From: Methanofollis formosanus
GTDB lineage: Archaea; Halobacteriota; Methanomicrobia; Methanomicrobiales; Methanofollaceae
NCBI RefSeq assembly: GCF_019633745.1
Contig: NZ_CP037968.1
Location: 2,052,789-2,116,788 of the forward strand
DNA: 64,000 bases
Reading direction: 5' to 3'
A program made the position numbers and the translations under genes. Under the pieces are notes generated by a model that saw nothing but the letters and a program-made list of their open reading frames with translations, had not been told where the DNA came from and made no database searches. This document shows, piece by piece, positions 1-64,000 of this stretch. How positions within the stretch are numbered: the stretch's first letter is position 1; every line of letters starts with the position of its first letter.

Positions 1-646
1 CGCCGGAGAGTTCCTTGAGGGCCAGACGTCTCAGGCGGGGGTCGAGGCCGCCGAGGAACTCCCGTCGTGCCAGGACCGTGACCCGGCTCCCGAGTCGGCT
101 GAAGATATAGGCGAACTCCGCCGCCGAAACTCCGCCGCCTGCAATAACGAGGTGTTCGGGGAGGGCCGGCATCGTGTGGAGCGTGCGGGCGGTGTAGACG
201 CTGGCAAGACCGGTGCCCGGCAGGTCCGGGACCGCGGGCGCTGAACCGGTCGCGATGACGACCGCCTCGGCCTCGACCTCTTCGTCGTCGATGAAGACAC
301 GGCGCCCGTCGACCCTGGCCGTCGCTCCGTACCTGACCTCGACGCCCGCGGCCCGCGTCTCTCTCTCGAGGACACGCCTGATCGTGCGCTGGACCTCTCC
401 CATCTCGCAGAGGAGCGCAGAGAAGTCCAGGTGCGGAGCGCCGTCCAGCACCCCGGCCGCCGCAAAATCTCCGGCCCGCTCCATCACCCGGGCGGCGTCG
501 TTGAGGGCGCAGACCTGCATGCACCCCGAGTTGAGGCACTGCCCGCCGATGGCCTCCCGCTCGACGAGGGTCACCTCGCGTCCGGCCTGCCCGAGTCTGC
601 CGGCCGCAAACCGCCCGGCCGGACCGCCTCCGATGACGACGATCAT
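1..646 (-). CDS. Pyridine nucleotide-disulfide oxidoreductase (partial; C-terminus off the window)
   Basis: The translated N-terminal ~215 residues begin with an FAD-binding Rossmann motif (VIGGGPAGRFAAG) and continue with GGQCLNSGC. Its two cysteines, separated by four residues, match the redox-active pair of the dihydrolipoamide dehydrogenase/mercuric reductase family. An ATG..SAPAVP motif and a second Rossmann motif (VIAGGGVSAAEFAYIF) for NAD(P)H follow. The region after the second cysteine (MQVCAL) differs from the usual IPSK, so the partner substrate is unclear. The ATG at 646 lies 8 bp after the stop of the upstream minus-strand gene, suggesting an operon. The gene continues past the left edge, so the dimerisation domain cannot be seen. 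Confidence 0.8.
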   Translation of the reverse strand, partial: MIVVIGGGPAGRFAAGRLGQAGREVTLVEREAIGGQCLNSGCMQVCALNDAARVMERAGDFAAAGVLDGAPHLDFSALLCEMGEVQRTIRRVLERETRAAGVEVRYGATARVDGRRVFIDDEEVEAEAVVIATGSAPAVPDLPGTGLASVYTARTLHTMPALPEHLVIAGGGVSAAEFAYIFSRLGSRVTVLARREFLGGLDPRLRRLALKELSG

Positions 647-654
647 GCCCTCAC

Positions 655-1575
655 TCAGAAGATCTCCACACCCTCGTCCGAGGGCACGCTCATCACCTCG
701 CCGGTGAAGGCGTTCACCTCGACGACCCGGTCCCGTCCCTCGACCTGCCAGACCGGGACATAGACCAGGGCCACTTCGGCGGTGATGTTCTCTTTCTTCG
801 GCTTGAGCGTCTCTTCCTGGTAGAAGACCGCGTCGCCCTCCTCTTTTTTGATCCTGACCCGCTGCGTGAGGTCCTTGATCATGGCGGCGACCGTCGTCTC
901 CTCGACCTCGTCGCGGGGGATCTTCGGGGTGAGCACCTCGCAGTCGTCGGGCATCATCGTGTCCACGGCGTCGCCGAGCATCATCTCCATTCTGGTTCCG
1001 TTGATCGCGTTGATCCCGTCGTTCCGCTCGCCTTCAAAGGAGACCACCCGGTTCATCACCGACTGCGATCCCGTGCTCGTGCAGTGGCAGCACCAGTACG
1101 GCACGAACCGGCAGCGGGCCTTCCCCCGCGTCCCGGAGAGGATCGAGGCGTCCCGCTCGCTGACCTTGATCGGGAGGTGGCGGATGGCACTCCTCGTCTG
1201 CCCTCTGCTCCTGACCGGAGCGGCTTCGTCGAGAACGACCCTTCTCCCGAAGATCCGGGCAAGTGCCGCCTCCCCGGCGTACCTGACGATCTCCTCCTCT
1301 CCCCAGCAGGTGCAGTGCTCTGCGACGGGCGCACCGTCGAAGGTGACCAGGATCTTCCTGCACTCCTCAGTCTCCTCCCCGATCCTCATCTTGAAGGTCC
1401 GGTGGCAGAACCGCTCGCACTCCGCCGGGTTGTCCGAGATCAAGACCACGTAACTGTCGTCGTTGCCCACGGCCGAGAGATCGAAGAGCTCGTCGGCGCT
1501 CTCGACCTCGTACCCCGCGGCATTCAGGATCATCGCTACAATATCCTGCGTCCTCTCCCGAAGATCGCCTTCCAT
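655..1575 (-). CDS. Conserved hypothetical protein with Cys motifs, possible nuclease-like N-terminus
   Basis: A protein of 306 residues that I do not recognise. The first ~120 residues alternate strands and helices (GYEV, DLSAVG, YVVLIS, KILVTF, then an acidic helix) in a way that recalls restriction-endonuclease-like folds; this is weak. Cysteine clusters occur at HCTCW (about residue 93) and PYWCCHC (about residue 165), suggesting metal binding. The C-terminus (VPVWQVEGRDRVVEVNAFTGEVM) resembles a PepSY-type strand pattern. The frame is open upstream to 1773, but that part reads like repeat-element sequence, so the ATG at 1575 is preferred. It precedes the disulfide oxidoreductase by 8 bp and is probably co-transcribed with it. 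Confidence 0.7.
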   Translation of the reverse strand: MEGDLRERTQDIVAMILNAAGYEVESADELFDLSAVGNDDSYVVLISDNPAECERFCHRTFKMRIGEETEECRKILVTFDGAPVAEHCTCWGEEEIVRYAGEAALARIFGRRVVLDEAAPVRSRGQTRSAIRHLPIKVSERDASILSGTRGKARCRFVPYWCCHCTSTGSQSVMNRVVSFEGERNDGINAINGTRMEMMLGDAVDTMMPDDCEVLTPKIPRDEVEETTVAAMIKDLTQRVRIKKEEGDAVFYQEETLKPKKENITAEVALVYVPVWQVEGRDRVVEVNAFTGEVMSVPSDEGVEIF

Positions 1576-3648
1576 CTGTTTTAATGTGACTTCGGCTATT
1601 GAACAATTTTTCCATCCGTTCCGGTCGGATAGAGAGGGGGTCGAAGGAGAACGGTCGGGTCTGTGGCTCTGTGGGGGCGGATATGAGGCGAAAGCACGCG
1701 CCGGGGGGTTTGCACCTCCCGGAACCCTCCACGACGAGGATAGGTGGGGGCGGCGATTGAATACGGTTTCCATCGAGTTTCCAGTCTTGAAAAGGGGGTG
1801 ATCAAGCGAAGAGAAATTTTCATCCCGTATGCTTGAGCCGGGGGTTCATCCTTGATTCTAAAAAGCCAGAGAGTCATTTTTTTCTTCGCGCCCGGTTTGC
1901 ACCCGGCGATATCTCGCTGGCGGCCGCCGATCGATGATTGGAGCATGCATGCAGCGTACCCCTGGTCGTTTACACCCGCACCGGGATCACGGCCGGAGAG
2001 ACCAACCCCGCGCTCAACAGTGCCGGGTGTTCTCCGGATCGTGTGCAAATTATCCGGGGTAGCTGTACACAATTCTCTCTCTGTACTCTGTACACAGATC
2101 AGGGTCAGGATTGGCCCTTTTCTTCGGCCGTCACGTTGCCACCACCCTGGCGCGAACCGGGCGCGAAGGTGGAAGGGTCGTCGTCGATCCGGACGGTCCG
2201 CCTTCGCCGTCCACTCGCGGTGGACCAGGTGATCGAACGAGAGATCATTTGTTGGCCATCTCTGCGGTGAGCCTGCCACCCTCCGAACCCCCCGCATAAA
2301 GATAGGCAGTGGACGGCAATACGCTCTTCATGGTCATTGATTGTGCCTTCCCGGCCCTATCTTCATCCCGGGGGTCCGGTGGCTGCGACCGCAGGGAGCT
2401 TGAGAAGATCGATAGGTCTTCAAGAGAGCCCCCGGCACCGATGTTTGGGAAGGCGTGGTGATCAGAACATGCCGCCCCTCCATCATCGAGTCTGTTTCGC
2501 CATCTCGCGTGAGGATAGGGGGGATGGCATGGGGCGCGTGATCCCTCCGAAAAAAGATCAGCCATCTCATGTCCTGGTTCTATCTTCGGGGTCAAGGGGA
2601 CGGAAAAGGTATGGTGATCAGAACGTGCCGCCCCCCGTCACAGTGTCTGTTCTGCCGTCTCGCAGGGAGATGTGGGGGGCGGTGATGGATTGAGGTCTCC
2701 ACCGATTCTTCAGTCTTGAAAAAGAGGGATCAAGCGACGAGAACTGTTCATCCCGTGAGCTTGAGGCATGCTCTCGCTTCATAGCAAATTACTATGAGGT
2801 CATCCCAAAACTCTTCAGTCCTCCTCCTCTCAGAAGATAGCGGTGGATGTGGAGAAAATATCCTCCCCTTTTCGTTGAGCACCCCTGCATTCATGCCTTC
2901 CCACACCACCGCGCCGGGGGCTAGCACCCCGGACCCCCGGGATTGCGATTGGAGCGGGAAGGCAGAGCGATGATCGTAAAGACCGGATGCGATCCCCCGC
3001 CAATCTTCATCGGCGGGGGTCCGTGGGGCGGCCAGCCCCCCGGTGGAGGAGAGAGTTCAAAATTTCTGGAAGGAAGCGCTTCGGTTCGAGGAGAGGGCCA
3101 TCCCGGGTGAGTTCTGGGATATACTCTATGAAAATGATCCAGAAGATCATCACTCTAGGATTGCATGGTGATCGGGCGTGCCGCCCTCATCGTAAAATCT
3201 TTTCTGTAATCTTGCGCCGGGGGAAACCCCCCGGACCCCCACGACGAAGATAGAGGTGGGGCGGCAATGAAGTGGTGGTCCCATCGGTGTCCTGCTCTGA
3301 AGAGGGAGCAAGGATCCACACACACAGTGGAGACCAACGAGAATATTCAACCGCGTATGCTTGAAACGCAGGTTCATGGCGAATTACTATGAAAATCACC
3401 CTAAAGATCCGCTGTGAAAGATTTTCATTCGGTATGCTCGAGGCATCCTCTCGCCTCATGCCCAATTCTACCGAGCCCTCCTCTGAACATTTTTCATGCG
3501 CATGTCTGAAGCGTGCTTTTGATCCATGAGCGGTTCAACACCGCCAGAAGACGAGAAAAATCTCCACGAGCCCGGACAATACGGCTCCCATAGCCCCCCA
3601 CACCGACGGACGCAACCTTTTTTCTATTCCCGTAACCGAAATCATGGT
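1576..3648. repeat. Two-kilobase non-coding region packed with degenerate repeat elements
   Basis: No credible gene was found. Copies of the repeat family that recurs across the window lie at about 1715-1866, 2310-2830, 2880-3060 and 3200-3500. Recognisable pieces are CGACGAGGATAGGTGGGGG, CAGTCTTGAAAAG, GATCAAGCGA and CATCCCGTATGCTTGAG (1829-1845), and an ATTCTAC.GAGCC end (about 3466-3478). Two copies of the ~156-bp module, each containing TGATCAGAAC.TGCCGCC, begin near 2460 and 2616. Open frames in this stretch are short, overlap on both strands and change frame between copies, as expected of non-coding DNA. Confidence 0.7.
2440..2695 (+). repeat. Two tandem copies of the ~156-bp intergenic module
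   Basis: GATCAGAACATGCCGCCCC at 2460 recurs as GATCAGAACGTGCCGCCCC at 2616, an offset of 156 bp. Between them lie CTGTTTCGCCATCTCGCGTGA, a G-rich stretch, CCTCCGAAAAAAGATCAGC and GGTTCTATCTTCGGGGTCA. The same blocks occur in the same order at 29700-30220 and, inverted, at 51640-51860. Confidence 0.75.
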
Positions 3649-4395
3649 GTGAATACTCCCCTGAAGTTCATCCATCACCTGATCGAAGAAGAGGCCATGC
3701 AGGTGACCTTCGACCCTGCCGAGGACGAAGGGCTCGTCATCTACAACCTCTCCCTGATCCGGGAGGACGACTTCGAACCAGTCCTTGCCATTCTGAAACG
3801 AGCCTCCAGGGCCGGCCTTGCACCGAGCGACCTGGCCAGAGTCCTGCAGGCCGGCGAAGGGAACGATGCGGCCGTGGTCCCTGAGGGAATGGTCGGGCTC
3901 TGTACGGTCTGTTCCATCACCTTCGACGGAGTGATGATCCGGCGAGGTGCGCCCCTTCACCCGGTCGGCGGCGGCGTGGTGGAAGTCGAGGACGGAGTGC
4001 CCAGGCGGTTCACCGACATGCTCCTCTACGACGCCACGACCATCGACCCCCTTCAGGTCCTGGTCTCCCAGGAGATCACCGACGTCTGGGGGGTGATCCG
4101 GGAAGGCCGGGGCAGCGTCCTGGCCAACCTCAGGGAATGTCATATGGAGGCCGAACCAACGGTAGCCGGGATCCTGGAAGACCTGGAACGCAGCCGGATC
4201 GGCGGGGTGCTCGAGGTCGGTGCGCCGAACGCCCCAGTCCTCGGGTTCGGGTGTTCGCCGCAGTACTTCGGGATCACGATCCTCGGCGGCACCAATGTGA
4301 TGGCCGCGGTAAAAGAGGCGGGGTACCAGGTCGAGATCAACTCGCTTCGGGGTCTCATCGATATCGGCGACCTCGAACCGATCGATCACCTCTGA
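3649..4395 (+). CDS. Solitary NrpR-type effector domain (DUF128), no DNA-binding domain
   Basis: About 248 residues covering one NrpR regulatory domain, the 2-oxoglutarate-sensing module of the archaeal nitrogen repressor. Diagnostic stretches are QVTFDPAEDEGLVIYNLSLI, PEGMVGLCTVCSITFDGV, DATTIDPLQ, IGGVLEVGAPNAPVLGFG and ILGGTNVMAAVKEAG. Full NrpR proteins have an N-terminal winged helix and one or two such domains. No HTH is visible here or just upstream, so it may act with a separate HTH-bearing NrpR. The GTG at 3649 is chosen because similarity to NrpR seems to begin at FIHHLIEEEAMQVTF, upstream of the ATG at 3697. Its 3' end overlaps the convergent TrmB gene by 10 bp. Confidence 0.8.
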   Translation: MNTPLKFIHHLIEEEAMQVTFDPAEDEGLVIYNLSLIREDDFEPVLAILKRASRAGLAPSDLARVLQAGEGNDAAVVPEGMVGLCTVCSITFDGVMIRRGAPLHPVGGGVVEVEDGVPRRFTDMLLYDATTIDPLQVLVSQEITDVWGVIREGRGSVLANLRECHMEAEPTVAGILEDLERSRIGGVLEVGAPNAPVLGFGCSPQYFGITILGGTNVMAAVKEAGYQVEINSLRGLIDIGDLEPIDHL

Positions 4396-5162
4396 CGGAT
4401 TTTCCCGAGATAACTCCTGGTCAGTTCGGCATAGCGTGAAAAAAATCGTGCAAAGCCCTCTGACTCGGAGTACAGGGCGGTCGGCACCTCGCCGCGTCCG
4501 CCCATCGCCACCAGCACTTTTTCCCGGTCCACAAAGAGCACGCCGGCCATGTCGGTCCCGTGTGACTCTTTGTGCCAGATCGGCGGGACCGAGACGATGA
4601 CCTCCATCCCCTCCGGGATCTCGTCCTCCCAGGCGGAGGCGATCACCTCGACCCTGACCCCCCGGTGCACCGCCGCGGCGAGGGCGTCCTGGAGGTCTTC
4701 GAGGAGCACCCAGCTCCCGATGACCTCGACTCGCTCCTGGGCGCGGGCGATGAGGTCGCGCATCCTGCTCTTGATATTGGCCTCGCCCAGGATATTCCAG
4801 ATCAGTTCCTGGCCGCCTCCTTCGATGCTCGCCCGCTCGGCGTAGATCTCGCCGAGCACCACCTTTGCGTACGCTCCTTTCTCCTCGATCTCGCGCATGA
4901 GGCTGTTGATCGCCTCTTCAGGCGGGATGGCGTTGAAGCGTTTGGGCGTGGTGTGCGAGACGGTGACCAGGTTCTTCTGCAGAAGACGGTCGAGGACCGG
5001 ATAAACTGATGCGCGCGGCACTCCCGAGATCTCGTGGATCTCGGTCGCGGTGGCGCTGGTGACCCTGAGGAGGGCGACGTAGACGAGCGCCTCGTACTTG
5101 GTCAGGCCAAGGGTTTTGAGGGCGGTCGTGACCCCCTGTGGAATCTGTGGCGGCGGTGACAT
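4386..5162 (-). CDS. TrmB-family transcriptional regulator
   Basis: A 258-residue protein. The N-terminal winged helix (residues ~15-75: LGLTKYEALVYVALL, ATEIHEISGVPRASVYPVLDRL) is typical of TrmB/Sugar-specific regulators. A coiled-coil linker (SLMREIEEKGAYAKVVLGEI) and a C-terminal effector-binding domain (IKSRMRDLIARAQERVEVIG, VLFVDREKVLVAMGG) follow. It is divergent from the S-layer-like gene at 5228, with only 65 bp between them, and that gap holds a clear inverted repeat. It therefore probably controls itself and the divergent genes, which include a phosphoglucose isomerase. The effector is not predictable from sequence, but sugars are usual for this family. Confidence 0.9.
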   Translation of the reverse strand: MSPPPQIPQGVTTALKTLGLTKYEALVYVALLRVTSATATEIHEISGVPRASVYPVLDRLLQKNLVTVSHTTPKRFNAIPPEEAINSLMREIEEKGAYAKVVLGEIYAERASIEGGGQELIWNILGEANIKSRMRDLIARAQERVEVIGSWVLLEDLQDALAAAVHRGVRVEVIASAWEDEIPEGMEVIVSVPPIWHKESHGTDMAGVLFVDREKVLVAMGGRGEVPTALYSESEGFARFFSRYAELTRSYLGKIRQR

Positions 5163-5195
5163 GACAATATGTATTTATAGCAGCCAGCGGATAAA

Positions 5196-5217
5196 TGTTG
5201 TTACAACAATAACAACA
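5196..5217. promoter_or_regulatory. Inverted-repeat operator candidate between trmB-like gene and S-layer-like gene
   Basis: TGTTGTTA and TAACAACA form perfect 8-bp arms around a 6-bp centre. The site lies in the 65-bp divergent intergenic region beside an ATAAAT element that could serve as TATA box for both directions. The plus-strand gene has AAGGTGA upstream of its ATG. The site is likely bound by the adjacent TrmB-type regulator (inference). Confidence 0.6.
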
Positions 5218-5227
5218 AGGTGAACAT

Positions 5228-6517
5228 ATGGATATCAGAAAGTGCATCCTCCTGAGTCTCCTCGTGATTGCGCTTGTCGTCCCCGCCCTTGCGGGCGTTC
5301 AGTTTCTGTACGGCAAGCCCGAGATGTCTGCGGTGATTTCAGGGACAAACGAGTTTTCTCCAGGCGTCGAGACCCCGCTCGCCATCGTCGTCTCGAACAG
5401 CGGTACCAACCCCATCATGGAAGTCGACCCGACCAAGATCACCCCACAGGACCCGCCCAACCTGGCCAAACTGGTAAAGGTCGGGCTTGAATCTGGTGAC
5501 GCACCCGTCGAAATCAAGTCCGACCCCCAGATGCTCGGCGACATCCCCGGGGGCGTGAGCAAACCGGTCACCTTTGTCGTGAAATTCGACAAGAACGCGA
5601 AGGCCAGCACCTACGACCTGCCGCTGACCCTCACCTACCAGTATGTCGACTGGAACGAGCAGGAAAAAGGCAGCACCATCCTCCAGACCGACTACCGCAC
5701 GAAGACCGAGACGATCTCCCTCCCGGTCACCGTGAAGTCGGACGTCAACCTCGAGGTGGAACAGGTGGAGACCGAGCACCTCAATGTCGGGACCGAAGGC
5801 TACCTCAAGCTCGTCCTGAAGAATGTCGGTGACGAGCATGCCGGGAAGGCGGTCGCCAAACTGGTGCCCGACGCCAACGGCCCGCTGGTCCCGACCGACG
5901 GGAGCGTCTATATCGGCGCCTTCAACCCCGGCGACGTGACGACCTGTGTCTTCAAGGTCTCGACCTCCAAGGACGCCGAACCTCAGACGTACCCGCTGAA
6001 GGTGGTCGTGGAGTATGAGAAGGCCAACGGCGAGAAGGGAACCTCCGACACCGAAGTCGTCGGCGTCCCGGTCGGCGGCAAGATCGACTTTACGATCGTT
6101 TCAACGGCGTCCACCGTCCACCCCGGCCAGAAGGCGACGATCGAGGTGACGTACAAGAACTCCGGGTCCGCCATGGCCTACAATGCCCAGGCCAGGATCA
6201 GTGCCGTCGACCCGTTCACCTCCAACGACGACACCGCCTACCTCGGCGACCTCGCTCCCGGCGAGAGCGCCGTCGCCCGGTACACGGTGAGCGTCGACAA
6301 GGAAGCGACGCTCAAGAACTACGGCCTTGACTCCGAGGTCCGGTACCGTGACGCCCTGGACAACAGCCAGATCTCCGACACTATGAAACTGACCGTCGAC
6401 GTGGTGAAGGCCGAGGGTCTGGGTGCTGTCATGTCCAACCCGATCGTCATCGCGGCCGTCCTGGCGGTCCTGATCGGTGCCGGGTATTATATAGTGAGAG
6501 CGCGCAAGTCCAAGTGA
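5228..6517 (+). CDS. S-layer-like membrane-anchored beta-sandwich protein (COG1361 type)
   Basis: 429 residues. A signal peptide (residues 1-22, ILLSLLVIALVVPALAG) precedes three to four repeated immunoglobulin/CARDB-like beta-sandwich domains with the typical wording PGVETPLAIVVSNSG, VGTEGYLKLVLKNVGD and PGQKATIEVTYKNSGSAMA. A C-terminal membrane helix (MSNPIVIAAVLAVLIGAGYYI) and a basic RARKSK tail anchor it, leaving the bulk outside the cell. It probably binds or scaffolds envelope components; members of this group often accompany RND-type exporters, but none is present here. It is the first gene after the TrmB operator and its stop overlaps the start of the isomerase gene, so the two are probably one operon. 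Confidence 0.8.
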   Translation: MDIRKCILLSLLVIALVVPALAGVQFLYGKPEMSAVISGTNEFSPGVETPLAIVVSNSGTNPIMEVDPTKITPQDPPNLAKLVKVGLESGDAPVEIKSDPQMLGDIPGGVSKPVTFVVKFDKNAKASTYDLPLTLTYQYVDWNEQEKGSTILQTDYRTKTETISLPVTVKSDVNLEVEQVETEHLNVGTEGYLKLVLKNVGDEHAGKAVAKLVPDANGPLVPTDGSVYIGAFNPGDVTTCVFKVSTSKDAEPQTYPLKVVVEYEKANGEKGTSDTEVVGVPVGGKIDFTIVSTASTVHPGQKATIEVTYKNSGSAMAYNAQARISAVDPFTSNDDTAYLGDLAPGESAVARYTVSVDKEATLKNYGLDSEVRYRDALDNSQISDTMKLTVDVVKAEGLGAVMSNPIVIAAVLAVLIGAGYYIVRARKSK

Positions 6518-7263
6518 TGTTTCCCTGGGACGGACCGCTGCCGGCACCCCATATCAGGACCCTTGCTGATATGGCCGATGTGCTGGCCGAACCCGGGGGC
6601 GCGGACCGGGACCCCGGCCGGCCCCTCTATTTTATGTACCGGGACCTGGCCAGAAACGACCACGACCGGAGCTGGCTCGAAGGTCATGCCCTCAGGTACG
6701 ACGCCACGGTCATCCCGCCCGGGCGCGTCGGTGAGGAGTACGTCAAGACCAAGGGACATTTCCACCCGGCGAACCGGGCGGGCGTGCGGTTCCCCGAGGT
6801 CTATGAGGTCGTCGCCGGGAAGGCCCATTTTCTCCTCCAGACCTGGACGGCCGGCGACGTCGTCCTGGTCGAAGGGTCGACCGGCGACGTGGTGGTGATC
6901 CCGCCGGGCTACGGCCATGTCACCATCAACCCGGGTGAGGAGGAACTGGTGCTTGCTAACATCGTCTCGACGGCGTTTTCCAGCGATTACGGTCCGTACG
7001 TCGAACGGCATGGTGCGGCGTACTACGAACTGGCCGACGGCACGCTGGTCCCGAACCCGGCCTACGATGACCCGGCGCCGGTCCGCCAGGCGGTGCCGGC
7101 GTCGGTGCCGGCCTTCTGCACCGGGCGCAAATCGCCGCTGTACTCCCTTGTCGGGAAAGAAAAGTGCCTGGACTATCTCAACCGGCCTGAAAAATATAAT
7201 GAGGATTTTAGCGGGTGCTTAAAAGATTCGGCGGAGCAACCCGCTTATGCGCCGAGGCCCTGA
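6517..7263 (+). CDS. pgi: Cupin-type archaeal glucose-6-phosphate isomerase
   Basis: Converts glucose 6-phosphate to fructose 6-phosphate in gluconeogenesis/glycolysis. The 248-residue sequence shows the metal-binding cupin motif TKGHFHP followed by EVYEVVAGKAHFLLQ and IPPGYGHVTINPGEEELVL, the hallmark of the archaeal PGI family, which is unrelated to bacterial Pgi. Family members are ~190 residues; this one has an extended C-terminus. The ATG at 6517 overlaps the upstream stop codon (TGATG), implying translational coupling with the S-layer-like gene and probably shared TrmB control. The 3' end overlaps the convergent nadE gene by 56 bp. Confidence 0.9.
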   Translation: MFPWDGPLPAPHIRTLADMADVLAEPGGADRDPGRPLYFMYRDLARNDHDRSWLEGHALRYDATVIPPGRVGEEYVKTKGHFHPANRAGVRFPEVYEVVAGKAHFLLQTWTAGDVVLVEGSTGDVVVIPPGYGHVTINPGEEELVLANIVSTAFSSDYGPYVERHGAAYYELADGTLVPNPAYDDPAPVRQAVPASVPAFCTGRKSPLYSLVGKEKCLDYLNRPEKYNEDFSGCLKDSAEQPAYAPRP

Positions 7264-7954
7264 CCCGTTTGAGGACCAGTTCTTCCACTTTATTCTCCGC
7301 GACCCAGTCCTTCTCTGCCAGCGCCCTGAGCGCCGCGTCGATCTCGTCGTAGGTCGCCCCGAGTTCTTTCTCGTCGGTCTGCCCGGTCCAGAGTCCGGCG
7401 GACGGCGGTTTCTCGACGACCCGTGCCGGAAGTCCCATCTCCCGCGCCACCTCGAAGACCTCGGTTTTGTACAGGTGGAGGATGGGCTGGATGTCGGCGG
7501 CGGCGTCGCCGTGTTTGGTGGAGTAGCCGACCAGGTACTCGGTGCGGTTGGATGTCCCACAGACCAGACGGTTCTCTCTGTTCGCGACGGCGTACAGGAG
7601 GGTCATCCGTGTCCTGGCCATCAGGTTTCCGAGGACATACCGGCTCTCGGTGAGTCCGGGATACTGACGGTAGGCATCGATCACTGGTTCGATGGACATC
7701 ACCCTGAACTCGATCCCGAGGTGCCGGCAGACGGCCTCGGCGTCTTCGAGGTCGGCGGTGGGGGTGACCGCACTGGGCAGGGCGATCCCGACCACCCGCT
7801 CGGGGCCGACGGCCCTGGCCGCGAAACCCGCCGCCACGGCGGAGTCGACGCCGCCACTGATCCCGACCACGATCCCGTCTGCGCCTGCGTTCCAGACCGC
7901 ATGGCGGACCATCTGGTCCACCGATTCCATAACACATCCTATCTGCTCGATCAT
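7208..7954 (-). CDS. nadE: NAD(+) synthetase
   Basis: Amidates nicotinic acid adenine dinucleotide to NAD+, last step of NAD biosynthesis. The 248-residue sequence contains the PP-loop SGGVDSAVAAG (about residue 34), LPSAVTPTADLEDAEAV, NRLVCGTSNRTEYLVGYSTK and HGDAAADIQPI, then KPPSAGLWTGQTDE, all standard NadE motifs. No glutaminase domain is present, so it is the short ammonia-dependent form. The ATG at 7954 is chosen because the open frame upstream is out of family. Its 3' end overlaps the phosphoglucose isomerase gene convergently. It lies 91 bp downstream of the tRNA thiolation gene on the same strand. Confidence 0.95.
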   Translation of the reverse strand: MIEQIGCVMESVDQMVRHAVWNAGADGIVVGISGGVDSAVAAGFAARAVGPERVVGIALPSAVTPTADLEDAEAVCRHLGIEFRVMSIEPVIDAYRQYPGLTESRYVLGNLMARTRMTLLYAVANRENRLVCGTSNRTEYLVGYSTKHGDAAADIQPILHLYKTEVFEVAREMGLPARVVEKPPSAGLWTGQTDEKELGATYDEIDAALRALAEKDWVAENKVEELVLKRVRASAHKRVAPPNLLSTR

Positions 7955-8045
7955 CGGTATCCGACCTGAACATATTCTGATATTTTCTGAGCGCTCTTTA
8001 GGGGGCGAAGGTATTGATACTCCTGTCGGCAGGGGCGAGACCGGT

Positions 8046-8939
8046 TCATCCTTCCAGCGCCTCCCTGAGCACCTGGCAGGAGCGGCACTCCTCGCCGGCA
8101 TAGGGTTCGCCGCAGACGTCGCAGATCTTCAGGAGCTCCCCGGCCGTGCCGCAGACCCCGGCGAGTTCTTCGCCCAGGTTTTTGAGCGCGAACCTCGCAG
8201 CCGGGTGGCGGAGGGCGTAGTCGTTGAGGAGCGTCCTGACGTCGCCCCTGAGGGCGGTGCTGGAGTACGGACATGCCCCCTCCTCGAAGTGCGCCAGGGT
8301 GAGGTGGGCGTACAGGGCGACCTCGCGCTCAGGCACCATGGCGAAGGGCTTGATCCTGGGGACGACCCCGGTCATCGGGCTCTGGCTGCTCAGGAGCCGC
8401 GTGGCGTCCCCTCTCAGGACGTTCATCAGCACCGACTGGGCCTCGTCGTCCAGGTTCATCCCGACGGCGAGCCTGGTCGCCCCGAGGTCGCGGGCGGCGG
8501 CGTTGAGGCAGTGGCGGCGGAGCACCCCGCAGTAGGTGCAGGAGCGGGTGTCCCCCTTCCGCTCCACGATCCGGTCGGTGGTGGTCCCGAGCATCTCCGC
8601 GAAAGAGACGCAGTGCCAGGGGACGCCGTGGCTCTCCGCGATCTCGCGGGCCACGTTCGGGTCGCGGTACCCGGCGATCCCCTCGTCGACGGTGAGGGCG
8701 AGGAGGGTGACGTCCCGGCGTTCACCAAAGGTCCTGGCAAGAAAATGGAGAAGAGCGCCGGAGTCTTTTCCGCCGGAGAGGGCGACGGCGATGGTGTCGC
8801 CCGATTGTACCCAACGGTGTTTTCTGATCTCGCGCTTCGCCTTCGCCTCCAGATCGGCGATGAAGTGGTCCCGGCAGAGATGGAGACCTGAGTAGCGCTG
8901 CCAGATCACCGCCTCCTTCCTGCACTTTGAACATCGCAT
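8046..8939 (-). CDS. tRNA 2-thiolation protein (TtuA/NcsA family)
   Basis: A PP-loop ATPase that thiolates tRNA uridines. Features along the 297 residues: an N-terminal zinc ribbon (MRCSKCRKE, then LCRDHF), the ATP-pyrophosphatase loop ALSGGKDSGALLHFL (about residue 55), a TRSCTYCGVLRRHCLN motif with catalytic and Fe-S candidate cysteines, GMNLDDEAQSVLMN, and a C-terminal zinc ribbon (ICDVCGEPYAGEECRSCQ). This domain order is that of the TIGR00269/TtuA group. The start MRCSKC at 8939 fits the family better than an in-frame ATG at 8969. It is divergent from the Rio2 kinase gene, 53 bp apart. Confidence 0.9.
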   Translation of the reverse strand: MRCSKCRKEAVIWQRYSGLHLCRDHFIADLEAKAKREIRKHRWVQSGDTIAVALSGGKDSGALLHFLARTFGERRDVTLLALTVDEGIAGYRDPNVAREIAESHGVPWHCVSFAEMLGTTTDRIVERKGDTRSCTYCGVLRRHCLNAAARDLGATRLAVGMNLDDEAQSVLMNVLRGDATRLLSSQSPMTGVVPRIKPFAMVPEREVALYAHLTLAHFEEGACPYSSTALRGDVRTLLNDYALRHPAARFALKNLGEELAGVCGTAGELLKICDVCGEPYAGEECRSCQVLREALEG

Positions 8940-8992
8940 TGCCCCGACCTGATCAAACTTTATCATCAACCCTGATATAATCTGTAGTACGC

Positions 8993-9850
8993 ATGCCAGT
9001 TTCGCCTGAGCAGATGAAGGCTCTGCACAAATACGACCTTACCGTCCTGTATGCACTCGAGCGCCTGATGCAGCGGTACGCCTGGGTGCCCTTCGATATC
9101 CTGAAGGGCGCGACCAGACTCTCTGAGTCCGAACTGACGTACCGGCTCGGCCGGCTCATCGAGTGGGACCTGGCCAGGTTTGACTCGGTGCCGTACCCGG
9201 GCTATGCTCTCATCTTCGGCGGGTACGACACCATCGCTCTCCAGACGCTCATCAAGAAGGGGTCGGTCTCGGCCCTCGGCCCGCTTATCGGGGTCGGGAA
9301 AGAGTCTGAGGTTTACGGGGCCCTCGGACTCGGGCCGGTGGTCCTGAAGTTCCATCATGTGGGGCAGCGTTCTTTCCAGTCGGCCAGGAAAGAGCGGGGG
9401 TACATGCCCGACGGCGGCCACTGTCCCTGGATCTTCGCCTCGGCCAGGTCGGCCGAGCGGGAGTACGAGGCTCTCACGCTTCTTTCGCCCGAGGTCTCGG
9501 TGCCGGTGCCGATCGACCGGTCCCGCCATGTGGTGGTGATGTCTGAGGTGCAGGGAGTGAACCTGAACCGCTGCATCCTGGAAGAACCGCGGCCGGTCCT
9601 CGACGAGATCCTGGAGAATGTCAGGCTCGCCTATGCGAAGGGCGTGATCCATGGCGATCTCTCTGAGTACAATATCATGCACGACGGGGAGCGGGTCTGG
9701 CTCATCGACTGGCCGCAGTGGATCGAGACCGAGCACCCGAACGCGGGGGCGATCCTCCGCCGCGACATCGAGAATGTGCTCAAGTTTTTCAAGAAAAAGT
9801 ACCGGATAGACTATCCCACCGAGGAGGCGGTGGGTGTGGTGGTCGGGTGA
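8993..9850 (+). CDS. rio2: Rio2 serine/threonine protein kinase
   Basis: 285 residues. The N-terminal winged-helix domain (LTVLYALERLMQRYAWVPF) characteristic of Rio2 is followed by the RIO kinase domain: flexible ATP loop GVGKESEVYGA, catalytic loop VIHGDLSEYNIM and metal-binding LIDWPQWIE. Rio2 functions in small ribosomal subunit maturation in archaea and eukaryotes. The gene starts a tight plus-strand run in which the next gene overlaps by 4 bp (GTGA), so Rio2, DUF460 and ThiL are probably one transcript. Confidence 0.95.
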   Translation: MPVSPEQMKALHKYDLTVLYALERLMQRYAWVPFDILKGATRLSESELTYRLGRLIEWDLARFDSVPYPGYALIFGGYDTIALQTLIKKGSVSALGPLIGVGKESEVYGALGLGPVVLKFHHVGQRSFQSARKERGYMPDGGHCPWIFASARSAEREYEALTLLSPEVSVPVPIDRSRHVVVMSEVQGVNLNRCILEEPRPVLDEILENVRLAYAKGVIHGDLSEYNIMHDGERVWLIDWPQWIETEHPNAGAILRRDIENVLKFFKKKYRIDYPTEEAVGVVVG

Positions 9851-11817
9851 AGGTCTTCGGGATCGATATCATCAGGGGTTCGGTCCGTTCCAGGACCGAA
9901 CGGCCGGTCTATGCCCTGGTCGTGCTTGAGGACGGCGAGGTGGTCGCCACCATGCAGGTGAACGCCTTCCGTCTCTCCAGGCTGATCGCCCGCGACGAGC
10001 CCGATATCCTGGCCACCGACTCGGTCCAGGAACTCGCCGTCGACCAGCGTGCCCTGGTCGGCTTCATGCAGACGCTGCCGACGAAGACAGCGCTGGTGCA
10101 GGTGACCGGCGGCGAGCGCAAAGAGACGCTCCAGAAGGTGGCCGGGCGCTACAATATTCTGGTCGAGAAGACCGATCCCTTTGCCGAGGCCGGGGCGGCG
10201 GCGAGGATCGCGTACCTGGGCGGCGGCGCGGTGGTGGTCGCCTTCGAGAAGACGACCGAGGTCACGGTCTCCCGCCACCGTTCGCCCGGCAAGGGGGGAT
10301 GGAGCCAGAACCGGTACGTGCGCAAGGTGCACGGGGCGGTGCGGGAGCGGGCCCGCGAGGTGGAGGGGCATCTCGTGGCCGCGGGGTTGCGGTACGAGAA
10401 GAGTGAACGGCTTGCCTTCGGGGGGTTCTCGCGGGTGCAGTTCCTGGTCTATGCACCGAGGGACGAGATCCCGGTGCGGACGTACGCGGGGGCCGACGTG
10501 CAGGTGCGGGTGCAGGGGAGAAGGCTGGACCGGATCCGGTACGAACCGCTCTCGCGCCGGCCGCGCTATCTCATCGTGGGGATCGATCCGGGCACGACGA
10601 CCGGGATCGGGGCGGTGACGCTGGAGGGCGAGGTGGTGGAGATCTTCTCGTCCAGGCAGATGGGGCCGGCCGAGATGATCGAGCATATCACGTCGGTGGG
10701 AAAGCCCTTGATCATCGCCTCCGATGTCTCGCCGATGCCCGACACCGTCGAGAAGGTGCGGCGGGCCTTCAATGCGGTGGCGTATGTCCCGCCGCAGGAC
10801 CGCTCGGTGGAGTTAAAGCTCGACCTGACGGCCGGGACCGGGTACGCCAACCCTCACGAACGCGACGCCCTCTCCGCGGCACTGGACGCCTACCGTTCAT
10901 ACAAGAACAAGTTCCAGAACATCGCCAGGCGGGTGCCGCCCGGCTTCGACCTGGACGAGGTGCGGGCCGGGGTGCTGCGGGGGCGGTCCATCGATATCGT
11001 GCTCACCGACCTCTCGGGACGGCAGCAGGCGGCCGGGCCCGAGGAGGAGGCCGCACCCCCGCCTGAGGAACCGACCGAGCGGGACGAACGCAGCGAGCGG
11101 ATCACGCACCTGGAGCGGACGGCGAGGCGGCTGCGCGAGTTCGTGCAGGAACTCGAAGAGGGGATCGGCGAGAAAGATGCCGAGATCACGCGCTTGAAGC
11201 GCCAGATCAGGCGCGAGCGGTCGGACCGATCGAAGGTGCTCCTGCGGGATGCGGAGATAGGGAAGAGGGACGCGCAGATCGCGGCACTCAAAAAGCGGCT
11301 CAGGAAAGAAGAGAAGAGGAACAAGAGCCTGAAAAAACGGATCGAGCAGATGCGCCGGGTCGAGGAGCTCCAGATCGGCGAGGGACAGGCGGCGGTGAAG
11401 GCGCTCGACTCGCTCACCCACGATGCGCTGCGGGCGCTGGAGGCCGAACTGGGGGTCGGCGAGGAGGACGTGGTCTCGGTGCGGACGACCGGCGGGTGGG
11501 GCCGGAGCGTGGTGAAGGACCTGGCCGCGAGGCAGGTGCGGGCGGTGGCGGTGCCCGGCGACTCCCTCGACGAGCAGGACCCCCACCTCATCGCCGAGGC
11601 GCTGGTCGCCGGGCTCCCGCTGGTCCCGGCCGGTACGGTGGGGCTGCGGCTGATGGGCCGGATCGGGACGGTCGAGGAGGAGCGTCTGGCCGCGGCCCTG
11701 GAGGCCTGGGCCGGACGGGTCGAGGCGCGTGAGCGGGAGAAGAAGGCGGCGATGCTCAACCAGGTCTTCAAGGAGTACCGGACCGAGCGGGAGAAGGAGG
11801 TGCGCCGCCGTGGATGA
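9847..11817 (+). CDS. DUF460 (COG2433) RNase H-like protein with central coiled coil
   Basis: 656 residues. The N-terminal half (FGIDIIRGS, DILATDSVQEL) leads to an RNase H/RuvC-like core with YLIVGIDPGTTTGIGAV, IIASDVSPMPDTVEKV and NPHERDALSAALDAY, containing the acidic residues expected of that fold. Residues ~400-540 form a long charged coiled coil (RLKRQIRRERSDRSKVLL, KKRLRKEEKRNKSLKKRI), followed by a small globular C-terminal domain. The family is archaeal and functionally uncharacterised; the fold suggests nucleic-acid processing. The GTG at 9847 overlaps the rio2 stop, and the 3' end overlaps thiL by 8 bp. Confidence 0.85.
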   Translation: MKVFGIDIIRGSVRSRTERPVYALVVLEDGEVVATMQVNAFRLSRLIARDEPDILATDSVQELAVDQRALVGFMQTLPTKTALVQVTGGERKETLQKVAGRYNILVEKTDPFAEAGAAARIAYLGGGAVVVAFEKTTEVTVSRHRSPGKGGWSQNRYVRKVHGAVRERAREVEGHLVAAGLRYEKSERLAFGGFSRVQFLVYAPRDEIPVRTYAGADVQVRVQGRRLDRIRYEPLSRRPRYLIVGIDPGTTTGIGAVTLEGEVVEIFSSRQMGPAEMIEHITSVGKPLIIASDVSPMPDTVEKVRRAFNAVAYVPPQDRSVELKLDLTAGTGYANPHERDALSAALDAYRSYKNKFQNIARRVPPGFDLDEVRAGVLRGRSIDIVLTDLSGRQQAAGPEEEAAPPPEEPTERDERSERITHLERTARRLREFVQELEEGIGEKDAEITRLKRQIRRERSDRSKVLLRDAEIGKRDAQIAALKKRLRKEEKRNKSLKKRIEQMRRVEELQIGEGQAAVKALDSLTHDALRALEAELGVGEEDVVSVRTTGGWGRSVVKDLAARQVRAVAVPGDSLDEQDPHLIAEALVAGLPLVPAGTVGLRLMGRIGTVEEERLAAALEAWAGRVEAREREKKAAMLNQVFKEYRTEREKEVRRRG

Positions 11818-12667
11818 GCGCGGACTGATCAGGGCCATCTCGACCATCCTCCCCGGCGGGGCGACGGCAGACGACTGTGCGGTGCTCCCGCACGGCGGCG
11901 AACTTCTTCTTCTCTCGACCGACATGCTCCACGAGACGACCGACTTCCCGGTCGGGATGACCGACGCGGAGATCGGGTGGATGGCGGCGGCGGTGACCAT
12001 CTCAGACATCGCGGGGATGGGGGCGCGGCCGCTCGCCCTCCTCCTCGCGGCCGGACTCGACCGGCCCGAACGGCTTGCCGGGATCACGGAGGGGGCGGCG
12101 CGGTGCTGCCGCACCTACGACGCCTCTCTTGTCGGCGGGGACACCGACGCCCACACCGAACTGACCCTCGTCTCCACCGGCCTCGGTGCGGCTGAGCAGG
12201 TGGTGCGACGACGGGGCGCCCGCGTCGGCGACCTCGTCTGCGTCACCGGCTACCTGGGCGGGGCGCAGGCGGCGCTCTCCGGGTACGACGATTGCTGGCA
12301 GCGGCTCATCGCCCCGCAGCCGCGGGTGGCCGAGGGCATCGCCCTCAATGCCGCGGGGGCGACGGCGATGATGGACATCTCAGACGGCCTCGCGATGTCG
12401 CTCCACGACCTCCTGGGCGTGAACGAGTGCGGGTTTGCGGTGGAGAGCGACCGTCTTCCCCGACCCGCGGGAGTGCCCGAGGCCGAAGGCCGGGCGTTCG
12501 CCATCTCCGGCGGCGGCGACTTCGAACTCCTCTTCACCATCCCGCCTGAAAAGTTCCCGGTGGCCGGGGTGGAGGCGACGGCGATCGGGCGGGTCGTCGC
12601 GGAGCGCGGTGTGTGGGCCGACGGGGCGCCTCTGCCGGCGGAAGGGTATATGCACCGGTGGGAGTGA
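11810..12667 (+). CDS. thiL: Thiamine-monophosphate kinase
   Basis: Phosphorylates thiamine monophosphate to thiamine diphosphate. The 285-residue protein has the AIR-synthase-like fold motifs DDCAVLPHGGELLLLSTDML, WMAAAVTISDIAGMGARPLA, LVGGDTDAHTEL, MDISDGLAMSLHDL and AISGGGDFELLFTI, in family order. The start is the GTG at 11810, supported by AGAAGGAGG immediately upstream and by an 8-bp overlap with DUF460. Last gene of the rio2-DUF460-thiL run. Confidence 0.92.
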   Translation: MDERGLIRAISTILPGGATADDCAVLPHGGELLLLSTDMLHETTDFPVGMTDAEIGWMAAAVTISDIAGMGARPLALLLAAGLDRPERLAGITEGAARCCRTYDASLVGGDTDAHTELTLVSTGLGAAEQVVRRRGARVGDLVCVTGYLGGAQAALSGYDDCWQRLIAPQPRVAEGIALNAAGATAMMDISDGLAMSLHDLLGVNECGFAVESDRLPRPAGVPEAEGRAFAISGGGDFELLFTIPPEKFPVAGVEATAIGRVVAERGVWADGAPLPAEGYMHRWE

Positions 12668-13273
12668 GGGGGGCCCTCTTTTCCGGGCGTGCCGTTTCAC
12701 CTGAAGGATTCATCAACTGATGAAAATTGGCGGTGGATCGCATCTCGTCTTCACGATCATCTCTCTGAGCAGATTTCCCGGCCCTATCTTCATGCCGGGA
12801 ATCCGGGGGCATCGCCCCCGGCACCGATGTCCGGGAAGGCGTGATGATCGATCAGGCGTGCAACCCCCGATTGCACGATCGTTCCTGCCGTCTCGCGAGG
12901 AGATGGGGCGGGTGCGGGTGCGGCGATGGAACACGATCCCCATCGGTTCTTCAGTCTTGAAAAGAGCGATCAAGCGACGAGAAATGTTCATCCCGTATGC
13001 TTGAGCCCGACGTTCATGCCGAATTCTGCAATGCTACAAGACGAGATTTTCATCAGGGGTATGTGCGCCCCGGGTTCATGCCTGAATCTCCAGCACTATA
13101 ATAAACTCCCGGTCAGGCTAAAAGCGACATTTCCTGCTGCCCATCCCGGCATCTGCCCCGCACAGGGCGTCATCAAAACGGAGGAACCAACGTTTTCCCA
13201 GAGGAATTTATAACTCTTCTATGGTCGTGAAAATCAATATATTATATATTGGGACCTCGAACAGATCGAAAAT
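12668..13273. repeat. Intergenic region with one copy of the repeat family and an AT-rich promoter
   Basis: From about 12780 to 13040 there is a nearly complete repeat copy in plus orientation: CCCTATCTTCATGCCGGG, a GGGGGCATCGCCCCC hairpin, TGCCGTCTCGCGAGGAGATG, CAGTCTTGAAAAGAGCG, GATCAAGCGACGAGAAAT and CATCCCGTATGCTTGAGCC, ending near GCCGAATTCTGC. From 13200 to 13300 the DNA is strongly AT-rich (TATATTATATATTGGG), presumably the promoter of the giant surface-protein gene. No gene is seen. Confidence 0.65.
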
Positions 13274-16200
13274 ATGATATATTTATTCTTAATTATAATT
13301 ACTCATTGGGATCCATCCCTTTTTCAGGAGGTTCTTATCACGATCAAACAGTTCATCTTCAAGCAATCCACAGACCACAGAACCAGACGCATATTTCTCA
13401 TCGGCATCGTCCTGCTCGCCCTCGCGCTCGCCTCCCCCCCTGCGGCGGCCGCCGAGGTGACAGTCAACCCCGGCGATAGCATCCAGACAGCGGTCAAGAA
13501 CGCCGCCGCCGGCGACGTCATCCTCATACGCCCCGGCACCTATGTCGAGAGCGTGACGGTGAACAAACGCCTCACCCTCAGGGGCGAGGCGGGCGCGACG
13601 GTGAACGGCGGGATCACGATCATCGCCGACGGTGCAACAATCGAGGGCCTCGCCGTGAACGGGGCTGCGGGTTCCAGGGCCATCGATGTCAACTGGGTCA
13701 TCGACGCCGTGGTGCGGGGGTGCACGGTCTCCGGCGGCAAATACGGGATCTATATCGAATCGGCGCCGAACTGCACCGTGGAGGGGTGCACACTGGACGA
13801 CACTATTACATACATTGGCATCAACCTCTTCGGGTCAGGCCAGTGCCGGATCCTGGACAACCAGTTGAGCGGGAGCGGACCTATCGGGATCACACTCGGG
13901 GATTGCCCCGACTGCATCATCTCCGGGAACACCGTCCAGGACAGTGATTTTGCAGGCATTAAACTCCAGAGCGGGTGCCAGGGCTCTGTGATCGTCGCCA
14001 ACACCCTCTCCAACACCCCCAGTGGAATCGAGGTCATGGATTGCACCGGCCAGACCACCGTCCTGAGGGACAACACCATCGTTGGAGCCAGAGACGAGGG
14101 AGTCTTCCTGGCGGATACGGACTCTCTCATCGTCGAGAATATCACGGTGAGAGGCGGGGGCTATGGGGTCCGCCTCTCCTCTGTCGATACTATCACGCTC
14201 GCCAACAGCACCATCACCGGGGTGAGTACCGGACTTTATGTCGAGAGTACTACAACAGACTCCCTCATCGCAAACAACCTCTTCAACAACACGAAAAACA
14301 TCAAGGTCGAGGCCAAAATCACCATGACCGGCACCCGCTGGAACACGACGAAGACCGCCGGTGAAAACATCCGCGGCGGTTCTTTCATCGGCGGCAACCT
14401 CTGGCTGACGCCTGCGGGCACCGGTTTCTCCCAGACCCATGCCGACCTCGACCTCGACGGGATCTGCGACGAGGGCTATGCGATCGCGGATAATGATGGA
14501 AAGCTCGTCGGCACCGATTGTCTCCCGCTCCAGAACGGCGGGCCGTCGGCGGCCTTCACCGTCACCTCCCCGGTTTTCATGCCCGGCGTGCCGGTCACCT
14601 TTAACGACACTTCCGTGGGCGCTCCTACCTCGTGGTCGTGGACGTTCGGCGACGAGACGCTGACCACCAGGAACGTCACCCGCACCTACGATACCGCGGG
14701 CACCTACCTGGCGAACCTCACCGTCGCCAACGCCCTCGGCACGAACACCACGACCCGCACCGTCACCATCGAGCCCTTCTCCATCCAGGGTGCGGTGGAC
14801 ATCGCCTCCGAAGGCGACGTCGTCCTCGTCCCGGCCGGCACCTATGACGAGATCGTGACGGTGGACAAACGCCTCACCCTCCGGGGGAGTGCGGGCGCGA
14901 CGGTGAACGGCAGCATCACCGTCACCGCCGACGGTACGACGGTCGAGCACCTCACCGTGAACGGGGCCGGGGGCTCCACGTCTATCTCTGTCACCGGGGC
15001 CGCCGACGCCGTGGTGCGGGGGTGCATGGTCTCCGGCGGGTACGACGGGATCTCTCTCAAATCTGCAGGTCAGTCCCGGATCCTGGACAACCAGGTGACC
15101 GGGTGTGGACATTACGGGGTCACCCTGGAGAAGTGCCCGGACTGTACCATCTCCGGGAACTTCGTTCAGAACTGTAATAACAACGGGATTCGGCTCTATG
15201 ATGGGTGCCATGGCTCTGTTGTCGAATCCAACACCTGCTCCGGCAATCGCGGGGGGTTCAGCGTCAGCGGGTGCGAAGGGAAGACCACCGTCCTGAGGGA
15301 CAATACCGTCCTCGAAGACGGGGACATGGCGGTCCACCTGCGGTATGTGAACTCCGTCATCGTCGAGAACGTCACGGCACGGGGCGGGCAGTACGGTGTT
15401 GCCCTCGCCAATGTCGAGGATCTCACCCTCACCAACAGCACATTCGCCGGTTTCACCAGTTCAGGGCTGTATTTTTACTATGACTACTACGTGAAGGACT
15501 CCCTCATCGCAAACAACCACTTCAACAACACAATGAACATCTTGATCCACCGCACCTCCAGTCTGACCAACGTCAGCTGGAACACGACGAAGACCGAAGG
15601 CACAAACATCCGCGGCGGCCCGTACCTCGGCGGCAACCTCTGGCTGACACCGAAAGGAACAGGGTTCTCCCAGACCCGCGCCGACCTCGACCTCGACGGG
15701 ATCTGCGACGATGCCTGTGCGATCAAAAACGCCGTAGCAGTTATCGTCGGCACCGACTATCTCCCGCTCCAGAACGGGGGTCCGTCGGCGAACTTCACCA
15801 TCACGCCGTCGAGCGCGATGACCGGCGTACCGGTCGCCTTCAACGACACCTCGTTGAGCACGCCGACTTCGTGGTTGTGGACGTTCGACGGGAAGACGGA
15901 GACCACCCGGAACGTCACCCGCACCTACCCTGCCGAGGGCACCCACCAGGTGACCCTGACGGTCAAAAACGAGTTTGGCACGAACACCACGACCCGCACG
16001 TTCGACGTCGCCCCCTACACCATCCAGGGTGCGGTGAACGCCGCCTCCGAAGGCGACGTTGTCCTCGTCCCGGCCGGCACCTATACCGAGACCGTGACGG
16101 TAGACAAAAACATCACCCTGCGGGGGAGCGAGAATGCGGTCCTCAACGGCAGGATCACGATCACCACCGGTGCCGACGGTGCGACCGTCGAAAACCTCAC

Positions 16201-19200
16201 CGTGAACGGGGTTAAGGACCTCTCGACCATCGGCCTCTCCAAGGTCAGCGGGTGCACGGTCAGGTACAACACCGTGACCGGCGGGTCCTACGGGATCTTT
16301 CTTGGTTCTCAGTGTTCGGACTGTCTGGTCTCGGACAATCGCGTTGAGGATTGTAGTCTGAGTGAAATTGCCTTCTCCAGCTGCGGTTCAGGAAACGAGA
16401 TCGTTGCCAACACCTGTTCAGGTGGGGATTACGGTTTCAGTGTTCAGTTTTGCACGGGAGCGTCAAACGCCCTGCGGGATAACATCGCCCTCGATACAAA
16501 CGGGATCGAGTTGTATAATCCCGGTTCCGTCATCATCGAGAATCTCACGACGGACGGAGGTTCCTGGGGCGTCACCCACTATGGAGACGGAGACCTCACG
16601 CTCACCAACAGCACCATCGCCGGGGCCCGCACGGGACTGCTATTCTGGGGTGGTTCCTGTCTGGATCACGCGCTCATCGCAAACAACCGCTTCAACGTCA
16701 CAGCGAACGTCGATATCAAGTCCGGCGCCAAAATGGCCAACGTCCGCTGGAACACGACGAAGACCTTCGGGAAAAACATCGGCGGCGGCCCGTACCTTGG
16801 CGGCAACCTCTGGCTGACGCCTGCGGGCGTCGGGTTTTCGGAGACCCACTTCGACCGCAATGGCGACGGAATCTGCGACGAGGGCTACGACCTCGGTGCG
16901 GGCTGCATCGATTCCCTCCCGCTCCACACCTGCCTCCCGACCGCGAACTTCACCTTCGCACCCGCCGGCGGCAGCACCCCGCTCGAGGTGCAGTTCGCCG
17001 ACACTTCCTCGGGCGTCAAACCCCGCACCTATCGCTGGGACTTCGGGGACAACACTCCCGCGGTTGATTTCGTCCACCCCTCCCACACCTTCACAACCAA
17101 CGGCACCCACCAGGTCAGCCTGACGGTCACGAACGACTTCGGGAGCGACACGACGACAAAGACGGTCACCGCCCTCGACCTGCCGGTGGCGGTCGTCTCC
17201 GCAAACCTGACGGAAGGCAACGCCCCGCTGACCGTGCAGTTCACCGACGCCTCGACGGGGTGCGTCTTCACCCGCCTCTGGGACTTCGACGACAGGACGA
17301 ACGCCACTGCTGCTGTGGTCTCGCACACCTTCGAGATGGCCGGCACCTACAACGTCATCCTCAACGCGAGCAACCCCTACGCCTCCAATGAGACGGCGGT
17401 GACGGTCGTGGTGCACGAAGCGCCGGAGGCGAACTTCACCTTCACCCCCGCGGCAGGGAACACTCCGCTGACGGTGACCTTCAACGAGACCTCGACTGGC
17501 GACATCGACACCTGGGCGTGGGACTTCGGCGACGGCACCCCGGCCGGATCTGGCCGGAACGTCACCCATACCTTCGATACGAAAGGCACGTTCCCGGTGA
17601 TCCTGACCGCGAGCAATGCCTTCGGATCGAACGCCACGACCAGGACGGTGACGGTGCACGAAGCACCGGCGGCCGGTTTCGATCTGAACATCTCCGAGGG
17701 CAACGACCCGCTGACCGTGCTCGTCACCAACACCTCGACCGGCGACTTCACGAAGTGTGTCCTGGACTTCGGCGACGGTTCCGGGGAGGTTGAGATGACC
17801 GGAGAGACGGCCACCCACACCTTCGCTGGACCCGACACCTACACGGTTACCCTCAACGCGAGCAACGCGTACGGGTTCAATATCACCACCTCCACGGTGA
17901 CGGTGCACGAAGCACCGGAGGCAAACTTCACACAGAGCACTGGGGATGGGAATGCACCTCTTGAGGTTGCCTTCACTGATGGATCGACTGGCAACGTGAC
18001 CTCATGGGCGTGGGACTTCGGCGACGGCAACGTCTCTACTGTACAGAGTCCCTCTCATGAGTATGTGACACCCGGGACGTACACCGTCCACTTGAACGCC
18101 AGCAACGCGTACGGGTTCAGCCTCTCTGATTCGACAGTGAACGTCCTCGCCCCACCGACGGCGAACTTCACACAGAGCGCTGAGGAAGGCAACGCCCCGC
18201 TGACCGTGGTGTTCACCGATGGATCGACCGGCAACGTGACGGCGTGGCAGTGGGACTTCGGTGACGGGAATGTTTCGACCGAACAAAGTCCGTCACACAA
18301 GTATGTGACGCCGGGAACGTACACTGTCCACCTGAACGCGAGCAACGCGTATGGGTTCAGCCTCTCAGAGTCCAGCGTCAGGATCCTCCCACCGCCGAAG
18401 GCAAATTTCACTCAGAGCGTTGCGGAAGGCAACGCTCCTCTTGAGGTTGCCTTCACCGACACGTCGGCGGGCAACGTGACCTCGTGGCGGTGGGACTTCG
18501 GCGACGGCAACATCTCGACCGAGCAGAACCCCTCGCACGAGTACGTGACCGCCGGGACATACACCGTCCTCCTGAACGCGAGCAACGCGTACGGTTTCAG
18601 CCTCTCTGAGTCCGGCGTGAAGATCCTTTCACCACCGAAAGCAAACTTCACAAAGAGCGCCGGGGAAGGCAACGCACCTCTTGCGGTTGCGTTCACCGAC
18701 GCGTCAATGGGCAACGTCACGGCCTGGCAGTGGGACTTCGGGGATGGAAACGTCTCGACCGAGCAGATCCCGTCGCACGAGTACGTGACGCCAGGGACGT
18801 ACACCGTCCGTTTGAACGCGAGCAACGCGTACGGCTTCAGTATCTCTGAATCCAGCGTGAAGATCCTCGCCCCGCCGCAGGCAAATTTCACTCAGAGCGT
18901 TGCGGAAGGCAACGCACCTCTTGAGGTCACCTTCACCGACGCCTCGACTGGAAACGTCACCGCATGGAAATGGGACTTCGGCGACGGGAATGTCTCGACC
19001 GAACAGAGTCCTTCTCATGAATATGTGACACCCGGCACCTACACCATTCACCTGAACGCGAGCAACGCGTATGGGTTCAGTCTATCTGATTCAACCGTTC
19101 ACATCCTCCCGCCGCCAAAGGCGAACTTCACGCAGAGCGCTGACGAGGGGAATGCACCTCTTGAGGTCACCTTCACCGACGCCTCCATCGGCAACGTCAC

Positions 19201-21655
19201 CTCATGGGAGTGGGACTTCGGGGATGGAAACGTCTCGACCGAGCAGATCCCGTCGCACGAGTACGTGACGCCAGGGACGTACACCGTCCAGTTGAACGCG
19301 AGCAACGCGTACGGCTTCAGCCTTTCTGACTCGACCGTGAAGATCCTGCCCCCGCCGCAGGCAAATTTCACTCAGAGCGTTGCGGAAGGCAACGCACCTC
19401 TTGAGGTCACCTTCACCGACGGATCAACAGGCAACGTGACCGCATGGGCATGGGACTTCGGTGACGGCAACGTCTCGACTGAAGAGAACCCCTCGCACGA
19501 GTACGTGACGCCGGGGACGTACCCCGTCGTGCTGAACGCGAGCAACGTGTACGGATTCAGCCTCTCAGAGTCCAGCGTCAAGATCCTCCCACCACCGAAG
19601 GCGAACTTCACGCAGAGTGCGGACGAGGGCAACGCACCTCTTGCGGTTGCGTTCACCGACGCCTCGACAGGCAACGTCACCTCATGGAAATGGAACTTTG
19701 GTGACGGGAACGGCTCGACCGAAGAGAATCCTTCTCATGAGTACGTGACACCCGGCACCTACACCGTCCAGTTAAACGCAAGCAACTCGTACGGCTTCAG
19801 CCTCTCTGAGTTCAGCGTGAAGATCCTGCCCCCGCCGAAGGCAAACTTCACACAGAGCGCCGGGGAAGGGAACGCGCCTCTTGCGGTTACCTTCACCGAC
19901 GCGTCCACCGGTAACGTCACCGCATGGAAATGGGACTTCGGTGACGGGAACGTCTCGACCGAAGAGAATCCATCGCACGAGTACGTGACGCCGGGGACGT
20001 ACCCCGTCGTGCTGAACGCAAGCAACGCGTACGGGTTCAGTCTATCTGATTCAACAGTTCGCATCCTCGCCCCACCAGCAGCGAACTTTACGCAGAGTGC
20101 TGAAGAAGGGAACGCGCCTCTTGCGGTTACCTTCACCGACGCGTCCACCGGCAACGTCACCGCATGGAAATGGGACTTCGGCGACGGCAATGTCTCAACT
20201 GAAGAGAATCCTTCTCATGAGTACGTGACGCCCAGCACCTACACCGTCCGCCTGAACGCAAGCAACCTGTACGGCTTCAGCCTCTCTGAGTCCAGTGTGA
20301 CGATCCTCCCACCGCCGCAGGCGAACTTCACGCAGAGCGCGGGCGAAGGCAACGCACCGCTGGGGGTCGAGTTCACTGATGGATCGACGGGCAACGTGAC
20401 CGCATGGCAGTGGGACTTCGGCGATGGGAATATTTCGACCAAGCAGAACCCCTCGCACGAGTACGTGACGCCGGGGACGTACCCCGTCCTGTTGAACGCA
20501 AGCAACGCGTACGGGTTCAGCCTCTCTGAGTCCGGCGTGACGATCCTCACCCCGCCGAAGGCGAACTTCACACAGAGCGCGGACGAGGGGGATGCTCCGC
20601 TGGTAGTCGAGTTCACTGATGGATCGACTGGCAACGTGACCGCATGGCAGTGGGACTTCGGCGACGGCAACGTCTCGACCGAAGAGAACCCCTCGCACGA
20701 GTACGTGACACCCAGCACCTACACCGTTCACCTGAACGCAAGCAATGCGTACGGGTTCAGTCTCACAGAGTCCACCGTGACCGTCCTCCAACCGCCCGTC
20801 GCCCGGTTCGGCAGCAGGACCGGTTTTGAGGGCCACTCCCTGCAGGTCGCCTTCACCGACCGTTCGACCGGGAACATCACCGCGTGGGAGTGGGCGTTCG
20901 GCGACGGCACCACCTCGACCGAAGAGAACCCGGTCCACACCTATGCGGAGTTCGGCACCTACAATGTCACCCTGAGCGTGCGGAACGCCTACGACGCAAA
21001 CGCCACCACCGCCGCCGTCACCCTCACCGCTCCCTCCTCCCATGGCGGCCGCTCGCCCGCGTCGGCCGGTGCGGCAAGCAATATCCCGGCCGGCGGCCAC
21101 GCCTCCTTCGGGGTGCGTGAATCGGCGATCCATGAGGTGACGGTGACCGCCGCTGAAGCGGTCTCGCACGTCTTGGTCACCGTCGAACCGACCGCAAAGC
21201 CGAACCGTGTCGAGGCCCCGGCCGCGGCGGTGTACGAGTACGACCAGGTGACGCTGTACCACACCACCGACGAGGCTCTTGCCGGCGCCGACCTCGACTT
21301 CACCGTTCCGAAGACATGGCTCGATGAGCAGGGCGCCGGCCCGGAGAGCGTGGTGCTGTACCGCTACCACGACGGCGCGTGGCACGCCCTCCCGACCAGC
21401 ATCGTCGGCGAGGACGAGCACGGGTACTCCTTCTCTGCCGAGAGTCAGGGCTTCGCGCTCTTTGCGATTGGGGCAGACGGCACAGGTGTGCATCCCTCTG
21501 CAGGCACGAACGTCACCCGACCGACCCCTGACATCGCTGAACCGGTGACGACCGCTGCCACCCCGGCCACCACCCCGCAACAGCAGAGCCCCCTGCCCTG
21601 GTGGCTGGCGGCCGTTGCCGCCGGCGCCGCCGTCTCCCTTAGGCGCCGCAGGTGA
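13274..21655 (+). CDS. Giant secreted surface protein: three beta-helix modules, 19 PKD domains, PGF-pre-PGF-like domain, C-terminal anchor
   Basis: Up to 2793 residues. Order by position: signal peptide (FLIGIVLLALALASPPAAAA, ~13391-13453); beta-helix 1 (~13454-14530); PKD; beta-helix 2 (~14771-15775); PKD; beta-helix 3 (~16013-16920); four divergent PKDs; twelve near-identical 80-residue PKDs (17921-20800); one divergent PKD; a PGF-pre-PGF-like domain (~21040-21480); a Thr/Pro linker; a membrane helix (PLPWWLAAVAAGAAVSL) and RRRR. Each beta-helix module resembles NosD-type surface proteins and ends in a Ca-site-like DLDLDGICDEGY motif or variant. Each array unit has four N-glycosylation sequons (ANFT, GNVT, GNVS, LNAS). 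Probably an envelope or adhesion protein. The start is uncertain: ATG 13274, or ATC 13337 behind AGGAGG. Confidence 0.88.
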   Translation: MIYLFLIIITHWDPSLFQEVLITIKQFIFKQSTDHRTRRIFLIGIVLLALALASPPAAAAEVTVNPGDSIQTAVKNAAAGDVILIRPGTYVESVTVNKRLTLRGEAGATVNGGITIIADGATIEGLAVNGAAGSRAIDVNWVIDAVVRGCTVSGGKYGIYIESAPNCTVEGCTLDDTITYIGINLFGSGQCRILDNQLSGSGPIGITLGDCPDCIISGNTVQDSDFAGIKLQSGCQGSVIVANTLSNTPSGIEVMDCTGQTTVLRDNTIVGARDEGVFLADTDSLIVENITVRGGGYGVRLSSVDTITLANSTITGVSTGLYVESTTTDSLIANNLFNNTKNIKVEAKITMTGTRWNTTKTAGENIRGGSFIGGNLWLTPAGTGFSQTHADLDLDGICDEGYAIADNDGKLVGTDCLPLQNGGPSAAFTVTSPVFMPGVPVTFNDTSVGAPTSWSWTFGDETLTTRNVTRTYDTAGTYLANLTVANALGTNTTTRTVTIEPFSIQGAVDIASEGDVVLVPAGTYDEIVTVDKRLTLRGSAGATVNGSITVTADGTTVEHLTVNGAGGSTSISVTGAADAVVRGCMVSGGYDGISLKSAGQSRILDNQVTGCGHYGVTLEKCPDCTISGNFVQNCNNNGIRLYDGCHGSVVESNTCSGNRGGFSVSGCEGKTTVLRDNTVLEDGDMAVHLRYVNSVIVENVTARGGQYGVALANVEDLTLTNSTFAGFTSSGLYFYYDYYVKDSLIANNHFNNTMNILIHRTSSLTNVSWNTTKTEGTNIRGGPYLGGNLWLTPKGTGFSQTRADLDLDGICDDACAIKNAVAVIVGTDYLPLQNGGPSANFTITPSSAMTGVPVAFNDTSLSTPTSWLWTFDGKTETTRNVTRTYPAEGTHQVTLTVKNEFGTNTTTRTFDVAPYTIQGAVNAASEGDVVLVPAGTYTETVTVDKNITLRGSENAVLNGRITITTGADGATVENLTVNGVKDLSTIGLSKVSGCTVRYNTVTGGSYGIFLGSQCSDCLVSDNRVEDCSLSEIAFSSCGSGNEIVANTCSGGDYGFSVQFCTGASNALRDNIALDTNGIELYNPGSVIIENLTTDGGSWGVTHYGDGDLTLTNSTIAGARTGLLFWGGSCLDHALIANNRFNVTANVDIKSGAKMANVRWNTTKTFGKNIGGGPYLGGNLWLTPAGVGFSETHFDRNGDGICDEGYDLGAGCIDSLPLHTCLPTANFTFAPAGGSTPLEVQFADTSSGVKPRTYRWDFGDNTPAVDFVHPSHTFTTNGTHQVSLTVTNDFGSDTTTKTVTALDLPVAVVSANLTEGNAPLTVQFTDASTGCVFTRLWDFDDRTNATAAVVSHTFEMAGTYNVILNASNPYASNETAVTVVVHEAPEANFTFTPAAGNTPLTVTFNETSTGDIDTWAWDFGDGTPAGSGRNVTHTFDTKGTFPVILTASNAFGSNATTRTVTVHEAPAAGFDLNISEGNDPLTVLVTNTSTGDFTKCVLDFGDGSGEVEMTGETATHTFAGPDTYTVTLNASNAYGFNITTSTVTVHEAPEANFTQSTGDGNAPLEVAFTDGSTGNVTSWAWDFGDGNVSTVQSPSHEYVTPGTYTVHLNASNAYGFSLSDSTVNVLAPPTANFTQSAEEGNAPLTVVFTDGSTGNVTAWQWDFGDGNVSTEQSPSHKYVTPGTYTVHLNASNAYGFSLSESSVRILPPPKANFTQSVAEGNAPLEVAFTDTSAGNVTSWRWDFGDGNISTEQNPSHEYVTAGTYTVLLNASNAYGFSLSESGVKILSPPKANFTKSAGEGNAPLAVAFTDASMGNVTAWQWDFGDGNVSTEQIPSHEYVTPGTYTVRLNASNAYGFSISESSVKILAPPQANFTQSVAEGNAPLEVTFTDASTGNVTAWKWDFGDGNVSTEQSPSHEYVTPGTYTIHLNASNAYGFSLSDSTVHILPPPKANFTQSADEGNAPLEVTFTDASIGNVTSWEWDFGDGNVSTEQIPSHEYVTPGTYTVQLNASNAYGFSLSDSTVKILPPPQANFTQSVAEGNAPLEVTFTDGSTGNVTAWAWDFGDGNVSTEENPSHEYVTPGTYPVVLNASNVYGFSLSESSVKILPPPKANFTQSADEGNAPLAVAFTDASTGNVTSWKWNFGDGNGSTEENPSHEYVTPGTYTVQLNASNSYGFSLSEFSVKILPPPKANFTQSAGEGNAPLAVTFTDASTGNVTAWKWDFGDGNVSTEENPSHEYVTPGTYPVVLNASNAYGFSLSDSTVRILAPPAANFTQSAEEGNAPLAVTFTDASTGNVTAWKWDFGDGNVSTEENPSHEYVTPSTYTVRLNASNLYGFSLSESSVTILPPPQANFTQSAGEGNAPLGVEFTDGSTGNVTAWQWDFGDGNISTKQNPSHEYVTPGTYPVLLNASNAYGFSLSESGVTILTPPKANFTQSADEGDAPLVVEFTDGSTGNVTAWQWDFGDGNVSTEENPSHEYVTPSTYTVHLNASNAYGFSLTESTVTVLQPPVARFGSRTGFEGHSLQVAFTDRSTGNITAWEWAFGDGTTSTEENPVHTYAEFGTYNVTLSVRNAYDANATTAAVTLTAPSSHGGRSPASAGAASNIPAGGHASFGVRESAIHEVTVTAAEAVSHVLVTVEPTAKPNRVEAPAAAVYEYDQVTLYHTTDEALAGADLDFTVPKTWLDEQGAGPESVVLYRYHDGAWHALPTSIVGEDEHGYSFSAESQGFALFAIGADGTGVHPSAGTNVTRPTPDIAEPVTTAATPATTPQQQSPLPWWLAAVAAGAAVSLRRRR
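13326..13339 (+). promoter_or_regulatory. Strong Shine-Dalgarno followed by ATC instead of ATG
   Basis: AGGAGG at 13326-13331 is followed by TTCTT and then ATC ACG ATC AAA in the frame of the giant surface protein. The expected start codon position is occupied by ATC. Translation from there would give a short basic N-terminus and then a normal signal peptide. The only canonical start upstream in frame is the ATG at 13274, which lies within AT-rich promoter-like DNA. Confidence 0.5.
17921..20800 (+). repeat. Twelve in-frame 240-bp tandem repeats encoding PKD domains
   Basis: GC.AA.TT.AC.CAGAG recurs at exactly 240-bp spacing from 17921 to 20561 with no length variation, giving twelve 80-codon units with the core WDFGDGNVSTE..PSHEYVTPGTY. 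A second level of similarity has a 480-bp offset: about 18738-18943 and 19218-19423 are close to identical. Units 9 and 10 share long identical runs. This is the pattern of recent unequal exchange or gene conversion. Confidence 0.95.
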
Positions 21656-21761
21656 GGGAGAAAACTCTTCTTTCTCTCATTTTTACCGGGTTTATCGCAC
21701 TGCAGGAGCACATCCCCGGCAATCCTTATCCTCCCTGCCGCCCACCGATCAGGAACACACC

Positions 21762-22637
21762 ATGGTCAGACGCACCCGCATCGCCCTCATGGCAACGCTC
21801 ATCGCCCTCATTGCCTTCCCTGTGGCCTTCGTCCTCACGGCCTCGGCCGAGGCGGAGAGCCTCACGGTCACGCGTCTTCAGGTCGAGGGGGTGCCGGGCA
21901 CGATCGTCTTCGTCGCCGATCTCCACCTCAGAGAAGAGACGGCCCCGCTGATCGAGCGGGTGGTCGAGGAGGTGAACGCTCTCGACGCCTCCCTGGTACT
22001 CATCGGAGGGGACTGCATCTCTTCGGGGCGGCAGGACTTCCCGTACCTCGACCTTCTGGCCGGGATCGAGGCACCGGCCTATGCAGTCCTCGGCAACCAC
22101 GACTACGGGCGCTCCACCCGTGACCTTGACGAGACTGCCCTCGCAGAGGTGAACCCCACCGTCGGAGGCTACGACCTCTCCCCCCTCGACGACGGCGAGG
22201 CCGACACCACCCTTGCCGACGCCGTCGCCGGACGACTCGAGGCGGCCGGGGTGAAGGTGCTGCGAAACGAGTATGCGGTGGAAGAGATCGACGGCCGGCG
22301 CCTCCTCATCGTCGGCCTCGACGACGCCCTTGCCGGGAGGACGGCGTGCCCCGACGAACTGCCCGCCGCCGACTATACCGTCCTCCTCCTCCATGAACCA
22401 GAATACCGTGCGGCATGGGACGGCGACCTCCTCCTCTGCGGCCATACGCACGGCGGGCAGATCGACCTTCCCATCCTCGGCAAACCCGCGGCATGGCTCG
22501 GCCACTGGCCCTTTGCCGGGCGGCTGGACGAAGGGGACCGGACGCTCTATATCGGCCGCGGGCTCGGGACCACGCCGTTCCTCGGGATGAGTTTAAGGTA
22601 CAACTGCCCGCCTGAGATCACGGTCATTGAGGCATAG
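21762..22637 (+). CDS. Membrane-anchored or secreted metallophosphoesterase (YkuE-like)
   Basis: 291 residues. A signal/anchor helix (residues 7-30, LMATLIALIAFPVAFVLTA) is followed by a calcineurin-like phosphoesterase domain: FVADLHLREE (motif I; DxH), LIGGDCIS (motif II), LGNHDYG (motif III), LLLHEPE and CGHTHGGQIDLP (GHTH metal ligands). The layout resembles YkuE/YaeI-type phosphodiesterases acting on lipid-linked substrates at the outer membrane face. The ATG at 21762 has CAGGAA eight bases upstream. It follows the giant surface protein by 106 bp on the same strand. Confidence 0.9.
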   Translation: MVRRTRIALMATLIALIAFPVAFVLTASAEAESLTVTRLQVEGVPGTIVFVADLHLREETAPLIERVVEEVNALDASLVLIGGDCISSGRQDFPYLDLLAGIEAPAYAVLGNHDYGRSTRDLDETALAEVNPTVGGYDLSPLDDGEADTTLADAVAGRLEAAGVKVLRNEYAVEEIDGRRLLIVGLDDALAGRTACPDELPAADYTVLLLHEPEYRAAWDGDLLLCGHTHGGQIDLPILGKPAAWLGHWPFAGRLDEGDRTLYIGRGLGTTPFLGMSLRYNCPPEITVIEA

Positions 22638-23337
22638 CGGTACGTCATCACCGAAATGTTGGATGTTTGGCTTTGTGGCTCTGTAGAAACCATTTTCTTT
22701 TCATCACCTCACCCCCCCGGTGAACTGAATCCATCGCCTTCCCTCATGCTCACGCTCGGGGGGAGCGTCCCCGAGACCCCCGGGATAGGAGCGGGAAGGC
22801 TGAGAAGTGGCGATGAAGAGGGGGGTGCCGTCCACCGCCCATCGATCGCGCGGGGGGTTGCTGGGGGCGGCAAGCCCCCCGTCGAAGAGAACTATCAGGA
22901 GGATTTCTACAGAGCCGGTTTTGTAGAATTGCCCATGAACCCCGGGCTCAAGCATACGCGGTTGAATATTTCTCGTCGCTTGCTCTCTCTCTTTTCAAGA
23001 CAGGAGAATCGGTGGGGATCGTGTTCCATGGCCGCCCCTCGGCTATCTTCATCGTGGGGGCCTGAGATCGGCACCGGGCATGAGGGATCGAGCGGTTGCG
23101 ATCCCGGTTCAGTCGATTTTATCTCTCATGAGAGAAGAGAGAGTGAAGTAGATGCCGGGACTGGCGGTCCGGGACGCCCCGAGATGTCTCTTGCAGCAAA
23201 CTCTTCTGTTTTACAGCCGTTTGCGGCAGTTTGCGGAAGGTGCCGCCACTCAACGGGCGGCGTGGCGGGGATTGATCCGCTTTTTCTCTGTCAGAAGTCG
23301 AGATCGTGGATCAGTTACAACATTTCGGGTTTCGCAC

Positions 23338-23389
23338 ACACCCACCCACCCGCAGACCCATGCGTACCCGCTACCGGGTGGGTGTGGGT
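23338..23389 (+). terminator. GC-rich hairpin followed by T-run, terminator or small-RNA end candidate
   Basis: Left arm ACCCACCCG (23344-23352) pairs with CGGGTGGGT (23375-23383), and the stem extends imperfectly on both sides. The 22-base loop includes ATGCGTACC. TTTT follows immediately at 23389. It is 700 bp downstream of the phosphoesterase, so it may instead end an unannotated RNA. Confidence 0.35.
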
Positions 23390-23411
23390 TTTGCTGTAAT
23401 ATAGTACTAAG

Positions 23412-23429
23412 AGAGAGACGCGTCTCTCT
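23412..23429. promoter_or_regulatory. Perfect 18-bp palindrome AGAGAGACG/CGTCTCTCT
   Basis: The sequence is exactly self-complementary. It is flanked by ATAGTACTAAG upstream and CTGTACTAGTACTGTACG downstream, which is itself rich in GTAC palindromes. No divergent gene pair surrounds it; it sits between the 3' ends of two convergent genes. Function is unknown. Confidence 0.4.
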
Positions 23430-23628
23430 ATCTGTACTAGTACTGTACGATCGAACACCTCTCCTCGCCCTTTGATCTTCGCGGCACCTGCTGAAATTCT
23501 GCTGAAAACCTGCTGCAATGTTGTAAACGTCGTCGGCGATCCTGACCGCTGCCCCTGACTCCCGGGATGACGAGGGGGTCGGGAATCGTCCGGCTTCGTT
23601 CCCGTGGCGACCTTCTGTTCCCGACATC

Positions 23629-24477
23629 CTACCGGTCGTCTTCCCGGACACAGTAGAGATACTCCTGCGCCCACCCGGCGTACCGCCCGAAGTGCCGGCG
23701 GGCAAAGGAGGCGATCTCCTCGTATTCCTTAGGGCTCATCCCACCGCTCTCATTGAGGTGGGGGAGGTAGGCGCGGCGCATGATCCGTCTGATCCAGACG
23801 TCCACCGGAAAGGCCTCGTACTGCTGGAAGGCGAAGAGGAGGATACAGTCCGCGGCCTTCGGGCCGACGCCCGGGAAGCGGAGGAGTTCGGTCTTTGCCT
23901 CCGGGTACGGGAGGCCGGCGAGCCGCGCCGCCCAGTCCGGATCGTCCGCACACATCCGTGCGGTCGTGCAGATATAGGGCGCCCGGTACCCGAGGACGCA
24001 TGCCCTGAGGGCGTCCTCGCTGCAGGGCGCGAGGGCCGCCGCGTCCGGGAAGGCGTGGGCCCCGCCGGGAAGAGGCGTGCCGTACCGCTCCGAGAGAAGA
24101 CGGACCCGTTTTTTGACCGTCGGGATGTTGGTGTTGGTGGCGCAGATATAGGAGATGAGAGTCTCGAAGGGCTCCTGCCTGAGCAGGCGCAGGCCGGTGC
24201 AGGAGGCGACCGCCCGGTGGATTGTCGGGTCGGTGTCGATGGAGGCAAGGATCTCGTTCAGGTCGAGGTCGAGGGCGAAGTAGTCGGTGACGAACGCCTC
24301 GTCCGCCCCAGAGAAAGAGAGTGTCTCTCCGTCCTGCCGGATCCTGACCGCCCGGCCCCGCGCCGTGCCCGACCAGGTGCCGTCCGCACCCTTCTCCCAC
24401 CGGAACGCCTGCCCGCACCCGAGCGTGGCGTCGAGGTCGAAGGGCGTGTCGGCATCGAGGACGATGGAATCGTTCAT
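23629..24477 (-). CDS. ogg: 8-oxoguanine DNA glycosylase/lyase
   Basis: 282 residues. The N-terminal Ogg domain with LGCGQAFRW (residues ~19-27) precedes the helix-hairpin-helix glycosylase core: RFPGVGPKAADCILLFAF with the catalytic lysine, then FPVDVWIRRIM with the catalytic aspartate. LRLLRQEPFETLISYICATN matches the conserved Ogg1 motif. It excises 8-oxoguanine and nicks the strand in base-excision repair. The ATG at 24477 lies 15 bp after the nifB-like stop, on the same strand, so the two are probably co-transcribed, although functionally unrelated. Confidence 0.92.
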   Translation of the reverse strand: MNDSIVLDADTPFDLDATLGCGQAFRWEKGADGTWSGTARGRAVRIRQDGETLSFSGADEAFVTDYFALDLDLNEILASIDTDPTIHRAVASCTGLRLLRQEPFETLISYICATNTNIPTVKKRVRLLSERYGTPLPGGAHAFPDAAALAPCSEDALRACVLGYRAPYICTTARMCADDPDWAARLAGLPYPEAKTELLRFPGVGPKAADCILLFAFQQYEAFPVDVWIRRIMRRAYLPHLNESGGMSPKEYEEIASFARRHFGRYAGWAQEYLYCVREDDR

Positions 24478-24491
24478 CAGAAAAAAAGGAG

Positions 24492-25412
24492 TTATTCTTT
24501 GCTCTCGCCGCAGCCGCTCTCGCCGCAATAGATCCGCGACTGCACGTCGTGCCCGAGCCTCCCGATGGCGTCGGAGCGGCAGCGTGCGCAGTGGCGCATC
24601 TGTTTGATGAAGGGAGCGCACCGGTCCTGCATCGCCCGCTTCTCCGTCGGTGTCGGGGGGGTGATGTGGGCCAGTTTATACTGCGGGATGAGCGGGATGA
24701 GGTTGAAGGAGAAGGCACCGAGTTCCCCGACTTTCTTTGCGATCGCCGGGATGTGCTCGTCGTTGATGCCGGGGATGTAGACGCAGTTGACCTTCACGAA
24801 CATCTTGCGCTCGACCGCCATCCTGATCCCCTCAAGCTGCTGTTCGAGGAGGACCTCCGCGGCTTCCCGCCCGGTATAGTGGGTGCCGCGATAGTTCACA
24901 TATGAATAGATCTGCTCGCCGATCGCCGGGTCGATGGCATTGAGGGTGACCGTGACATTGCCGACATCGTACTTCTGGAGTTCGTCGATCGAGTCGGGAA
25001 GGAGGAGGCCGTTTGTCGAGAGGCACATGATCAGGTGGGGGAAAGCTTCATGGACCAACCGGAGGGTCTCGAAGGTCTCGGGGTTTGCGAGGGGTTCGCC
25101 CGGACCCGCGATCCCGATCACCTTCACGTACGGGAACTGGTCCATCACCTTCTTCACCAGGTCAAGGGCCTCGTCCGGTTTCACCACCCTGGAGGTCACC
25201 CCGGGCCTGCTCTCGTTCACACAGTCGAAGTCCCGGATGCAGTAGTTGCACTGGATGTTGCACTTCGGTGCGACCGGCAGGTGACAGCGCCCGCAGGTGT
25301 GGTGGGCCTTTTCACTGTAACAGGGGTGTTCCTGGACCTTCCGGAGCTGTTCCGGGTCGTAGGGCACCTCCTGCCCCTCGACATTTGCGTTCCTGTATCC
25401 TTCGTCGGCCAT
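24492..25412 (-). CDS. nifB: NifB-type radical SAM protein (archaeal short form, lacks NifX domain)
   Basis: NifB assembles the 8Fe-9S-C core of nitrogenase cofactor from two 4Fe-4S clusters and SAM. The ~306-residue sequence has the characteristic HPCYSEKAHHTCGRCHLPVA, the radical SAM motif CNIQCNYC (CxxxCxxC), RDFDCVNESRPGVTS, GIAGPGEPLANPETF and a Cys-rich C-terminus (MRHCARCRSDAIGRLG). The bacterial NifX-like C-terminal domain is absent, as in other methanogens. The ATG at 25412 is preferred over a TTG at 25421. No other nif gene is in the window; the Mo/W island begins 1.7 kb away. Confidence 0.92.
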   Translation of the reverse strand: MADEGYRNANVEGQEVPYDPEQLRKVQEHPCYSEKAHHTCGRCHLPVAPKCNIQCNYCIRDFDCVNESRPGVTSRVVKPDEALDLVKKVMDQFPYVKVIGIAGPGEPLANPETFETLRLVHEAFPHLIMCLSTNGLLLPDSIDELQKYDVGNVTVTLNAIDPAIGEQIYSYVNYRGTHYTGREAAEVLLEQQLEGIRMAVERKMFVKVNCVYIPGINDEHIPAIAKKVGELGAFSFNLIPLIPQYKLAHITPPTPTEKRAMQDRCAPFIKQMRHCARCRSDAIGRLGHDVQSRIYCGESGCGESKE

Positions 25413-25512
25413 GTCAAACAAATCACATATCTCTCCGTCTCTATATTACAGTTCGGTTTCCGGACCCGGGATGGGGAAACGCTTATATCGGCCCGGACAT
25501 ATCGTGAATTAT

Positions 25513-26025
25513 ATGAATCCCCGTGTTTCCCTTCTCATGGTCCTCTGTCTCGGCATAACGGTGCTTTTCGCCGGGTGCACTTCGCCAGTGGGGCCGCAAC
25601 CCACGCCGACCCCGACGGCGACCCCGGTCGCCACGACGCCGGTGCCGGCGGTCGAGAGCCCGGTCATGATCATCGACCCCAGGCTCGACGAGATGAAGAT
25701 CAGCCTCGAAGCCGTCGAACGCGAGGACGGGCAGGGCGTGATCCTCAAACTCAAGGTCGACCCGCACGGGGCTGCGATCTCGAGGGATGGTGCCGACATC
25801 CTCACGACCTTCTTCGCCTACAACACCGCAGACAAACCCGCAGGGTATGCGCCTGCATCGGCCGATGAGGTCAGGTCGGCCGGGATCCCGTACAGGAGCA
25901 TCTTCTTCACCGTCTATGACGCCCCGGTCGAGTTTACCGCCGACCTCCCGCGGGACTCGGAGATCAAAGGGCTCGACATCTCGAAGGATTATGTCTACGG
26001 GGCGGTCGTCTGGATCCGCGACTGA
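25513..26025 (+). CDS. Predicted lipoprotein of unknown function
   Basis: 170 residues. Signal sequence LLMVLCLGITVLFAGC with a lipobox (FAGC, Cys 22), then a Pro/Thr-rich linker (PTPTPTATPVATTPVP) typical of methanogen surface lipoproteins, and a ~120-residue beta-rich domain (GVILKLKVDPHGAAIS, IFFTVYDAPVEFTADL, DYVYGAVVWIRD). I do not recognise the domain. A TATA-like CTTATATCG lies ~27 bp before the ATG, which suggests a nearly leaderless transcript. Divergent from nifB. Confidence 0.75.
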   Translation: MNPRVSLLMVLCLGITVLFAGCTSPVGPQPTPTPTATPVATTPVPAVESPVMIIDPRLDEMKISLEAVEREDGQGVILKLKVDPHGAAISRDGADILTTFFAYNTADKPAGYAPASADEVRSAGIPYRSIFFTVYDAPVEFTADLPRDSEIKGLDISKDYVYGAVVWIRD

Positions 26026-26177
26026 AAAAGAACGGCGATACTCATTCGGGGTTCTTTGATCTGGTCTTCCCCCCTCCCCCCACAACGAGGAGAGAAGGGC
26101 AGCGGTTTCTGGCATGCCCCTTCCGTTAGCGAGTTCTGAGGGAGTATGAGTGTTTCAACCCGGTCGAAAAAAGGTGG

Positions 26178-26444
26178 TCAGGTGTCGCAGCCCGGCACTG
26201 CCATCACCTGAAAGATTGCCCGGCCCTTTGCCGTGATTTTGGCCGTGGTGAAGAGATAGGGTTCTCCGGAGGTGCGATGATGGACCTCCACGGCCCCCAT
26301 CTCTTCGAGTTCTCTGACTGCAACGTTGATCTCATGTGAGGAGAGCCCGGTCATCTTCTCCAGGTCTTTGCCGCCATACTGGCGCATCGCACTGCCGACC
26401 AGGGCATACAACACTTTCTCTGCAGATTTTCCCGGTTTTTTCAT
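26178..26444 (-). CDS. Small winged-helix regulator
   Basis: 88 residues forming a single winged helix-turn-helix: EKVLYALVGSAMRQYGGKDL, KMTGLSSHEINVAVRELEEM (recognition helix) and a wing EVHHRTSGEPYLFTTAKITAKG. It resembles MarR/ArsR-like single-domain archaeal regulators and ends with PGCDT. It is divergent from the tungstate transporter operon (start 26590), so it is a candidate regulator of it, though nothing in the sequence proves this. Confidence 0.75.
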   Translation of the reverse strand: MKKPGKSAEKVLYALVGSAMRQYGGKDLEKMTGLSSHEINVAVRELEEMGAVEVHHRTSGEPYLFTTAKITAKGRAIFQVMAVPGCDT

Positions 26445-26589
26445 TCCTTTCCTCCTTTCTCTGTGGTCTCCAGTACGTCCTCATCCCGGTCTCTGAGAAT
26501 AAAATCTTTGTATGTCGGCGGAGGCGGGGACGGGTTCGGGAGACTATGTGGCAAGAAATATAATGTCAAAGCTATATTATGTCCCTGCC

Positions 26590-27573
26590 ATGAAAAAGAT
26601 CGCCTTTATTATGCTCGCCGTCATCGTGGTGGCTGCTGCCTTCATCTGCGGCTGTACAACGCCGGGAGGCGGGGAGGCAACGCCGACCCCGACACCGGGG
26701 GAGACAACCGCAGTGCCGGGGGAGACGACCCCCGCCCAGGAAGGGACGCAGACTCTCCTGATCGCGACGACGACCAGTCTCCAGGACACCGGACTCCTGG
26801 ACTATCTCAGACCGATCTTCGAGGAACAGTATAACGCGGATGTGAAGATCACCGCAAAAGGGACCGGCCAGTCCCTCGAACTCGGGAGGGCAGGGGACGT
26901 GGACGTGATGATGGTCCATGACCGTGCCCGCGAGGACGAATTTATTGAGGAGGGTTATGGGGCCAATCGGCGCGTCTTCGCCTACAACTACTTCACCATC
27001 GTCGGCCCGGAGTCTGACCCGGCCGGGATTGCGAACATGACTCCCGAGGAAGCGTTCACCACGATCCGGGAGAAAGGCCTCGCCGAACCGGGAAGCGTCG
27101 TCTTCGTCTCTCGGGGTGACGATTCCGGGACGCATGGGAAAGAGAAGGCCATCTGGGAGGCCGCCGGTTTCAACTACACCACCGACATCCAGGGCTCGGG
27201 CGAGTGGTATGTCGAGGCCGGTACCGGGATGGGCTCCACCCTGGTGATGACCGGCGAGAAGGAAGCCTATACCCTCAGCGATATCGGCACCTATCTCGCT
27301 TACAAGACCGAGACCGGTCTGGTCCCGCTGGTCGAGCAGGGGGACATCCTCCTGAACATCTACAGCGTGATGGAGATCAACCCCGAGAAGTTCCCTGAGG
27401 TCAACAGCACCCTTGCCAAAGAGTGGATCAACTTCCTCATCTCGCCAGAGATCCAGGAGGAGATCGGGAACTTTGGTGTCGAGGAGTACGGCCAGCCGCT
27501 CTTCAACCCTGCACGGGGTGCCTGGGAGGTACTCGGGGTGGAGCGTGAGGAGACCGAAGAGCCAGTCACCTGA
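26590..27573 (+). CDS. tupA: Tungstate ABC transporter, substrate-binding lipoprotein
   Basis: 327 residues. Signal sequence with lipobox FICGC, a Thr/Pro linker, then a TupA-type binding domain: LLIATTTSLQDTGLLDYL, ITAKGTGQSLELGRAGDVDV, MMVHDRAREDEFIEEGYG and SRGDDSGTHGKE. These motifs are diagnostic of the tungstate-specific TupA group rather than ModA or WtpA. The ATG at 26590 is preferred because the lipoprotein signal begins there. A TATA-like AATATAATG lies ~28 bp upstream, suggesting a short or absent leader. First gene of tupABC; a hairpin terminator lies between tupA and tupB. Confidence 0.92.
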   Translation: MKKIAFIMLAVIVVAAAFICGCTTPGGGEATPTPTPGETTAVPGETTPAQEGTQTLLIATTTSLQDTGLLDYLRPIFEEQYNADVKITAKGTGQSLELGRAGDVDVMMVHDRAREDEFIEEGYGANRRVFAYNYFTIVGPESDPAGIANMTPEEAFTTIREKGLAEPGSVVFVSRGDDSGTHGKEKAIWEAAGFNYTTDIQGSGEWYVEAGTGMGSTLVMTGEKEAYTLSDIGTYLAYKTETGLVPLVEQGDILLNIYSVMEINPEKFPEVNSTLAKEWINFLISPEIQEEIGNFGVEEYGQPLFNPARGAWEVLGVEREETEEPVT

Positions 27574-27587
27574 GGTGACGGGTTCAG

Positions 27588-27623
27588 GGGCGTGTGGCAG
27601 TTCTGACCTCTCACGCCCTTTTT
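27588..27623 (+). terminator. Intrinsic-terminator-like hairpin after tupA
   Basis: GGGCGTG (27588-27594) and CACGCCC (27612-27618) form a perfect 7-bp stem followed by TTTTT. It is inside the operon, so partial termination would raise tupA message over tupB and tupC, as is common for binding-protein genes. Confidence 0.6.
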
Positions 27624-27633
27624 CCCATTCTCG

Positions 27634-27653
27634 CGACCGGTCCATTCCGGTCG
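27634..27653 (+). other. Second hairpin between tupA and tupB
   Basis: CGACCGG (27634-27640) and CCGGTCG (27647-27653) form a perfect 7-bp stem with a 6-base loop, 10 bp after the preceding terminator-like hairpin. It could stabilise the 3' end of a tupA transcript or mark a processing site. Confidence 0.45.
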
Positions 27654-27685
27654 TGACCTCTTTCTAAAGACCGAGGACGTGCGAT

Positions 27686-28408
27686 ATGGCAGGACTGTTT
27701 GAAGGACTCGATCCGATCGGAGAAGGTCTCTTCCAGGCGATCGAACTGATCGTCACCCTCGACCCGGCGGTGATGGAGATCACCGCCCGCAGCCTGATCA
27801 TCACCTTCTCGGCCGTCCTCCTCGGTTCGCTCATCTCCCTGCCGATCGGGGCGGCCATCGCCTTCAAAGAATTTCCCGGAAGAAAGTCGGTGATCAACCT
27901 GGTCCAGACGATGTATGCGGTCCCGACCGTCGTCGTCGGGCTGGTGGTCTTTCTCTTCATCCGCAGAACCGGACCGTTCGGAGCCCTCGGCCTCCTTTTC
28001 ACTCCGGGCGGGATGATCATCGGCCAGACGATCCTGGTCCTGCCCATCATCATCGGCCTGACCATCTCGGCGCTGATCGCGGTGGACACCACCATCAGGG
28101 ACACCATCATCTCTCTCGGAGCGACAAAGGTCCAGTTCTTCTTCTCGGTGCTCAAAGAAGCAAGGTTTGCGATCGTTGCCGCCGTGGCCATGGCCTTCGG
28201 CCGGGCGATCTCCGAGGTCGGTGCGGCGATCATCATCGGCGGGAATATCCAGGCCAGTTCGTTCTGGAGTTCGACCAGGATCCTGACGACCGCCATCACC
28301 CTGGAGACCGGACGAGGGGACATCGCCCTCTCCATCGCGCTGGGGATCATCCTCCTCTCCATCGCACTGGTCGTGAACGTCCTGATGAACCTTGTACAGC
28401 AACGGTGA
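27686..28408 (+). CDS. tupB: Tungstate ABC transporter permease
   Basis: 240 residues with about five membrane helices (SLIITFSAVLLGSLISLPIG, INLVQTMYAVPTVVVGLVVF, IIGQTILVLPIIIGLTISAL, ILTTAITLE near the end, LSIALGIILLSIALVVNVLM). The cytoplasmic loop SLGATKVQFFFSVLKEARFA carries the EAA-type motif contacting the ATPase. Sequence and neighbours fit TupB. Its TGA overlaps the region of the tupC start. Confidence 0.9.
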   Translation: MAGLFEGLDPIGEGLFQAIELIVTLDPAVMEITARSLIITFSAVLLGSLISLPIGAAIAFKEFPGRKSVINLVQTMYAVPTVVVGLVVFLFIRRTGPFGALGLLFTPGGMIIGQTILVLPIIIGLTISALIAVDTTIRDTIISLGATKVQFFFSVLKEARFAIVAAVAMAFGRAISEVGAAIIIGGNIQASSFWSSTRILTTAITLETGRGDIALSIALGIILLSIALVVNVLMNLVQQR

Positions 28409-28413
28409 ATTTC

Positions 28414-29496
28414 ATGATCGAGCTCCGGCATATTGCAAAATCGTTCGACGGCACCACGGTCCTGCGCGACGTGAACGCCGTCATCCAGGACGGGGAGATC
28501 TTTGCGGTGATCGGGCCGTCGGGCTCGGGCAAGTCCACGCTCCTGCGGATGATCAACCTCCTCGACAGTCCCACCTCGGGCCGGATCCTCCTTGACGGCA
28601 CCGACATCCATGGCGAAGACTCGCACCCGCTGGAGTTCAGGAGGAGAATGGCGATGGTCTTCCAGCGGCCGGCGGTCTTCAATATGAGCGTCTATGAAAA
28701 CATTGCCTACGGCCTCAGGCTCAGGCATATCCCAGAAAAGGAGATCAGGGAGAAGGTGGGATGGGCGCTGGAGGTGATCGGGCTCTCGGGATACGGGACG
28801 CGGCAGGCCCGGACCCTCTCGGGCGGCGAGATGCAGCGGGTCGCGCTGGCCCGTGCGGTGGTCACCTCTCCGACGGTCCTTCTGATGGACGAACCGACCG
28901 CCAACCTCGACCCGGTCTCGACGGCGGCGATCGAGGAACTGGTGGTGCGGATCAATCGCGAGCAGGGCCAGACGGTGATCATCTCCACGCACGACATGCG
29001 CCAGGGCCAGCGGCTTGCTCACCGCATCGGGGTCTTGATGGACGGAGTCTTCTCCCAGGTGGGAACGCCGCGGGAGGTCTTTGCGACGCCGAAGAACAAG
29101 CATGTTGCCAGGTTTGTCGGGATCGAGAATGTCCTCTCAGGCGAGATCACCGCCACCTCCGATGGGGTCGTCACCATCGATGCGGGTGGAGGGGTGAGTG
29201 TCCAGGCCGTCGCCCCGTTCCCGGTGGGCACCCGCGTCTGCGCCTGCATCAAGCCCGAGGACATCACCCTTTACCTCGTGGACGGCAGCCGGATCAGCGC
29301 CCGCAATGTCCTGAACGGGACGGTCACGGAGATGAAGGCCTACGGGCCGCTCAACCATCTCACCATCGACTGCGGGATCCCCTTCGCCGCCCTGATTACC
29401 TGGAAGTCGGCGGAAGACCTGGATATCAGGGTGGGAACAAGGGTGCGTCTCTCGTTCAAGGCGAGCGCGGTTCATGTGGTTGAAGATTTTGAATAA
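28414..29496 (+). CDS. tupC: Tungstate ABC transporter ATP-binding protein
   Basis: 360 residues. Walker A GPSGSGKST, Q-loop MVFQRP, signature LSGGEMQRVALARA, Walker B VLLMDEPTANLD and switch His in STHDM are all present within the first ~230 residues. A C-terminal TOBE-like regulatory domain (IKPEDITLYLVDGSRISARN, NHLTIDCGIPFAALITW) is typical of oxyanion importers and may bind the anion. The ATG at 28414 has GGTGA five bases upstream; a GTG at 28405 is an alternative. It is followed within a few bases by a repeat element. Confidence 0.9.
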   Translation: MIELRHIAKSFDGTTVLRDVNAVIQDGEIFAVIGPSGSGKSTLLRMINLLDSPTSGRILLDGTDIHGEDSHPLEFRRRMAMVFQRPAVFNMSVYENIAYGLRLRHIPEKEIREKVGWALEVIGLSGYGTRQARTLSGGEMQRVALARAVVTSPTVLLMDEPTANLDPVSTAAIEELVVRINREQGQTVIISTHDMRQGQRLAHRIGVLMDGVFSQVGTPREVFATPKNKHVARFVGIENVLSGEITATSDGVVTIDAGGGVSVQAVAPFPVGTRVCACIKPEDITLYLVDGSRISARNVLNGTVTEMKAYGPLNHLTIDCGIPFAALITWKSAEDLDIRVGTRVRLSFKASAVHVVEDFE

Positions 29497-30309
29497 TGGC
29501 TCTGTAGAATTCGGCATGAGGCGAGATCACGCCTCAGGCATATACGGTTGAATATTTCTCGTCGTTTGATCTTTCTTTTCAAGACTGAAGAACCGGTGAG
29601 GATCGTGTCCCATCGCCGCCCCCGTCTATCCTCAGCGTCGGGGGGTCGGGGGGGTACATTCCGCGACGAAGACGGGCGGAGGGTGGCATCACGTGTGATC
29701 CCTCCGAAAAAAGATCAACTCTCTGCCGTCCAGGTTCTATCTTCGGGGTTGCGACGAGGTGGAGTGTGATGATCGAAACATGCCGTCCCCTCATCCCTGA
29801 ATCTGTTCTGCCATCTCGCGAGAAGATAGGACGGGGGACGGCACGGGGCGCGTGTTCCCTCCGAAAAAAGATCGGCCCTCTCCCGTCCAGGTTCTATCTT
29901 CGGGGTCATGACGACGTGACGACATGATGATCGAAACATGCCATCCCCTCATCACATGATCTGTTCTGCCGCCTCGCGAGAAGATAGGACTGGAGGACGG
30001 CACACGACAGGGTGCTCCCCGGAATCATGATCAGCCCATCCCGTCCTGGTTCTATCTCCGGGGTCAGGATGACAGGACAGCGCAATGATCAGAACATGCC
30101 GTTCCTCGTTGCCGGGATCTGTTCTGCCGTCTCGCGAGAGGATAGGACCGGAGGACGGCACGTCGCGTGATTCCTCTGAAAAAGATCGGCTCTTTCTCGT
30201 CTCGGCCTATCCCCGGGATCATGCAACGGGAAGGCGTGATATGTTCGGATGTGCCGCACCGATCAGAGTTTCAATTGCGATGCGTGAACCCGGGATCGAT
30301 TGCCTGACC
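29497..30309. repeat. Intergenic repeats: one family element followed by the ~158-bp tandem module
   Basis: The tupC stop is followed directly by GGCTCTGTAGAAT (29499) and a minus-orientation element to about 29640 (ATATTTCTCGTCGTTTGATC, TTTTCAAGACTGAAGAACCGG, CATCGCCGCCCCC). From about 29695 to 30220 at least three copies of a ~158-bp module follow. The last ~90 bp before the MOT1 gene stop show nothing notable. No gene is supported. Confidence 0.7.
29695..30220 (+). repeat. At least three tandem copies of a ~158-bp module
   Basis: GAACATGCC or GAAACATGCC occurs near 29776, 29934 and 30092, spacing about 157-159 bp. Each unit carries CTGTTCTGCC.CTCGCGAGA, GATAGGAC.GG.GGACGGCAC, a CTCCGAAAAA-like block, and GGTTCTATCTTCGGGGTCA. 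The copies differ by substitutions and small indels. They have no spacer-repeat architecture and no conserved reading frame. Confidence 0.8.
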
Positions 30310-31446
30310 TTACACGCCCGATGCTTTCTTCTTCCTCGCCTCCAGCACATATGCCAGGACGAGGCCCACGACGAACCCGACGGTGATGTTCACCAGGAGG
30401 GCGAGGACGGCGATGACGCCGGTGACGAGATACGAGTCGGTCTTGAGACTGTGTTTACCGAGTTCGACGGCGGCGAAGATGAGCAGACCGCCGAAGACGC
30501 CGAGCGGGATGAGGGCGAGGCTCTCCGGCGAGGCGAAGAAGAGGGCGAAGCCGAGGAAGATCGCCCCTGCGATCACGTTCGCCCCGCCGGTCCTGGCGCC
30601 GAAACGGTGCTGGGCGGCAAGTCCGCCGGCGCCATGGCACATCGGGAACCCGCCGAAGGGCACCGAGACCAGGTTCATGATCCCGATCGTCCGGGAGAGG
30701 CGGTCCGGGGGGACGTCGGTCTTGAAGAGGTCGTGAGTGAGGAGGGCGGTGGCGAGAATGGCGTTGGTGAGAGTAAGCGGGAACTGCGGCGGGACGAGGT
30801 AGAGTCCCGCGTAGACGAGGTCGGCGATGTCGGGGAAGACGAGGGAGGGCAGGGGGATCATCGAGATCGGGGGGATGCCGGCGGTGAGGATCCCGGCGCC
30901 GATCCCGATGGCCAGGACGACGAGTGCCGAGATATCGTTGATCTTCCAGCGCAACGCCGCGAGGAAGAAGAGCACGATCACCGCAATCGATATTCCGGCA
31001 AAGAGCGGGTCCGACTCGAGGAAGCCGAGGGCCGTCCTGATCAGCACGAGGGCGAGGCCGGCCTGCACTCCCCTGATGACGGAGACCGGGATCCGGTCCC
31101 TGAGCCAGGTCATACTCCCGCAACACCCGAGGGCGAGGAAGATGACGCCGATGATCATCCCGGCCCCGGCGATCTCCCCGGCGGTCAGTCCTTCGGCGAT
31201 GGCGATCGCCCCGACGGCCTTGAGGGGTTCGATCGGGATGGGGAGCCGGTAGTAGATCCCTGAAAGAACGTACCACAGGGCGAAGAAGAGAAAAATCTGC
31301 GCGAGGTTCACCTCGCAGACCAGGGCGACACCCAGGACAATCGGGAGGATGGTCCCGAAGTCGCCGACCGATCCGGCGAACTCACCGATGGTAAATCTGA
31401 GCGGTCTCGGCCCGTTCTGTTCGTCTGCGTCTCCAATTTCCGTCAT
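30310..31446 (-). CDS. MOT1-type molybdate/sulfate permease
   Basis: 378 residues, ~10-12 membrane helices, no STAS domain. FTIGEFAGSVGDFGTILPIV and LPIPIEPLKAVGAIAIAEGL match the two signature regions of the MOT1 molybdate transporter family (putative sulfate/molybdate permease); GGFPMCHGAGGLAAQHRFGA is the conserved C-terminal signature. It probably moves molybdate or tungstate across the membrane without ATP. The ATG at 31446 is preferred: a TATA-like TAAATAAA near 31530 would place the transcript start downstream of the alternative ATG at 31521. Divergent from modA, with a 111-bp shared promoter region. Confidence 0.85.
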   Translation of the reverse strand: MTEIGDADEQNGPRPLRFTIGEFAGSVGDFGTILPIVLGVALVCEVNLAQIFLFFALWYVLSGIYYRLPIPIEPLKAVGAIAIAEGLTAGEIAGAGMIIGVIFLALGCCGSMTWLRDRIPVSVIRGVQAGLALVLIRTALGFLESDPLFAGISIAVIVLFFLAALRWKINDISALVVLAIGIGAGILTAGIPPISMIPLPSLVFPDIADLVYAGLYLVPPQFPLTLTNAILATALLTHDLFKTDVPPDRLSRTIGIMNLVSVPFGGFPMCHGAGGLAAQHRFGARTGGANVIAGAIFLGFALFFASPESLALIPLGVFGGLLIFAAVELGKHSLKTDSYLVTGVIAVLALLVNITVGFVVGLVLAYVLEARKKKASGV

Positions 31447-31538
31447 CCGGTTGCGTCCCTTCTGTGACGATTGTTTCGGCTCTGATGCAGGAGAAAGATT
31501 TCCCTCCCAGAGTAAAATCATGGGGATTTATTTACGTT

Positions 31539-31548
31539 GTTAATTAAC
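31539..31548. promoter_or_regulatory. Palindrome GTTAATTAAC between MOT1 permease and modA
   Basis: A perfect 10-bp palindrome 10 bp upstream of the modA start, in the divergent promoter region. A longer version, GTTAATT-A-AATTAAC, lies at 45488-45502 upstream of the double binding-protein gene. It may be a metal or oxyanion regulator site; this is inference. Confidence 0.4.
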
Positions 31549-31557
31549 GCTCTCTAT

Positions 31558-32364
31558 ATGAAATCGTTCCCGATCATGCTGATCCTGATGCTCGTGGTCG
31601 GCGCTGCCTGCGCCGTCTGCGGGTGCACCACCGAACAGACAACAACGACACCACAGGTGTCGGAAGAGAAGACCCTGATGGTCTACTGCGGCGCCGGCAT
31701 CAGGGAACCGATGGAGGAGGTCGCTGCCCTCTACGAGAATGAGACCGGCACCCTGATCAAGTTCAGCTTCGGCAACTCCGCCGCCCTCCTGAGCCAGATG
31801 GAACTGGTGCAACAGGGCGACCTCTACATGCCGGGCGCCACCGCCTACATCGAGAAAGCGGCCGAGAAAGGGTATGTGAACACCACCAAAAAGGTCGTCT
31901 ACCACATCCCGGTGGTCGCCGTCGCCAAGGGCAACCCGAAGAACGTGACCTGCATCGAGGACCTGGCGCGTGACGACCTGACCGTCGTCGTCGGCGACCC
32001 CACCGGCCCGGCGATCGGGAAGAGCACCAAGAAACTGCTGAATAGGAGCGGCCTCTGGGACGATGTTTCCGAGAACGCCGCGGCCACGCGGGCGACCGTC
32101 AACGAACTGGTCGTCGATATCTGCATGGGTACGGCAGATGCAACCGTCATCTGGTACGACCTCTATGTGCCCGACAAGATGGACCTCGTCGAGATCCCGA
32201 AGGCCCAGAACGACATCAAGGTGATCCCCATCGGCACGCTCATGTTCTCCGAGAACCCGACTGAGGCACAGAAGTTCGCCGACTTCGTCGCTTCCGACGA
32301 AGGGAAGGCAGTCTTTGTGAAGCACGGATACATTGTCTACCCTGACCCGAAGTACGAGGCCTGA
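31558..32364 (+). CDS. modA: Molybdate ABC transporter substrate-binding lipoprotein (ModA type)
   Basis: 268 residues. Signal and lipobox (CAVCGC), Thr-rich linker, then an oxyanion-binding domain: LMVYCGAGIREPMEEVAALY, IKFSFGNSAALLSQMELVQQ, VVVGDPTGPAIGKSTKKLL and VNELVVDICMGTADATVIWY. This fits ModA-type binding proteins (SBP_bac_11), distinct from the TupA-type protein at 26590. First gene of modA-trmO-modB-modC. The ATG at 31558 begins the signal peptide. Confidence 0.88.
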   Translation: MKSFPIMLILMLVVGAACAVCGCTTEQTTTTPQVSEEKTLMVYCGAGIREPMEEVAALYENETGTLIKFSFGNSAALLSQMELVQQGDLYMPGATAYIEKAAEKGYVNTTKKVVYHIPVVAVAKGNPKNVTCIEDLARDDLTVVVGDPTGPAIGKSTKKLLNRSGLWDDVSENAAATRATVNELVVDICMGTADATVIWYDLYVPDKMDLVEIPKAQNDIKVIPIGTLMFSENPTEAQKFADFVASDEGKAVFVKHGYIVYPDPKYEA

Positions 32365-32411
32365 GCCCTTCAGGGCTCGTTCCCTTTCTTCATCACCGAC
32401 GAGGAATTCCC

Positions 32412-32948
32412 ATGCATTCGGAACCAACCGACCCCACAAAACAGCCGGTCACCTACCGGCCCATCGGCATCATCAGAACACCCTTTACCGAGCAGAAGAA
32501 CACTCCCATCCAGGGGATATTCAACAAGGCATGCGGTACCGTCGAGTTGTTCCCTGAATATGAGGAAGGACTGCTGGATATCGAGACCTTCTCGCACCTC
32601 TTCCTCATCTACCATTTCCACCGGGCGAACGGCACCATGCTCCGCCAGAAACCGTTCCTTGACCTCCAGAAGGAACGCGGCATCTTTGCCATCCGCCACT
32701 TCAACCGCCCCAACCCGATCGGGATCTCGATCGTGGAGTTGAAGGGCGTGCGCGGCAACGTCCTCGACGTCTGCGGCGTGGACACTCTCGACGGCACGCC
32801 GCTCCTCGACGTCAAGCCCTATGTCCACCAGTTCGACCACCGCGAGGAGGTCAGGAGCGGATGGGTGGACGACCAGCACGTGGACGATGTCAGGGAGTGG
32901 AACAGCACCCCCGAGGCCCTCAGGCGGCGCGACCGGGTGAATCTGTGA
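32412..32948 (+). CDS. TrmO/TsaA-family protein (tRNA m6t6A37 methyltransferase fold) inside mod operon
   Basis: 178 residues. YRPIGIIRTPFTEQKNTPIQ, CGTVELFPEYEEGLLDIETF, HLFLIYHFHRA, IFAIRHFNRPNPIGISIVEL, DVCGVDTLDGTPLLDVKPYV and SGWVDDQHVDD are the conserved blocks of the YaeB/VirR/TrmO beta-barrel family. In bacteria TrmO uses SAM to methylate t6A37 in tRNA. This copy sits between modA and modB, and its stop overlaps the modB start, so a molybdate-linked role is possible but unproven. Confidence 0.88.
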   Translation: MHSEPTDPTKQPVTYRPIGIIRTPFTEQKNTPIQGIFNKACGTVELFPEYEEGLLDIETFSHLFLIYHFHRANGTMLRQKPFLDLQKERGIFAIRHFNRPNPIGISIVELKGVRGNVLDVCGVDTLDGTPLLDVKPYVHQFDHREEVRSGWVDDQHVDDVREWNSTPEALRRRDRVNL

Positions 32949-33733
32949 ATGCCCCCAATCCCCTGAAGGCGGTGACGATCGGTGTCGCCACCCTCCTCAC
33001 CGCCTTCATCATCGTCCTGCTGCTCCTCGTCGTCACCCATCCATCCCCCGCCGCACTCCTCTCCTCCATCACCTCGCGGGAGATCCAGTTTGCCGTCTAC
33101 CTCTCGATCGTCACCTCGATAGCGTCGACCGCGATCTGCATCCTGATCGCCGTGCCCTCGGCCTACGCCCTGGCCCGATATGATTTCTTCGGCAAAAATG
33201 CGGTGAACACCGTCGTCGACATGCCGCTCGCCCTCCCGCCGCTCGTCGCGGGTGTGGGACTTCTCCTCTTCTTCGGGACCACGCCGATCGGAAAGGCGCT
33301 CGCCGAAGCGGGCCTGGTCTTCATCTTCACGCCCCTCGGGATCGTGGTGGCGCAGGTCTTCGTGAACTTCCCGTTCATGCTCAGGATCATGCGCTCGACC
33401 TTCGAGTCGATCAGTCCGCGCTACGAGTACGTAGCAAAGACCCTGGGGTGCACCGACATCCAGGCCCTCTGGCGGGTCACCCTCCCGATGGCGACGAGCG
33501 GTCTCATCGCCGGCGGGGTGATCACCTGGGCAAAGGGGATCGGCGAGTTCGGGGCCGCGCTGATGCTTGCCGGTGCGACGCGGATGAAGACCGAGACGCT
33601 GCCGATCTCGCTCTTCCTCAACATGTCCTGCGGCGAACTGGAACTGGCCATCTCGGCGGCGACGATCCTGATCGTCATCTCGGTCGCCTCGCTCTATGTC
33701 TTCGAACGCTATGGCGGGAGCGCCAGGTTGTAG
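32945..33733 (+). CDS. modB: Molybdate ABC transporter permease
   Basis: 262 residues, about six membrane helices (AVTIGVATLLTAFIIVLLLL, FAVYLSIVTSIASTAICILI, PLALPPLVAGVGLLLFFG and others). The binding-protein-dependent transport motif is YVAKTLGCTDIQALWRVTLP. The family signature KGIGEFGAALMLAGAT is typical of ModB/CysW-type oxyanion permeases. The GTG at 32945 overlaps the trmO-like TGA (GTGA), indicating translational coupling. It is 11 bp before modC. Confidence 0.9.
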   Translation: MNAPNPLKAVTIGVATLLTAFIIVLLLLVVTHPSPAALLSSITSREIQFAVYLSIVTSIASTAICILIAVPSAYALARYDFFGKNAVNTVVDMPLALPPLVAGVGLLLFFGTTPIGKALAEAGLVFIFTPLGIVVAQVFVNFPFMLRIMRSTFESISPRYEYVAKTLGCTDIQALWRVTLPMATSGLIAGGVITWAKGIGEFGAALMLAGATRMKTETLPISLFLNMSCGELELAISAATILIVISVASLYVFERYGGSARL

Positions 33734-33744
33734 GAGGGGGATGA

Positions 33745-34791
33745 ATGCTGCAGATTGAACACGTATCCAAAGACATGGGGGAGTTCGTCCTCAAAGACGC
33801 CTCCCTCCAGGTAAACGACGGCGAATATCTGGTGATCATCGGACCGACCGGCGCCGGCAAGACCATCCTCCTCGAGACCCTGGCAGGGATCTATCCTCCC
33901 GACAGCGGCCGGATGATCCTCGATGGTCGGGACATCACCGATGCGCCCCCGCGGGAGCGGCGGATCAGCATGGTCTACCAGGACTACATGCTCTTCCCCC
34001 ACCTCACGGTCGAGGAGAACATCGGTTTCGGGTTGAAGAACCAGAAAGTGGACCCGGCGGAGATCGAAGCAAAAGTGCGGGAAGCCGCTCGGTTCCTCGG
34101 TATCGATCACCTCCTCCATCGCCATCCAGAGACGCTTTCCGGCGGCGAGCAGCAGCGGGCGGCCATCGCCCGGGCGATCGTTATGGAACCCGCGCTCCTC
34201 CTCCTCGACGAACCGTTGAGCGCACTGGACGGCCGGACACGGGAGAAACTCAGGCGGGAACTGCGTCGTCTCCACGACCTCTACGGGATCACGGTGATCC
34301 ATGTCACCCACAACTTCGAGGAGGTCTTCTCCCTCGCGGACCGCGTGGCCGTGATCCGGGGCGGCGAGATCGTGCAGGTCGGCGAACCGCACGAGGTTTT
34401 CAGAAAACCGAACTGCGAGTTCGTGGCGAATTTTGTCGGTGTGGAGAACCTCTTCAAAGGCACCTGCGTCCGGAAGGACGGGGTCTCCGAGGTCACCGTC
34501 GATGGAGTCAGAATGATCTCGACGGCCTCTGGTGACGGTGATACAGTCTGTGTCTCGATACGTCCGGAGGAGATCCTGATCTCGCCCCGGCCGATCGAGT
34601 CCAGTGCACGAAACCGGTATTCCGGGACGGTCGAAGAGATCGCTGATCATGGGGCGACGGTCAGGATCACGGTCGACTGCGGGATCCCGCTGGTGGTGCT
34701 GATCACCAGGCAAGGATATCTTGAGATGGGTCTTGCCGAAGGGGACACCGTCTCTGTGGCCTTCAAGGCCTCGTCAGTCCAGGTCTTTTGA
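33745..34791 (+). CDS. modC: Molybdate ABC transporter ATP-binding protein
   Basis: 348 residues. Walker A GPTGAGKT, Q-loop MVYQDYMLFPHLTVEENIGF, signature LSGGEQQRAAIARA, Walker B LLLLDEPLSALD and H-loop VTHNF are intact. The C-terminal ~110 residues form a MOP/TOBE-like regulatory domain (SIRPEEILISPRP, VRITVDCGIPLVVLITR) as in TupC here. GGAGGGGG precedes the ATG. Last gene of the mod operon; about 100 bp later a repeat module begins. Confidence 0.9.
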   Translation: MLQIEHVSKDMGEFVLKDASLQVNDGEYLVIIGPTGAGKTILLETLAGIYPPDSGRMILDGRDITDAPPRERRISMVYQDYMLFPHLTVEENIGFGLKNQKVDPAEIEAKVREAARFLGIDHLLHRHPETLSGGEQQRAAIARAIVMEPALLLLDEPLSALDGRTREKLRRELRRLHDLYGITVIHVTHNFEEVFSLADRVAVIRGGEIVQVGEPHEVFRKPNCEFVANFVGVENLFKGTCVRKDGVSEVTVDGVRMISTASGDGDTVCVSIRPEEILISPRPIESSARNRYSGTVEEIADHGATVRITVDCGIPLVVLITRQGYLEMGLAEGDTVSVAFKASSVQVF

Positions 34792-34884
34792 AAGACGCCC
34801 CGGGGGTGCACGCGAAGGGGAAGCGTCAGGTGGCGATGAGGCCGGATGTTCCGGACCGTTCACCCTGCCTTCCCCGGTTCGGGG

Positions 34885-34975
34885 CGGCAGCGATCTCTTG
34901 AACGACACCGTACTTCAGAAACGTCCTCCGGTCACATATCATGGCCGGAGAGTTTTGGGATGACCTTCTGGTCTA
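34885..34975 (+). repeat. Second type of intergenic repeat module, also found at 45759-45865
   Basis: GGCAGCGATCTCTTGAACGA, CCGTACTTCAGA, TCCGGTCACATATCATG and GAGAGTTTTGGGATGACCTT match GGCAGCAATCTCCTGAACAA, CCATACTTTAGA, TCCGGCCACAAACCATGAT and GGGAGTTCTGGGATTACCTC at 45759-45840. The same tail, inverted (ATGAGGTCATCCCAAAACTC), occurs near 2794. Confidence 0.7.
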
Positions 34976-34989
34976 AAGTCAGAGGACGA

Positions 34990-35006
34990 CCCCCCGCCAA
35001 GGGGGG
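34990..35006 (-). terminator. GC hairpin at the 3' end of the HTH gene
   Basis: CCCCCC-GCCAA-GGGGGG forms a perfect 6-bp stem, with partial extension by flanking GAC/GTC bases. It lies 4 bp past the minus-strand stop at 35011 and faces modC convergently, so it could end either transcript. No strong T-run follows. Confidence 0.45.
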
Positions 35007-35010
35007 CGTC

Positions 35011-35361
35011 TCACGCGCTAAAGATCCTCCCCCTGATCGCCTGGAGGAGGTCGGGCCCGAGGATCTCTTCGACCTCTTCAGGATACTCGTCCATAATCCT
35101 GGAGAAGAGAAGTGCGGTCCCTTTTGCATTGGTCGAGACGCCGACCCGTTCGGTGCGGGTGACCAGGCCCTCCCCTTCCATGGCGGCAAGGACGGGGATG
35201 ACATAGTAATGGGGGACCGAGAGATAGGCGGCAAGACGTCTGGTCTTCGGGAACCTGATGCTGATCTCGTCCTCGGTGCAGAGAAATGTGATGGCACGGT
35301 CCTCAGAGATGAGAATCCGTGCAACCGCTGTAAGAATCTCACTTGAGGTCAGTGCAGACAT
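35011..35361 (-). CDS. Small winged-helix protein associated with MoSto-like genes
   Basis: 116 residues. A strand-helix region (ITFLCTEDEISIRFPKTRRL) and a winged-helix-like segment (LAAYLSVPHYYVIPVLAAME then GLVTRTERVGVSTNAKGTAL) suggest a DNA-binding regulator of archaeal wHTH type. The acidic C-terminus (DEYPEEVEEILGPDLLQAIR) could mediate dimerisation. It starts 16 bp after the stop of the small partner gene at 35378, same strand, so the two form an operon divergent from the first MoSto-like gene. Confidence 0.65.
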   Translation of the reverse strand: MSALTSSEILTAVARILISEDRAITFLCTEDEISIRFPKTRRLAAYLSVPHYYVIPVLAAMEGEGLVTRTERVGVSTNAKGTALLFSRIMDEYPEEVEEILGPDLLQAIRGRIFSA

Positions 35362-35377
35362 AACGCAGGTATGAACC

Positions 35378-35602
35378 TTATTCGTCTTTCTTCTTATGGT
35401 GCTCGCTCTCTGGCATCGGTTCGAGCCAGACGATCTCGGCACCGAGGTCTGCGGCGATGAGCTCAATCTCGTTCTTTCTGAAGTGCTTGGACTCCACCCA
35501 GAGTCTTCTGGAGTTGTTGTCCCCGGTTACGGCGACGATACGGAACTTCGGCTGCCTGACGCCGCTGCCGACCTTATTACGTTCACGGACATAGATCTTC
35601 AT
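35378..35602 (-). CDS. Small conserved protein, partner A of the MoSto-like pair (function unknown)
   Basis: 74 residues from the ATG at 35602, which has AGGTGA five bases upstream. KIYVRERNKVGSGVRQPKFR, IVAVTG, WVESKHFRKNEIELIAADLG and AEIVWLEPMP align throughout with the paralogue at 36524-36760 (roughly 60% identity by eye). The pattern is beta-beta-alpha-beta with a basic N-terminal half and a charged tail (SEHHKKKDE). I do not recognise the family. Its divergent arrangement with a MoSto-like gene is repeated with the paralogue. Confidence 0.75.
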   Translation of the reverse strand: MKIYVRERNKVGSGVRQPKFRIVAVTGDNNSRRLWVESKHFRKNEIELIAADLGAEIVWLEPMPESEHHKKKDE

Positions 35603-35622
35603 GGGAATCACCTGACATCCAA

Positions 35623-35643
35623 TTGGTATACCAACTGGTATAC
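35623..35643. promoter_or_regulatory. Operator candidate upstream of first MoSto-like gene
   Basis: TTGGTATACCAA (35623-35634) is a perfect 12-bp palindrome. TGGTATAC repeats 12 bp later (35636-35643). It lies between the divergent small-protein and MoSto-like genes, upstream of a TATA-like GTATAAATA (~35664-35672). Confidence 0.6.
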
Positions 35644-35692
35644 GCCCTGTTATATCTCATTGCGTATAAATATTCTCTTCACAGGTGATACC

Positions 35693-36505
35693 ATCACGGC
35701 AAAACGGTTCGAACTGAATTCAGGGCTCAGAGGTGAGACTATGGTCAGAAAGGGACTGATGCGGCAGATCGACGAGATCCCGCAGATCAGGATCATGCCC
35801 GACCTGAACGTGATCAAGATCGGCGGGCATGGCACCATCGACTTCGGGCGCGAGGTGGTCTTCCCGATCGTGGAGGAGATCGGTGCCCTCAAGGAGGCCG
35901 GGGAGAAGGTGCTCCTGGTGACCGGCGGCGGCGTCAGGGTGCGGCATATCATGGACATCGGGATCAACCTCGGGATGCCGACCGGCGTGCTCGCCGAACT
36001 CGCCGGCAAGATCAGCGAACAGAACGCCCTGATGATGGCCCTCCTCCTCTCCCCATACGGCGGGACGCAGGTGTCGTCGGACGACCTCCTCGAACTCCCC
36101 ACCCTCGCGTCGCTGGGCCTCCTGCCGGTGACCCATGGCACGCCCCCGTACGGGCTCTATGAACAACCTCCGGAGATGGGATCGATCCCGCCGAACCGGA
36201 CCGACACCGGTGCGGTGCTGATTGCTGAGGTGATGGGCGCGAAGAACTGTATCCTTTGCAAGAACGTCGACGGCCTCTTCACCGACGACCCGCGCCTCGA
36301 CCCTGAGGCCGAACTGATCTCTGAGATCACGGCGGAAGAACTCCTTGCAAGGGACATGGAGGACATGGTCCTCGAGAAGAAGGCGGTCGAACTCCTCCTT
36401 CACACCAAGCATGTGAGAGAGATCAGGGTGGTCAACGGCCATGTGCCTGGCAACATTACAAAAGCGGTAAAAGGTGAGGAGATCGGGACCCTGATCCGGG
36501 CCTGA
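35693..36505 (+). CDS. MoSto-like molybdenum storage protein subunit, copy 1 (amino acid kinase fold)
   Basis: 270 residues if begun at ATC 35693, 254 from ATG 35741. MoSto of Azotobacter is a UMP-kinase-like heterohexamer that stores polyoxomolybdate using ATP. Shared motifs, from memory of MosA/MosB: VIKIGGHGTIDFGREVVFPI, GVLAELAGKISEQNALMM, GTPPYGLYEQP, IPPNRTDTGAVLIAEVMGAK, NVDGLFTDDP and HVREIRVVNGHVPGNITKAV. The RFELNSGLRGET segment before ATG 35741 matches RYELESGLRGET in copy 2, so the true N-terminus is probably upstream, where AGGTGA (35683-35688) is followed after 4 bases by ATC. Plain UMP kinase is less likely because archaeal PyrH is shorter and lacks the IPPNRTDTG block. Confidence 0.85.
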   Translation: MTAKRFELNSGLRGETMVRKGLMRQIDEIPQIRIMPDLNVIKIGGHGTIDFGREVVFPIVEEIGALKEAGEKVLLVTGGGVRVRHIMDIGINLGMPTGVLAELAGKISEQNALMMALLLSPYGGTQVSSDDLLELPTLASLGLLPVTHGTPPYGLYEQPPEMGSIPPNRTDTGAVLIAEVMGAKNCILCKNVDGLFTDDPRLDPEAELISEITAEELLARDMEDMVLEKKAVELLLHTKHVREIRVVNGHVPGNITKAVKGEEIGTLIRA

Positions 36506-36523
36506 ACTCCTTCTCGCATATTT

Positions 36524-36760
36524 TTATCTGGTGGCGACTTTCATCTCGCCGCGTTTTTCCTCGGGCATCGCTTCGAGCCAGATGATCTCGGCCCCGACAT
36601 CCGCGGCGATCTGCTCAAGTTCGGTCTTCCTGAAATGGGTCGCCTCGACCTTGAGGTGTCCCTCGTCCCCCTTCCCGCCGGTGACGGCGACGACGCGGTA
36701 CTTCGGTTGCTTGACACCGCTGCCGACCTTCTGCCGCTCTCGCGCATAGAGTTTCAACAT
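36524..36760 (-). CDS. Small conserved protein, partner B of the MoSto-like pair (function unknown)
   Basis: 78 residues from the ATG at 36760, preceded by GGGGGAGAGAAG. LYARERQKVGSGVKQPKYR, VVAVTGG, VEATHFRKTELEQIAADVG and AEIIWLEAMPEEK parallel the protein at 35378-35602. The conserved GSG.(K/R)QPK and HFRK..LE segments are candidate functional sites. It is convergent with MoSto copy 1 (18 bp apart) and divergent from copy 2. Confidence 0.75.
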   Translation of the reverse strand: MLKLYARERQKVGSGVKQPKYRVVAVTGGKGDEGHLKVEATHFRKTELEQIAADVGAEIIWLEAMPEEKRGEMKVATR

Positions 36761-36802
36761 CTTCTCTCTCCCCCTCTGGTCCGTGCCGGACCATGGTGTC
36801 AC

Positions 36803-36828
36803 CACTATATATCTGACACTATATAGTG
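36803..36828. promoter_or_regulatory. Operator candidate upstream of second MoSto-like gene
   Basis: CACTATATAGTG (36817-36828) is a perfect 12-bp palindrome and CACTATATAT (36803-36812) repeats its left half 14 bp upstream. The architecture (palindrome plus offset half-site) mirrors that at 35623-35643, although the sequence differs. The AT core may double as TATA box. Confidence 0.55.
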
Positions 36829-36844
36829 TTCGCCAGGTGACCCT

Positions 36845-37657
36845 ATGAGATCAGGTCGATATGAACTGGAGTCGGGGCTGCGAGGAGAGACGCTGGTACG
36901 GAAAGGACTGATGCGGAAGATCGATGAGATCCCGCAGATCAGGATCATGCCCGACCTGAACGTGATCAAGTTCGGTGGGCACGGCACCATCGATTATGGC
37001 AGGCAAGTGGTCTTCCCGATCGTGGAAGAGATCGGGGCCCTCAAGGAGGCCGGAGAAAAGGTGCTGGTGGTGACCGGCGGCGGCGGGCGGGTGCGGCATA
37101 TCATGGACATCGGCATCGACCTCGGGATGCCGACGGGGGTGCTTGCCGAACTTGCCGGCAAGATCAGCGAGCAGAACGCGATCATGATGACCGTCCTCCT
37201 CTCCTCACACGGGGGAGTGCGAGTCCACACCGCCGACCTCCTCGAACTCCCGACGATCATCGCCCTCGGCCTTTTGCCGGTGACCCACGGCACGCCGCCG
37301 TACGGACTGTACGAGCAGCCCGCCGAGGTGGGATCGATCCCGCCGAACCGGACCGACACCGGTGCGGTGCTCATCGCCGAGGTGATGGGCGCGAAGAACT
37401 GTATCCTGGCGAAGAATGTCGACGGGCAGTTCACCGAAGATCCGAGGGTCAACCCTGGTGCCGAGTTGATCGCTGAGATCTCGGCAGAGGATCTCCTTGC
37501 CATGGACCTCGAAGACCTGGTGCTGGAGCGCCGGGCGGTCGAACTCCTCCTCAATACCAAGCATGTGAAGGAGATCAAGGTGGTCAACGGGCATGTGCCG
37601 GGTAATATCACGAAGGCGGTGAATGGGGAGCGGGTCGGGACGTTGATCAGGAGGTAA
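36845..37657 (+). CDS. MoSto-like molybdenum storage protein subunit, copy 2
   Basis: 270 residues, ATG at 36845 with AGGTGA four bases upstream. It is paralogous to copy 1 over its full length: VIKFGGHGTIDYGRQVVFPI, LVVTGGGGRVRHIMDIGIDL, GVLAELAGKISEQNAIMMTV, GTPPYGLYEQP, SIPPNRTDTGAVLIAEVMGA, NVDGQFTEDP and HVKEIKVVNGHVPGNITKAV. The Azotobacter protein uses two different paralogous subunits (alpha and beta), so two divergent copies here fit a heteromeric complex. The amino acid kinase fold binds ATP. A repeat element end (GGCTTTGTAGAAA) begins just after the stop. Confidence 0.87.
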   Translation: MRSGRYELESGLRGETLVRKGLMRKIDEIPQIRIMPDLNVIKFGGHGTIDYGRQVVFPIVEEIGALKEAGEKVLVVTGGGGRVRHIMDIGIDLGMPTGVLAELAGKISEQNAIMMTVLLSSHGGVRVHTADLLELPTIIALGLLPVTHGTPPYGLYEQPAEVGSIPPNRTDTGAVLIAEVMGAKNCILAKNVDGQFTEDPRVNPGAELIAEISAEDLLAMDLEDLVLERRAVELLLNTKHVKEIKVVNGHVPGNITKAVNGERVGTLIRR

Positions 37658-38453
37658 TGTGGCTTTGTAGAAATCGTCTTGATGGCTCTCTCCGGCGGAA
37701 GGCTGATTGTCCCCCGAGCCCCCCGGAACCCCCCACGGCGAAGATAGCCGAGGGGCGGCGATGAAGGGATGTTCCCACCTGTTTTCAGGCTCCAGGGGAA
37801 AGAAAAGATTCGTGTACACCCTTGAGACCCACAGGAATTTTCATCCCATATACTTGAGGCATCATCTCGCCTCATCCCGAATTCTACAGAGCCAAAAATT
37901 GGGCTTTGTAGAATCAGGCATGAACCCCTGGCTCAAGCATACGGGATGAAAATTTCTCGTCGTTTGCTCTCTCTCTATTCAAGACAGGAGAATCTGGGGG
38001 GATCGTGTTCCATCGCCGCCCCCACCTATCTTCGTCGTGGGGGTCCGGGGGTTTCCCCCGGCGCGAGATTGCGGGAAAGATTTGACGATTCGGGGCGGCC
38101 GATCCATCAGAGGAATTTTCTATCCTCTGCGTATAGGCTTCAAAGGGATATGGTGAGTTCAAACTCTCATGAAAACCTGAAGAGAGGATCGTCAGGATCA
38201 TTTTCATGGTAAATCATCTTGATGGTTCTCTTCGACGGGGGGCTTGCCGCCCCCCGAACCCCCCGCACGAAGATAGGTGGGAGACTGCAACCCCTCTTTC
38301 AGGGTCATTGCTCCGCCTTCCGCCCCAATCTTCATCCTGGGAGTCCGGGGACTCTCCCCCCGGCGTGAGCATGAGGGAAGGCGATGGATGAAGGTCACAG
38401 AGGGGTTGAGGTGATGAAAAGAGGATGTTTTCTACAGAGCCAAAAATTGGTTT
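37658..38453. repeat. Intergenic region made of several repeat copies, including a head-to-head pair
   Basis: GGCTTTGTAGAAA (37662) starts one copy. A head-to-head inverted pair lies at 37836-37955. A long minus-orientation copy continues to about 38090 (TCTCGTCGTTTGCTCTCTC, CATCGCCGCCCCCACCTATC). Fragments with CCCCGAACCCCC and GAAGATAGG follow at 38240-38380. TTTTCTACAGAGCC (38426-38439) closes the block just before the ABC ATPase stop codon on the opposite strand. No gene is supported. Confidence 0.7.
37836..37955. repeat. Large inverted repeat: two element ends facing each other
   Basis: Left arm (37836-37893) reads AATTTTCATCCCATATACTT ... GAATTCTACAGAGCC. Right arm (37902-37955) reads GGCTTTGTAGAATC ... 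CAAGCATACGGGATGAAAATT. The 8-bp spacer is AAAAATTG. Arms are imperfect but clearly complementary at both ends. The arrangement could be two insertions or one folded element. Confidence 0.75.
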
Positions 38454-39239
38454 TCATGGAGTCCGGCAGACCGAGGGGATGCAGACCATTCGTCCGGCCT
38501 CTTCGACATAGGTGATCGTCACATCGATCCCATAGGCCGTGCCGAGGTGTCCGGGAGTCAGAACCTCTTCTGCCGGACCCACGGCGATGAACCCGCCGTC
38601 CTTCATGATCGCCACATGCTGCGGGATGATGAAACTGTGGTCAGGGAAGTGGGAGGTCATCACCACGGCGATCCCTTCCTTCGCAAGCCGTTCGATGAGG
38701 CGGAGAACCCGTACCTGATTCCCGAAATCGAGATGGGATGTCGGTTCGTCGAGGACCATCACGGCAGGTTGCTGTGCCAGTGCCCGTGCGATGAGGGCAA
38801 GTTGTAATTCGCCGCCGCTGATCTCCGAGACCGGGCGATGGGCAAGGTGGTCGATCCCCACGGTGACCAGGGCTTCCTCTGCAACCTTCCGGTCTGCCCG
38901 TCCCGGCGAGGCGAAGAGGGAGAGGTGAGGCGCCCGCCCCATCAGCACAAAATCGATGACATCGAAGGGGAAGACGATCTGATGGGCCTGCGGCACATAG
39001 GCGATCTGTCGGGCCACCTCGGTTCTGGAAAGCGAGGTGATCTCCCTGCCATCGAGTTCGATGGTGCCGGCGTCCAGCGGCAGGACGTTGATGAGGCACT
39101 TGATCAGGGTGGACTTGCCGGTGCCGTTCGGGCCGAGGATGCAGAGGCACTCGCCCCGGTCGACGGAGAAAGAAACCCCCTCAAAGATCGTCCGTGTCCC
39201 GTCATACGAGAACGCGGCGTCTCCGACCGTCAGGATCAT
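38454..39239 (-). CDS. ABC transporter ATP-binding protein (FepC/BtuD type)
   Basis: 261 residues. Walker A GPNGTGKST, Q-loop YVPQAHQIVFPFDVIDFVLM, signature ISGGELQLALIARA, Walker B VMVLDEPTSHLDFGNQ and H-loop TSHFPDH are intact. Close to ATPases of iron-siderophore and corrinoid importers. It overlaps the permease stop by ATGA at 39236-39239, so it is translationally coupled; GGTGGG lies just upstream. Last gene of the minus-strand cluster. Confidence 0.9.
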   Translation of the reverse strand: MILTVGDAAFSYDGTRTIFEGVSFSVDRGECLCILGPNGTGKSTLIKCLINVLPLDAGTIELDGREITSLSRTEVARQIAYVPQAHQIVFPFDVIDFVLMGRAPHLSLFASPGRADRKVAEEALVTVGIDHLAHRPVSEISGGELQLALIARALAQQPAVMVLDEPTSHLDFGNQVRVLRLIERLAKEGIAVVMTSHFPDHSFIIPQHVAIMKDGGFIAVGPAEEVLTPGHLGTAYGIDVTITYVEEAGRMVCIPSVCRTP

Positions 39240-40282
39240 TCCCATCCCACCTTCCTGAACTTCAGCAAGTACGCAAAGACCGGTGCCCCGATCACGGCGG
39301 TGAGGATGCCGAGCGGGATCTCGGCGGCGGTGAGGGTCCGGGCGATGTCGTCGACGACGAGAAGATAGCACGCCCCGATCACCACCGAGACCGGCAGGAT
39401 CTTCTTGTAGTCAGGGCCGACGATCATCCGGGCGATATGGGGGACGACGAGTCCCACCCATCCGATGATACCGCTGATGCAGACGGCCATCGCGGTGATG
39501 ACGGTGGCGCAGACGATGATGATCTGGGTCATTCTGGTGGTGTTGATGCCGAGCGCCTTTGCTTCCTCGTCTCCTACCGAGAGGATGTTGATCCGCCATC
39601 TGATCAGGAGAAGAATAATGATACATACGATGATCAGGGGGCCGATGATATACAGGTCGCTGACCCTGACGTCTGCGAGACTCCCCATCATCCAGAAGAC
39701 GATGGCAGGGAGTTTCTCATAGGGGTCGGCGACATATTTCGTGAGCGAGATCATCGCCTGGAAGAAGGCGCTGACGATGATACCGGCGAGAACGAGGACG
39801 AGGGTGGGGGTGGTGCGATAGACCCGCGCCAGCAGGTAAGTTGCCACGACGGCGACGATCCCGAAGGTGAAGGCGAGGCTCTGGACCACGAACATGGATC
39901 CTGAGATCAGGATGCCCAGCGCCGCCCCGAACCCCGCACCCGAGGCAACACCGAGGATGTGAGGGGAGACCAGCGGGTTTCTGAAGAGTCCCTGAAAGGC
40001 CGCACCCGATATGGCAAGTCCGGCACCCACCAGCATGGCCGCGCAGATGCGAGGGAGCCTGATCTTGAGGACGACGGTGTCCATCACCGTCGGCCAGGTG
40101 TGGGGGATCGAGATGGGGCAGGCCGGGATGGCTTCGATGATCGCCGCTACGATGATCTGAATGGCGGTGACGGGATCGATAGCATACCGTCCGAGAAAGA
40201 ATGAGACCACAAACAAAAAAAGTGGGAGGCCGACAAGAAACCCGATGGTCGTCCATTTCCGGGCCGATCGCATCGCGTTCAT
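39236..40282 (-). CDS. FecCD/BtuC-family ABC transporter permease
   Basis: 348 residues with about ten membrane helices. Family motifs: KIRLPRICAAMLVGAGLAIS, GAAFQGLFRNPLVSPHILGV, AGIIVSAFFQAMISL, LGINTTRMTQII and GWVGLVVPHIARMIVGPDYK (ATPase-contact GxxGLVxPHxxR). It imports a metal chelate such as a siderophore, heme or corrinoid; the substrate cannot be told from the permease. Start codon overlaps the stop of the methyltransferase gene (ATGA). Confidence 0.92.
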   Translation of the reverse strand: MNAMRSARKWTTIGFLVGLPLFLFVVSFFLGRYAIDPVTAIQIIVAAIIEAIPACPISIPHTWPTVMDTVVLKIRLPRICAAMLVGAGLAISGAAFQGLFRNPLVSPHILGVASGAGFGAALGILISGSMFVVQSLAFTFGIVAVVATYLLARVYRTTPTLVLVLAGIIVSAFFQAMISLTKYVADPYEKLPAIVFWMMGSLADVRVSDLYIIGPLIIVCIIILLLIRWRINILSVGDEEAKALGINTTRMTQIIIVCATVITAMAVCISGIIGWVGLVVPHIARMIVGPDYKKILPVSVVIGACYLLVVDDIARTLTAAEIPLGILTAVIGAPVFAYLLKFRKVGWE

Positions 40283-40935
40283 CCTTTTCCTCCCTGGAAA
40301 CGGATCCAGAGTTGCCAGGGGTCATGGAGGATGGTATACTCCTCAATGCCGGCGTCGTTCAGTTCCTCTCTGAACCGTTCTGCCGTCCGGTCCCCGAGGC
40401 GCTCCCGCACCCCGTCGATCCATGTCGGATCGAACCGGTCCATCTGCTCTCCGACCCCCTGAAGAATAGCGGAGCTTCCGAATCCTCCGCCGATCCAGGC
40501 CTCTCCGCCGCGCCTGAGCACCCGCCTGATCTCCCTGAATGCTGCCGCCGGTTCGGGCCAGAAGAAGACGGAACCCTTGCTGACGGCGAGGTCGACCGAG
40601 GCGTCGGAGAGAGGGATCTGTGCGGCGTCGCCGGTGACGGCCGTGATCCGGTCGGAAAGCCCGGCGGCCCTGATGTTCTCGACCGCCACCGGACGCACGC
40701 ACGGCGAGATGTCGAGGGAAACGATCGTCAGGTCGGTGATCCGCGCCAGTTCGATTGCAAGGTGGCCCGGCCCGCTCCCGATATCGACGGCCGTGCCACT
40801 GCCGACTCCACACTCCTGCACGATCTGGCGGGCGACGGCGGCGTTGACCGGGGCGAAGACCGTGCGGGCGAGGCGGTTGAACTCTTCTGCCGATTTTTTG
40901 TCGGTAAAAACTCCTTTTTGATCCCCTTTTTTCAT
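40279..40935 (-). CDS. Class I SAM-dependent methyltransferase
   Basis: 218 residues. Rossmann SAM site AVDIGSGPGHLAIELA (motif I), IVSLDISPCVRPVAVENIRA (acidic residue ending strand 2), TGDAAQIPLSDASVDLAVSK (motif II/III) and FREIRRVLRRGGEAWIGGGF. A standard methyltransferase domain of the Methyltransf_11 type. Located between the 386-residue unknown protein and the permease, overlapping both by 4 bp. The context suggests it modifies, or makes, the imported ligand. Confidence 0.88.
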   Translation of the reverse strand: MKKGDQKGVFTDKKSAEEFNRLARTVFAPVNAAVARQIVQECGVGSGTAVDIGSGPGHLAIELARITDLTIVSLDISPCVRPVAVENIRAAGLSDRITAVTGDAAQIPLSDASVDLAVSKGSVFFWPEPAAAFREIRRVLRRGGEAWIGGGFGSSAILQGVGEQMDRFDPTWIDGVRERLGDRTAERFREELNDAGIEEYTILHDPWQLWIRFQGGKG

Positions 40936-42092
40936 CGGATCCCGCTCCAGAGTTCATTCTTGCTGCTGCGGACCGCCGCCATCGTCCCGTAATTGTAGAG
41001 ATTCCTGGCAAAACACTCTATGGCGATGTCGGTGCCGGCATAGACGTGAGTCATGGTGCTCCTGCTCCCGACCGCCGCACTCCTTCCGGCATATGCCGTG
41101 CCGAGGGTGTCTTCGGGCATCACACCGTACGGACCGGCGAAGGGGTACTCCCTCCCCTCGCCGTCCTCAGGGTAATAACGGAAGCCGGGAGGATAGGGCT
41201 GTTCCGGGAGATGCTGCCCGGCCAGGATGGCTGCATATTGTCCTTCGCCCGGCGAGTACGTGTGCCAGCGCCAGGTGTTTCTGCAGGCATACGCGGGACG
41301 GTCCAGATCGGCGAACCCGACGCCTTCGACGATGATGAGCGCGATCCGTTCCCCTTCTGCAAGGTGCTCCTCGATCATCCCTCTGATGCCGGTGATCTCT
41401 TCTGCCCGTCCGATGTCGGAGACCAGGGGGACCGACTCGTTGCATGCAGGCAGATGGACCAACGGCCGCGGGACACCTCCGAACCCTCTGAAGAGATAAC
41501 CAGGTCTGGCAGCAACGAGATAGTCGGGAAAACGACGCTGTGCGCCGGCACAGAAGAGATCAGCCTTGAAAGCATCCTCACGTTTGATCAGACCCCGTAC
41601 GCCCGGATGGTCGGCGAGAGATTCAAGGTCGTCTTTCGAAGGGTTGTAGAGTCCGGCATAGCGCGGTGCCGCCCCGCCGGTGGCCGTGAGACATGCCAGT
41701 CCGCTCAGATCGATCCTTTCCTGTACAGGAACCATGTCACCGGTGCCGACGATCACCGGAGTCATCCCGGAGGCTTCTGTGAAGCGATCGACCGCACACA
41801 ACGTCTTTTCGACGATATCCTGCCATTCGGTCGGCGAGGGCGCGGTAAAGAGGCGGGTGAGGTAGGGATATGCGTAACTGAGCACCATCAGGCCAGGCGT
41901 TGAGCGGCGGCAGAGGTCCAGTGCCGTATCGGTGACCCATGAGACACTCTCCGGTTTCCGGTCGCCGGGATAGTGATGATCGGCCTGTACCTTGCGTGCA
42001 ATCCTGACCAGAGGGCCGTCCGCGACGGTGCCTCTGCCGGTCCTGAGGTCGACCGTGGTCTGCCAGTCGGTGACGTCGATAACGCCGATCAT
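40932..42092 (-). CDS. Unrecognised 386-residue protein in metal-chelate cluster
   Basis: I do not recognise the family. Start MIGVIDVTDWQTTVDLRTGR at 42092 overlaps the radical SAM stop (ATGA). Notable stretches: VIVGTGDMVPV, RYAGLYNPSKDDLESLADHP, IIVEGVGFADLD, HTYSPGEGQYAAILAGQHLP, and near the C-terminus STMTHVYAGTDIAIECFARN, which faintly recalls the metal-site motif of alkaline-phosphatase-superfamily enzymes. No signal peptide, so probably cytoplasmic. Translational overlaps with its neighbours on both sides make it an integral member of the cluster. Confidence 0.7.
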   Translation of the reverse strand: MIGVIDVTDWQTTVDLRTGRGTVADGPLVRIARKVQADHHYPGDRKPESVSWVTDTALDLCRRSTPGLMVLSYAYPYLTRLFTAPSPTEWQDIVEKTLCAVDRFTEASGMTPVIVGTGDMVPVQERIDLSGLACLTATGGAAPRYAGLYNPSKDDLESLADHPGVRGLIKREDAFKADLFCAGAQRRFPDYLVAARPGYLFRGFGGVPRPLVHLPACNESVPLVSDIGRAEEITGIRGMIEEHLAEGERIALIIVEGVGFADLDRPAYACRNTWRWHTYSPGEGQYAAILAGQHLPEQPYPPGFRYYPEDGEGREYPFAGPYGVMPEDTLGTAYAGRSAAVGSRSTMTHVYAGTDIAIECFARNLYNYGTMAAVRSSKNELWSGIR

Positions 42093-43093
42093 CGGTCGTC
42101 GACCTCCATGGAATCCCACATGACACGTTCCCCATGGATGGGGATCGTCTCCCCACAGAACGGACATCTCCCGTCTTCGAGGAGGGAGCGGACGATCTTT
42201 CCACCGCACCCGCCGGGGTTGATCCGTTCGACGACCGTACGGCCGCATGCAGGGCATACGGTGTTCAGGCGGTTGGATCCGACAAAGTTGCTGAAGTACA
42301 CATAGGGGAGCATCTCCCGTGCGGGTTCGAGGAGGGCGTCGATATGCCTGATGTCGGGTGCCCTTTCCCCGGCCATCCGGTGTTCGGGGAGGAGGCGGAA
42401 GACGTGCCAGGGGATGGAAGGATCGATTCCGGCGATGAACCGGGCAATCTCTTTGATCTCATGATCGTTCTCGCCCTGCACGATGGGGGTGGTCACCTCC
42501 ACATGACAGTGTTCCGCAAGGATACCGATGGTTCTGAGCACAGGGTCCACGCTCTCGACGCCGGCATGTTTCTGGTAGAATGCCGACGACAGCGATTTCA
42601 GGCTGACGTTCACGAACGAAAGGTGCTCTGCGATCGTGTGCGCTGACTCTTCGGTCATGTAGCCGTTTGTGAGGCAACCGATGGGTATTCCCCGCGTGTG
42701 TGCCTGTGCTGCGAGATCGAGGAGCGAGGGGACCGAGACCGTCGGTTCGTTGACCCCGAAGACGATCGTATGGCACCCTGTCTCTTCTGCGATCTGGACC
42801 AGGCGCTCGGGAGAAACATGGAAGAGTTCAACGGTTGCCGGGTCTGTCCTCGCCACAAAGGCATTGGAGCAGTAACTGCATGTGAGGTTGCACCCTGCTG
42901 TTCCCACCTGGAGGGTGCGTGCACCCGGATAGGCGTGAAAGAATGGGAGGGACTCGATGTGCGTTACCTGATATGACGACCAGCGGTGGGGAAAACGTTC
43001 CGTGATCGTCCCCTCATTGAGGGAATACATTCTGCAGAAGCCGATCCGCTCGTCCGAGAGATCGCACCTCCGTTCACAGTAATGACATTTCAT
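42089..43093 (-). CDS. AmmeMemoRadiSam-like radical SAM enzyme
   Basis: 334 residues. N-terminal CHYCERRC..SDERIGFCRMY is the pre-domain of AmmeMemoRadiSam-system enzymes; the radical SAM motif is CNLTCSYC (CxxxCxxC, about residue 69). GVNEPTVSVPSLLDL, GCLTNGYMTEES and VEVTTPIVQGENDHEIKEIA follow, and a C-terminal rubredoxin-like zinc/Fe-S region (CPACGRTVVERINPGGCGGK, CPFCGE) ends the protein. Partners Memo and AMMECR1 are not in the window. Second gene of the cluster, 79 bp after the double binding protein. Confidence 0.85.
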   Translation of the reverse strand: MKCHYCERRCDLSDERIGFCRMYSLNEGTITERFPHRWSSYQVTHIESLPFFHAYPGARTLQVGTAGCNLTCSYCSNAFVARTDPATVELFHVSPERLVQIAEETGCHTIVFGVNEPTVSVPSLLDLAAQAHTRGIPIGCLTNGYMTEESAHTIAEHLSFVNVSLKSLSSAFYQKHAGVESVDPVLRTIGILAEHCHVEVTTPIVQGENDHEIKEIARFIAGIDPSIPWHVFRLLPEHRMAGERAPDIRHIDALLEPAREMLPYVYFSNFVGSNRLNTVCPACGRTVVERINPGGCGGKIVRSLLEDGRCPFCGETIPIHGERVMWDSMEVDDR

Positions 43094-43172
43094 TATTTTT
43101 CTCCTGCGGACCGTTCAGGCCGGCAGTCTGCGTCAAAATGGGTGGGGGATCCCTCCCCCGTGTTCATAGAAC

Positions 43173-45383
43173 TCAGACGGTGGCCTGCATCGGCGCCGGA
43201 GCGGATGCAGCCGCTGCATTGCCGGGGAAATTGGTTGCCGGCAGTGTCCCGCCAAGTTCAGTGAAGGTGGTGCCATAGAACTCTTCGTAGAAGGCGTCTG
43301 CATCTGCAGTCACGTCGACGTCGGCGAAGAGGTCGGGGTGGAGAGCCTTTGCGAGCCATTTGATGCCGAGCACCGCTTCAGGCGACGGATAATCCCAGGG
43401 ACAGACGTTCGATGGGAACACATAGACCTGACGGTTCTTTACGGCTGTAATGTCCTTGAAACGCTCGTCGTTGATGATATCCGTAGGCGTGACCTGGGAC
43501 TGGTACTGGACGATCAGGATGATGTCGGGGTTGTATTCGACGATCTTTTCTGCGTCGATGTCGACCCAGCGGGTGCCGCTCTCGCTTTCAGCGGCATTTT
43601 TCCCTCCTGCAATCTCAATGAGATCGCTCTGGTACATCTCGCCGGTACAGGTGTTCGCCACGCCCGCAGGGCCGACCAGATAGACCACAGGACGTTCCGC
43701 GGCCGAAAGGTCGGAGGTTCTGTCCTGTACAAGTGCGATGTTGTCGGCATAGATCTCACAGAACCGCTCTGCAGTCTCTTTCTCTTCGAGGGCCTCTCCG
43801 AGATTGGTCATGGAGTCGGTGAGTTGATCAATATTCTCAGCAATGACTCCGAAGACCGGTACGTCACAGCCTTCAAGGGCGTTGAGCGTGTTTCTGTCCC
43901 ATCCTGCGATGACGATCAGATCAGGGTCCAGTGCCAGCACTTCCTCAACATTGAATCCAGGGTTGTTGGCACCGACAATGCGATCTTCGGCTCCAAGGGT
44001 CGTAATCATCTTTTGTGCAATCCCGTAACCGGTCGCCACACGTTCGACCGGGAGTTCGACTTCGACCGCGCGTCCGAGACCGTCGGTTACGGTGACGGTC
44101 CTGACATGGGGAGCGGGAGTCGGACCCATGACCTCGCGTGCTTCCTCTTCGGAGAGGTCGTAGTCGTAGAAGAGGCTGTAGAAGTCCTGTGCCTCGGCGA
44201 CCATATCGAGGTCGACGGTGTCGGGGTAGGTGCCGTTTGCAAGCCATTCCATACCGAGGACGGCCTCGGGGACGGGGCTGCCCCAGTCGCCGACAAAGCG
44301 CGGGATACGGTAGACCTTGCCGTGCTTTACGGCCTCGATCTCCTGCCAGGCGGGGTCGGTGAGGAGGGCCTGCGGGTCGCCGTTGTTGCTGAGGATGATC
44401 ACGTCGGGGTTCCAGGTGGCGACCTGCTCGAAGTTCACTTCCTGGCGGTGACCCTGGAGTTCTTCGGAGGCGAAGCGGCATCCCGCGTCATGTGCCCACT
44501 GGGAGTGGAACTCGCCGCCGGCGAAGGTGTGAAGCGGCGACCTCCAGGTGATGTAGGCGTTGTCCTGGTCGGCCTCCGGGATCTCGCCGGTCATCTCGAC
44601 AAGGTCTGAACATTTGTCGTCAAGATACGAGGCCAGTTCTCCGGCGCGTTCGTTCTTGTTCAGGACATCGCCGATGACGGTGAGGGCACCGGTGACATCG
44701 TCGAAACCGTTCGTGTTGAGGTAGACGACCGGTACACCGATCTCCCCGAGACCTCCGCTGGACCAGGAGCCGGCGATGATCACGTCGGGGTGAACGGCGA
44801 GGATCGCTTCCTTGTTCACCTCGATGCCGGTCCCGCTGACGACCGGGATCTCTGAGATGGATGGGTCGATGGTCTGGAAGCCTTCGTCGATGGAGGCAAA
44901 GTAATCGACGCCTGCGAGACGTTCGGCATCGCCGTCGATCGCCATGACCATCGCGGCCGCAGGGGTGTAAAGGGTCACGACGCGATGGGTGGTGTAGGGT
45001 ATCCTGACGCTGTCGCCGTTCATGTCGGTGACGGTCCTGTAGGATGGCGTCGAACTGTCGCTGCCGGAATCATCCCAGTCTGAAGACGACGATGCAGGGG
45101 TGGTTTCGGTGACCGTGGCCGTCACTTCAGGGGCGGTGGTGTTTTCCGGCGTTGGGGTCGGGACCGGCGTCTCGTTTGTCGGAGAGACGGTCGGTACGAC
45201 TGTGTGGGTCGGGTGCGATTCAGGAGCGGCTGTGCTACTGCCCTGTTGAGAGTCTGTACTCTGCTGAGTTGGCGTCTGCGGCTGATCCGGCTGCTGCCCG
45301 GCAGGTGCAAAGATGGCCGCACCAGCAACCACAGCGGCAACGGCGGCTGCTACGAGTAAGATAGCGGTTAGTGTTCGATCCAT
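43173..45383 (-). CDS. Tandem double periplasmic-binding protein (FepB/BtuF type), membrane-anchored
   Basis: 736 residues. An N-terminal hydrophobic anchor (ILLVAAAVAAVVAGAAIFA) without lipobox Cys precedes a ~90-residue Thr/Ser/Pro linker and two periplasmic-binding domains. Domain 1 (about residues 115-400): TVTDMNGDSVRIPYTTHRVV, VNKEAILAVHPDVIIAGSW, NPDVIILSNNGDP. Domain 2 (about 430-710): VTDGLGRAVEVELPVERVAT, EVLALDPDLIVIAGWDRNTL, YNPDIILIVQYQS. Two fused binding domains for one permease are unusual. GGAGATGA lies 4 bases before the ATG, directly below inverted repeats. Confidence 0.9.
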   Translation of the reverse strand: MDRTLTAILLVAAAVAAVVAGAAIFAPAGQQPDQPQTPTQQSTDSQQGSSTAAPESHPTHTVVPTVSPTNETPVPTPTPENTTAPEVTATVTETTPASSSSDWDDSGSDSSTPSYRTVTDMNGDSVRIPYTTHRVVTLYTPAAAMVMAIDGDAERLAGVDYFASIDEGFQTIDPSISEIPVVSGTGIEVNKEAILAVHPDVIIAGSWSSGGLGEIGVPVVYLNTNGFDDVTGALTVIGDVLNKNERAGELASYLDDKCSDLVEMTGEIPEADQDNAYITWRSPLHTFAGGEFHSQWAHDAGCRFASEELQGHRQEVNFEQVATWNPDVIILSNNGDPQALLTDPAWQEIEAVKHGKVYRIPRFVGDWGSPVPEAVLGMEWLANGTYPDTVDLDMVAEAQDFYSLFYDYDLSEEEAREVMGPTPAPHVRTVTVTDGLGRAVEVELPVERVATGYGIAQKMITTLGAEDRIVGANNPGFNVEEVLALDPDLIVIAGWDRNTLNALEGCDVPVFGVIAENIDQLTDSMTNLGEALEEKETAERFCEIYADNIALVQDRTSDLSAAERPVVYLVGPAGVANTCTGEMYQSDLIEIAGGKNAAESESGTRWVDIDAEKIVEYNPDIILIVQYQSQVTPTDIINDERFKDITAVKNRQVYVFPSNVCPWDYPSPEAVLGIKWLAKALHPDLFADVDVTADADAFYEEFYGTTFTELGGTLPATNFPGNAAAASAPAPMQATV

Positions 45384-45394
45384 GGTTCATCTCC

Positions 45395-45435
45395 GGATTA
45401 AAATAATTTAATCCAATGAAACCCATAATTGGGTT
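45395..45435. promoter_or_regulatory. Two adjacent inverted repeats upstream of the double binding-protein gene
   Basis: GGATTAAA-ATAA-TTTAATCC (45395-45414) has perfect 8-bp arms. AACCCA-TAAT-TGGGTT (45420-45435) has perfect 6-bp arms. The first abuts the ribosome-binding site, so it could act as an operator or an RNA hairpin. Confidence 0.6.
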
Positions 45436-45487
45436 CAAAAAAGAGTTTTTCTGAATGCCCGAAAAATGTTTTTATCTGATTGTCGCT

Positions 45488-45502
45488 GTTAATTAAATTA
45501 AC
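45488..45502. promoter_or_regulatory. Inverted repeat GTTAATT-A-AATTAAC
   Basis: Perfect 7-bp arms around one base, about 105 bp upstream of the double binding-protein start. Its core matches the GTTAATTAAC palindrome between the MOT1 permease and modA (31539-31548). Confidence 0.45.
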
Positions 45503-45926
45503 CTGTTTAACTCTCCCTCTCCCCTCCAGGCGTCTGCTCTCCCTCCATTTTGGGAAGAATGACTATCAGAGAATAAAATGGCTGCCTGAAATTATTCATA
45601 CGATCCATATATTTGTTATGAGAACGTGTCACGCACATTGTCACGCGCCGTCGGCCCCCCGTCCGTGCCGCCGCAAAGGGAATAAAGAGTGTTTCCTTGC
45701 TCTCTCCCCCCCGTGGAGATGCCCCCGGACTCTCTCACAACGATGAGAATGACGGACCGGCAGCAATCTCCTGAACAACGCCATACTTTAGATCCTTCTT
45801 CCGGCCACAAACCATGATCCGGGAGTTCTGGGATTACCTCATAGTATGCCTGAGGCGTGCTCTCGAATCATGCCTGATTCGACAAAGTCACAATCACTAA
45901 TACCGCCCGGCGCCCAGTACACAGCA

Positions 45927-46694
45927 ATGAAGGTCACCATCCTTGCAAGTGGGAGCAAGGGCAATGCCATCTATGTGGAGGGCGAGGAGGGATCCCTCCT
46001 CATCGACGCCGGGCTCTCCGCCCGGGAGGTCAGGAAACGGATCGGCGAGGCCGGCGGGGACGAGCGCGACCTGCGGGGGATCCTGGTCACCCATGAACAC
46101 ACCGACCATATCAAGGGGGCCGACGTCCTTTCCAGAAAGTTCGAGGTCCCGGTGTTCGGAACCGGAGGGACACTGGAAGGATTTATGCGTGCACGGACCT
46201 CAACGAAAACGGTGACGACCCGGCGGATCTCGACAGGGGACGCATTCACGATCTCCGGCTTCTCGGTCCGCCCCTTTCCCACGGCCCACGACGCCGCCGA
46301 ACCCTGCGGCTACTGTCTGGAGGCCGACGGCGTCCGCGTCGGCTGCTGCCTGGACACCGGGATCGTCACTCCCAGGATCGAACGGGCCCTCGGATGCTGT
46401 GACGTCGTTGTCCTGGAGAGCAACCACTGTCCCAGGATGCTTGACGAAGGGCCCTATCCTGCGTTTCTCAAGGCGCGGATCAGGTCGAAACTCGGGCACC
46501 TCTCCAACAACGCCGCGGCGACCTGCCTCTCAGACATCGGGGACGACCTCGCGGCGGTGATGCTCGCCCACCTCTCCGAGGTGAACAACACCGCAGAGAA
46601 GGCGGAAGAGACCGCAAAAGGTGCCTTCCACGACGAGATCGAGCACCTGATCATCGGCGACCAGCACACGGTCTCGGAGACCGTGAGGATCTGA
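45927..46694 (+). CDS. MBL-fold metallohydrolase (YycJ/WalJ-like)
   Basis: 255 residues. The N-terminus [20 protein letters not shown] is typical of YycJ-type proteins. [16 protein letters not shown], the metal motif [32 protein letters not shown] and LESNH (metal-binding His/Asp) follow. Related proteins are proposed 5' exonucleases acting in DNA repair. It precedes the DNA ligase by 2 bp on the same strand, which supports a DNA-repair context. The ATG at 45927 starts the conserved domain. Confidence 0.9.
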
Positions 46695-46696
46695 CC

Positions 46697-48337
46697 ATGG
46701 AGTTTGCAGCATTTTCGCGGGTCTGCGAGCAACTCGAAGGGCTGAGCGGGAGGCTCGAGATGATCGACCTCATCGCCTCCGTCCTCCCCACCCTCCCGGA
46801 CGAAGAACTCCCCATCTTTGTCAGGTTCGTGATGGGTCGGGTCTTCCCTGACTGGAGCCCCCAGAAACTCGGCATCGGCCCCAACCTCCTGTACGAGGCG
46901 ATCGGGTATGTCGCCGGGAGGAAGAAGGCCGAGGTCGTCGCCGCGGTCAACGAGACCGGGGACGTCGGGTGTGCCGTCGAACAACTCCTCGCCACCAAGT
47001 CCCAGACCTCGTTCTTCGTCGAACCTCTTTCCCTGGCCGGCGTCTACGCCGACTTCACCAGGATCGCCAGGACCGACGGGAGCCGTTCGCAGCGGGAGAA
47101 ACTCAAGATCATCAAGGGGCTCCTCGGCAACGCAGGCGCCCTTGAGGGACGGTATCTCTCCCGTCTCCTCCTTGAAGAACTGCGGATCGGTGTCGGCGAA
47201 GGGAATGTGCGCGACGCGATCGCCGGGGCCTTCGACGTCGATGCTGCCCTCGTCGCCCATGCGCACCAGGCCCTCAACGACCTCGGCGAGGTCGCGCTGC
47301 TGGCGCGTACCGGCGCGGCGGCCCTGCAGGACGTGCATATCGCACCCTTCAGGCCGGTGAAGATGATGCTCGCACAGCAGGGGACGATCGCCGGGATGGT
47401 CGAGGACCATGGCGCGGTTGCGGTGGAGTACAAGTACGACGGCACCAGGTTCCAGTTCCACAAGGTCGGGGACGAGTGCAGGATGTACTCGCGCCGGCTC
47501 GAGGAGGTCACCGGCGCGGTTCCGGACGTGATCGAGCAACTCTGCACCGCGACGACCCACGACGTGATCCTGGACGGCGAGGTGATCGCGGTCAGCGAGG
47601 GCCGGCCCCGGCCCTTCCAGTTCGTGCTCAGACGGTTCAGGCGGAAGCACGAGGTCGAGGCGGCGATGGAGAAGATTGAACTTGTCCCGAACGTCTTCGA
47701 TGTCCTGTACCTCGACGGCGAGACCCTCATCGACCGCCCCTTCTCGGAGCGGCGCGAGGTGCTGACAGAGATACTCTCGGAGTACGTCGCCCCCCAGTGG
47801 GTGAGCGACGACACCGGCGCCCTCGAGGCGGTCTACCAGGACGCCCTGGACGCGGGGCACGAGGGCGTGATGGTCAAGACGCGCGGGGCCGCTTACACCC
47901 CGGGCGTGCGGGGCAGGAACTGGATCAAGGTCAAACCTGCGGTCGACACCATCGACCTCGCGGTGGTCGGGGCCGAGTGGGGCGAAGGGCGGCGTGCCCA
48001 CCTCTTCGGCTCCTTCCTCCTCGCCTGCCAGGATGAAAGCGGCGAACTCCTCCCGGTCGGGAAGGTGGCGACCGGGCTCTCGGACGAGGATCTCGCCTTC
48101 ATCTACCGGCACCTTAAGGAGTTTGTTGTCGCGGAAAAAGGGAAGGAGATCGTCCTCGAACCCAAGGCCGTCTTCGAGGTCGGGTACGCCGAGGTCCAGA
48201 AGAGCCCGAACTATGTGAGCGGGTATGCCCTCAGGTTCCCGCGCTTTGTCAGATTGCGGGAGGACAAGAGTGTGGCCGAGATCGAGACGCTGGGCGGGGT
48301 GGCCGCCCGGTACGAACAGCAGTTCACGTCCGTATGA
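46697..48337 (+). CDS. lig: ATP-dependent DNA ligase
   Basis: 546 residues with an N-terminal DNA-binding domain, then the nucleotidyltransferase core with motif [13 protein letters not shown] (adenylated Lys, about residue 249), motif [13 protein letters not shown], motif [10 protein letters not shown], motif V NWIKVKP, and a C-terminal OB domain ([40 protein letters not shown]). It seals nicks during replication and repair, as in other archaea. Translationally close to the MBL gene. Its 3' end overlaps the convergent membrane-protein gene by 14 bp. Confidence 0.95.
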
Positions 48338-49160
48338 CCCGGTAGATCTCCCGGTTCTCGTCCCCTTCTACATAGGCGTAATAGTCCGAGCCGAAACCTT
48401 CCACATTGGTGAAGGAGACCTCGCCGTTGTAGTCGGTGAATTTGCTCCTGACATTGAGGCCGTTCCTGTGCCTGAGGACCACCTTCATATCGGCTGCGGG
48501 TTCGTCGGTCCTTCTGATGTCGACTTTGAATGAGAGGACCGGGTTGAGGGGTTCCGGAATTTTGTCGACTCCCCCGTGCTGCATACTCGCCCCGCTCCTG
48601 GTCGGCGTCGCAACCTCTGAAAAGATCTCTTCGCCGCCATAGCGCACGATGAGCATCGTCCCGAGGAGGAAGACGAGAACGCCTGCTGCTCCGATGATGA
48701 GGAGGGCGACGGTCATCGAGGGAATGATCACGCCGGTCGTCGCCGGGACCACGTCGGTGATCAGGTACCCGAGGAAGTCCCAGGTCCAGGCGAAGAGGGT
48801 GACGCCGCCGAAGTGGCCGAGGGCGACAAAGATCGCGGAGATCATGAAGATGCTGCCGGCGGCGACGGAGAGGATGCCGGCCGAGACACCCGTAACCCGC
48901 ACGAGGGTCGACCGCCCCTTGACCCGCTTGCCGCGCCGCAGGATCAGGGAGATGACCACGGCGAGGACGTTGATGTAGATGACGCCAGCGATGAAGAGGG
49001 TGAACAGGTCCTGATTGGACGACTCGGCGGCCTTCGCGGCCATATTTGTCGCTGCAACCGTCGGGACGAGGTACGCAAAGAGGAGAAGGGCAGAGAAAAT
49101 GCAGGAGATGCTCCTGACAGAACGATCGGTGATTTTCCCGAAGAGCCACACGATGCGCAT
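48324..49160 (-). CDS. Integral membrane protein of unknown function
   Basis: 278 residues. About five membrane helices ([60 protein letters not shown], a helix near [20 protein letters not shown] and [12 protein letters not shown]) precede a ~90-residue soluble C-terminal domain with a beta-rich pattern ([40 protein letters not shown]) reminiscent of CarboxypepD_reg-like modules. I do not recognise it as a named family. Confidence 0.7.
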
Positions 49161-49218
49161 GCTCTGATATGTGTGCTGAAAAATAGATATATTTGTCTAT
49201 TTTTCTCTGCACCAAATA

Positions 49219-50370
49219 CTAAAATTCAAATAGGGTTCTCTGAGATGCGAGTTCAGGGAGGAGTCTGCTCCTCTCCCGCCAGTGTGAGTACCCAAGGGCG
49301 GTGTCCATCCGTACGGCAGCGTCCCGGAGGTCGGTGCACCGCGCCGGCGTGCCCTGCATGGCCCCCCGCGTCGCCTCCCTGATCACCCAGGACCCAAGCG
49401 GGGCCCAGTACTCGCTGTTGACGTGCCTGACCACGATGGCCCGGGCAGACCGCTGTTTCTTCGTGAGATATTCGGCCACGGCCAGGCGGGCGGCGTAGTA
49501 GGCCCCGCCGATCGGGGAGTACCGCCCCTGCTTCCTGCCCTCGAGGTCGCAGATGACGGTCTCCTCCTCGCCGGCCCAGAGAGAGCGGCGGCCCCAGACC
49601 TCGATCATCTCGAACTTCCAGTCCCCCGGCACCAGGATGACGGCCATGGTGTTCCCGTAAAGGGTTGCGGCAAAGAACTCCACCTCTTCGAGGGGAGCGA
49701 ACCGAAAGACCGCTTTTTTCAGGCCGCTGCCGACTGTGTCGTCCACGGCGGTGATCGCCCACTTGGTCGGCACGACCCGCCGCCGTTTTCCCAGTAGGCC
49801 GGCGCTCATCAACTGTGCGATCTGGTAGACGTCCACCCCCTCGGACCCGAGGTTTTCGCAGGCCTCGGTCGCCGGGAGGTCGTCGTCCGAGGTGATCCGG
49901 TCGACGACGCGGCTGACCTTCGCATTGTCGATGACGTCAAGGTGCCTGATGCTCCCGGAGAGGCCGACCGGTGTGACAGTCCCGTCGAACCTGAGGTCGA
50001 ACCTGACCGGGCGTTCGAAGGCGGCCTCGACATCGAGCGGGCTTGAGGAGAGGGCGATCTCCTGGATCTGCCCGCTCACCGATGGAGTGGGGGCCGAACC
50101 CCTGATGGTCCGCGCCCTGATCCCGACGATATCCTCGATGGAAAGGCCCTGTGCCACCCATGTGGGGGGGGCGTCGGCGTCGGTGGTCATGAGCGGTCCG
50201 GCCGAGACCTCGGGGTAACCGTAACTCCCGACAAAGACCGACGGGGCGGTGCCCATGTAGCTGGTGCCGCGCGCGGCGGTGGTGACCTGGGCATGGAACC
50301 GGCTCATGATCGGGCACCGCGGCAGCCCGCAGAGGAGGCGGCCCTTGCACTCGGCGCAGCGCACCATCAT
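49219..50370 (-). CDS. nreA: NreA-family DNA repair protein with C-terminal PCNA-binding-like motif
   Basis: 383 residues. N-terminal zinc-binding region CAECKGRLLCGLPRCP, then the archaeal Nre (COG1602) core: SYMGTAPSVFVGSYGYPEV, SVSGQIQEIALSSSPLDVE, RRVVPTKWAITAVDDTVGS and REATRGAMQG. The extreme C-terminus is QRTLFEF, a PIP-box-like peptide of the type reported to bind PCNA in archaeal NreA proteins. Nre proteins take part in repair of mitomycin-type DNA damage. The start overlaps the DUF2117 stop (ATGA). Confidence 0.87.
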   Translation of the reverse strand: MMVRCAECKGRLLCGLPRCPIMSRFHAQVTTAARGTSYMGTAPSVFVGSYGYPEVSAGPLMTTDADAPPTWVAQGLSIEDIVGIRARTIRGSAPTPSVSGQIQEIALSSSPLDVEAAFERPVRFDLRFDGTVTPVGLSGSIRHLDVIDNAKVSRVVDRITSDDDLPATEACENLGSEGVDVYQIAQLMSAGLLGKRRRVVPTKWAITAVDDTVGSGLKKAVFRFAPLEEVEFFAATLYGNTMAVILVPGDWKFEMIEVWGRRSLWAGEEETVICDLEGRKQGRYSPIGGAYYAARLAVAEYLTKKQRSARAIVVRHVNSEYWAPLGSWVIREATRGAMQGTPARCTDLRDAAVRMDTALGYSHWRERSRLLPELASQRTLFEF

Positions 50371-51407
50371 TCCTCCCGCAGGTCCAGGGCCACCCGCGTC
50401 CGGTCCTCCACGCCTGCGATCGCGGTGGAGAGCCAGGTCCGCCATGAAACCGGAGCGTCGGGGATGGTCCCGGCGAGTTCGAGGCCGAGGTCGTCGTCCC
50501 GTCCCTCGGTCACCTCGAGGACCACCGAACCTGCAGGGAAGCCCTGGCCGACCACCCCGTCGAGGTCGCCGTCGGTGATGCCGAGCACCGGCAGGCCGAG
50601 GTGGAGGGCGATGTGGCCGGCGACTGCCGTGGTGTCGTCCCCGACGGCGAGCACGCCGCAGGTCTCCGGGGTGACCAGGTCGTAGAAGTGGTGGCCGCAG
50701 TGGTCGATGAGCACGACCCGTCCCTTCTCAGGGCGGCAATGCCTGGCGGTGACCGCGCGGCTTTTCCTGATCTCGCCGCTCTTGCACCACGCGTTTGCCA
50801 GCGAGACCGGGCCGTTCCGGTGCAATTTCTCGAGCCCGTGGGGTTTGGGAGAAAGCCCGGCCACCGGGACCACCCGACCGTCCTCTTCGCCCAGGACCAC
50901 CCGCTCCGACGTCGCGATACCGATGACGGTCCCGTTCACGCAGACCGGTTCACCCGGGAGACATCCCCGCACCGTCCTGGTCGTCCCATTCTCCCGGGGG
51001 AGAGGTGCTGCGCGCTCGATCTGATACCCGAAGACGGCGGCAACCTTCTCGGCGAGGTCGGCGTCCCCGTTCTTCCAGAGGTACACCGTCTCGGCGGCGC
51101 ACTCCACATGGACCAGGCCGCCGCGCCTGAGTCTGCCCGCGACGATCTCGCCGAAGGCCCGGCCCGACTCCCCGGTCTTGCCGTGGTTGAGGAGGAAGAT
51201 GGGCCCTTCCTCGGCGTTGAACACCGTGCTCGGCGGGGCGCCGCAGCACTCGACCGGCAGCCCAAACTCCTCTGCGGCGGTCCGGCCCATTACGCCAGCC
51301 ACGAGCACTCTGACCGGCCCCATCGCCGAGAGGACGGTCCTGACATCCCCGCAGTCGAAGGGTTCGGGGCCGTGGACGACCATGGTGAGAGGAACTCTCT
51401 GACTCAT
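50367..51407 (-). CDS. DUF2117 (COG4022) protein
   Basis: 346 residues. VVHGPEPFDCGDVRTVLSAM, VRVLVAGVMGRTAAEEFGLP, IFLLNHGKTGESGRAFGEIV and VVLIDHCGHHFYDLVTPETC match the DUF2117 family, found in methanogens and of unknown function. DDTTAVAGHIALHLGLPVLG and ITDGDLDGVV suggest a nucleotide- or metal-binding second half. No membrane segment. It is co-transcribed with nreA. Confidence 0.8.
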   Translation of the reverse strand: MSQRVPLTMVVHGPEPFDCGDVRTVLSAMGPVRVLVAGVMGRTAAEEFGLPVECCGAPPSTVFNAEEGPIFLLNHGKTGESGRAFGEIVAGRLRRGGLVHVECAAETVYLWKNGDADLAEKVAAVFGYQIERAAPLPRENGTTRTVRGCLPGEPVCVNGTVIGIATSERVVLGEEDGRVVPVAGLSPKPHGLEKLHRNGPVSLANAWCKSGEIRKSRAVTARHCRPEKGRVVLIDHCGHHFYDLVTPETCGVLAVGDDTTAVAGHIALHLGLPVLGITDGDLDGVVGQGFPAGSVVLEVTEGRDDDLGLELAGTIPDAPVSWRTWLSTAIAGVEDRTRVALDLREE

Positions 51408-52000
51408 CTGATCACATTCTTGCCTTCTCTCCCCAAAAAGGCACGGGCACCGGCATCGTCTGTTGCGATCGAGTTCGGGAACAGAGGGGCAGATCCTCGA
51501 ACTACCTCGTGGTTCTCATGCGCCTTTCGATCGCAGCAACCTCATGGAACCCGGAGATAAAGAATAGAGTGGGAGGGGTGCCCTGGAGATCCTCATGTCT
51601 CGACTCATGGGATAACAACAGAAACGAACGTGGACCCACACCGCCCCGTGCCGTCCCCCGTCCAATACTCTCGCGAGGCGGCAGAAAATATTCGACGATG
51701 AGGGGACGGCACATCTGATCACCACCCCGTCCCACCGACATGACCCCGAAGATAGAACCGGGTTGGGTGAAGGACGATCCTGATCCAACAGAGAGCACGC
51801 GTCCCATGCCGTCCCCCATCCTCTCCTCTCGCGAAAAGGCAGAACAGATTCGACGGGGGGGACGGCGCCTGAACAGGGAGAGATGAGAAATACCGGCCTG
51901 TCCTCTCATGGTGGCAGAGGGATCAAAGATTTCGTCAGAACTCTTCCCCTACGCAATAGGTGAGGGCGGGCAGATGGACGGAATAAAGAAGTTCAGCCCC
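51408..52000. repeat. Intergenic region with inverted copies of the ~156-bp module
   Basis: Between about 51640 and 51860, in minus orientation, CCGTGCCGTCCCCCGTCCAA, CTCTCGCGAGGCGGCAGAA, GACCCCGAAGATAGAACCGG, CATGCCGTCCCCCATCCTCT and CTCTCGCGAAAAGGCAGAA mark two units. The rest shows nothing recognisable and no gene is supported. Confidence 0.65.
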
Positions 52001-53830
52001 TCACCGTCTCCGGTCGGGCCGCCGCGTTCGTTCCCCTTGCTCTCTCCCACGCTGCGGCCTGACCAGACACGCCCACCCGGTCCCGATGAGATCCTCCCTG
52101 CCGGCGGCCCGAAGTCCTTCCTCGACGAGCCGCCGGTTTTTCGGATCTCTGTACTGGAGGAGGGCCCGCTGGATCTGTTTCTCCCGGCCGGTGGGCACAT
52201 GGACCTGCTCCATGGTGATGGGATCGATCCCGGTGGCGTACATGCAGGTGGACCTGGTCATCGGGGTGGGGGTGAAGTCCTGGACCTGCTCGGTGTACAG
52301 GTGGTGGTCCCTGATATATTCGGCAAGTTCGACGGCGTCCTCGAGCGTGGCGCCCGGGTGGCCGGACATGAAGTACGGGAGGATGTACTGCTTTTTCCCG
52401 GCGGCCCTGCTCGCGCTGGCGAAGCGTTCCCTGAACCGGTCGAAGATCTCGCGCCCGGGTTTGTTCATCCGGTCGGTGACCCGGCGGGCGATATGCTCGG
52501 GGGCGACCTTGAGGTGGCCGGAGACGTGGTGGGCGGCGAGTTCTCTGATATACTCCTCGTCGGCCAGGGCGAGGTCGAACCTGATCCCTGAGGAAACGTG
52601 GACATGCCGCACACCCGGGATCGCCCGCAGGCGCCTGAGGAGTTCGACCTGCACCGTGTGGGAGGTCTGCAGGTTCGGGCAGTCCGGGCTGCACCGCCGG
52701 TCCGGGCATGCCCCGTGCGTCTCCCACTGCGGGCAGGTGAGCCCGTACATATCTGCCGTCGGGCCGCCGACGTCCTGGATCACGCCTTTGAACTCCGGCA
52801 TCGCGGCGAGGCGTTCGGCCTCCGCGAGGATCGACGCCTGGCTCCTGCTCTGCACGATCCGTCCCTGGTGGTGGGTGAGGGCGCAGAAGGAGCAGGACCC
52901 GAAGCAGCCGCGGTGGGTAGTGATCGAGAACCGCACCGGTTCGAGGGCCGGGATAGGTTGGGTATAGGAGGGATGGGCGGCGCGGGCATAGGGGAGGTCG
53001 TAGACCCGATCGAGTTCGGGAGTGGAGAGGGGGCGGGCCGGCGGGTACTGGACGACCACGGTCTTTGGGTGGGGCTGGACGACCGTCCGGCCGCGCACCG
53101 GGTCCTGCTCGCGGGCGTGGAGGGCGAAGGCCCGGGCATAGGCCTGCGGGTCGTCTTTCACCTCAGGGAATCCCGGGATGACGACGACGTCCTCGCCAGG
53201 CTCCGCCTCCCGCCAGTCCGCCACCGTGATGGTCGCGGCGGTCCCCCTGATCCCGTGAAGGTCCTCCCCGGCCGCACACCGTGCGGCGGCCTCGACCACC
53301 TGCCTCTCTCCCATCCCGTAGACCAGGAGGGCCGCCGGGGCGTCGGCCAGGACTGACTGCCGGACCCGGTCGGACCAGTAGTCATAGTGGGCGAAGCGCC
53401 TGAGGCTCGCCTCGATCCCGCCGAGGATGATGGGAGTTTCGGGGAAGAGCGACCTGACCATGTTCGCATAGACGATGAGTGCCCGGTCGGGCCGGTGCGG
53501 GACTCCGCCCGGCGAGTAGGCATCGGTGCTCCGTCTCTTTTTGTTCGGGGTGAAGGCGTTGACCATGGAGTCGACGTTCCCCGAGGAGATCCCGAAGAAG
53601 AGGCGCGGGCGGCCGAGGCGGAGGAAGTCGTCGGGCTGTTTCCAGTCTGGCTGAGCGATGACCCCGACGGTATACCCGGCGTCCCAGAGCACCCGCCCGA
53701 GGAGGGCGGTCCCGAAGGAAGGGTGGTCGACGTAAGCGTCGCCGGTGATGAGGACGACATCGAACTGCTCGATACCGAGGTCCTCTGCCTCCCTCGTCGT
53801 CATCGGAAGGAAAGGGGGTTGCGGGGTCAT
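52001..53830 (-). CDS. YgiQ-family radical SAM protein
   Basis: 609 residues. N-terminal YgiQ domain (FDVVLITGDAYVDHPSFGTA, LFFGISSGNVDSMVNAFTPN, PIILGGIEASLRRFAHYDYW), radical SAM motif CFGSCSFC (about residue 307), GGPTADMYGL and C-terminal VQDFTPTPMTRSTCMYATG. The family is widespread and conserved but biochemically undefined. ATG at 53830, one codon after a GTG. The C-terminal ~30 residues are an Arg-rich tail not typical of the family. Confidence 0.92.
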   Translation of the reverse strand: MTPQPPFLPMTTREAEDLGIEQFDVVLITGDAYVDHPSFGTALLGRVLWDAGYTVGVIAQPDWKQPDDFLRLGRPRLFFGISSGNVDSMVNAFTPNKKRRSTDAYSPGGVPHRPDRALIVYANMVRSLFPETPIILGGIEASLRRFAHYDYWSDRVRQSVLADAPAALLVYGMGERQVVEAAARCAAGEDLHGIRGTAATITVADWREAEPGEDVVVIPGFPEVKDDPQAYARAFALHAREQDPVRGRTVVQPHPKTVVVQYPPARPLSTPELDRVYDLPYARAAHPSYTQPIPALEPVRFSITTHRGCFGSCSFCALTHHQGRIVQSRSQASILAEAERLAAMPEFKGVIQDVGGPTADMYGLTCPQWETHGACPDRRCSPDCPNLQTSHTVQVELLRRLRAIPGVRHVHVSSGIRFDLALADEEYIRELAAHHVSGHLKVAPEHIARRVTDRMNKPGREIFDRFRERFASASRAAGKKQYILPYFMSGHPGATLEDAVELAEYIRDHHLYTEQVQDFTPTPMTRSTCMYATGIDPITMEQVHVPTGREKQIQRALLQYRDPKNRRLVEEGLRAAGREDLIGTGWACLVRPQRGREQGERTRRPDRRR

Positions 53831-53866
53831 CACAGCATATCGGCCCTTAGGCTGGATATAGATGTG

Positions 53867-54352
53867 TCATGGGGCACGGGTGTAAAAGACGATCCCGTCC
53901 TCGCCGTGCCGCCGCAGGTCGCCCTTGTTCTCGTCGAAGAAGAGCAGTTCGACCCCCGCGTCTTCGACGGTCAGATGGTAGGCGCGCATCCTCTGCCCGC
54001 TCCTGCCCGGGTCAGCGGTCCAGGTGACATTCCAGGGGCCTGAAGCATTCACCGAGGTCGGGTAGGTCGTGAGGAGGCTTCCGCTCCCGTCGGCCTGGAG
54101 AAGAAGTTCCTCGGTGTAGGTCTGGTCGAAGATCCATCGCCCGACGACCGGGTCGGCGGCGGTTTCGGGTGCCGGGGTCGTCTCGACGGTCTCGAGCGTC
54201 TGGATCGGTGCCGGCCCCGGAGTCTCCACCGGCACGGCAGGGGTTGGAACGGCCTGTTCCTCGCCGCATGCCCCGTGGAAGGTAAGAAGGAAGACGGCGA
54301 TGAAGAGGGAGGCCGCGACGGCGATGATCGCGAAGGCTGTCTCTCCTTTCAT
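53867..54352 (-). CDS. Membrane-anchored extracytoplasmic protein, unknown
   Basis: 161 residues. One N-terminal anchor helix (AFAIIAVAASLFIAVFLLTF), a Pro/Thr/Glu-rich linker and a ~90-residue beta-rich domain (VVGRWIFDQTYTEELLLQAD, GSGSLLTTYPTS, VEDAGVELLFFDEN), similar in pattern to lipocalin-like 'GxW' domains of methanogen surface proteins. Function unknown. It stands alone between ygiQ-like and ECF genes. Confidence 0.65.
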   Translation of the reverse strand: MKGETAFAIIAVAASLFIAVFLLTFHGACGEEQAVPTPAVPVETPGPAPIQTLETVETTPAPETAADPVVGRWIFDQTYTEELLLQADGSGSLLTTYPTSVNASGPWNVTWTADPGRSGQRMRAYHLTVEDAGVELLFFDENKGDLRRHGEDGIVFYTRAP

Positions 54353-54518
54353 AATGGGAGATCATCTCCATCTCCTTTTATTTCAGCGTATTGAATGAAA
54401 CTCAGATTTATCATTCTATATCGATCGGGTGGGAATTTTTGAATATCGGAATCAATTTATTATTTTTTTGACCATTTAATCTCTCGAAATTCAAAAGAAA
54501 GATAAAATCTCTTCCATT

Positions 54519-55136
54519 TCAGAGGCGTTCGCGCAACCGGCGCAGGTCGATCGTCATGCCGATCACCTCGGCCTTTCCGAGGGCATTGGTGATGAGGGGA
54601 ACGAGGACCGGTACGGCGCCGCGGACCTTCCCTCCGATCCCGCCGCCCGGGGAGAAACCCCGTGCCGCCTGGGCCTCCTGGATCTTTTTCCCCTCGTTCT
54701 GCAGGTGAGGGATGAACCGCAGGGCGATCAGGGCCATCAGCGCATAGTCTGCCGGGAACCTGAGCCTCCTGAGGGCACGGACGAGGGCGGTCGGCATCGT
54801 CGTGGAGACGAGGAGCTGGAAGGCGAAGACCATCGCGCAGAAACGGAGCGTCAGCGTGAGGCCGAATGCGATGCCGATCTCCGGGATGGTGAGCCAGGTG
54901 ACGGCGATCAGGAACCCGCCGAGAACGAGGAGGAGGGGAACCTGCTGCATCACCTCCCTCCCCATCCCCGCGAAGGCAGCGAGCGCCGTGATGGCGAGCA
55001 CCATCCCGCCGAGGACGATTGGATCGCTCGTGAGGACGGCGACGACCACGACCCCCGCGACCCCCGCGATCTTGGCGAGCGGGTTCACGCGGTGGAAGAA
55101 ACTGTCGCCGCTCCTGTACTGGAAGATCTCCTGCAT
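54519..55136 (-). CDS. ecfT: ECF transporter transmembrane protein (EcfT)
   Basis: 205 residues with about five hydrophobic helices (IAGVAGVVVVAVLTSDPIVL, VPLLLVLGGFLIAVTWL, CAMVFAFQLLVSTTM). The conserved cytoplasmic coupling motif appears as AQAARGF (ARG box), with a preceding RFIPHLQNEGKKI helix. EcfT joins the two ATPase domains to the substrate-binding S component. Start overlaps the fused ATPase gene by 52 bp. Confidence 0.9.
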   Translation of the reverse strand: MQEIFQYRSGDSFFHRVNPLAKIAGVAGVVVVAVLTSDPIVLGGMVLAITALAAFAGMGREVMQQVPLLLVLGGFLIAVTWLTIPEIGIAFGLTLTLRFCAMVFAFQLLVSTTMPTALVRALRRLRFPADYALMALIALRFIPHLQNEGKKIQEAQAARGFSPGGGIGGKVRGAVPVLVPLITNALGKAEVIGMTIDLRRLRERL

Positions 55137-56503
55137 AGCTCCTCATCTCCTGGTGTCATGTCTTCGACGATCCTCCCTGTCTCCATCCTGATGATCCGGC
55201 CGGCATAGCGCCGGGCAAGCCCGTGGTCGTGGGTGACCATGACCACCGCCTTCCCCTGCCTGCCCAGATCCTGCAGCAGGTCCATCACCGGCCCGGCCTC
55301 GTCGGGGGCAAGCCCGGTGGTCGGTTCGTCGAGGACGATCACCGCCGGGTCCATGGCAAGGGCACAGGCGATGGCGAGGCGCTGCCGTTCCCCTCTGCTG
55401 AGGTGGCGGGGATAAACGGCTTTCTTCTCGAGGAGCCCGACGGCGGCGAGGGCTGCGGTGGCTGCGCCGTCGGGGTCGGGCACCCCGGTGTTCCTCGCCC
55501 CGAAGAGCACTTCTTTTTCCACGGTCTCCTCGAAGAGCATGGTGTCCGGGTTCTGGAAGACGAGCCCCACCTTCCTGGCAAGGGCCGGGACCGGGTGGCG
55601 GCGGGTGTCCATGCCGCAGACCTCGACGCTCCCCTGTTGCGGACGCAGCAGGCCGTTGAGATGTTTGATGAGCGTGGTCTTCCCGGACCCGTTCTCGCCG
55701 GTGATCGCCACGCACTCCCCGGCCCTGACCAGAAGGTCGATCCCCCTGAGGGCGAACCCTCCGTCGTAGGCATGGGTGAGTCCTCTGATCGTAATCGCCG
55801 GTTCGCCCGTATCGCCTGTTCCGGGATGGGCGGCGACCGGTTCAGGGTCGATGGCCGGGCGGGCGACGATCTGTCCCGCTTCGAGCCTGACGACGCGGTC
55901 GGCGACGGCGGCGAAGGGACCGGGGGTGTTCTCCACGATGAGAACTGCCGTCCCCTTTTTCTTCAGGGCCGCGAGGATCTCCGCAACCTTCTCGGCATGA
56001 CCGGGGTCGAGTTCCGCGGCCGGTTCGTCGAGAATGAGAACCGAAGGATCGCCGGCGATGACGGTGCCGAGGACGGTCCGCTGTTTCTCTCCGCCTGAGA
56101 GGGTGTGCGGGGCGCGGTCTCTCAGGTGCAGGAGCCCCATCATCTCGAGGACCTCTTCGGTCCTCTCCTCATCGGGGGAGGCCGTCCTGATCTCCTCCTC
56201 GACGGTCGAGAAGATGAGCTGGGCGTCGGCGTCGTCGAAGGCGATCCCGGCGACCCGGGCGATCGCCGCCATGCCGGCGTAGTCCTCGATCGCCTCTCCG
56301 CCAAGCCTGACCGAACCTTCGAGGGTGCCGCCGTACTCGTGGGCGAGCACCCCGCCGGCCGCCTTGCAGAGGGTGGTCTTGCCCGCACCGGTCGGCCCGG
56401 TGACGAGCACGATCTCGCCCGCCCTGACCAGGAGGTCGACTCCTCGCAGGGCCGGGGCCTCCGCGCCCGGATAGGTGTAGACGAGGCCCTCGATCCGGAT
56501 CAT
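55085..56503 (-). CDS. ecfA: Fused double ECF ATPase (EcfA-EcfA')
   Basis: 472 residues with two complete ABC domains. Domain 1: Walker A GPTGAGKTTL, signature LSGGEKQRTVLG, Walker B VLILDEPAAELD. Domain 2: Walker A GENGSGKTTL, signature LSRGERQRLAIA, Walker B VIVLDEPTTGLAP. Most ECF systems have two separate ATPases; here they are one polypeptide. The last ~17 residues (SSSTGAATVSSTA) overlap ecfT. It starts within 4 bp of the S-component stop. Confidence 0.93.
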   Translation of the reverse strand: MIRIEGLVYTYPGAEAPALRGVDLLVRAGEIVLVTGPTGAGKTTLCKAAGGVLAHEYGGTLEGSVRLGGEAIEDYAGMAAIARVAGIAFDDADAQLIFSTVEEEIRTASPDEERTEEVLEMMGLLHLRDRAPHTLSGGEKQRTVLGTVIAGDPSVLILDEPAAELDPGHAEKVAEILAALKKKGTAVLIVENTPGPFAAVADRVVRLEAGQIVARPAIDPEPVAAHPGTGDTGEPAITIRGLTHAYDGGFALRGIDLLVRAGECVAITGENGSGKTTLIKHLNGLLRPQQGSVEVCGMDTRRHPVPALARKVGLVFQNPDTMLFEETVEKEVLFGARNTGVPDPDGAATAALAAVGLLEKKAVYPRHLSRGERQRLAIACALAMDPAVIVLDEPTTGLAPDEAGPVMDLLQDLGRQGKAVVMVTHDHGLARRYAGRIIRMETGRIVEDMTPGDEELCRRSSSTGAATVSSTA

Positions 56504-57027
56504 CCCTCCCTCCCCCGTGTCAGGACCCGTGACGCCGGGACATAGAGCGCCTGGGCGATGACGGCGTTCACAAGGGCGGTGATGACGACGATCGGGATCG
56601 TGGTCATGGCAAAGACCCCGATGGAGGCGTACTTCGTGAGGATCACCGGGGCGATGCCGAGGATCGCAACGGCGACGAAGGCCGTCCCCGAGGCAAGGGT
56701 CGCAACGAGGGTGGCGGCTCCCGGTGCGATGCCGGTCCGCCCCCTCAGCACGGTATACGCGAGGAGACAGACGACCGCTCCGACCGGTTCGGAGATCAGG
56801 TTTGCGGGCGGGAAGACCGAGTGACTGATGAGGGCGCAGAGGATCCCGGCGACGACGCCGATGCCGACGGCTTCACCGAAGACCGGGACGATGAGGATGA
56901 TCGCAAGGCAGTAGAAGGCGATGACCAGGTTCGAGACGATCGGGCCTGGGATCACCAGGGAGATATAGCGCACGATGGCGCCGGTGGCAAGCAGGATACC
57001 TGCAATGGCAATGTTGCGTGATTTCAT
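56500..57027 (-). CDS. ECF transporter substrate-binding (S) component
   Basis: 175 residues with about six membrane helices (IAGILLATGAIVRYISLVIP, LVIAFYCLAIILIVPVFGEA, GVVAGILCALISHSVF, TTIPIVVITALVNAVIAQAL). The pattern and position (first gene, before ecfA and ecfT) identify an S component; the substrate is not predictable from sequence. It is preceded by a long leader. Confidence 0.8.
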   Translation of the reverse strand: MKSRNIAIAGILLATGAIVRYISLVIPGPIVSNLVIAFYCLAIILIVPVFGEAVGIGVVAGILCALISHSVFPPANLISEPVGAVVCLLAYTVLRGRTGIAPGAATLVATLASGTAFVAVAILGIAPVILTKYASIGVFAMTTIPIVVITALVNAVIAQALYVPASRVLTRGREG

Positions 57028-57692
57028 GATATCGGTTTTTTGTGAGATGATATTCTGAGGGCGGTGCTGGTGTGAGAAAAGAAGGGGTCACCAGCGCCAG
57101 GAAACGATGGAGGAGGTGGATGGCCGGGCTTTGCACAATATTGTGGTTCGATGTTCTGATGTGTTCATTGCAGTACAAAAATGGACTTTATGATATATAA
57201 TACCTCTGGGCGTGGAGGGAGGACTGTCAAAAAAGAGGACGGTATCTATTTGGTCGGGGGACCGGTTGCGGATCCGCAGATCTCGATGAATCTACTTATC
57301 TTCTCCTTCTCTTCCTCTCAACGCGATCGTACGGATCGAGCTCGTCATCATAGTCTTCGTAGTCGTGGCGTCTATTCCGGGCGTCCAAATCCAGATTTTT
57401 CATCTGTTTTCTGATCGTCTTTTCCCAAGACTTGGACATAATTTCTGGTGATATCTCCGGATTTATAAATCTGATCCCTGCGCCTTATGGCGATAATATC
57501 CTGGTCGAAGGATAATATGTCCTGGAATTAAATCGCGGATCCGGCCGGCGGTGATGGGGGCGTTTTGTGCCGGAAGATCGAGGGGGTTCATGGAGGAATG
57601 ATGCCCCCTTGAGGATGATGTATTTTTGATCAGGATCCATCGAGAGGGTCTGTCTTCCAGAAAATCGGTCGGGGAAAAAATATTGTGAATAA
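57028..57692. other. Intergenic region with a leader for the ECF operon and a palindromic site
   Basis: On the minus strand, TATTATATATC (~57196-57206) is a likely TATA box, giving a transcript start near 57175 and a ~150-base leader with a GCTGGTG/CACCAGC hairpin. CACAATATTGTG lies at 57134-57145. From about 57220 to 57692 I see nothing: no gene and no repeat copy. Confidence 0.5.
57134..57145. promoter_or_regulatory. Perfect 12-bp palindrome CACAATATTGTG upstream of ECF operon
   Basis: Self-complementary, in the putative leader ~107 bp before the S-component start and ~55 bp after the TATA-like sequence. It could bind a repressor that reports the transported vitamin or metal. Confidence 0.45.
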
Positions 57693-58769
57693 TTATGGGA
57701 TCTTTGCCGCGGCGCGTTGCGCGAGATCCTTGAGGAGGTCATAGTCGGGATCCGGGCCGATGGTGATGAACCGCTCGTAGACCTCGCCCTTCGCAAAGGC
57801 GATGCAGTAACTGTCGTACGTTCCATTGGTCCCCGACCCAATACCCGGTGTCCGGTAACTGATGCAGAGGTCTCCGAGATCCGGGGCCGGCAGTTTCTCG
57901 GCATCTCGCGGTGGCACCAGCCCGCTATAGAAGGCGTCGTCCTCCTGCACCATCTTCACGGCATTGCCCGGCGGGAAGATCAGAACAAAATGAGTAATCC
58001 TCCTGGAGCTGGCCGAAGAGGGTTTTTCTTCAGCATAGGTCTCGGTATACTCCTTCAGGCACCCGAGATCTCTGGCATCCCGCATGATGATCTTTTCGTC
58101 GACTTCGTGTGCAGAGAAGTAGGTGATCTCTGCAGGCAGGTCAGACTGGTTCAGGAGGTACGGGCAGTCGGGGACCGCCGGCGACCCGGTCCCGCCCGAC
58201 AGGAAGGGAAGCAGCGTGGCCGGCGCAAAGATGGCCATGATCAGGACCCCGACGAGGGCGACGGCCGGAAAAAATGCCGCGGCGACGACGGCACTGTTTG
58301 CCCGGCGCGAGGAGAGGTGGTGGAGTTCCCTGATGCCGATCGCCTGGGGATACAGCGTCGAGAGCGCCCCGCCGAAGAGGCCGATGACCGGGATCCAGAC
58401 GATGACGAAAAACGGGGTGTACGAGTACATCGTCGTCTTGAGGGTCTGCCCGATCCCCCCGCGTCCTCCGAAGAGAAAGACCCAGAGGTGCAGCCAGATC
58501 CCGACGAGCAGGGGAACACTGATGGTGATGGCGGCCAGGACCGCGAAGAAGTCCAGGGGCTGGAAGGCCTGGGAAGCCATCGCCCATTTCTTCGGCGTGA
58601 GCAGATGGGGGAGGGTGTATAAGGCGGCGGTCATGAGTGTGGAGAAGAGGACCGAGAGCTTGAGAAAATGGATCAGTGCAGTCCCAGGATGTTCATCTTC
58701 CAGGTTCCGGAAGGTCTGTGCCGGCCTGAAAAGGATGCCTGTTATTTTCTGGACGAATGAATATGACAC
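57693..58769 (-). CDS. Yip1-domain membrane protein with extracytoplasmic C-terminal domain
   Basis: 358 residues. FVQKITGILFRPAQTFRNLE and six hydrophobic segments (LSVLFSTLMTAALYTLPHLL, FAVLAAITISVPLLVGIWLH, TPFFVIVWIPVIGLFGGAL, AVVAAAFFPAVALVGVLIMA) fit a Yip1 (PF04893) membrane domain. Residues ~200-358 are a soluble domain (AEITYFSAHEVDEKIIMRDA, FVLIFPPGNAVKMVQE, YERFITIGPDPDYDLLKDLA) that I do not recognise. Yip1-type archaeal proteins lack known function. Confidence 0.8.
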   Translation of the reverse strand: MSYSFVQKITGILFRPAQTFRNLEDEHPGTALIHFLKLSVLFSTLMTAALYTLPHLLTPKKWAMASQAFQPLDFFAVLAAITISVPLLVGIWLHLWVFLFGGRGGIGQTLKTTMYSYTPFFVIVWIPVIGLFGGALSTLYPQAIGIRELHHLSSRRANSAVVAAAFFPAVALVGVLIMAIFAPATLLPFLSGGTGSPAVPDCPYLLNQSDLPAEITYFSAHEVDEKIIMRDARDLGCLKEYTETYAEEKPSSASSRRITHFVLIFPPGNAVKMVQEDDAFYSGLVPPRDAEKLPAPDLGDLCISYRTPGIGSGTNGTYDSYCIAFAKGEVYERFITIGPDPDYDLLKDLAQRAAAKIP

Positions 58770-59182
58770 CTGGTATCATTGGAGGGGGATAATATAGGGT
58801 TGCCGTTTCGGTGTTGAAATTTGTTTCAGGGCGTTAAGGGGGAAATTTTCACTGATTTATGTGATATTTGTTGGGATTCCGCGTGGATCTCGAAATGTCG
58901 GAGTGGCTCTGGAGATGCCCTCTGGATTGATCGTTTTTGCTGGGGGTTGGTCATCCTCTTCCCGGGGGATCCGGGGGCAGCGCCCCCGTGTGAAGATGTG
59001 GGAAGGTGTGATGATCAGGCGTGCCGCTCTCATGGCAGAATCTTTACCGCTGTCTCGCGCCGGGGAGAGACCCCTCGGACCCCCCGGAGAGAAGATAGGC
59101 GGGGACAGCGATTGAGTGGAGTTCGTGTCCGGTGTTTTGTCGTGAGGGGAGTGATCAAGGTTTTCTACATGGCCCAAAGTTC
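58770..59182. repeat. Intergenic region with one plus-orientation repeat copy
   Basis: About 58960-59175: CCGGGGGATCCGGGGGCAGC, GATGATCAGGCGTGCCGCTC, GCTGTCTCGCGCCGGGGAG, GGACCCCCCGGAGAGAAGAT and TTTTCTACATGGCC, a diverged version of the family end motif. No gene is supported. Confidence 0.6.
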
Positions 59183-59545
59183 TTACTTTGAAGCATAGAG
59201 TGAATAATATTGGTCTATGATCTTTTTCGTGTTGGGTGAGACCTTTATTCCATTTCCTGGTTGATAATATGCAATTCTGATAATCTCGTTTCTGGGTCGA
59301 GGCGTACCTTTTACTTTCATGAGAAAAATTTTTGCGGCCATGTGTTTGAAGAGATATTTCACTTCTATTGGGTACAGGCCGGTCTCTTCTCTAAGTTCTC
59401 GGATTGCAGATTGGATCTGAAGTTCATCAGGTCGGGCTCCCCCGCCAGGGAGAAGGTACGCTCTATGACTCTGAGCAACGACAAGAATTCCTTTTTCGGT
59501 TTCGATGATTGCAGTGCCTCTCCGTCGACCATATGCACTCGGCAT
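59183..59545 (-). CDS. NUDIX hydrolase, AT-rich and possibly acquired
   Basis: 120 residues. The complete Nudix box is GGARPDELQIQSAIRELREE followed by TGL, fitting Gx5Ex7REUxEExGU. The N-terminal strand (GTAIIETEKGILVVAQ) fits a Nudix fold; the C-terminus is short (IIDQYYSLYASK). It hydrolyses a nucleoside diphosphate derivative, which one is unknown. Its coding DNA is markedly richer in A/T than its neighbours, and it sits in an island with a broken gene next to tRNA-Val, consistent with transfer. Confidence 0.85.
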   Translation of the reverse strand: MPSAYGRRRGTAIIETEKGILVVAQSHRAYLLPGGGARPDELQIQSAIRELREETGLYPIEVKYLFKHMAAKIFLMKVKGTPRPRNEIIRIAYYQPGNGIKVSPNTKKIIDQYYSLYASK

Positions 59546-59716
59546 AGTGGATTCTAATTTATTATCTTCTTTCTATCTTTTGTTTTGATATTTAGTGGGC
59601 CAGTACCAAATTCATCCCATAGGAAAATCTTTCTCCTGTTTTTTTCTGTGGCTGGATGGCCCCGGCGAGTATATGCTTCTCTTCAGTGAGATAGTCCCAT
59701 AAAGTGAGGAGAGATC

Positions 59717-59947
59717 ATGACCACAAACCATACGCAGAAACGCATCCCCCTGCAGATCACGCTCTCCTAGGAAGCGTATGAATTCGTACAGGAATCTGTC
59801 TCAGACGCGTCGCGATGTATAGAGTTCTTAATTCTCAGTGCGAAAAACGGACACTCCGCTCTTCAATACATAATTTCACGAAAAGAAGACAATGGGCCCG
59901 CTGAGATTCGAACTCAGGACCTCCGCCATGTCAAGGCGACGTCATAA
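59717..59947 (+). pseudogene. Broken ribbon-helix-helix-like ORF with in-frame amber codon
   Basis: ATG at 59717 with AGGAG five bases upstream. The frame reads KRIPLQITLS, TAG (59768-59770), then EAYEFVQESVSDASRCIEFL and continues to a TAA at 59945. Strand-helix-helix spacing matches Arc/CopG-type DNA-binding proteins, where a residue such as P, E or Q is normal at the TAG position. The 3' part runs antisense through tRNA-Val and is probably meaningless. A decayed regulator or antitoxin is the simplest reading. Confidence 0.5.
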
Positions 59948-59966
59948 CCAGCTAGACCACGAGCCC
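59893..59966 (-). tRNA. tRNA-Val (anticodon GAC)
   Basis: The minus-strand sequence folds as a full cloverleaf: acceptor GGGCTCG/CGGGCCC (one G-U pair), D arm, anticodon stem TCGCC/GGCGG with loop TTGACAT (anticodon GAC, reading GTC), and T arm CTGAG-TTCGAAT-CTCAG. Discriminator A at 59893; CCA is not encoded. No intron. Confidence 0.95.
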
Positions 59967-60091
59967 TTTGATGCCTGAACAATCAGACTCTCTATAGATT
60001 GAACCTCGTCTCATATAAACTTTGTTGGGAGACGGGCATTTGAGATGAGGGAGGCAGGGGGGTGGGATGCCCCCGCGCGATCCCCTATTTT

Positions 60092-61675
60092 TCAGAGCTT
60101 TGCAAACCGCGCCGAGAAGATCCCGACCTTTGCCCTGATCTCGTCCATGACCGGAGCAGGGACATCGGCATCGACGTTCAGGACCATGATCGCTTCCTCG
60201 CCCGGCTTGACCCGGCCGACCTGCATCCCGGCGATGTTGATCTCGGCCTCGCCCAGGATGGTGGAGGCCCGGCCGATGACGCCCGGTTTGTCGAGGTGGC
60301 GCGAGATGATCACCGAACCCTCAGGGACCATGTCCATCGTGTAGCCGCCGATGGAGACGATCCGGATCCGGTCCTTGGAGAAGACCGTGCCGCTGACCGT
60401 CTCTTCCATCTGGTCGGTCGTCACCTTGAGGGTGATGAGGTTCTTGAAGCCCGCGTCCGCCTTGGTGACCGTCTCGGCCACCCGGATCCCGCGCTCCTTC
60501 GTGACATACTCGGCATTGACGAAGTTCACCGGCTCGCGGAGGATCGGGTCGAGCAGACCCTTGAGGATGCTCCTGGTGATGAAATGGTTGGTGCGGTTCT
60601 CAGAGAGCTCGCCGCCATAGGTGATCTCGATCGCCTCGATCCGGCCGTCGACGAGCTGCCCGATGAGCTTGCCCATCTTCTCGCCCAGGAAGGCGAAGGG
60701 CGGGATCTGTTCCTGCCGGTCCGGCGGGACCATCGGGACATTCACCGCGTACTTTGCCGGTTCGCCGGCGAAGACCGCGAGGCACTGCTTCGCCACCGAG
60801 ACCGCGACGTTCTTCTGCGCCTCGACCGTGCTCGCCCCCAGGTGCGGGGTGACGATCACGTTGTCGAGGGCGAGGAGCGGCGACTCGAAAGGCGGCTCGC
60901 TCTCGAAGACGTCCAGGGCGGCGCCGGCGATCTTGCCCGAGACCAGGCCGTCGTACATCGCCTGCTCGTCGATGATCCCGCCGCGAGCGCAGTTGATCAT
61001 CCGCACGCCGTCCTTCATGGTGGCGATCCGCTCGGCATTGATCAGGTGCGTCGTCTCAGGCGTCAGCGGCGTGTGCACCGTGATGAAGTCGGCGACCTTC
61101 ACCAGGTCGTCGACCTCCATCAACTCGACCCCGATCTGGGCAGCGTGCTCCTTGGTGACGAACGGGTCGAACCCGACGATCTTCATCTCCATAGCCTGTG
61201 CACGCTTTGCGATCTCCCGGCCGATCCGGCCGAGCCCGACAATCCCGAGCGTCTTCTCGTTCAGTTCGACCCCCATGAACTTCGAACGCTTCCACTCCTT
61301 CTTCTTCAGGGACGCCGTCGCCTGTGGGATGTTCCGTGCAAGGGAGCACATCATGGCGATGGTATGCTCGGTCGCCGCAAGGGTGTTGCCCGACGGTGCG
61401 TTGGCCACCGGGATGCCCCGGCGGGTCGCCGCCTCGGTATCGATATTGTCGACACCCGCTCCTGCCCTGCCGATGAACTTCAACTTCTCACCGGCCTCGA
61501 TCACCTCGGTCGTGACCTGGGTGCCGCTCCGAACAAGGATCGCATCGTAGTCTTTGATCGCCTCGATCAACTGCTCTTCCGTGAGATCGGTGCGGACGTC
61601 GACGTCGCACGTCTCCCGCAATATCGCTACGCCTTCTTCAGCCAGCGGGTCGCTGACAAGGACCTTGAATTGCAA
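60092..61675 (-). CDS. serA: D-3-phosphoglycerate dehydrogenase
   Basis: 527 residues. It oxidises 3-phosphoglycerate with NAD+ in serine biosynthesis. FKVLVSDPLAEEGVAILR begins the catalytic domain; the Rossmann motif is GIVGLGRIGREIA, catalytic residues lie in NCARGGIIDE, LDVFESEPP and TPHLGASTVEAQ, followed by an allosteric substrate-binding domain and a C-terminal ACT domain (SVIISRHLDKPGVIGRAS, ILGEAEINIAGMQVGR). Full-length long form. The TTG at 61675 gives the family N-terminus (LQFKVLVSD); the ATG at 61714 is an alternative. Divergent from the PEP synthase gene. Confidence 0.95.
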   Translation of the reverse strand: MQFKVLVSDPLAEEGVAILRETCDVDVRTDLTEEQLIEAIKDYDAILVRSGTQVTTEVIEAGEKLKFIGRAGAGVDNIDTEAATRRGIPVANAPSGNTLAATEHTIAMMCSLARNIPQATASLKKKEWKRSKFMGVELNEKTLGIVGLGRIGREIAKRAQAMEMKIVGFDPFVTKEHAAQIGVELMEVDDLVKVADFITVHTPLTPETTHLINAERIATMKDGVRMINCARGGIIDEQAMYDGLVSGKIAGAALDVFESEPPFESPLLALDNVIVTPHLGASTVEAQKNVAVSVAKQCLAVFAGEPAKYAVNVPMVPPDRQEQIPPFAFLGEKMGKLIGQLVDGRIEAIEITYGGELSENRTNHFITRSILKGLLDPILREPVNFVNAEYVTKERGIRVAETVTKADAGFKNLITLKVTTDQMEETVSGTVFSKDRIRIVSIGGYTMDMVPEGSVIISRHLDKPGVIGRASTILGEAEINIAGMQVGRVKPGEEAIMVLNVDADVPAPVMDEIRAKVGIFSARFAKL

Positions 61676-61913
61676 TGTAAACCCCAGAATATATACTCCC
61701 CTACAGGTATTCATGTTTTTTTATCGCCCGGAATCCCGCCGCCGCGTCGGACTCGGGACCCGGTCAGCACGCCCTGATCCGCAGATCTTCCGGGCCGGGG
61801 GAGAAGAGGGCGATCCTTTCTTCTGTCCGAATTCATCCATCTCAAAAAAAGGGTAGAGGCGTACAGGGAGAATCTATAATATTCGTTACGCCTACCATAT
61901 AGGTGGTGCGATA

Positions 61914-64000
61914 ATGACCGAAATGCCCAACGTTTTGTGGCTCGACGAGATTTCAAAGGATGATATTCCGTCCGTAGGGGGAAAAGGGGCCTCCCTCGGT
62001 GAAATGACTTCGGTAGGGCTGCCTGTACCGAAAGCATTCGTTGTGACCGCTCAGGCCTTCAGAAAATTCCTTGTAGAGACCGGGCTTGAGGATTCCATCT
62101 TTACCCTCCTCTCAGACCTTGATGTCGACAACAACGAAGCGCTTGAAGAAGTCTCCCAGAGCGTCAAAGATCTTGTCCTTGGCGCGAAGATGCCCGAAGG
62201 AATAAAAGAGGAAGTTCTTGCCGCCTATGCCTCGATGGGTGACGGAGAGATGGTGGTCGCCGTCCGTTCCAGTGCCACGGCCGAAGACCTCCCTGACGCC
62301 AGCTTTGCCGGGCAGCAGGAGACCTACCTGAATATCAAGGGCGAGGCCGATGTGATCGAGGCCGTCCAGATGTGCTGGGCGTCCCTGTACGGTGCCCGTG
62401 CCATATACTACCGGGCGAAACAGGGCTTCGACGACCGGACCGTCAACATCGCAGTCGTGGTCCAGCAGCTCATCGGCTCTGAAAAGTCTGGCGTGATGTT
62501 CTCATCGCACCCGGTGAGCGGCGAACCCCTCACCATCATCGAGGGTTCCTGGGGACTTGGAGAGGCAGTGGTCTCCGGCAGCGTCTCACCCGACAAGTAT
62601 GTCTACGACCGCCGGCTCAAGCGGGTCGTCGACCGCCTCATCTCAAACAAAGAATACATGATCGTCCCGGTCGGGGAGCACGGCACCGAACTGGTGGAGA
62701 TCCCCAAGGACCGCCAGGACGAACCGGTCCTCACCGACACGGAGGTCGAGCGCCTCGCGGAGTTCGGCCGGATCTCCGAGGAGCACTACGGCGTCCCCCA
62801 GGACCTCGAGTGGGGGACCGTCGGGGACACCATCTATATCCTCCAGTCCAGGCCGATCACCACCATCGGGGTGAACGCTCACAAGGCCGCGCCCGCCGCC
62901 GCGCCGGCCGGCGAACTGGGTGCGATCATCCTGGAAGGCAACGGTGCCTCTCCGGGCGTGGCAAGCGGCCCGGTGATCATCGTCCACGACGTCAAGGACC
63001 TCGGCAAAGTCAGGGACGGCGACATCCTCGTGGCGAAGATGACGAACCCCGATATGGTTCCGGCGATGCGCAAGGTCTCCGGCATCGTCACCGATGAGGG
63101 CGGGATGACCTGCCACGCAGCGATCGTCTCGAGGGAACTCGGCACCCCGGCGGTCGTCGGGACGAAGACGGCCACAAAGACATTGAAGAACGGGCAGGTC
63201 GTCACCATCGACGGCGAGAAAGGCCTGGTCTTCGAAGGTGCGGCCGCAGTTCCGGCCGGCGCCCAGGCGGTGCCCGCAGCCCAGATGGTCGGTGCGGCCG
63301 TCGCGCAGGCCCCGATCATCACCGCCACGAGCATCAAGGTGAACGTCTCCATGCCCGAGGCCGCCACGCGGGCTGCAAATTCCGGTGCAGACGGCGTCGG
63401 ACTCCTGCGGATCGAACACCTCATCCTCGGCCTGAACAAGACCCCCGGCTGGTTCATCAAGAACGGCAAGGAAGAGGAGTTCATCTCCGAACTCTATACC
63501 GGGATCAAGACCGTCCTCGACGCCTTCCCGGGCAAGCCGGTCTGGGTCAGAACCCTCGACGCCCCCACCGACGAGTTCAGGAACATGCTCGGCGGCGAGG
63601 ACGAACCTGAGGAGCACAACCCGATGCTCGGCTGGCGCGGGATCCGCCGCGACCTCCAGAGCGAGGCCCAGTTCAGGATGCAGGTCGAGACCTTCAAGCG
63701 GCTCTGGGACCAGGGCTACGACAACCTGGGCCTGATGTTCCCACTCGTCTCCCACCCCGACCAGTTCGTCAGGGCGAAAGAGCTCCTCGCCGGCTGGGGC
63801 GTGGACGTCGACGCCGTCGACCTCGGCATCATGATCGAGATCCCGGCGTGCGCCATCCTCATCGAGGACTTCTGCAAGGCGGGCATCTCGTTTGCCTCCT
63901 TCGGGACCAACGACCTGATCCAGTACACCATCGCCATCGACCGGAACAACCAGCTGGTCACCCCCATGTACTGGCCCAAGCACCCGGCGGTGCTTAAGCT
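61914..64000 (+). CDS. ppsA: Phosphoenolpyruvate synthase (partial; C-terminus off the window)
   Basis: The first ~695 residues are present. It converts pyruvate and ATP to PEP for gluconeogenesis. VGGKGASLGEM and VAVRSSATAEDLPDASFAGQ mark the N-terminal ATP-binding domain, GGMTCHAAIVSRELGTPAVV carries the phosphorylated histidine of the swivelling domain, and GADGVGLLRIEHLILG, MLGWRGIRRDL and SFGTNDLIQYTI belong to the C-terminal TIM barrel. ATG 61914 has GGTGGTG upstream and a TATA-like CTATAATATT ~35 bp upstream. The gene is truncated by the right edge. Confidence 0.95.
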   Translation, partial: MTEMPNVLWLDEISKDDIPSVGGKGASLGEMTSVGLPVPKAFVVTAQAFRKFLVETGLEDSIFTLLSDLDVDNNEALEEVSQSVKDLVLGAKMPEGIKEEVLAAYASMGDGEMVVAVRSSATAEDLPDASFAGQQETYLNIKGEADVIEAVQMCWASLYGARAIYYRAKQGFDDRTVNIAVVVQQLIGSEKSGVMFSSHPVSGEPLTIIEGSWGLGEAVVSGSVSPDKYVYDRRLKRVVDRLISNKEYMIVPVGEHGTELVEIPKDRQDEPVLTDTEVERLAEFGRISEEHYGVPQDLEWGTVGDTIYILQSRPITTIGVNAHKAAPAAAPAGELGAIILEGNGASPGVASGPVIIVHDVKDLGKVRDGDILVAKMTNPDMVPAMRKVSGIVTDEGGMTCHAAIVSRELGTPAVVGTKTATKTLKNGQVVTIDGEKGLVFEGAAAVPAGAQAVPAAQMVGAAVAQAPIITATSIKVNVSMPEAATRAANSGADGVGLLRIEHLILGLNKTPGWFIKNGKEEEFISELYTGIKTVLDAFPGKPVWVRTLDAPTDEFRNMLGGEDEPEEHNPMLGWRGIRRDLQSEAQFRMQVETFKRLWDQGYDNLGLMFPLVSHPDQFVRAKELLAGWGVDVDAVDLGIMIEIPACAILIEDFCKAGISFASFGTNDLIQYTIAIDRNNQLVTPMYWPKHPAVLK

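Follow-up and report, generated by a model that had tools for sequence, protein, structure and literature searches.

The six-gene operon at positions 38454-45383 (minus strand) of the window, that is, the whole stretch of 64,000 nucleotides of Methanofollis formosanus DNA that was analysed, points together with its bacterial counterparts to an undescribed, probably ligand-based system for the acquisition of molybdenum or tungsten. A tie between the operon and these metals is very likely; that enzymes of the operon also make or tailor an organic ligand for this purpose is given an even chance. An earlier note on this DNA had described an unusual importer operon that includes enzymes and a novel protein; this description was confirmed, and the making or remodelling of a metal ligand is the most likely role.

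Operon layout and importer

Domains of the six operon proteins were assigned with Pfam and NCBIfam. All six open reading frames were intact, and the following proteins are encoded, in descending coordinates on the minus strand: a binding protein (SBP; 43173-45383; 736 aa) with an N-terminal hydrophobic segment and PF01497 in two Peripla_BP_2 stretches; a radical SAM enzyme (42089-43093; 334 aa); a protein designated X386 (40932-42092; 386 aa); a class I SAM-dependent methyltransferase (40279-40935; 218 aa; PF08241, E 3e-19); a FecCD permease assigned to the MolB clade from PDB matches and trees (39236-40282; 348 aa); and an ABC ATPase (38454-39239; 261 aa from the ATG; PF00005). The last five genes are joined by four 4-bp overlaps of the ATGA type, including that of the ATPase ATG (at 39239) with the permease stop, and the SBP stop is separated from the radical SAM start by 79 bp, just as the 4-bp overlaps and closely placed sixth gene had been described before.

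The best PDB match of the permease was HI1471 (MolB, 2nq2; 258 bits, versus 140 bits for BtuC), and HI1470 (2nq2_C) was among the top matches of the ATPase. For the SBP, the closest solved chain was another SBP (4hn9, 127 bits); MolA (3psa, 101 bits) was the nearest PDB relative among named oxyanion binders, and BtuF scored 32 bits. In the permease tree, one 100/99 clade contained MolB, all 28 permeases linked to X386 and four permeases linked to Moco riboswitches; BtuC, HmuU, BhuU and the permeases linked to cobalamin riboswitches fell outside it. Sequence, trees and gene neighbourhoods all place the importer with the MolBC-A kind. With MolBC-A of Haemophilus influenzae (HI1470-HI1472; PDB 2nq2, 3psa) it shares the FecCD permease, the ATPase, the class III SBP and the clade, whereas radical SAM, X386 and methyltransferase are here fused to or co-operonic with the predicted importer, two binding domains reside in one SBP, and TonB receptors occur in the bacterial loci. 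Assignment of the operon as a vitamin B12 importer (BtuCDF) was rejected: the permease does not group with BtuC, and neither a cobalamin riboswitch nor cobalamin neighbours accompany it.

Radical SAM enzyme and X386

The operon arrangement recurs in two congeners (90% and 42% identity) and in a further genus within the order; the methyltransferase gene is missing from the operon in locus L007 (one of the two congeners with an intact X386) and in the other genus. X386 is partly deleted in one genome with the rest of the operon intact, and most members of the genus and order lack the X386 operon. In distantly related anaerobic bacteria, 28 X386 loci were found (Sporomusa, Geobacter, Desulfovibrio and relatives), with the radical SAM gene directly before X386 in every one, and X386 adjoins 21 of the 22 type-A radical SAM matches in 20 genomes, the remaining match lying at a truncated frame. 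The arrangement is not due to chance, because it recurs in relatives and its radical SAM-X386 core in the 28 bacterial loci; across phyla, the gene neighbourhoods make the two an almost strict pair. X386 is novel, as the earlier note had it, but not isolated. Genes that occur independently of one another, which the note would have counted against a joint function, were found for the importer and the methyltransferase (both also occur without radical SAM/X386, and methyltransferase homologues are present in 9/28 bacterial X386 loci), but not for the radical SAM-X386 pair.

The radical SAM enzyme matches PF04055 (E 1e-22), and the cysteines of its CxxxCxxC motif (C68/C72/C75) are invariant in 29 sequences, as are, by alignment, N-terminal C3/C6/C10/C20 and C-terminal C280/C283/C310/C313. 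The closest named family is AmmeMemoRadiSam (TIGR04337), with which the N-terminal cysteine pattern is shared; the enzyme differs in scoring below the curated cut-off (169.3 versus 220 bits) and in being partnered with X386. Memo/AMMECR1 partners were found neither in the window operon nor among the Pfam-scanned recurrent neighbours of the loci. The model of the enzyme was closest to PFL-activating enzyme, with NifB next; MoaA also matched. A sister radical SAM enzyme, beside which methyltransferase homologues also occur, carries a fused C-terminal, cytoplasmic Peripla_BP_2 domain whose best outside match is the SBP type of the operon (127 bits; SBPs of other clades mostly 15-50). Because of this fusion to an SBP-like domain, the transported ligand is the probable target of the radical SAM enzyme. 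Homology of X386 to the fused C-terminal domain was considered and rejected, since the two did not align and the domain is Peripla_BP_2.

X386 matched no Pfam or NCBIfam family and no PDB sequence, the alignment of 28 members gave only chance-level Pfam matches, and a viral fold library gave no match; by sequence, it constitutes an undescribed family. Its AF2 model (pLDDT 84.6) weakly resembles the core of the alkaline-phosphatase superfamily: Foldseek returned phosphonoacetate hydrolase (1ei6; E 2e-5, probability 1.0, TM only 0.37), followed by ENPP6/ENPP4 (E 0.007-0.05). X386 shows no sequence similarity to that superfamily and only a low TM-score, and its conserved histidines seem too few for the Asp/His set and Thr/Ser nucleophile of a two-metal site: in 28 sequences H349 is invariant and H294 almost so, and D6, T54 and T56 are also invariant. 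A housekeeping function, which the earlier note had named as a possible refutation, was set aside: no family was found, and the distribution is rare (4/61 genomes; 5/232 genomes).

Molybdenum and tungsten context

The operon abuts an 11-kb island of Mo/W genes. This comprises a TupABC-like tungstate ABC transporter (26512-29496, plus strand; best-named models NF041772, NF041773 and NF040840, below equivalog cut-offs), a MOT1-type molybdate transporter (30313-31521, minus strand; PF16983, E 9e-54), the molybdate-binding protein ModA (31537-32364, plus strand; TIGR01256, 86 bits, above cut-off), a ModB/ModC (WtpC-like) molybdate/tungstate permease and ATPase (32861-34791, plus strand; TIGR01581 and NF040840, above cut-offs) and two paralogous molybdenum-storage-protein-like subunits on the plus strand (35750-36505, amino-acid-kinase fold, PF00696; 36845-37657, PDB 2ogx_B, 3e-59, 204 bits versus 58 for uridylate kinase). 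A palindrome upstream of the operon (GTTAATTtAATTAAC, 45488-45502) is repeated between the divergent ModA and MOT1 genes (GTTAATTAAC, 31539-31548). Its pattern, GTTAAN{0,8}TTAAC, occurs at seven sites genome-wide, two of which are in the window (P = 0.009 for at least two of seven), and the palindrome also precedes the operon in L007 and ModA in locus L006. This rare element, common to the operon and ModA/MOT1, is a putative operator. The Moco riboswitch (RF01055) was not found in the archaeal window.

Neighbours in the X386 loci include TonB receptors, ExbBD, MOT1, ModE, MoeA, FmdE and DUF364, and in several phyla the system lies among genes for the transport and storage of Mo/W. Mo-specific genes were present in 7/22 X386 loci, i.e. 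directly in only a third, versus 2/42 other FecCD loci (P 0.006), and both Mo-positive controls hold MolB-clade permeases themselves; for FmdE the counts were 11/22 and 5/42 (P 0.002). Enrichment of the methyltransferase and of TonB receptors over other FecCD loci was not significant (P 0.26 and P 0.21). Many diderm X386 loci hold a TonB receptor and ExbBD, which suggests a solute larger than free molybdate.

A Moco riboswitch lies within 10 kb of X386 in 4 of 21 places (expected 0.4; P 0.0008). It directly precedes the radical SAM-X386 pair in one case, a Bacillota MAG; the other two Moco riboswitches of that genome each precede an importer of the same kind, at distances of 0.6 and 1.1 kb, and one of the riboswitch-linked operons reads SBP-permease-ATPase-DUF364-ModABC. 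In all, RF01055 was found upstream of the importer operons L090, L092, L095 and L109, and 1.5-3.8 kb upstream of four of the six long-frame matches to the radical SAM-SBP fusion in the surveyed genomes (expected 0.03). Most X386 loci, Desulfovibrio included, have no Moco riboswitch nearby. The riboswitch of locus L030 (2401-2522) was set aside as evidence for operon control, being on the opposite strand.

Proposed role and alternatives

Molybdenum and tungsten are required in methanogenesis, syntrophy, CO2 reduction and nitrogen fixation, and sulfide makes both scarce in the habitats of the organisms concerned. The proposed system would respond to such scarcity, e.g. under anoxic conditions where sulfide binds the metals. 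A small organic ligand of Mo or W would be built or tailored by the radical SAM enzyme and X386, often together with the methyltransferase; the metal-ligand complex would enter through the two-domain SBP and the MolBC-type pump, assisted in diderms by a TonB receptor and ExbBD, and the imported metal could then enter cofactor synthesis or be taken over by the neighbouring molybdenum-storage-like proteins. More tentatively, the product of radical SAM and X386 (with or without the methyltransferase) in methanogens and strict anaerobes may be a dedicated Mo/W metallophore that a TonB receptor and MolBC-A-type pumps take up, with MolBC-A as one branch of a family of Mo/W-ligand importers. The proposal is weakened by the loci that lack the methyltransferase, by the partial deletion of X386 in one genome and by the scarcity of nearby Moco riboswitches and direct Mo genes. 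Against ligand synthesis, these three proteins are few for a whole metallophore pathway, and the loci hold no conserved exporter.

This last point, with the lack of a larger biosynthetic set, would fit a different use of the same enzymes, in which a foreign-made complex is dismantled or altered after import and Mo/W is freed for storage or cofactor synthesis. A cytoplasmic SBP domain on the sister radical SAM enzyme would be expected if it gripped the incoming complex, and the X386 model is hydrolase-like; however, conservation of a hydrolase active site is not evident from the two histidines, and a methyltransferase would be odd in a release route. We regard this explanation as unlikely, if still of some weight.

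A lower probability is assigned to plain molybdate/tungstate import, the enzymes making or modifying an internal Mo/W-dependent cofactor or protein and being linked to the importer by shared metal regulation only. MolBC-A of H. influenzae, whose MolB falls within the permease clade, transports free molybdate (PMC4031551), so that no chelate need be involved; Moco synthesis and Mo enzymes are likewise under Moco riboswitch control (PMC2408646), and the resemblance of the radical SAM model to NifB and MoaA would fit. The clustering of TonB receptors and ExbBD with the pair argues against it, as does the SBP-domain fusion, which ties the enzyme to the ligand of the importer.

Import and remodelling of a corrinoid, heme or iron/nickel chelate, the ligands that the earlier note had associated with such importers, is very improbable. 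FecCD and Peripla_BP_2 domains are typical of systems for these compounds, and the best NCBIfam model for the permease is a BtuC, but the permease groups with MolB, apart from BtuC, HmuU and BhuU, and its PDB scores agree. Among the X386 loci covered by Rfam scans, none had a cobalamin riboswitch, whereas same-genome FecCD loci of other clades had them in 4/7 cases (Moco riboswitches in 0/7), and the system is surrounded by Moco riboswitches, Mo storage, ModABC, TupABC and MOT1. Chance assembly of an importer and unrelated enzymes beside Mo genes is scarcely credible, even with importer and methyltransferase found apart from the pair and the operon so sparsely distributed, as it is refuted for radical SAM and X386 by their almost strict pairing and for the importer by the shared operon at these loci, and independent Mo/W links exist in at least three phyla.

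Catecholate molybdophores of Azotobacter, made by NRPS-type pathways in aerobes, share with the proposed ligand-based system the idea of chelate-based Mo uptake; their pathways are not known to include radical SAM/X386. ModABC, WtpABC and TupABC serve the same presumed metal, and ModABC and a TupABC-like system are encoded next to the operon, but their permease and SBP families are unrelated and come without the enzymes. These three were listed as the known prokaryotic high-affinity Mo/W uptake systems in a survey in which 291 Mo-using prokaryotes had no known transporter and chelate-type uptake was not named (PMC6147048). DUF364, which co-occurs with the system as a neighbour and is not in the window operon, comprises "heavy-metal chelation" proteins linked to Mo/W/V/Fe transport genes, for which pterin- or siderophore-like chelators were suggested; the part of that source consulted does not mention the radical SAM/X386 pair (PMC2954201). 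The system was not found described in open-licence literature on molybdophores with radical SAM or on Moco riboswitches with TonB.

If the proposal is correct, ligand-based uptake served by a dedicated radical enzyme would account for Mo users without known transporters and would give a function to the "unknown" families X386, FmdE, TrmO-FmdE and DUF364. The real cargo of MolBC-A, regarded as a low-affinity "molybdate" importer, would then be in question.

Operon and importer

The six genes grouped in the earlier note (38454-45383, minus strand) are all intact, and the last five are indeed joined by four ATGA overlaps of 4 bp, as claimed there; the gap from the end of the binding-protein gene to the radical SAM gene is 79 bp. 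Peripla_BP_2 (two stretches), Radical_SAM, class I methyltransferase, FecCD and ABC_tran domains were assigned with Pfam and NCBIfam. The 386-residue protein (X386, 40932-42092, minus strand) was matched by neither library, its 27 relatives gave chance-level Pfam matches at most, and its profile found no match in the PDB.

The description of the importer as BtuCD-like has to be replaced. Among solved structures the permease comes closest to HI1471 (MolB, 2nq2; 258 bits), with FhuB (184), HmuU (175) and BtuC (140) well behind, and the binding protein scored 101 bits with MolA versus 32 bits with BtuF, another binding protein, 4hn9, being closer still. In maximum-likelihood trees, MolB, all 28 permeases of X386 loci and four permeases linked to Moco riboswitches (RF01055) form one clade (support 100/99), with BtuC, HmuU, BhuU and four permeases from cobalamin-riboswitch loci outside it; several long branches make the branching within this clade uncertain. 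Judged by phylogeny, the importer is of the MolBC-A kind, its cargo being putative. MolBC-A of Haemophilus influenzae is a low-affinity molybdate importer whose MolA component binds tungstate as well as molybdate (PMC4031551). Five loci (L014, L018, L024, L038 and L039) each carry two separate binding-protein genes, like the two domains of the window protein, so the system seems to require two.

Molybdenum and tungsten surroundings

The operon has as neighbours two molybdenum storage protein paralogues, one matching 2ogx_B at 3e-59, ModABC (ModA, ModB and WtpC-type models exceeding the cut-off), a MOT1 molybdate transporter and a TupABC-like tungstate transporter. Two of the seven genomic copies of the rare palindrome GTTAAN{0,8}TTAAC fall in the window (P 0.009), upstream of the operon and between ModA and MOT1; the palindrome recurs upstream of the operon in the congener locus L007 and upstream of ModA in L006, which is suggestive of common regulation of the operon and ModA/MOT1, though not proof.

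Several smaller genes were recorded alongside. A TrmO-like gene (32412-32948) lies within the ModABC operon and TrmO-FmdE fusions occur in Bacillota X386 loci (e.g., L022 11865-12686), so the association with molybdenum recurs even though TrmO proteins form a tRNA methyltransferase family. Divergent from the two molybdenum-storage-like genes are the genes of two small basic paralogues (VGSGV..P.YR.VAVTG...; 36524-36805 and about 35440-35620, minus strand). A 151-residue, predicted winged-helix-like protein (35014-35466, minus strand) between ModC and the storage protein genes matched nothing in Pfam/NCBIfam and is a possible Mo/W regulator.

The neighbours of bacterial X386 loci include TonB receptors, ExbB/ExbD/TonB, FmdE, TrmO-FmdE fusions, DUF4213/DUF364, MoeA, ModE-like regulators and MOT1. 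Counts were compared with 42 control FecCD loci from the same genomes as 22 X386 loci: Mo-specific genes were present at 7/22 versus 2/42 (P 0.006), the two control loci that scored themselves carrying MolB-clade permeases, and FmdE at 11/22 versus 5/42 (P 0.002). At L016, a Bacillota MAG locus, Rfam placed a Moco riboswitch 113 nt upstream of the radical SAM-X386 genes; the other two Moco riboswitches of that genome precede importers of the same kind, one of whose operons runs on into DUF364 and ModABC. Such a riboswitch lies within 10 kb of X386 at 4 of 21 places (0.4 expected), and close importer relatives in Geobacter have one 126-254 nt upstream of the permease. FecCD loci of other clades (n=7) gave no Moco riboswitch and, in four cases, a cobalamin riboswitch. 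TonB channels close to molybdopterin and cobalamin riboswitches were remarked earlier in a Pelobacter genome (PMC3543383), and the DUF364 structure paper notes transport neighbours for Mo, W, V and Fe (PMC2954201). The operon is thus very probably linked to molybdenum or tungsten.

In two Selenomonadales MAGs, a 99- plus 538-residue gene pair stands just 3' of a Moco riboswitch (L030 16238-18189; L031 318-2266). Near MolB-clade importers, DUF1858 occurs as a fusion with SBP_bac_6 or an ABC ATPase, accompanied by a CobW-like GTPase (L017 1252-2472; L023 2213-4943; L022 4074-5793); this module is unusual and seemingly cytoplasmic.

The radical SAM-X386 pair

X386 is rare near home (4/61 relatives, one copy a deletion remnant; 5/232 genomes of the class). 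Screening 84,980 species genomes turned up 28 loci in bacteria: Sporomusa, Selenomonadales, other Bacillota, Geobacter, Desulfovibrio/Solidesulfovibrio, Desulfotignum and Deltaproteobacteria MAGs. All 28 have, immediately upstream of X386, a radical SAM gene like that of the window operon (48-56% identity). Conversely, 21 of 22 strong matches to this enzyme in 20 X386 genomes adjoin X386, the remaining one being a truncated frame, and none was found in 15 Geobacteraceae genomes lacking X386. Importer, binding proteins and methyltransferase associate more loosely: the permease clade also occurs without the pair, and the methyltransferase gene is absent from L007 and from L094 (another genus of the order). 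In a Bacillota MAG (L041 8971-10076), X386 is split over two frames with in-frame stops, an assembly error or a pseudogene.

The radical SAM enzyme retains CxxxCxxC and three more cysteine groups; the structures nearest to its model are PFL-activating enzyme and, next, NifB, MoaA being matched as well, and the enzyme falls below the AmmeMemoRadiSam cut-off. For the X386 model (pLDDT 84.6) the best match was phosphonoacetate hydrolase (TM 0.37, E 2e-5, probability 1.0), followed by ENPP proteins, which would make X386 probably distant kin of the alkaline-phosphatase superfamily. Because only one histidine is invariant and another almost so, a standard two-metal hydrolase site appears doubtful.

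A sister fusion and the proposed role

Three congeners (G002, G006 and G007) and Sporomusa, Geobacter and Solidesulfovibrio genomes encode a sister radical SAM enzyme that carries a Peripla_BP_2 domain at its C terminus (575-662 residues in open frames). Such fusions lie at L051 6512-8263, L053 6398-8146, L052 7168-8895, L068 14640-16439 and L111 5601-7403. In fully read examples the radical SAM domain stands at the start and no signal peptide is evident. The fusion usually neighbours the same methyltransferase, and its binding domain is apparently cytoplasmic. The best outside matches of this domain are binding proteins of the window-operon type (123-128 bits), versus mostly 40-95 bits for other MolB-clade binding proteins and mostly 15-50 bits for other-clade loci. 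Of the six long-frame fusions in the surveyed genomes, four have a Moco riboswitch 1.5-3.8 kb upstream (0.03 expected). In G006, X386 has an internal deletion and a scrambled frame between intact neighbours (L008 8127-8684), and the fusion plus methyltransferase is encoded elsewhere; this fits replacement of one version of the system by the other.

The strongest hint that the radical enzyme works on the transported ligand is that its sister form bears an apparently cytoplasmic binding domain of the importer's type. Construction or tailoring of an organic ligand by the radical SAM enzyme and X386, perhaps with the methyltransferase, is the favoured reading, at about an even chance. That the same proteins dismantle the ligand or release the metal from it after import is a less likely reading. 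The open-licence literature searched contained no description of the pair or of its link to molybdenum and tungsten. In the favoured reading, a proposed system for acquiring molybdenum or tungsten, the enzymes would furnish an organic ligand for molybdenum or tungsten, which the binding protein and the MolBC-type pump would carry.
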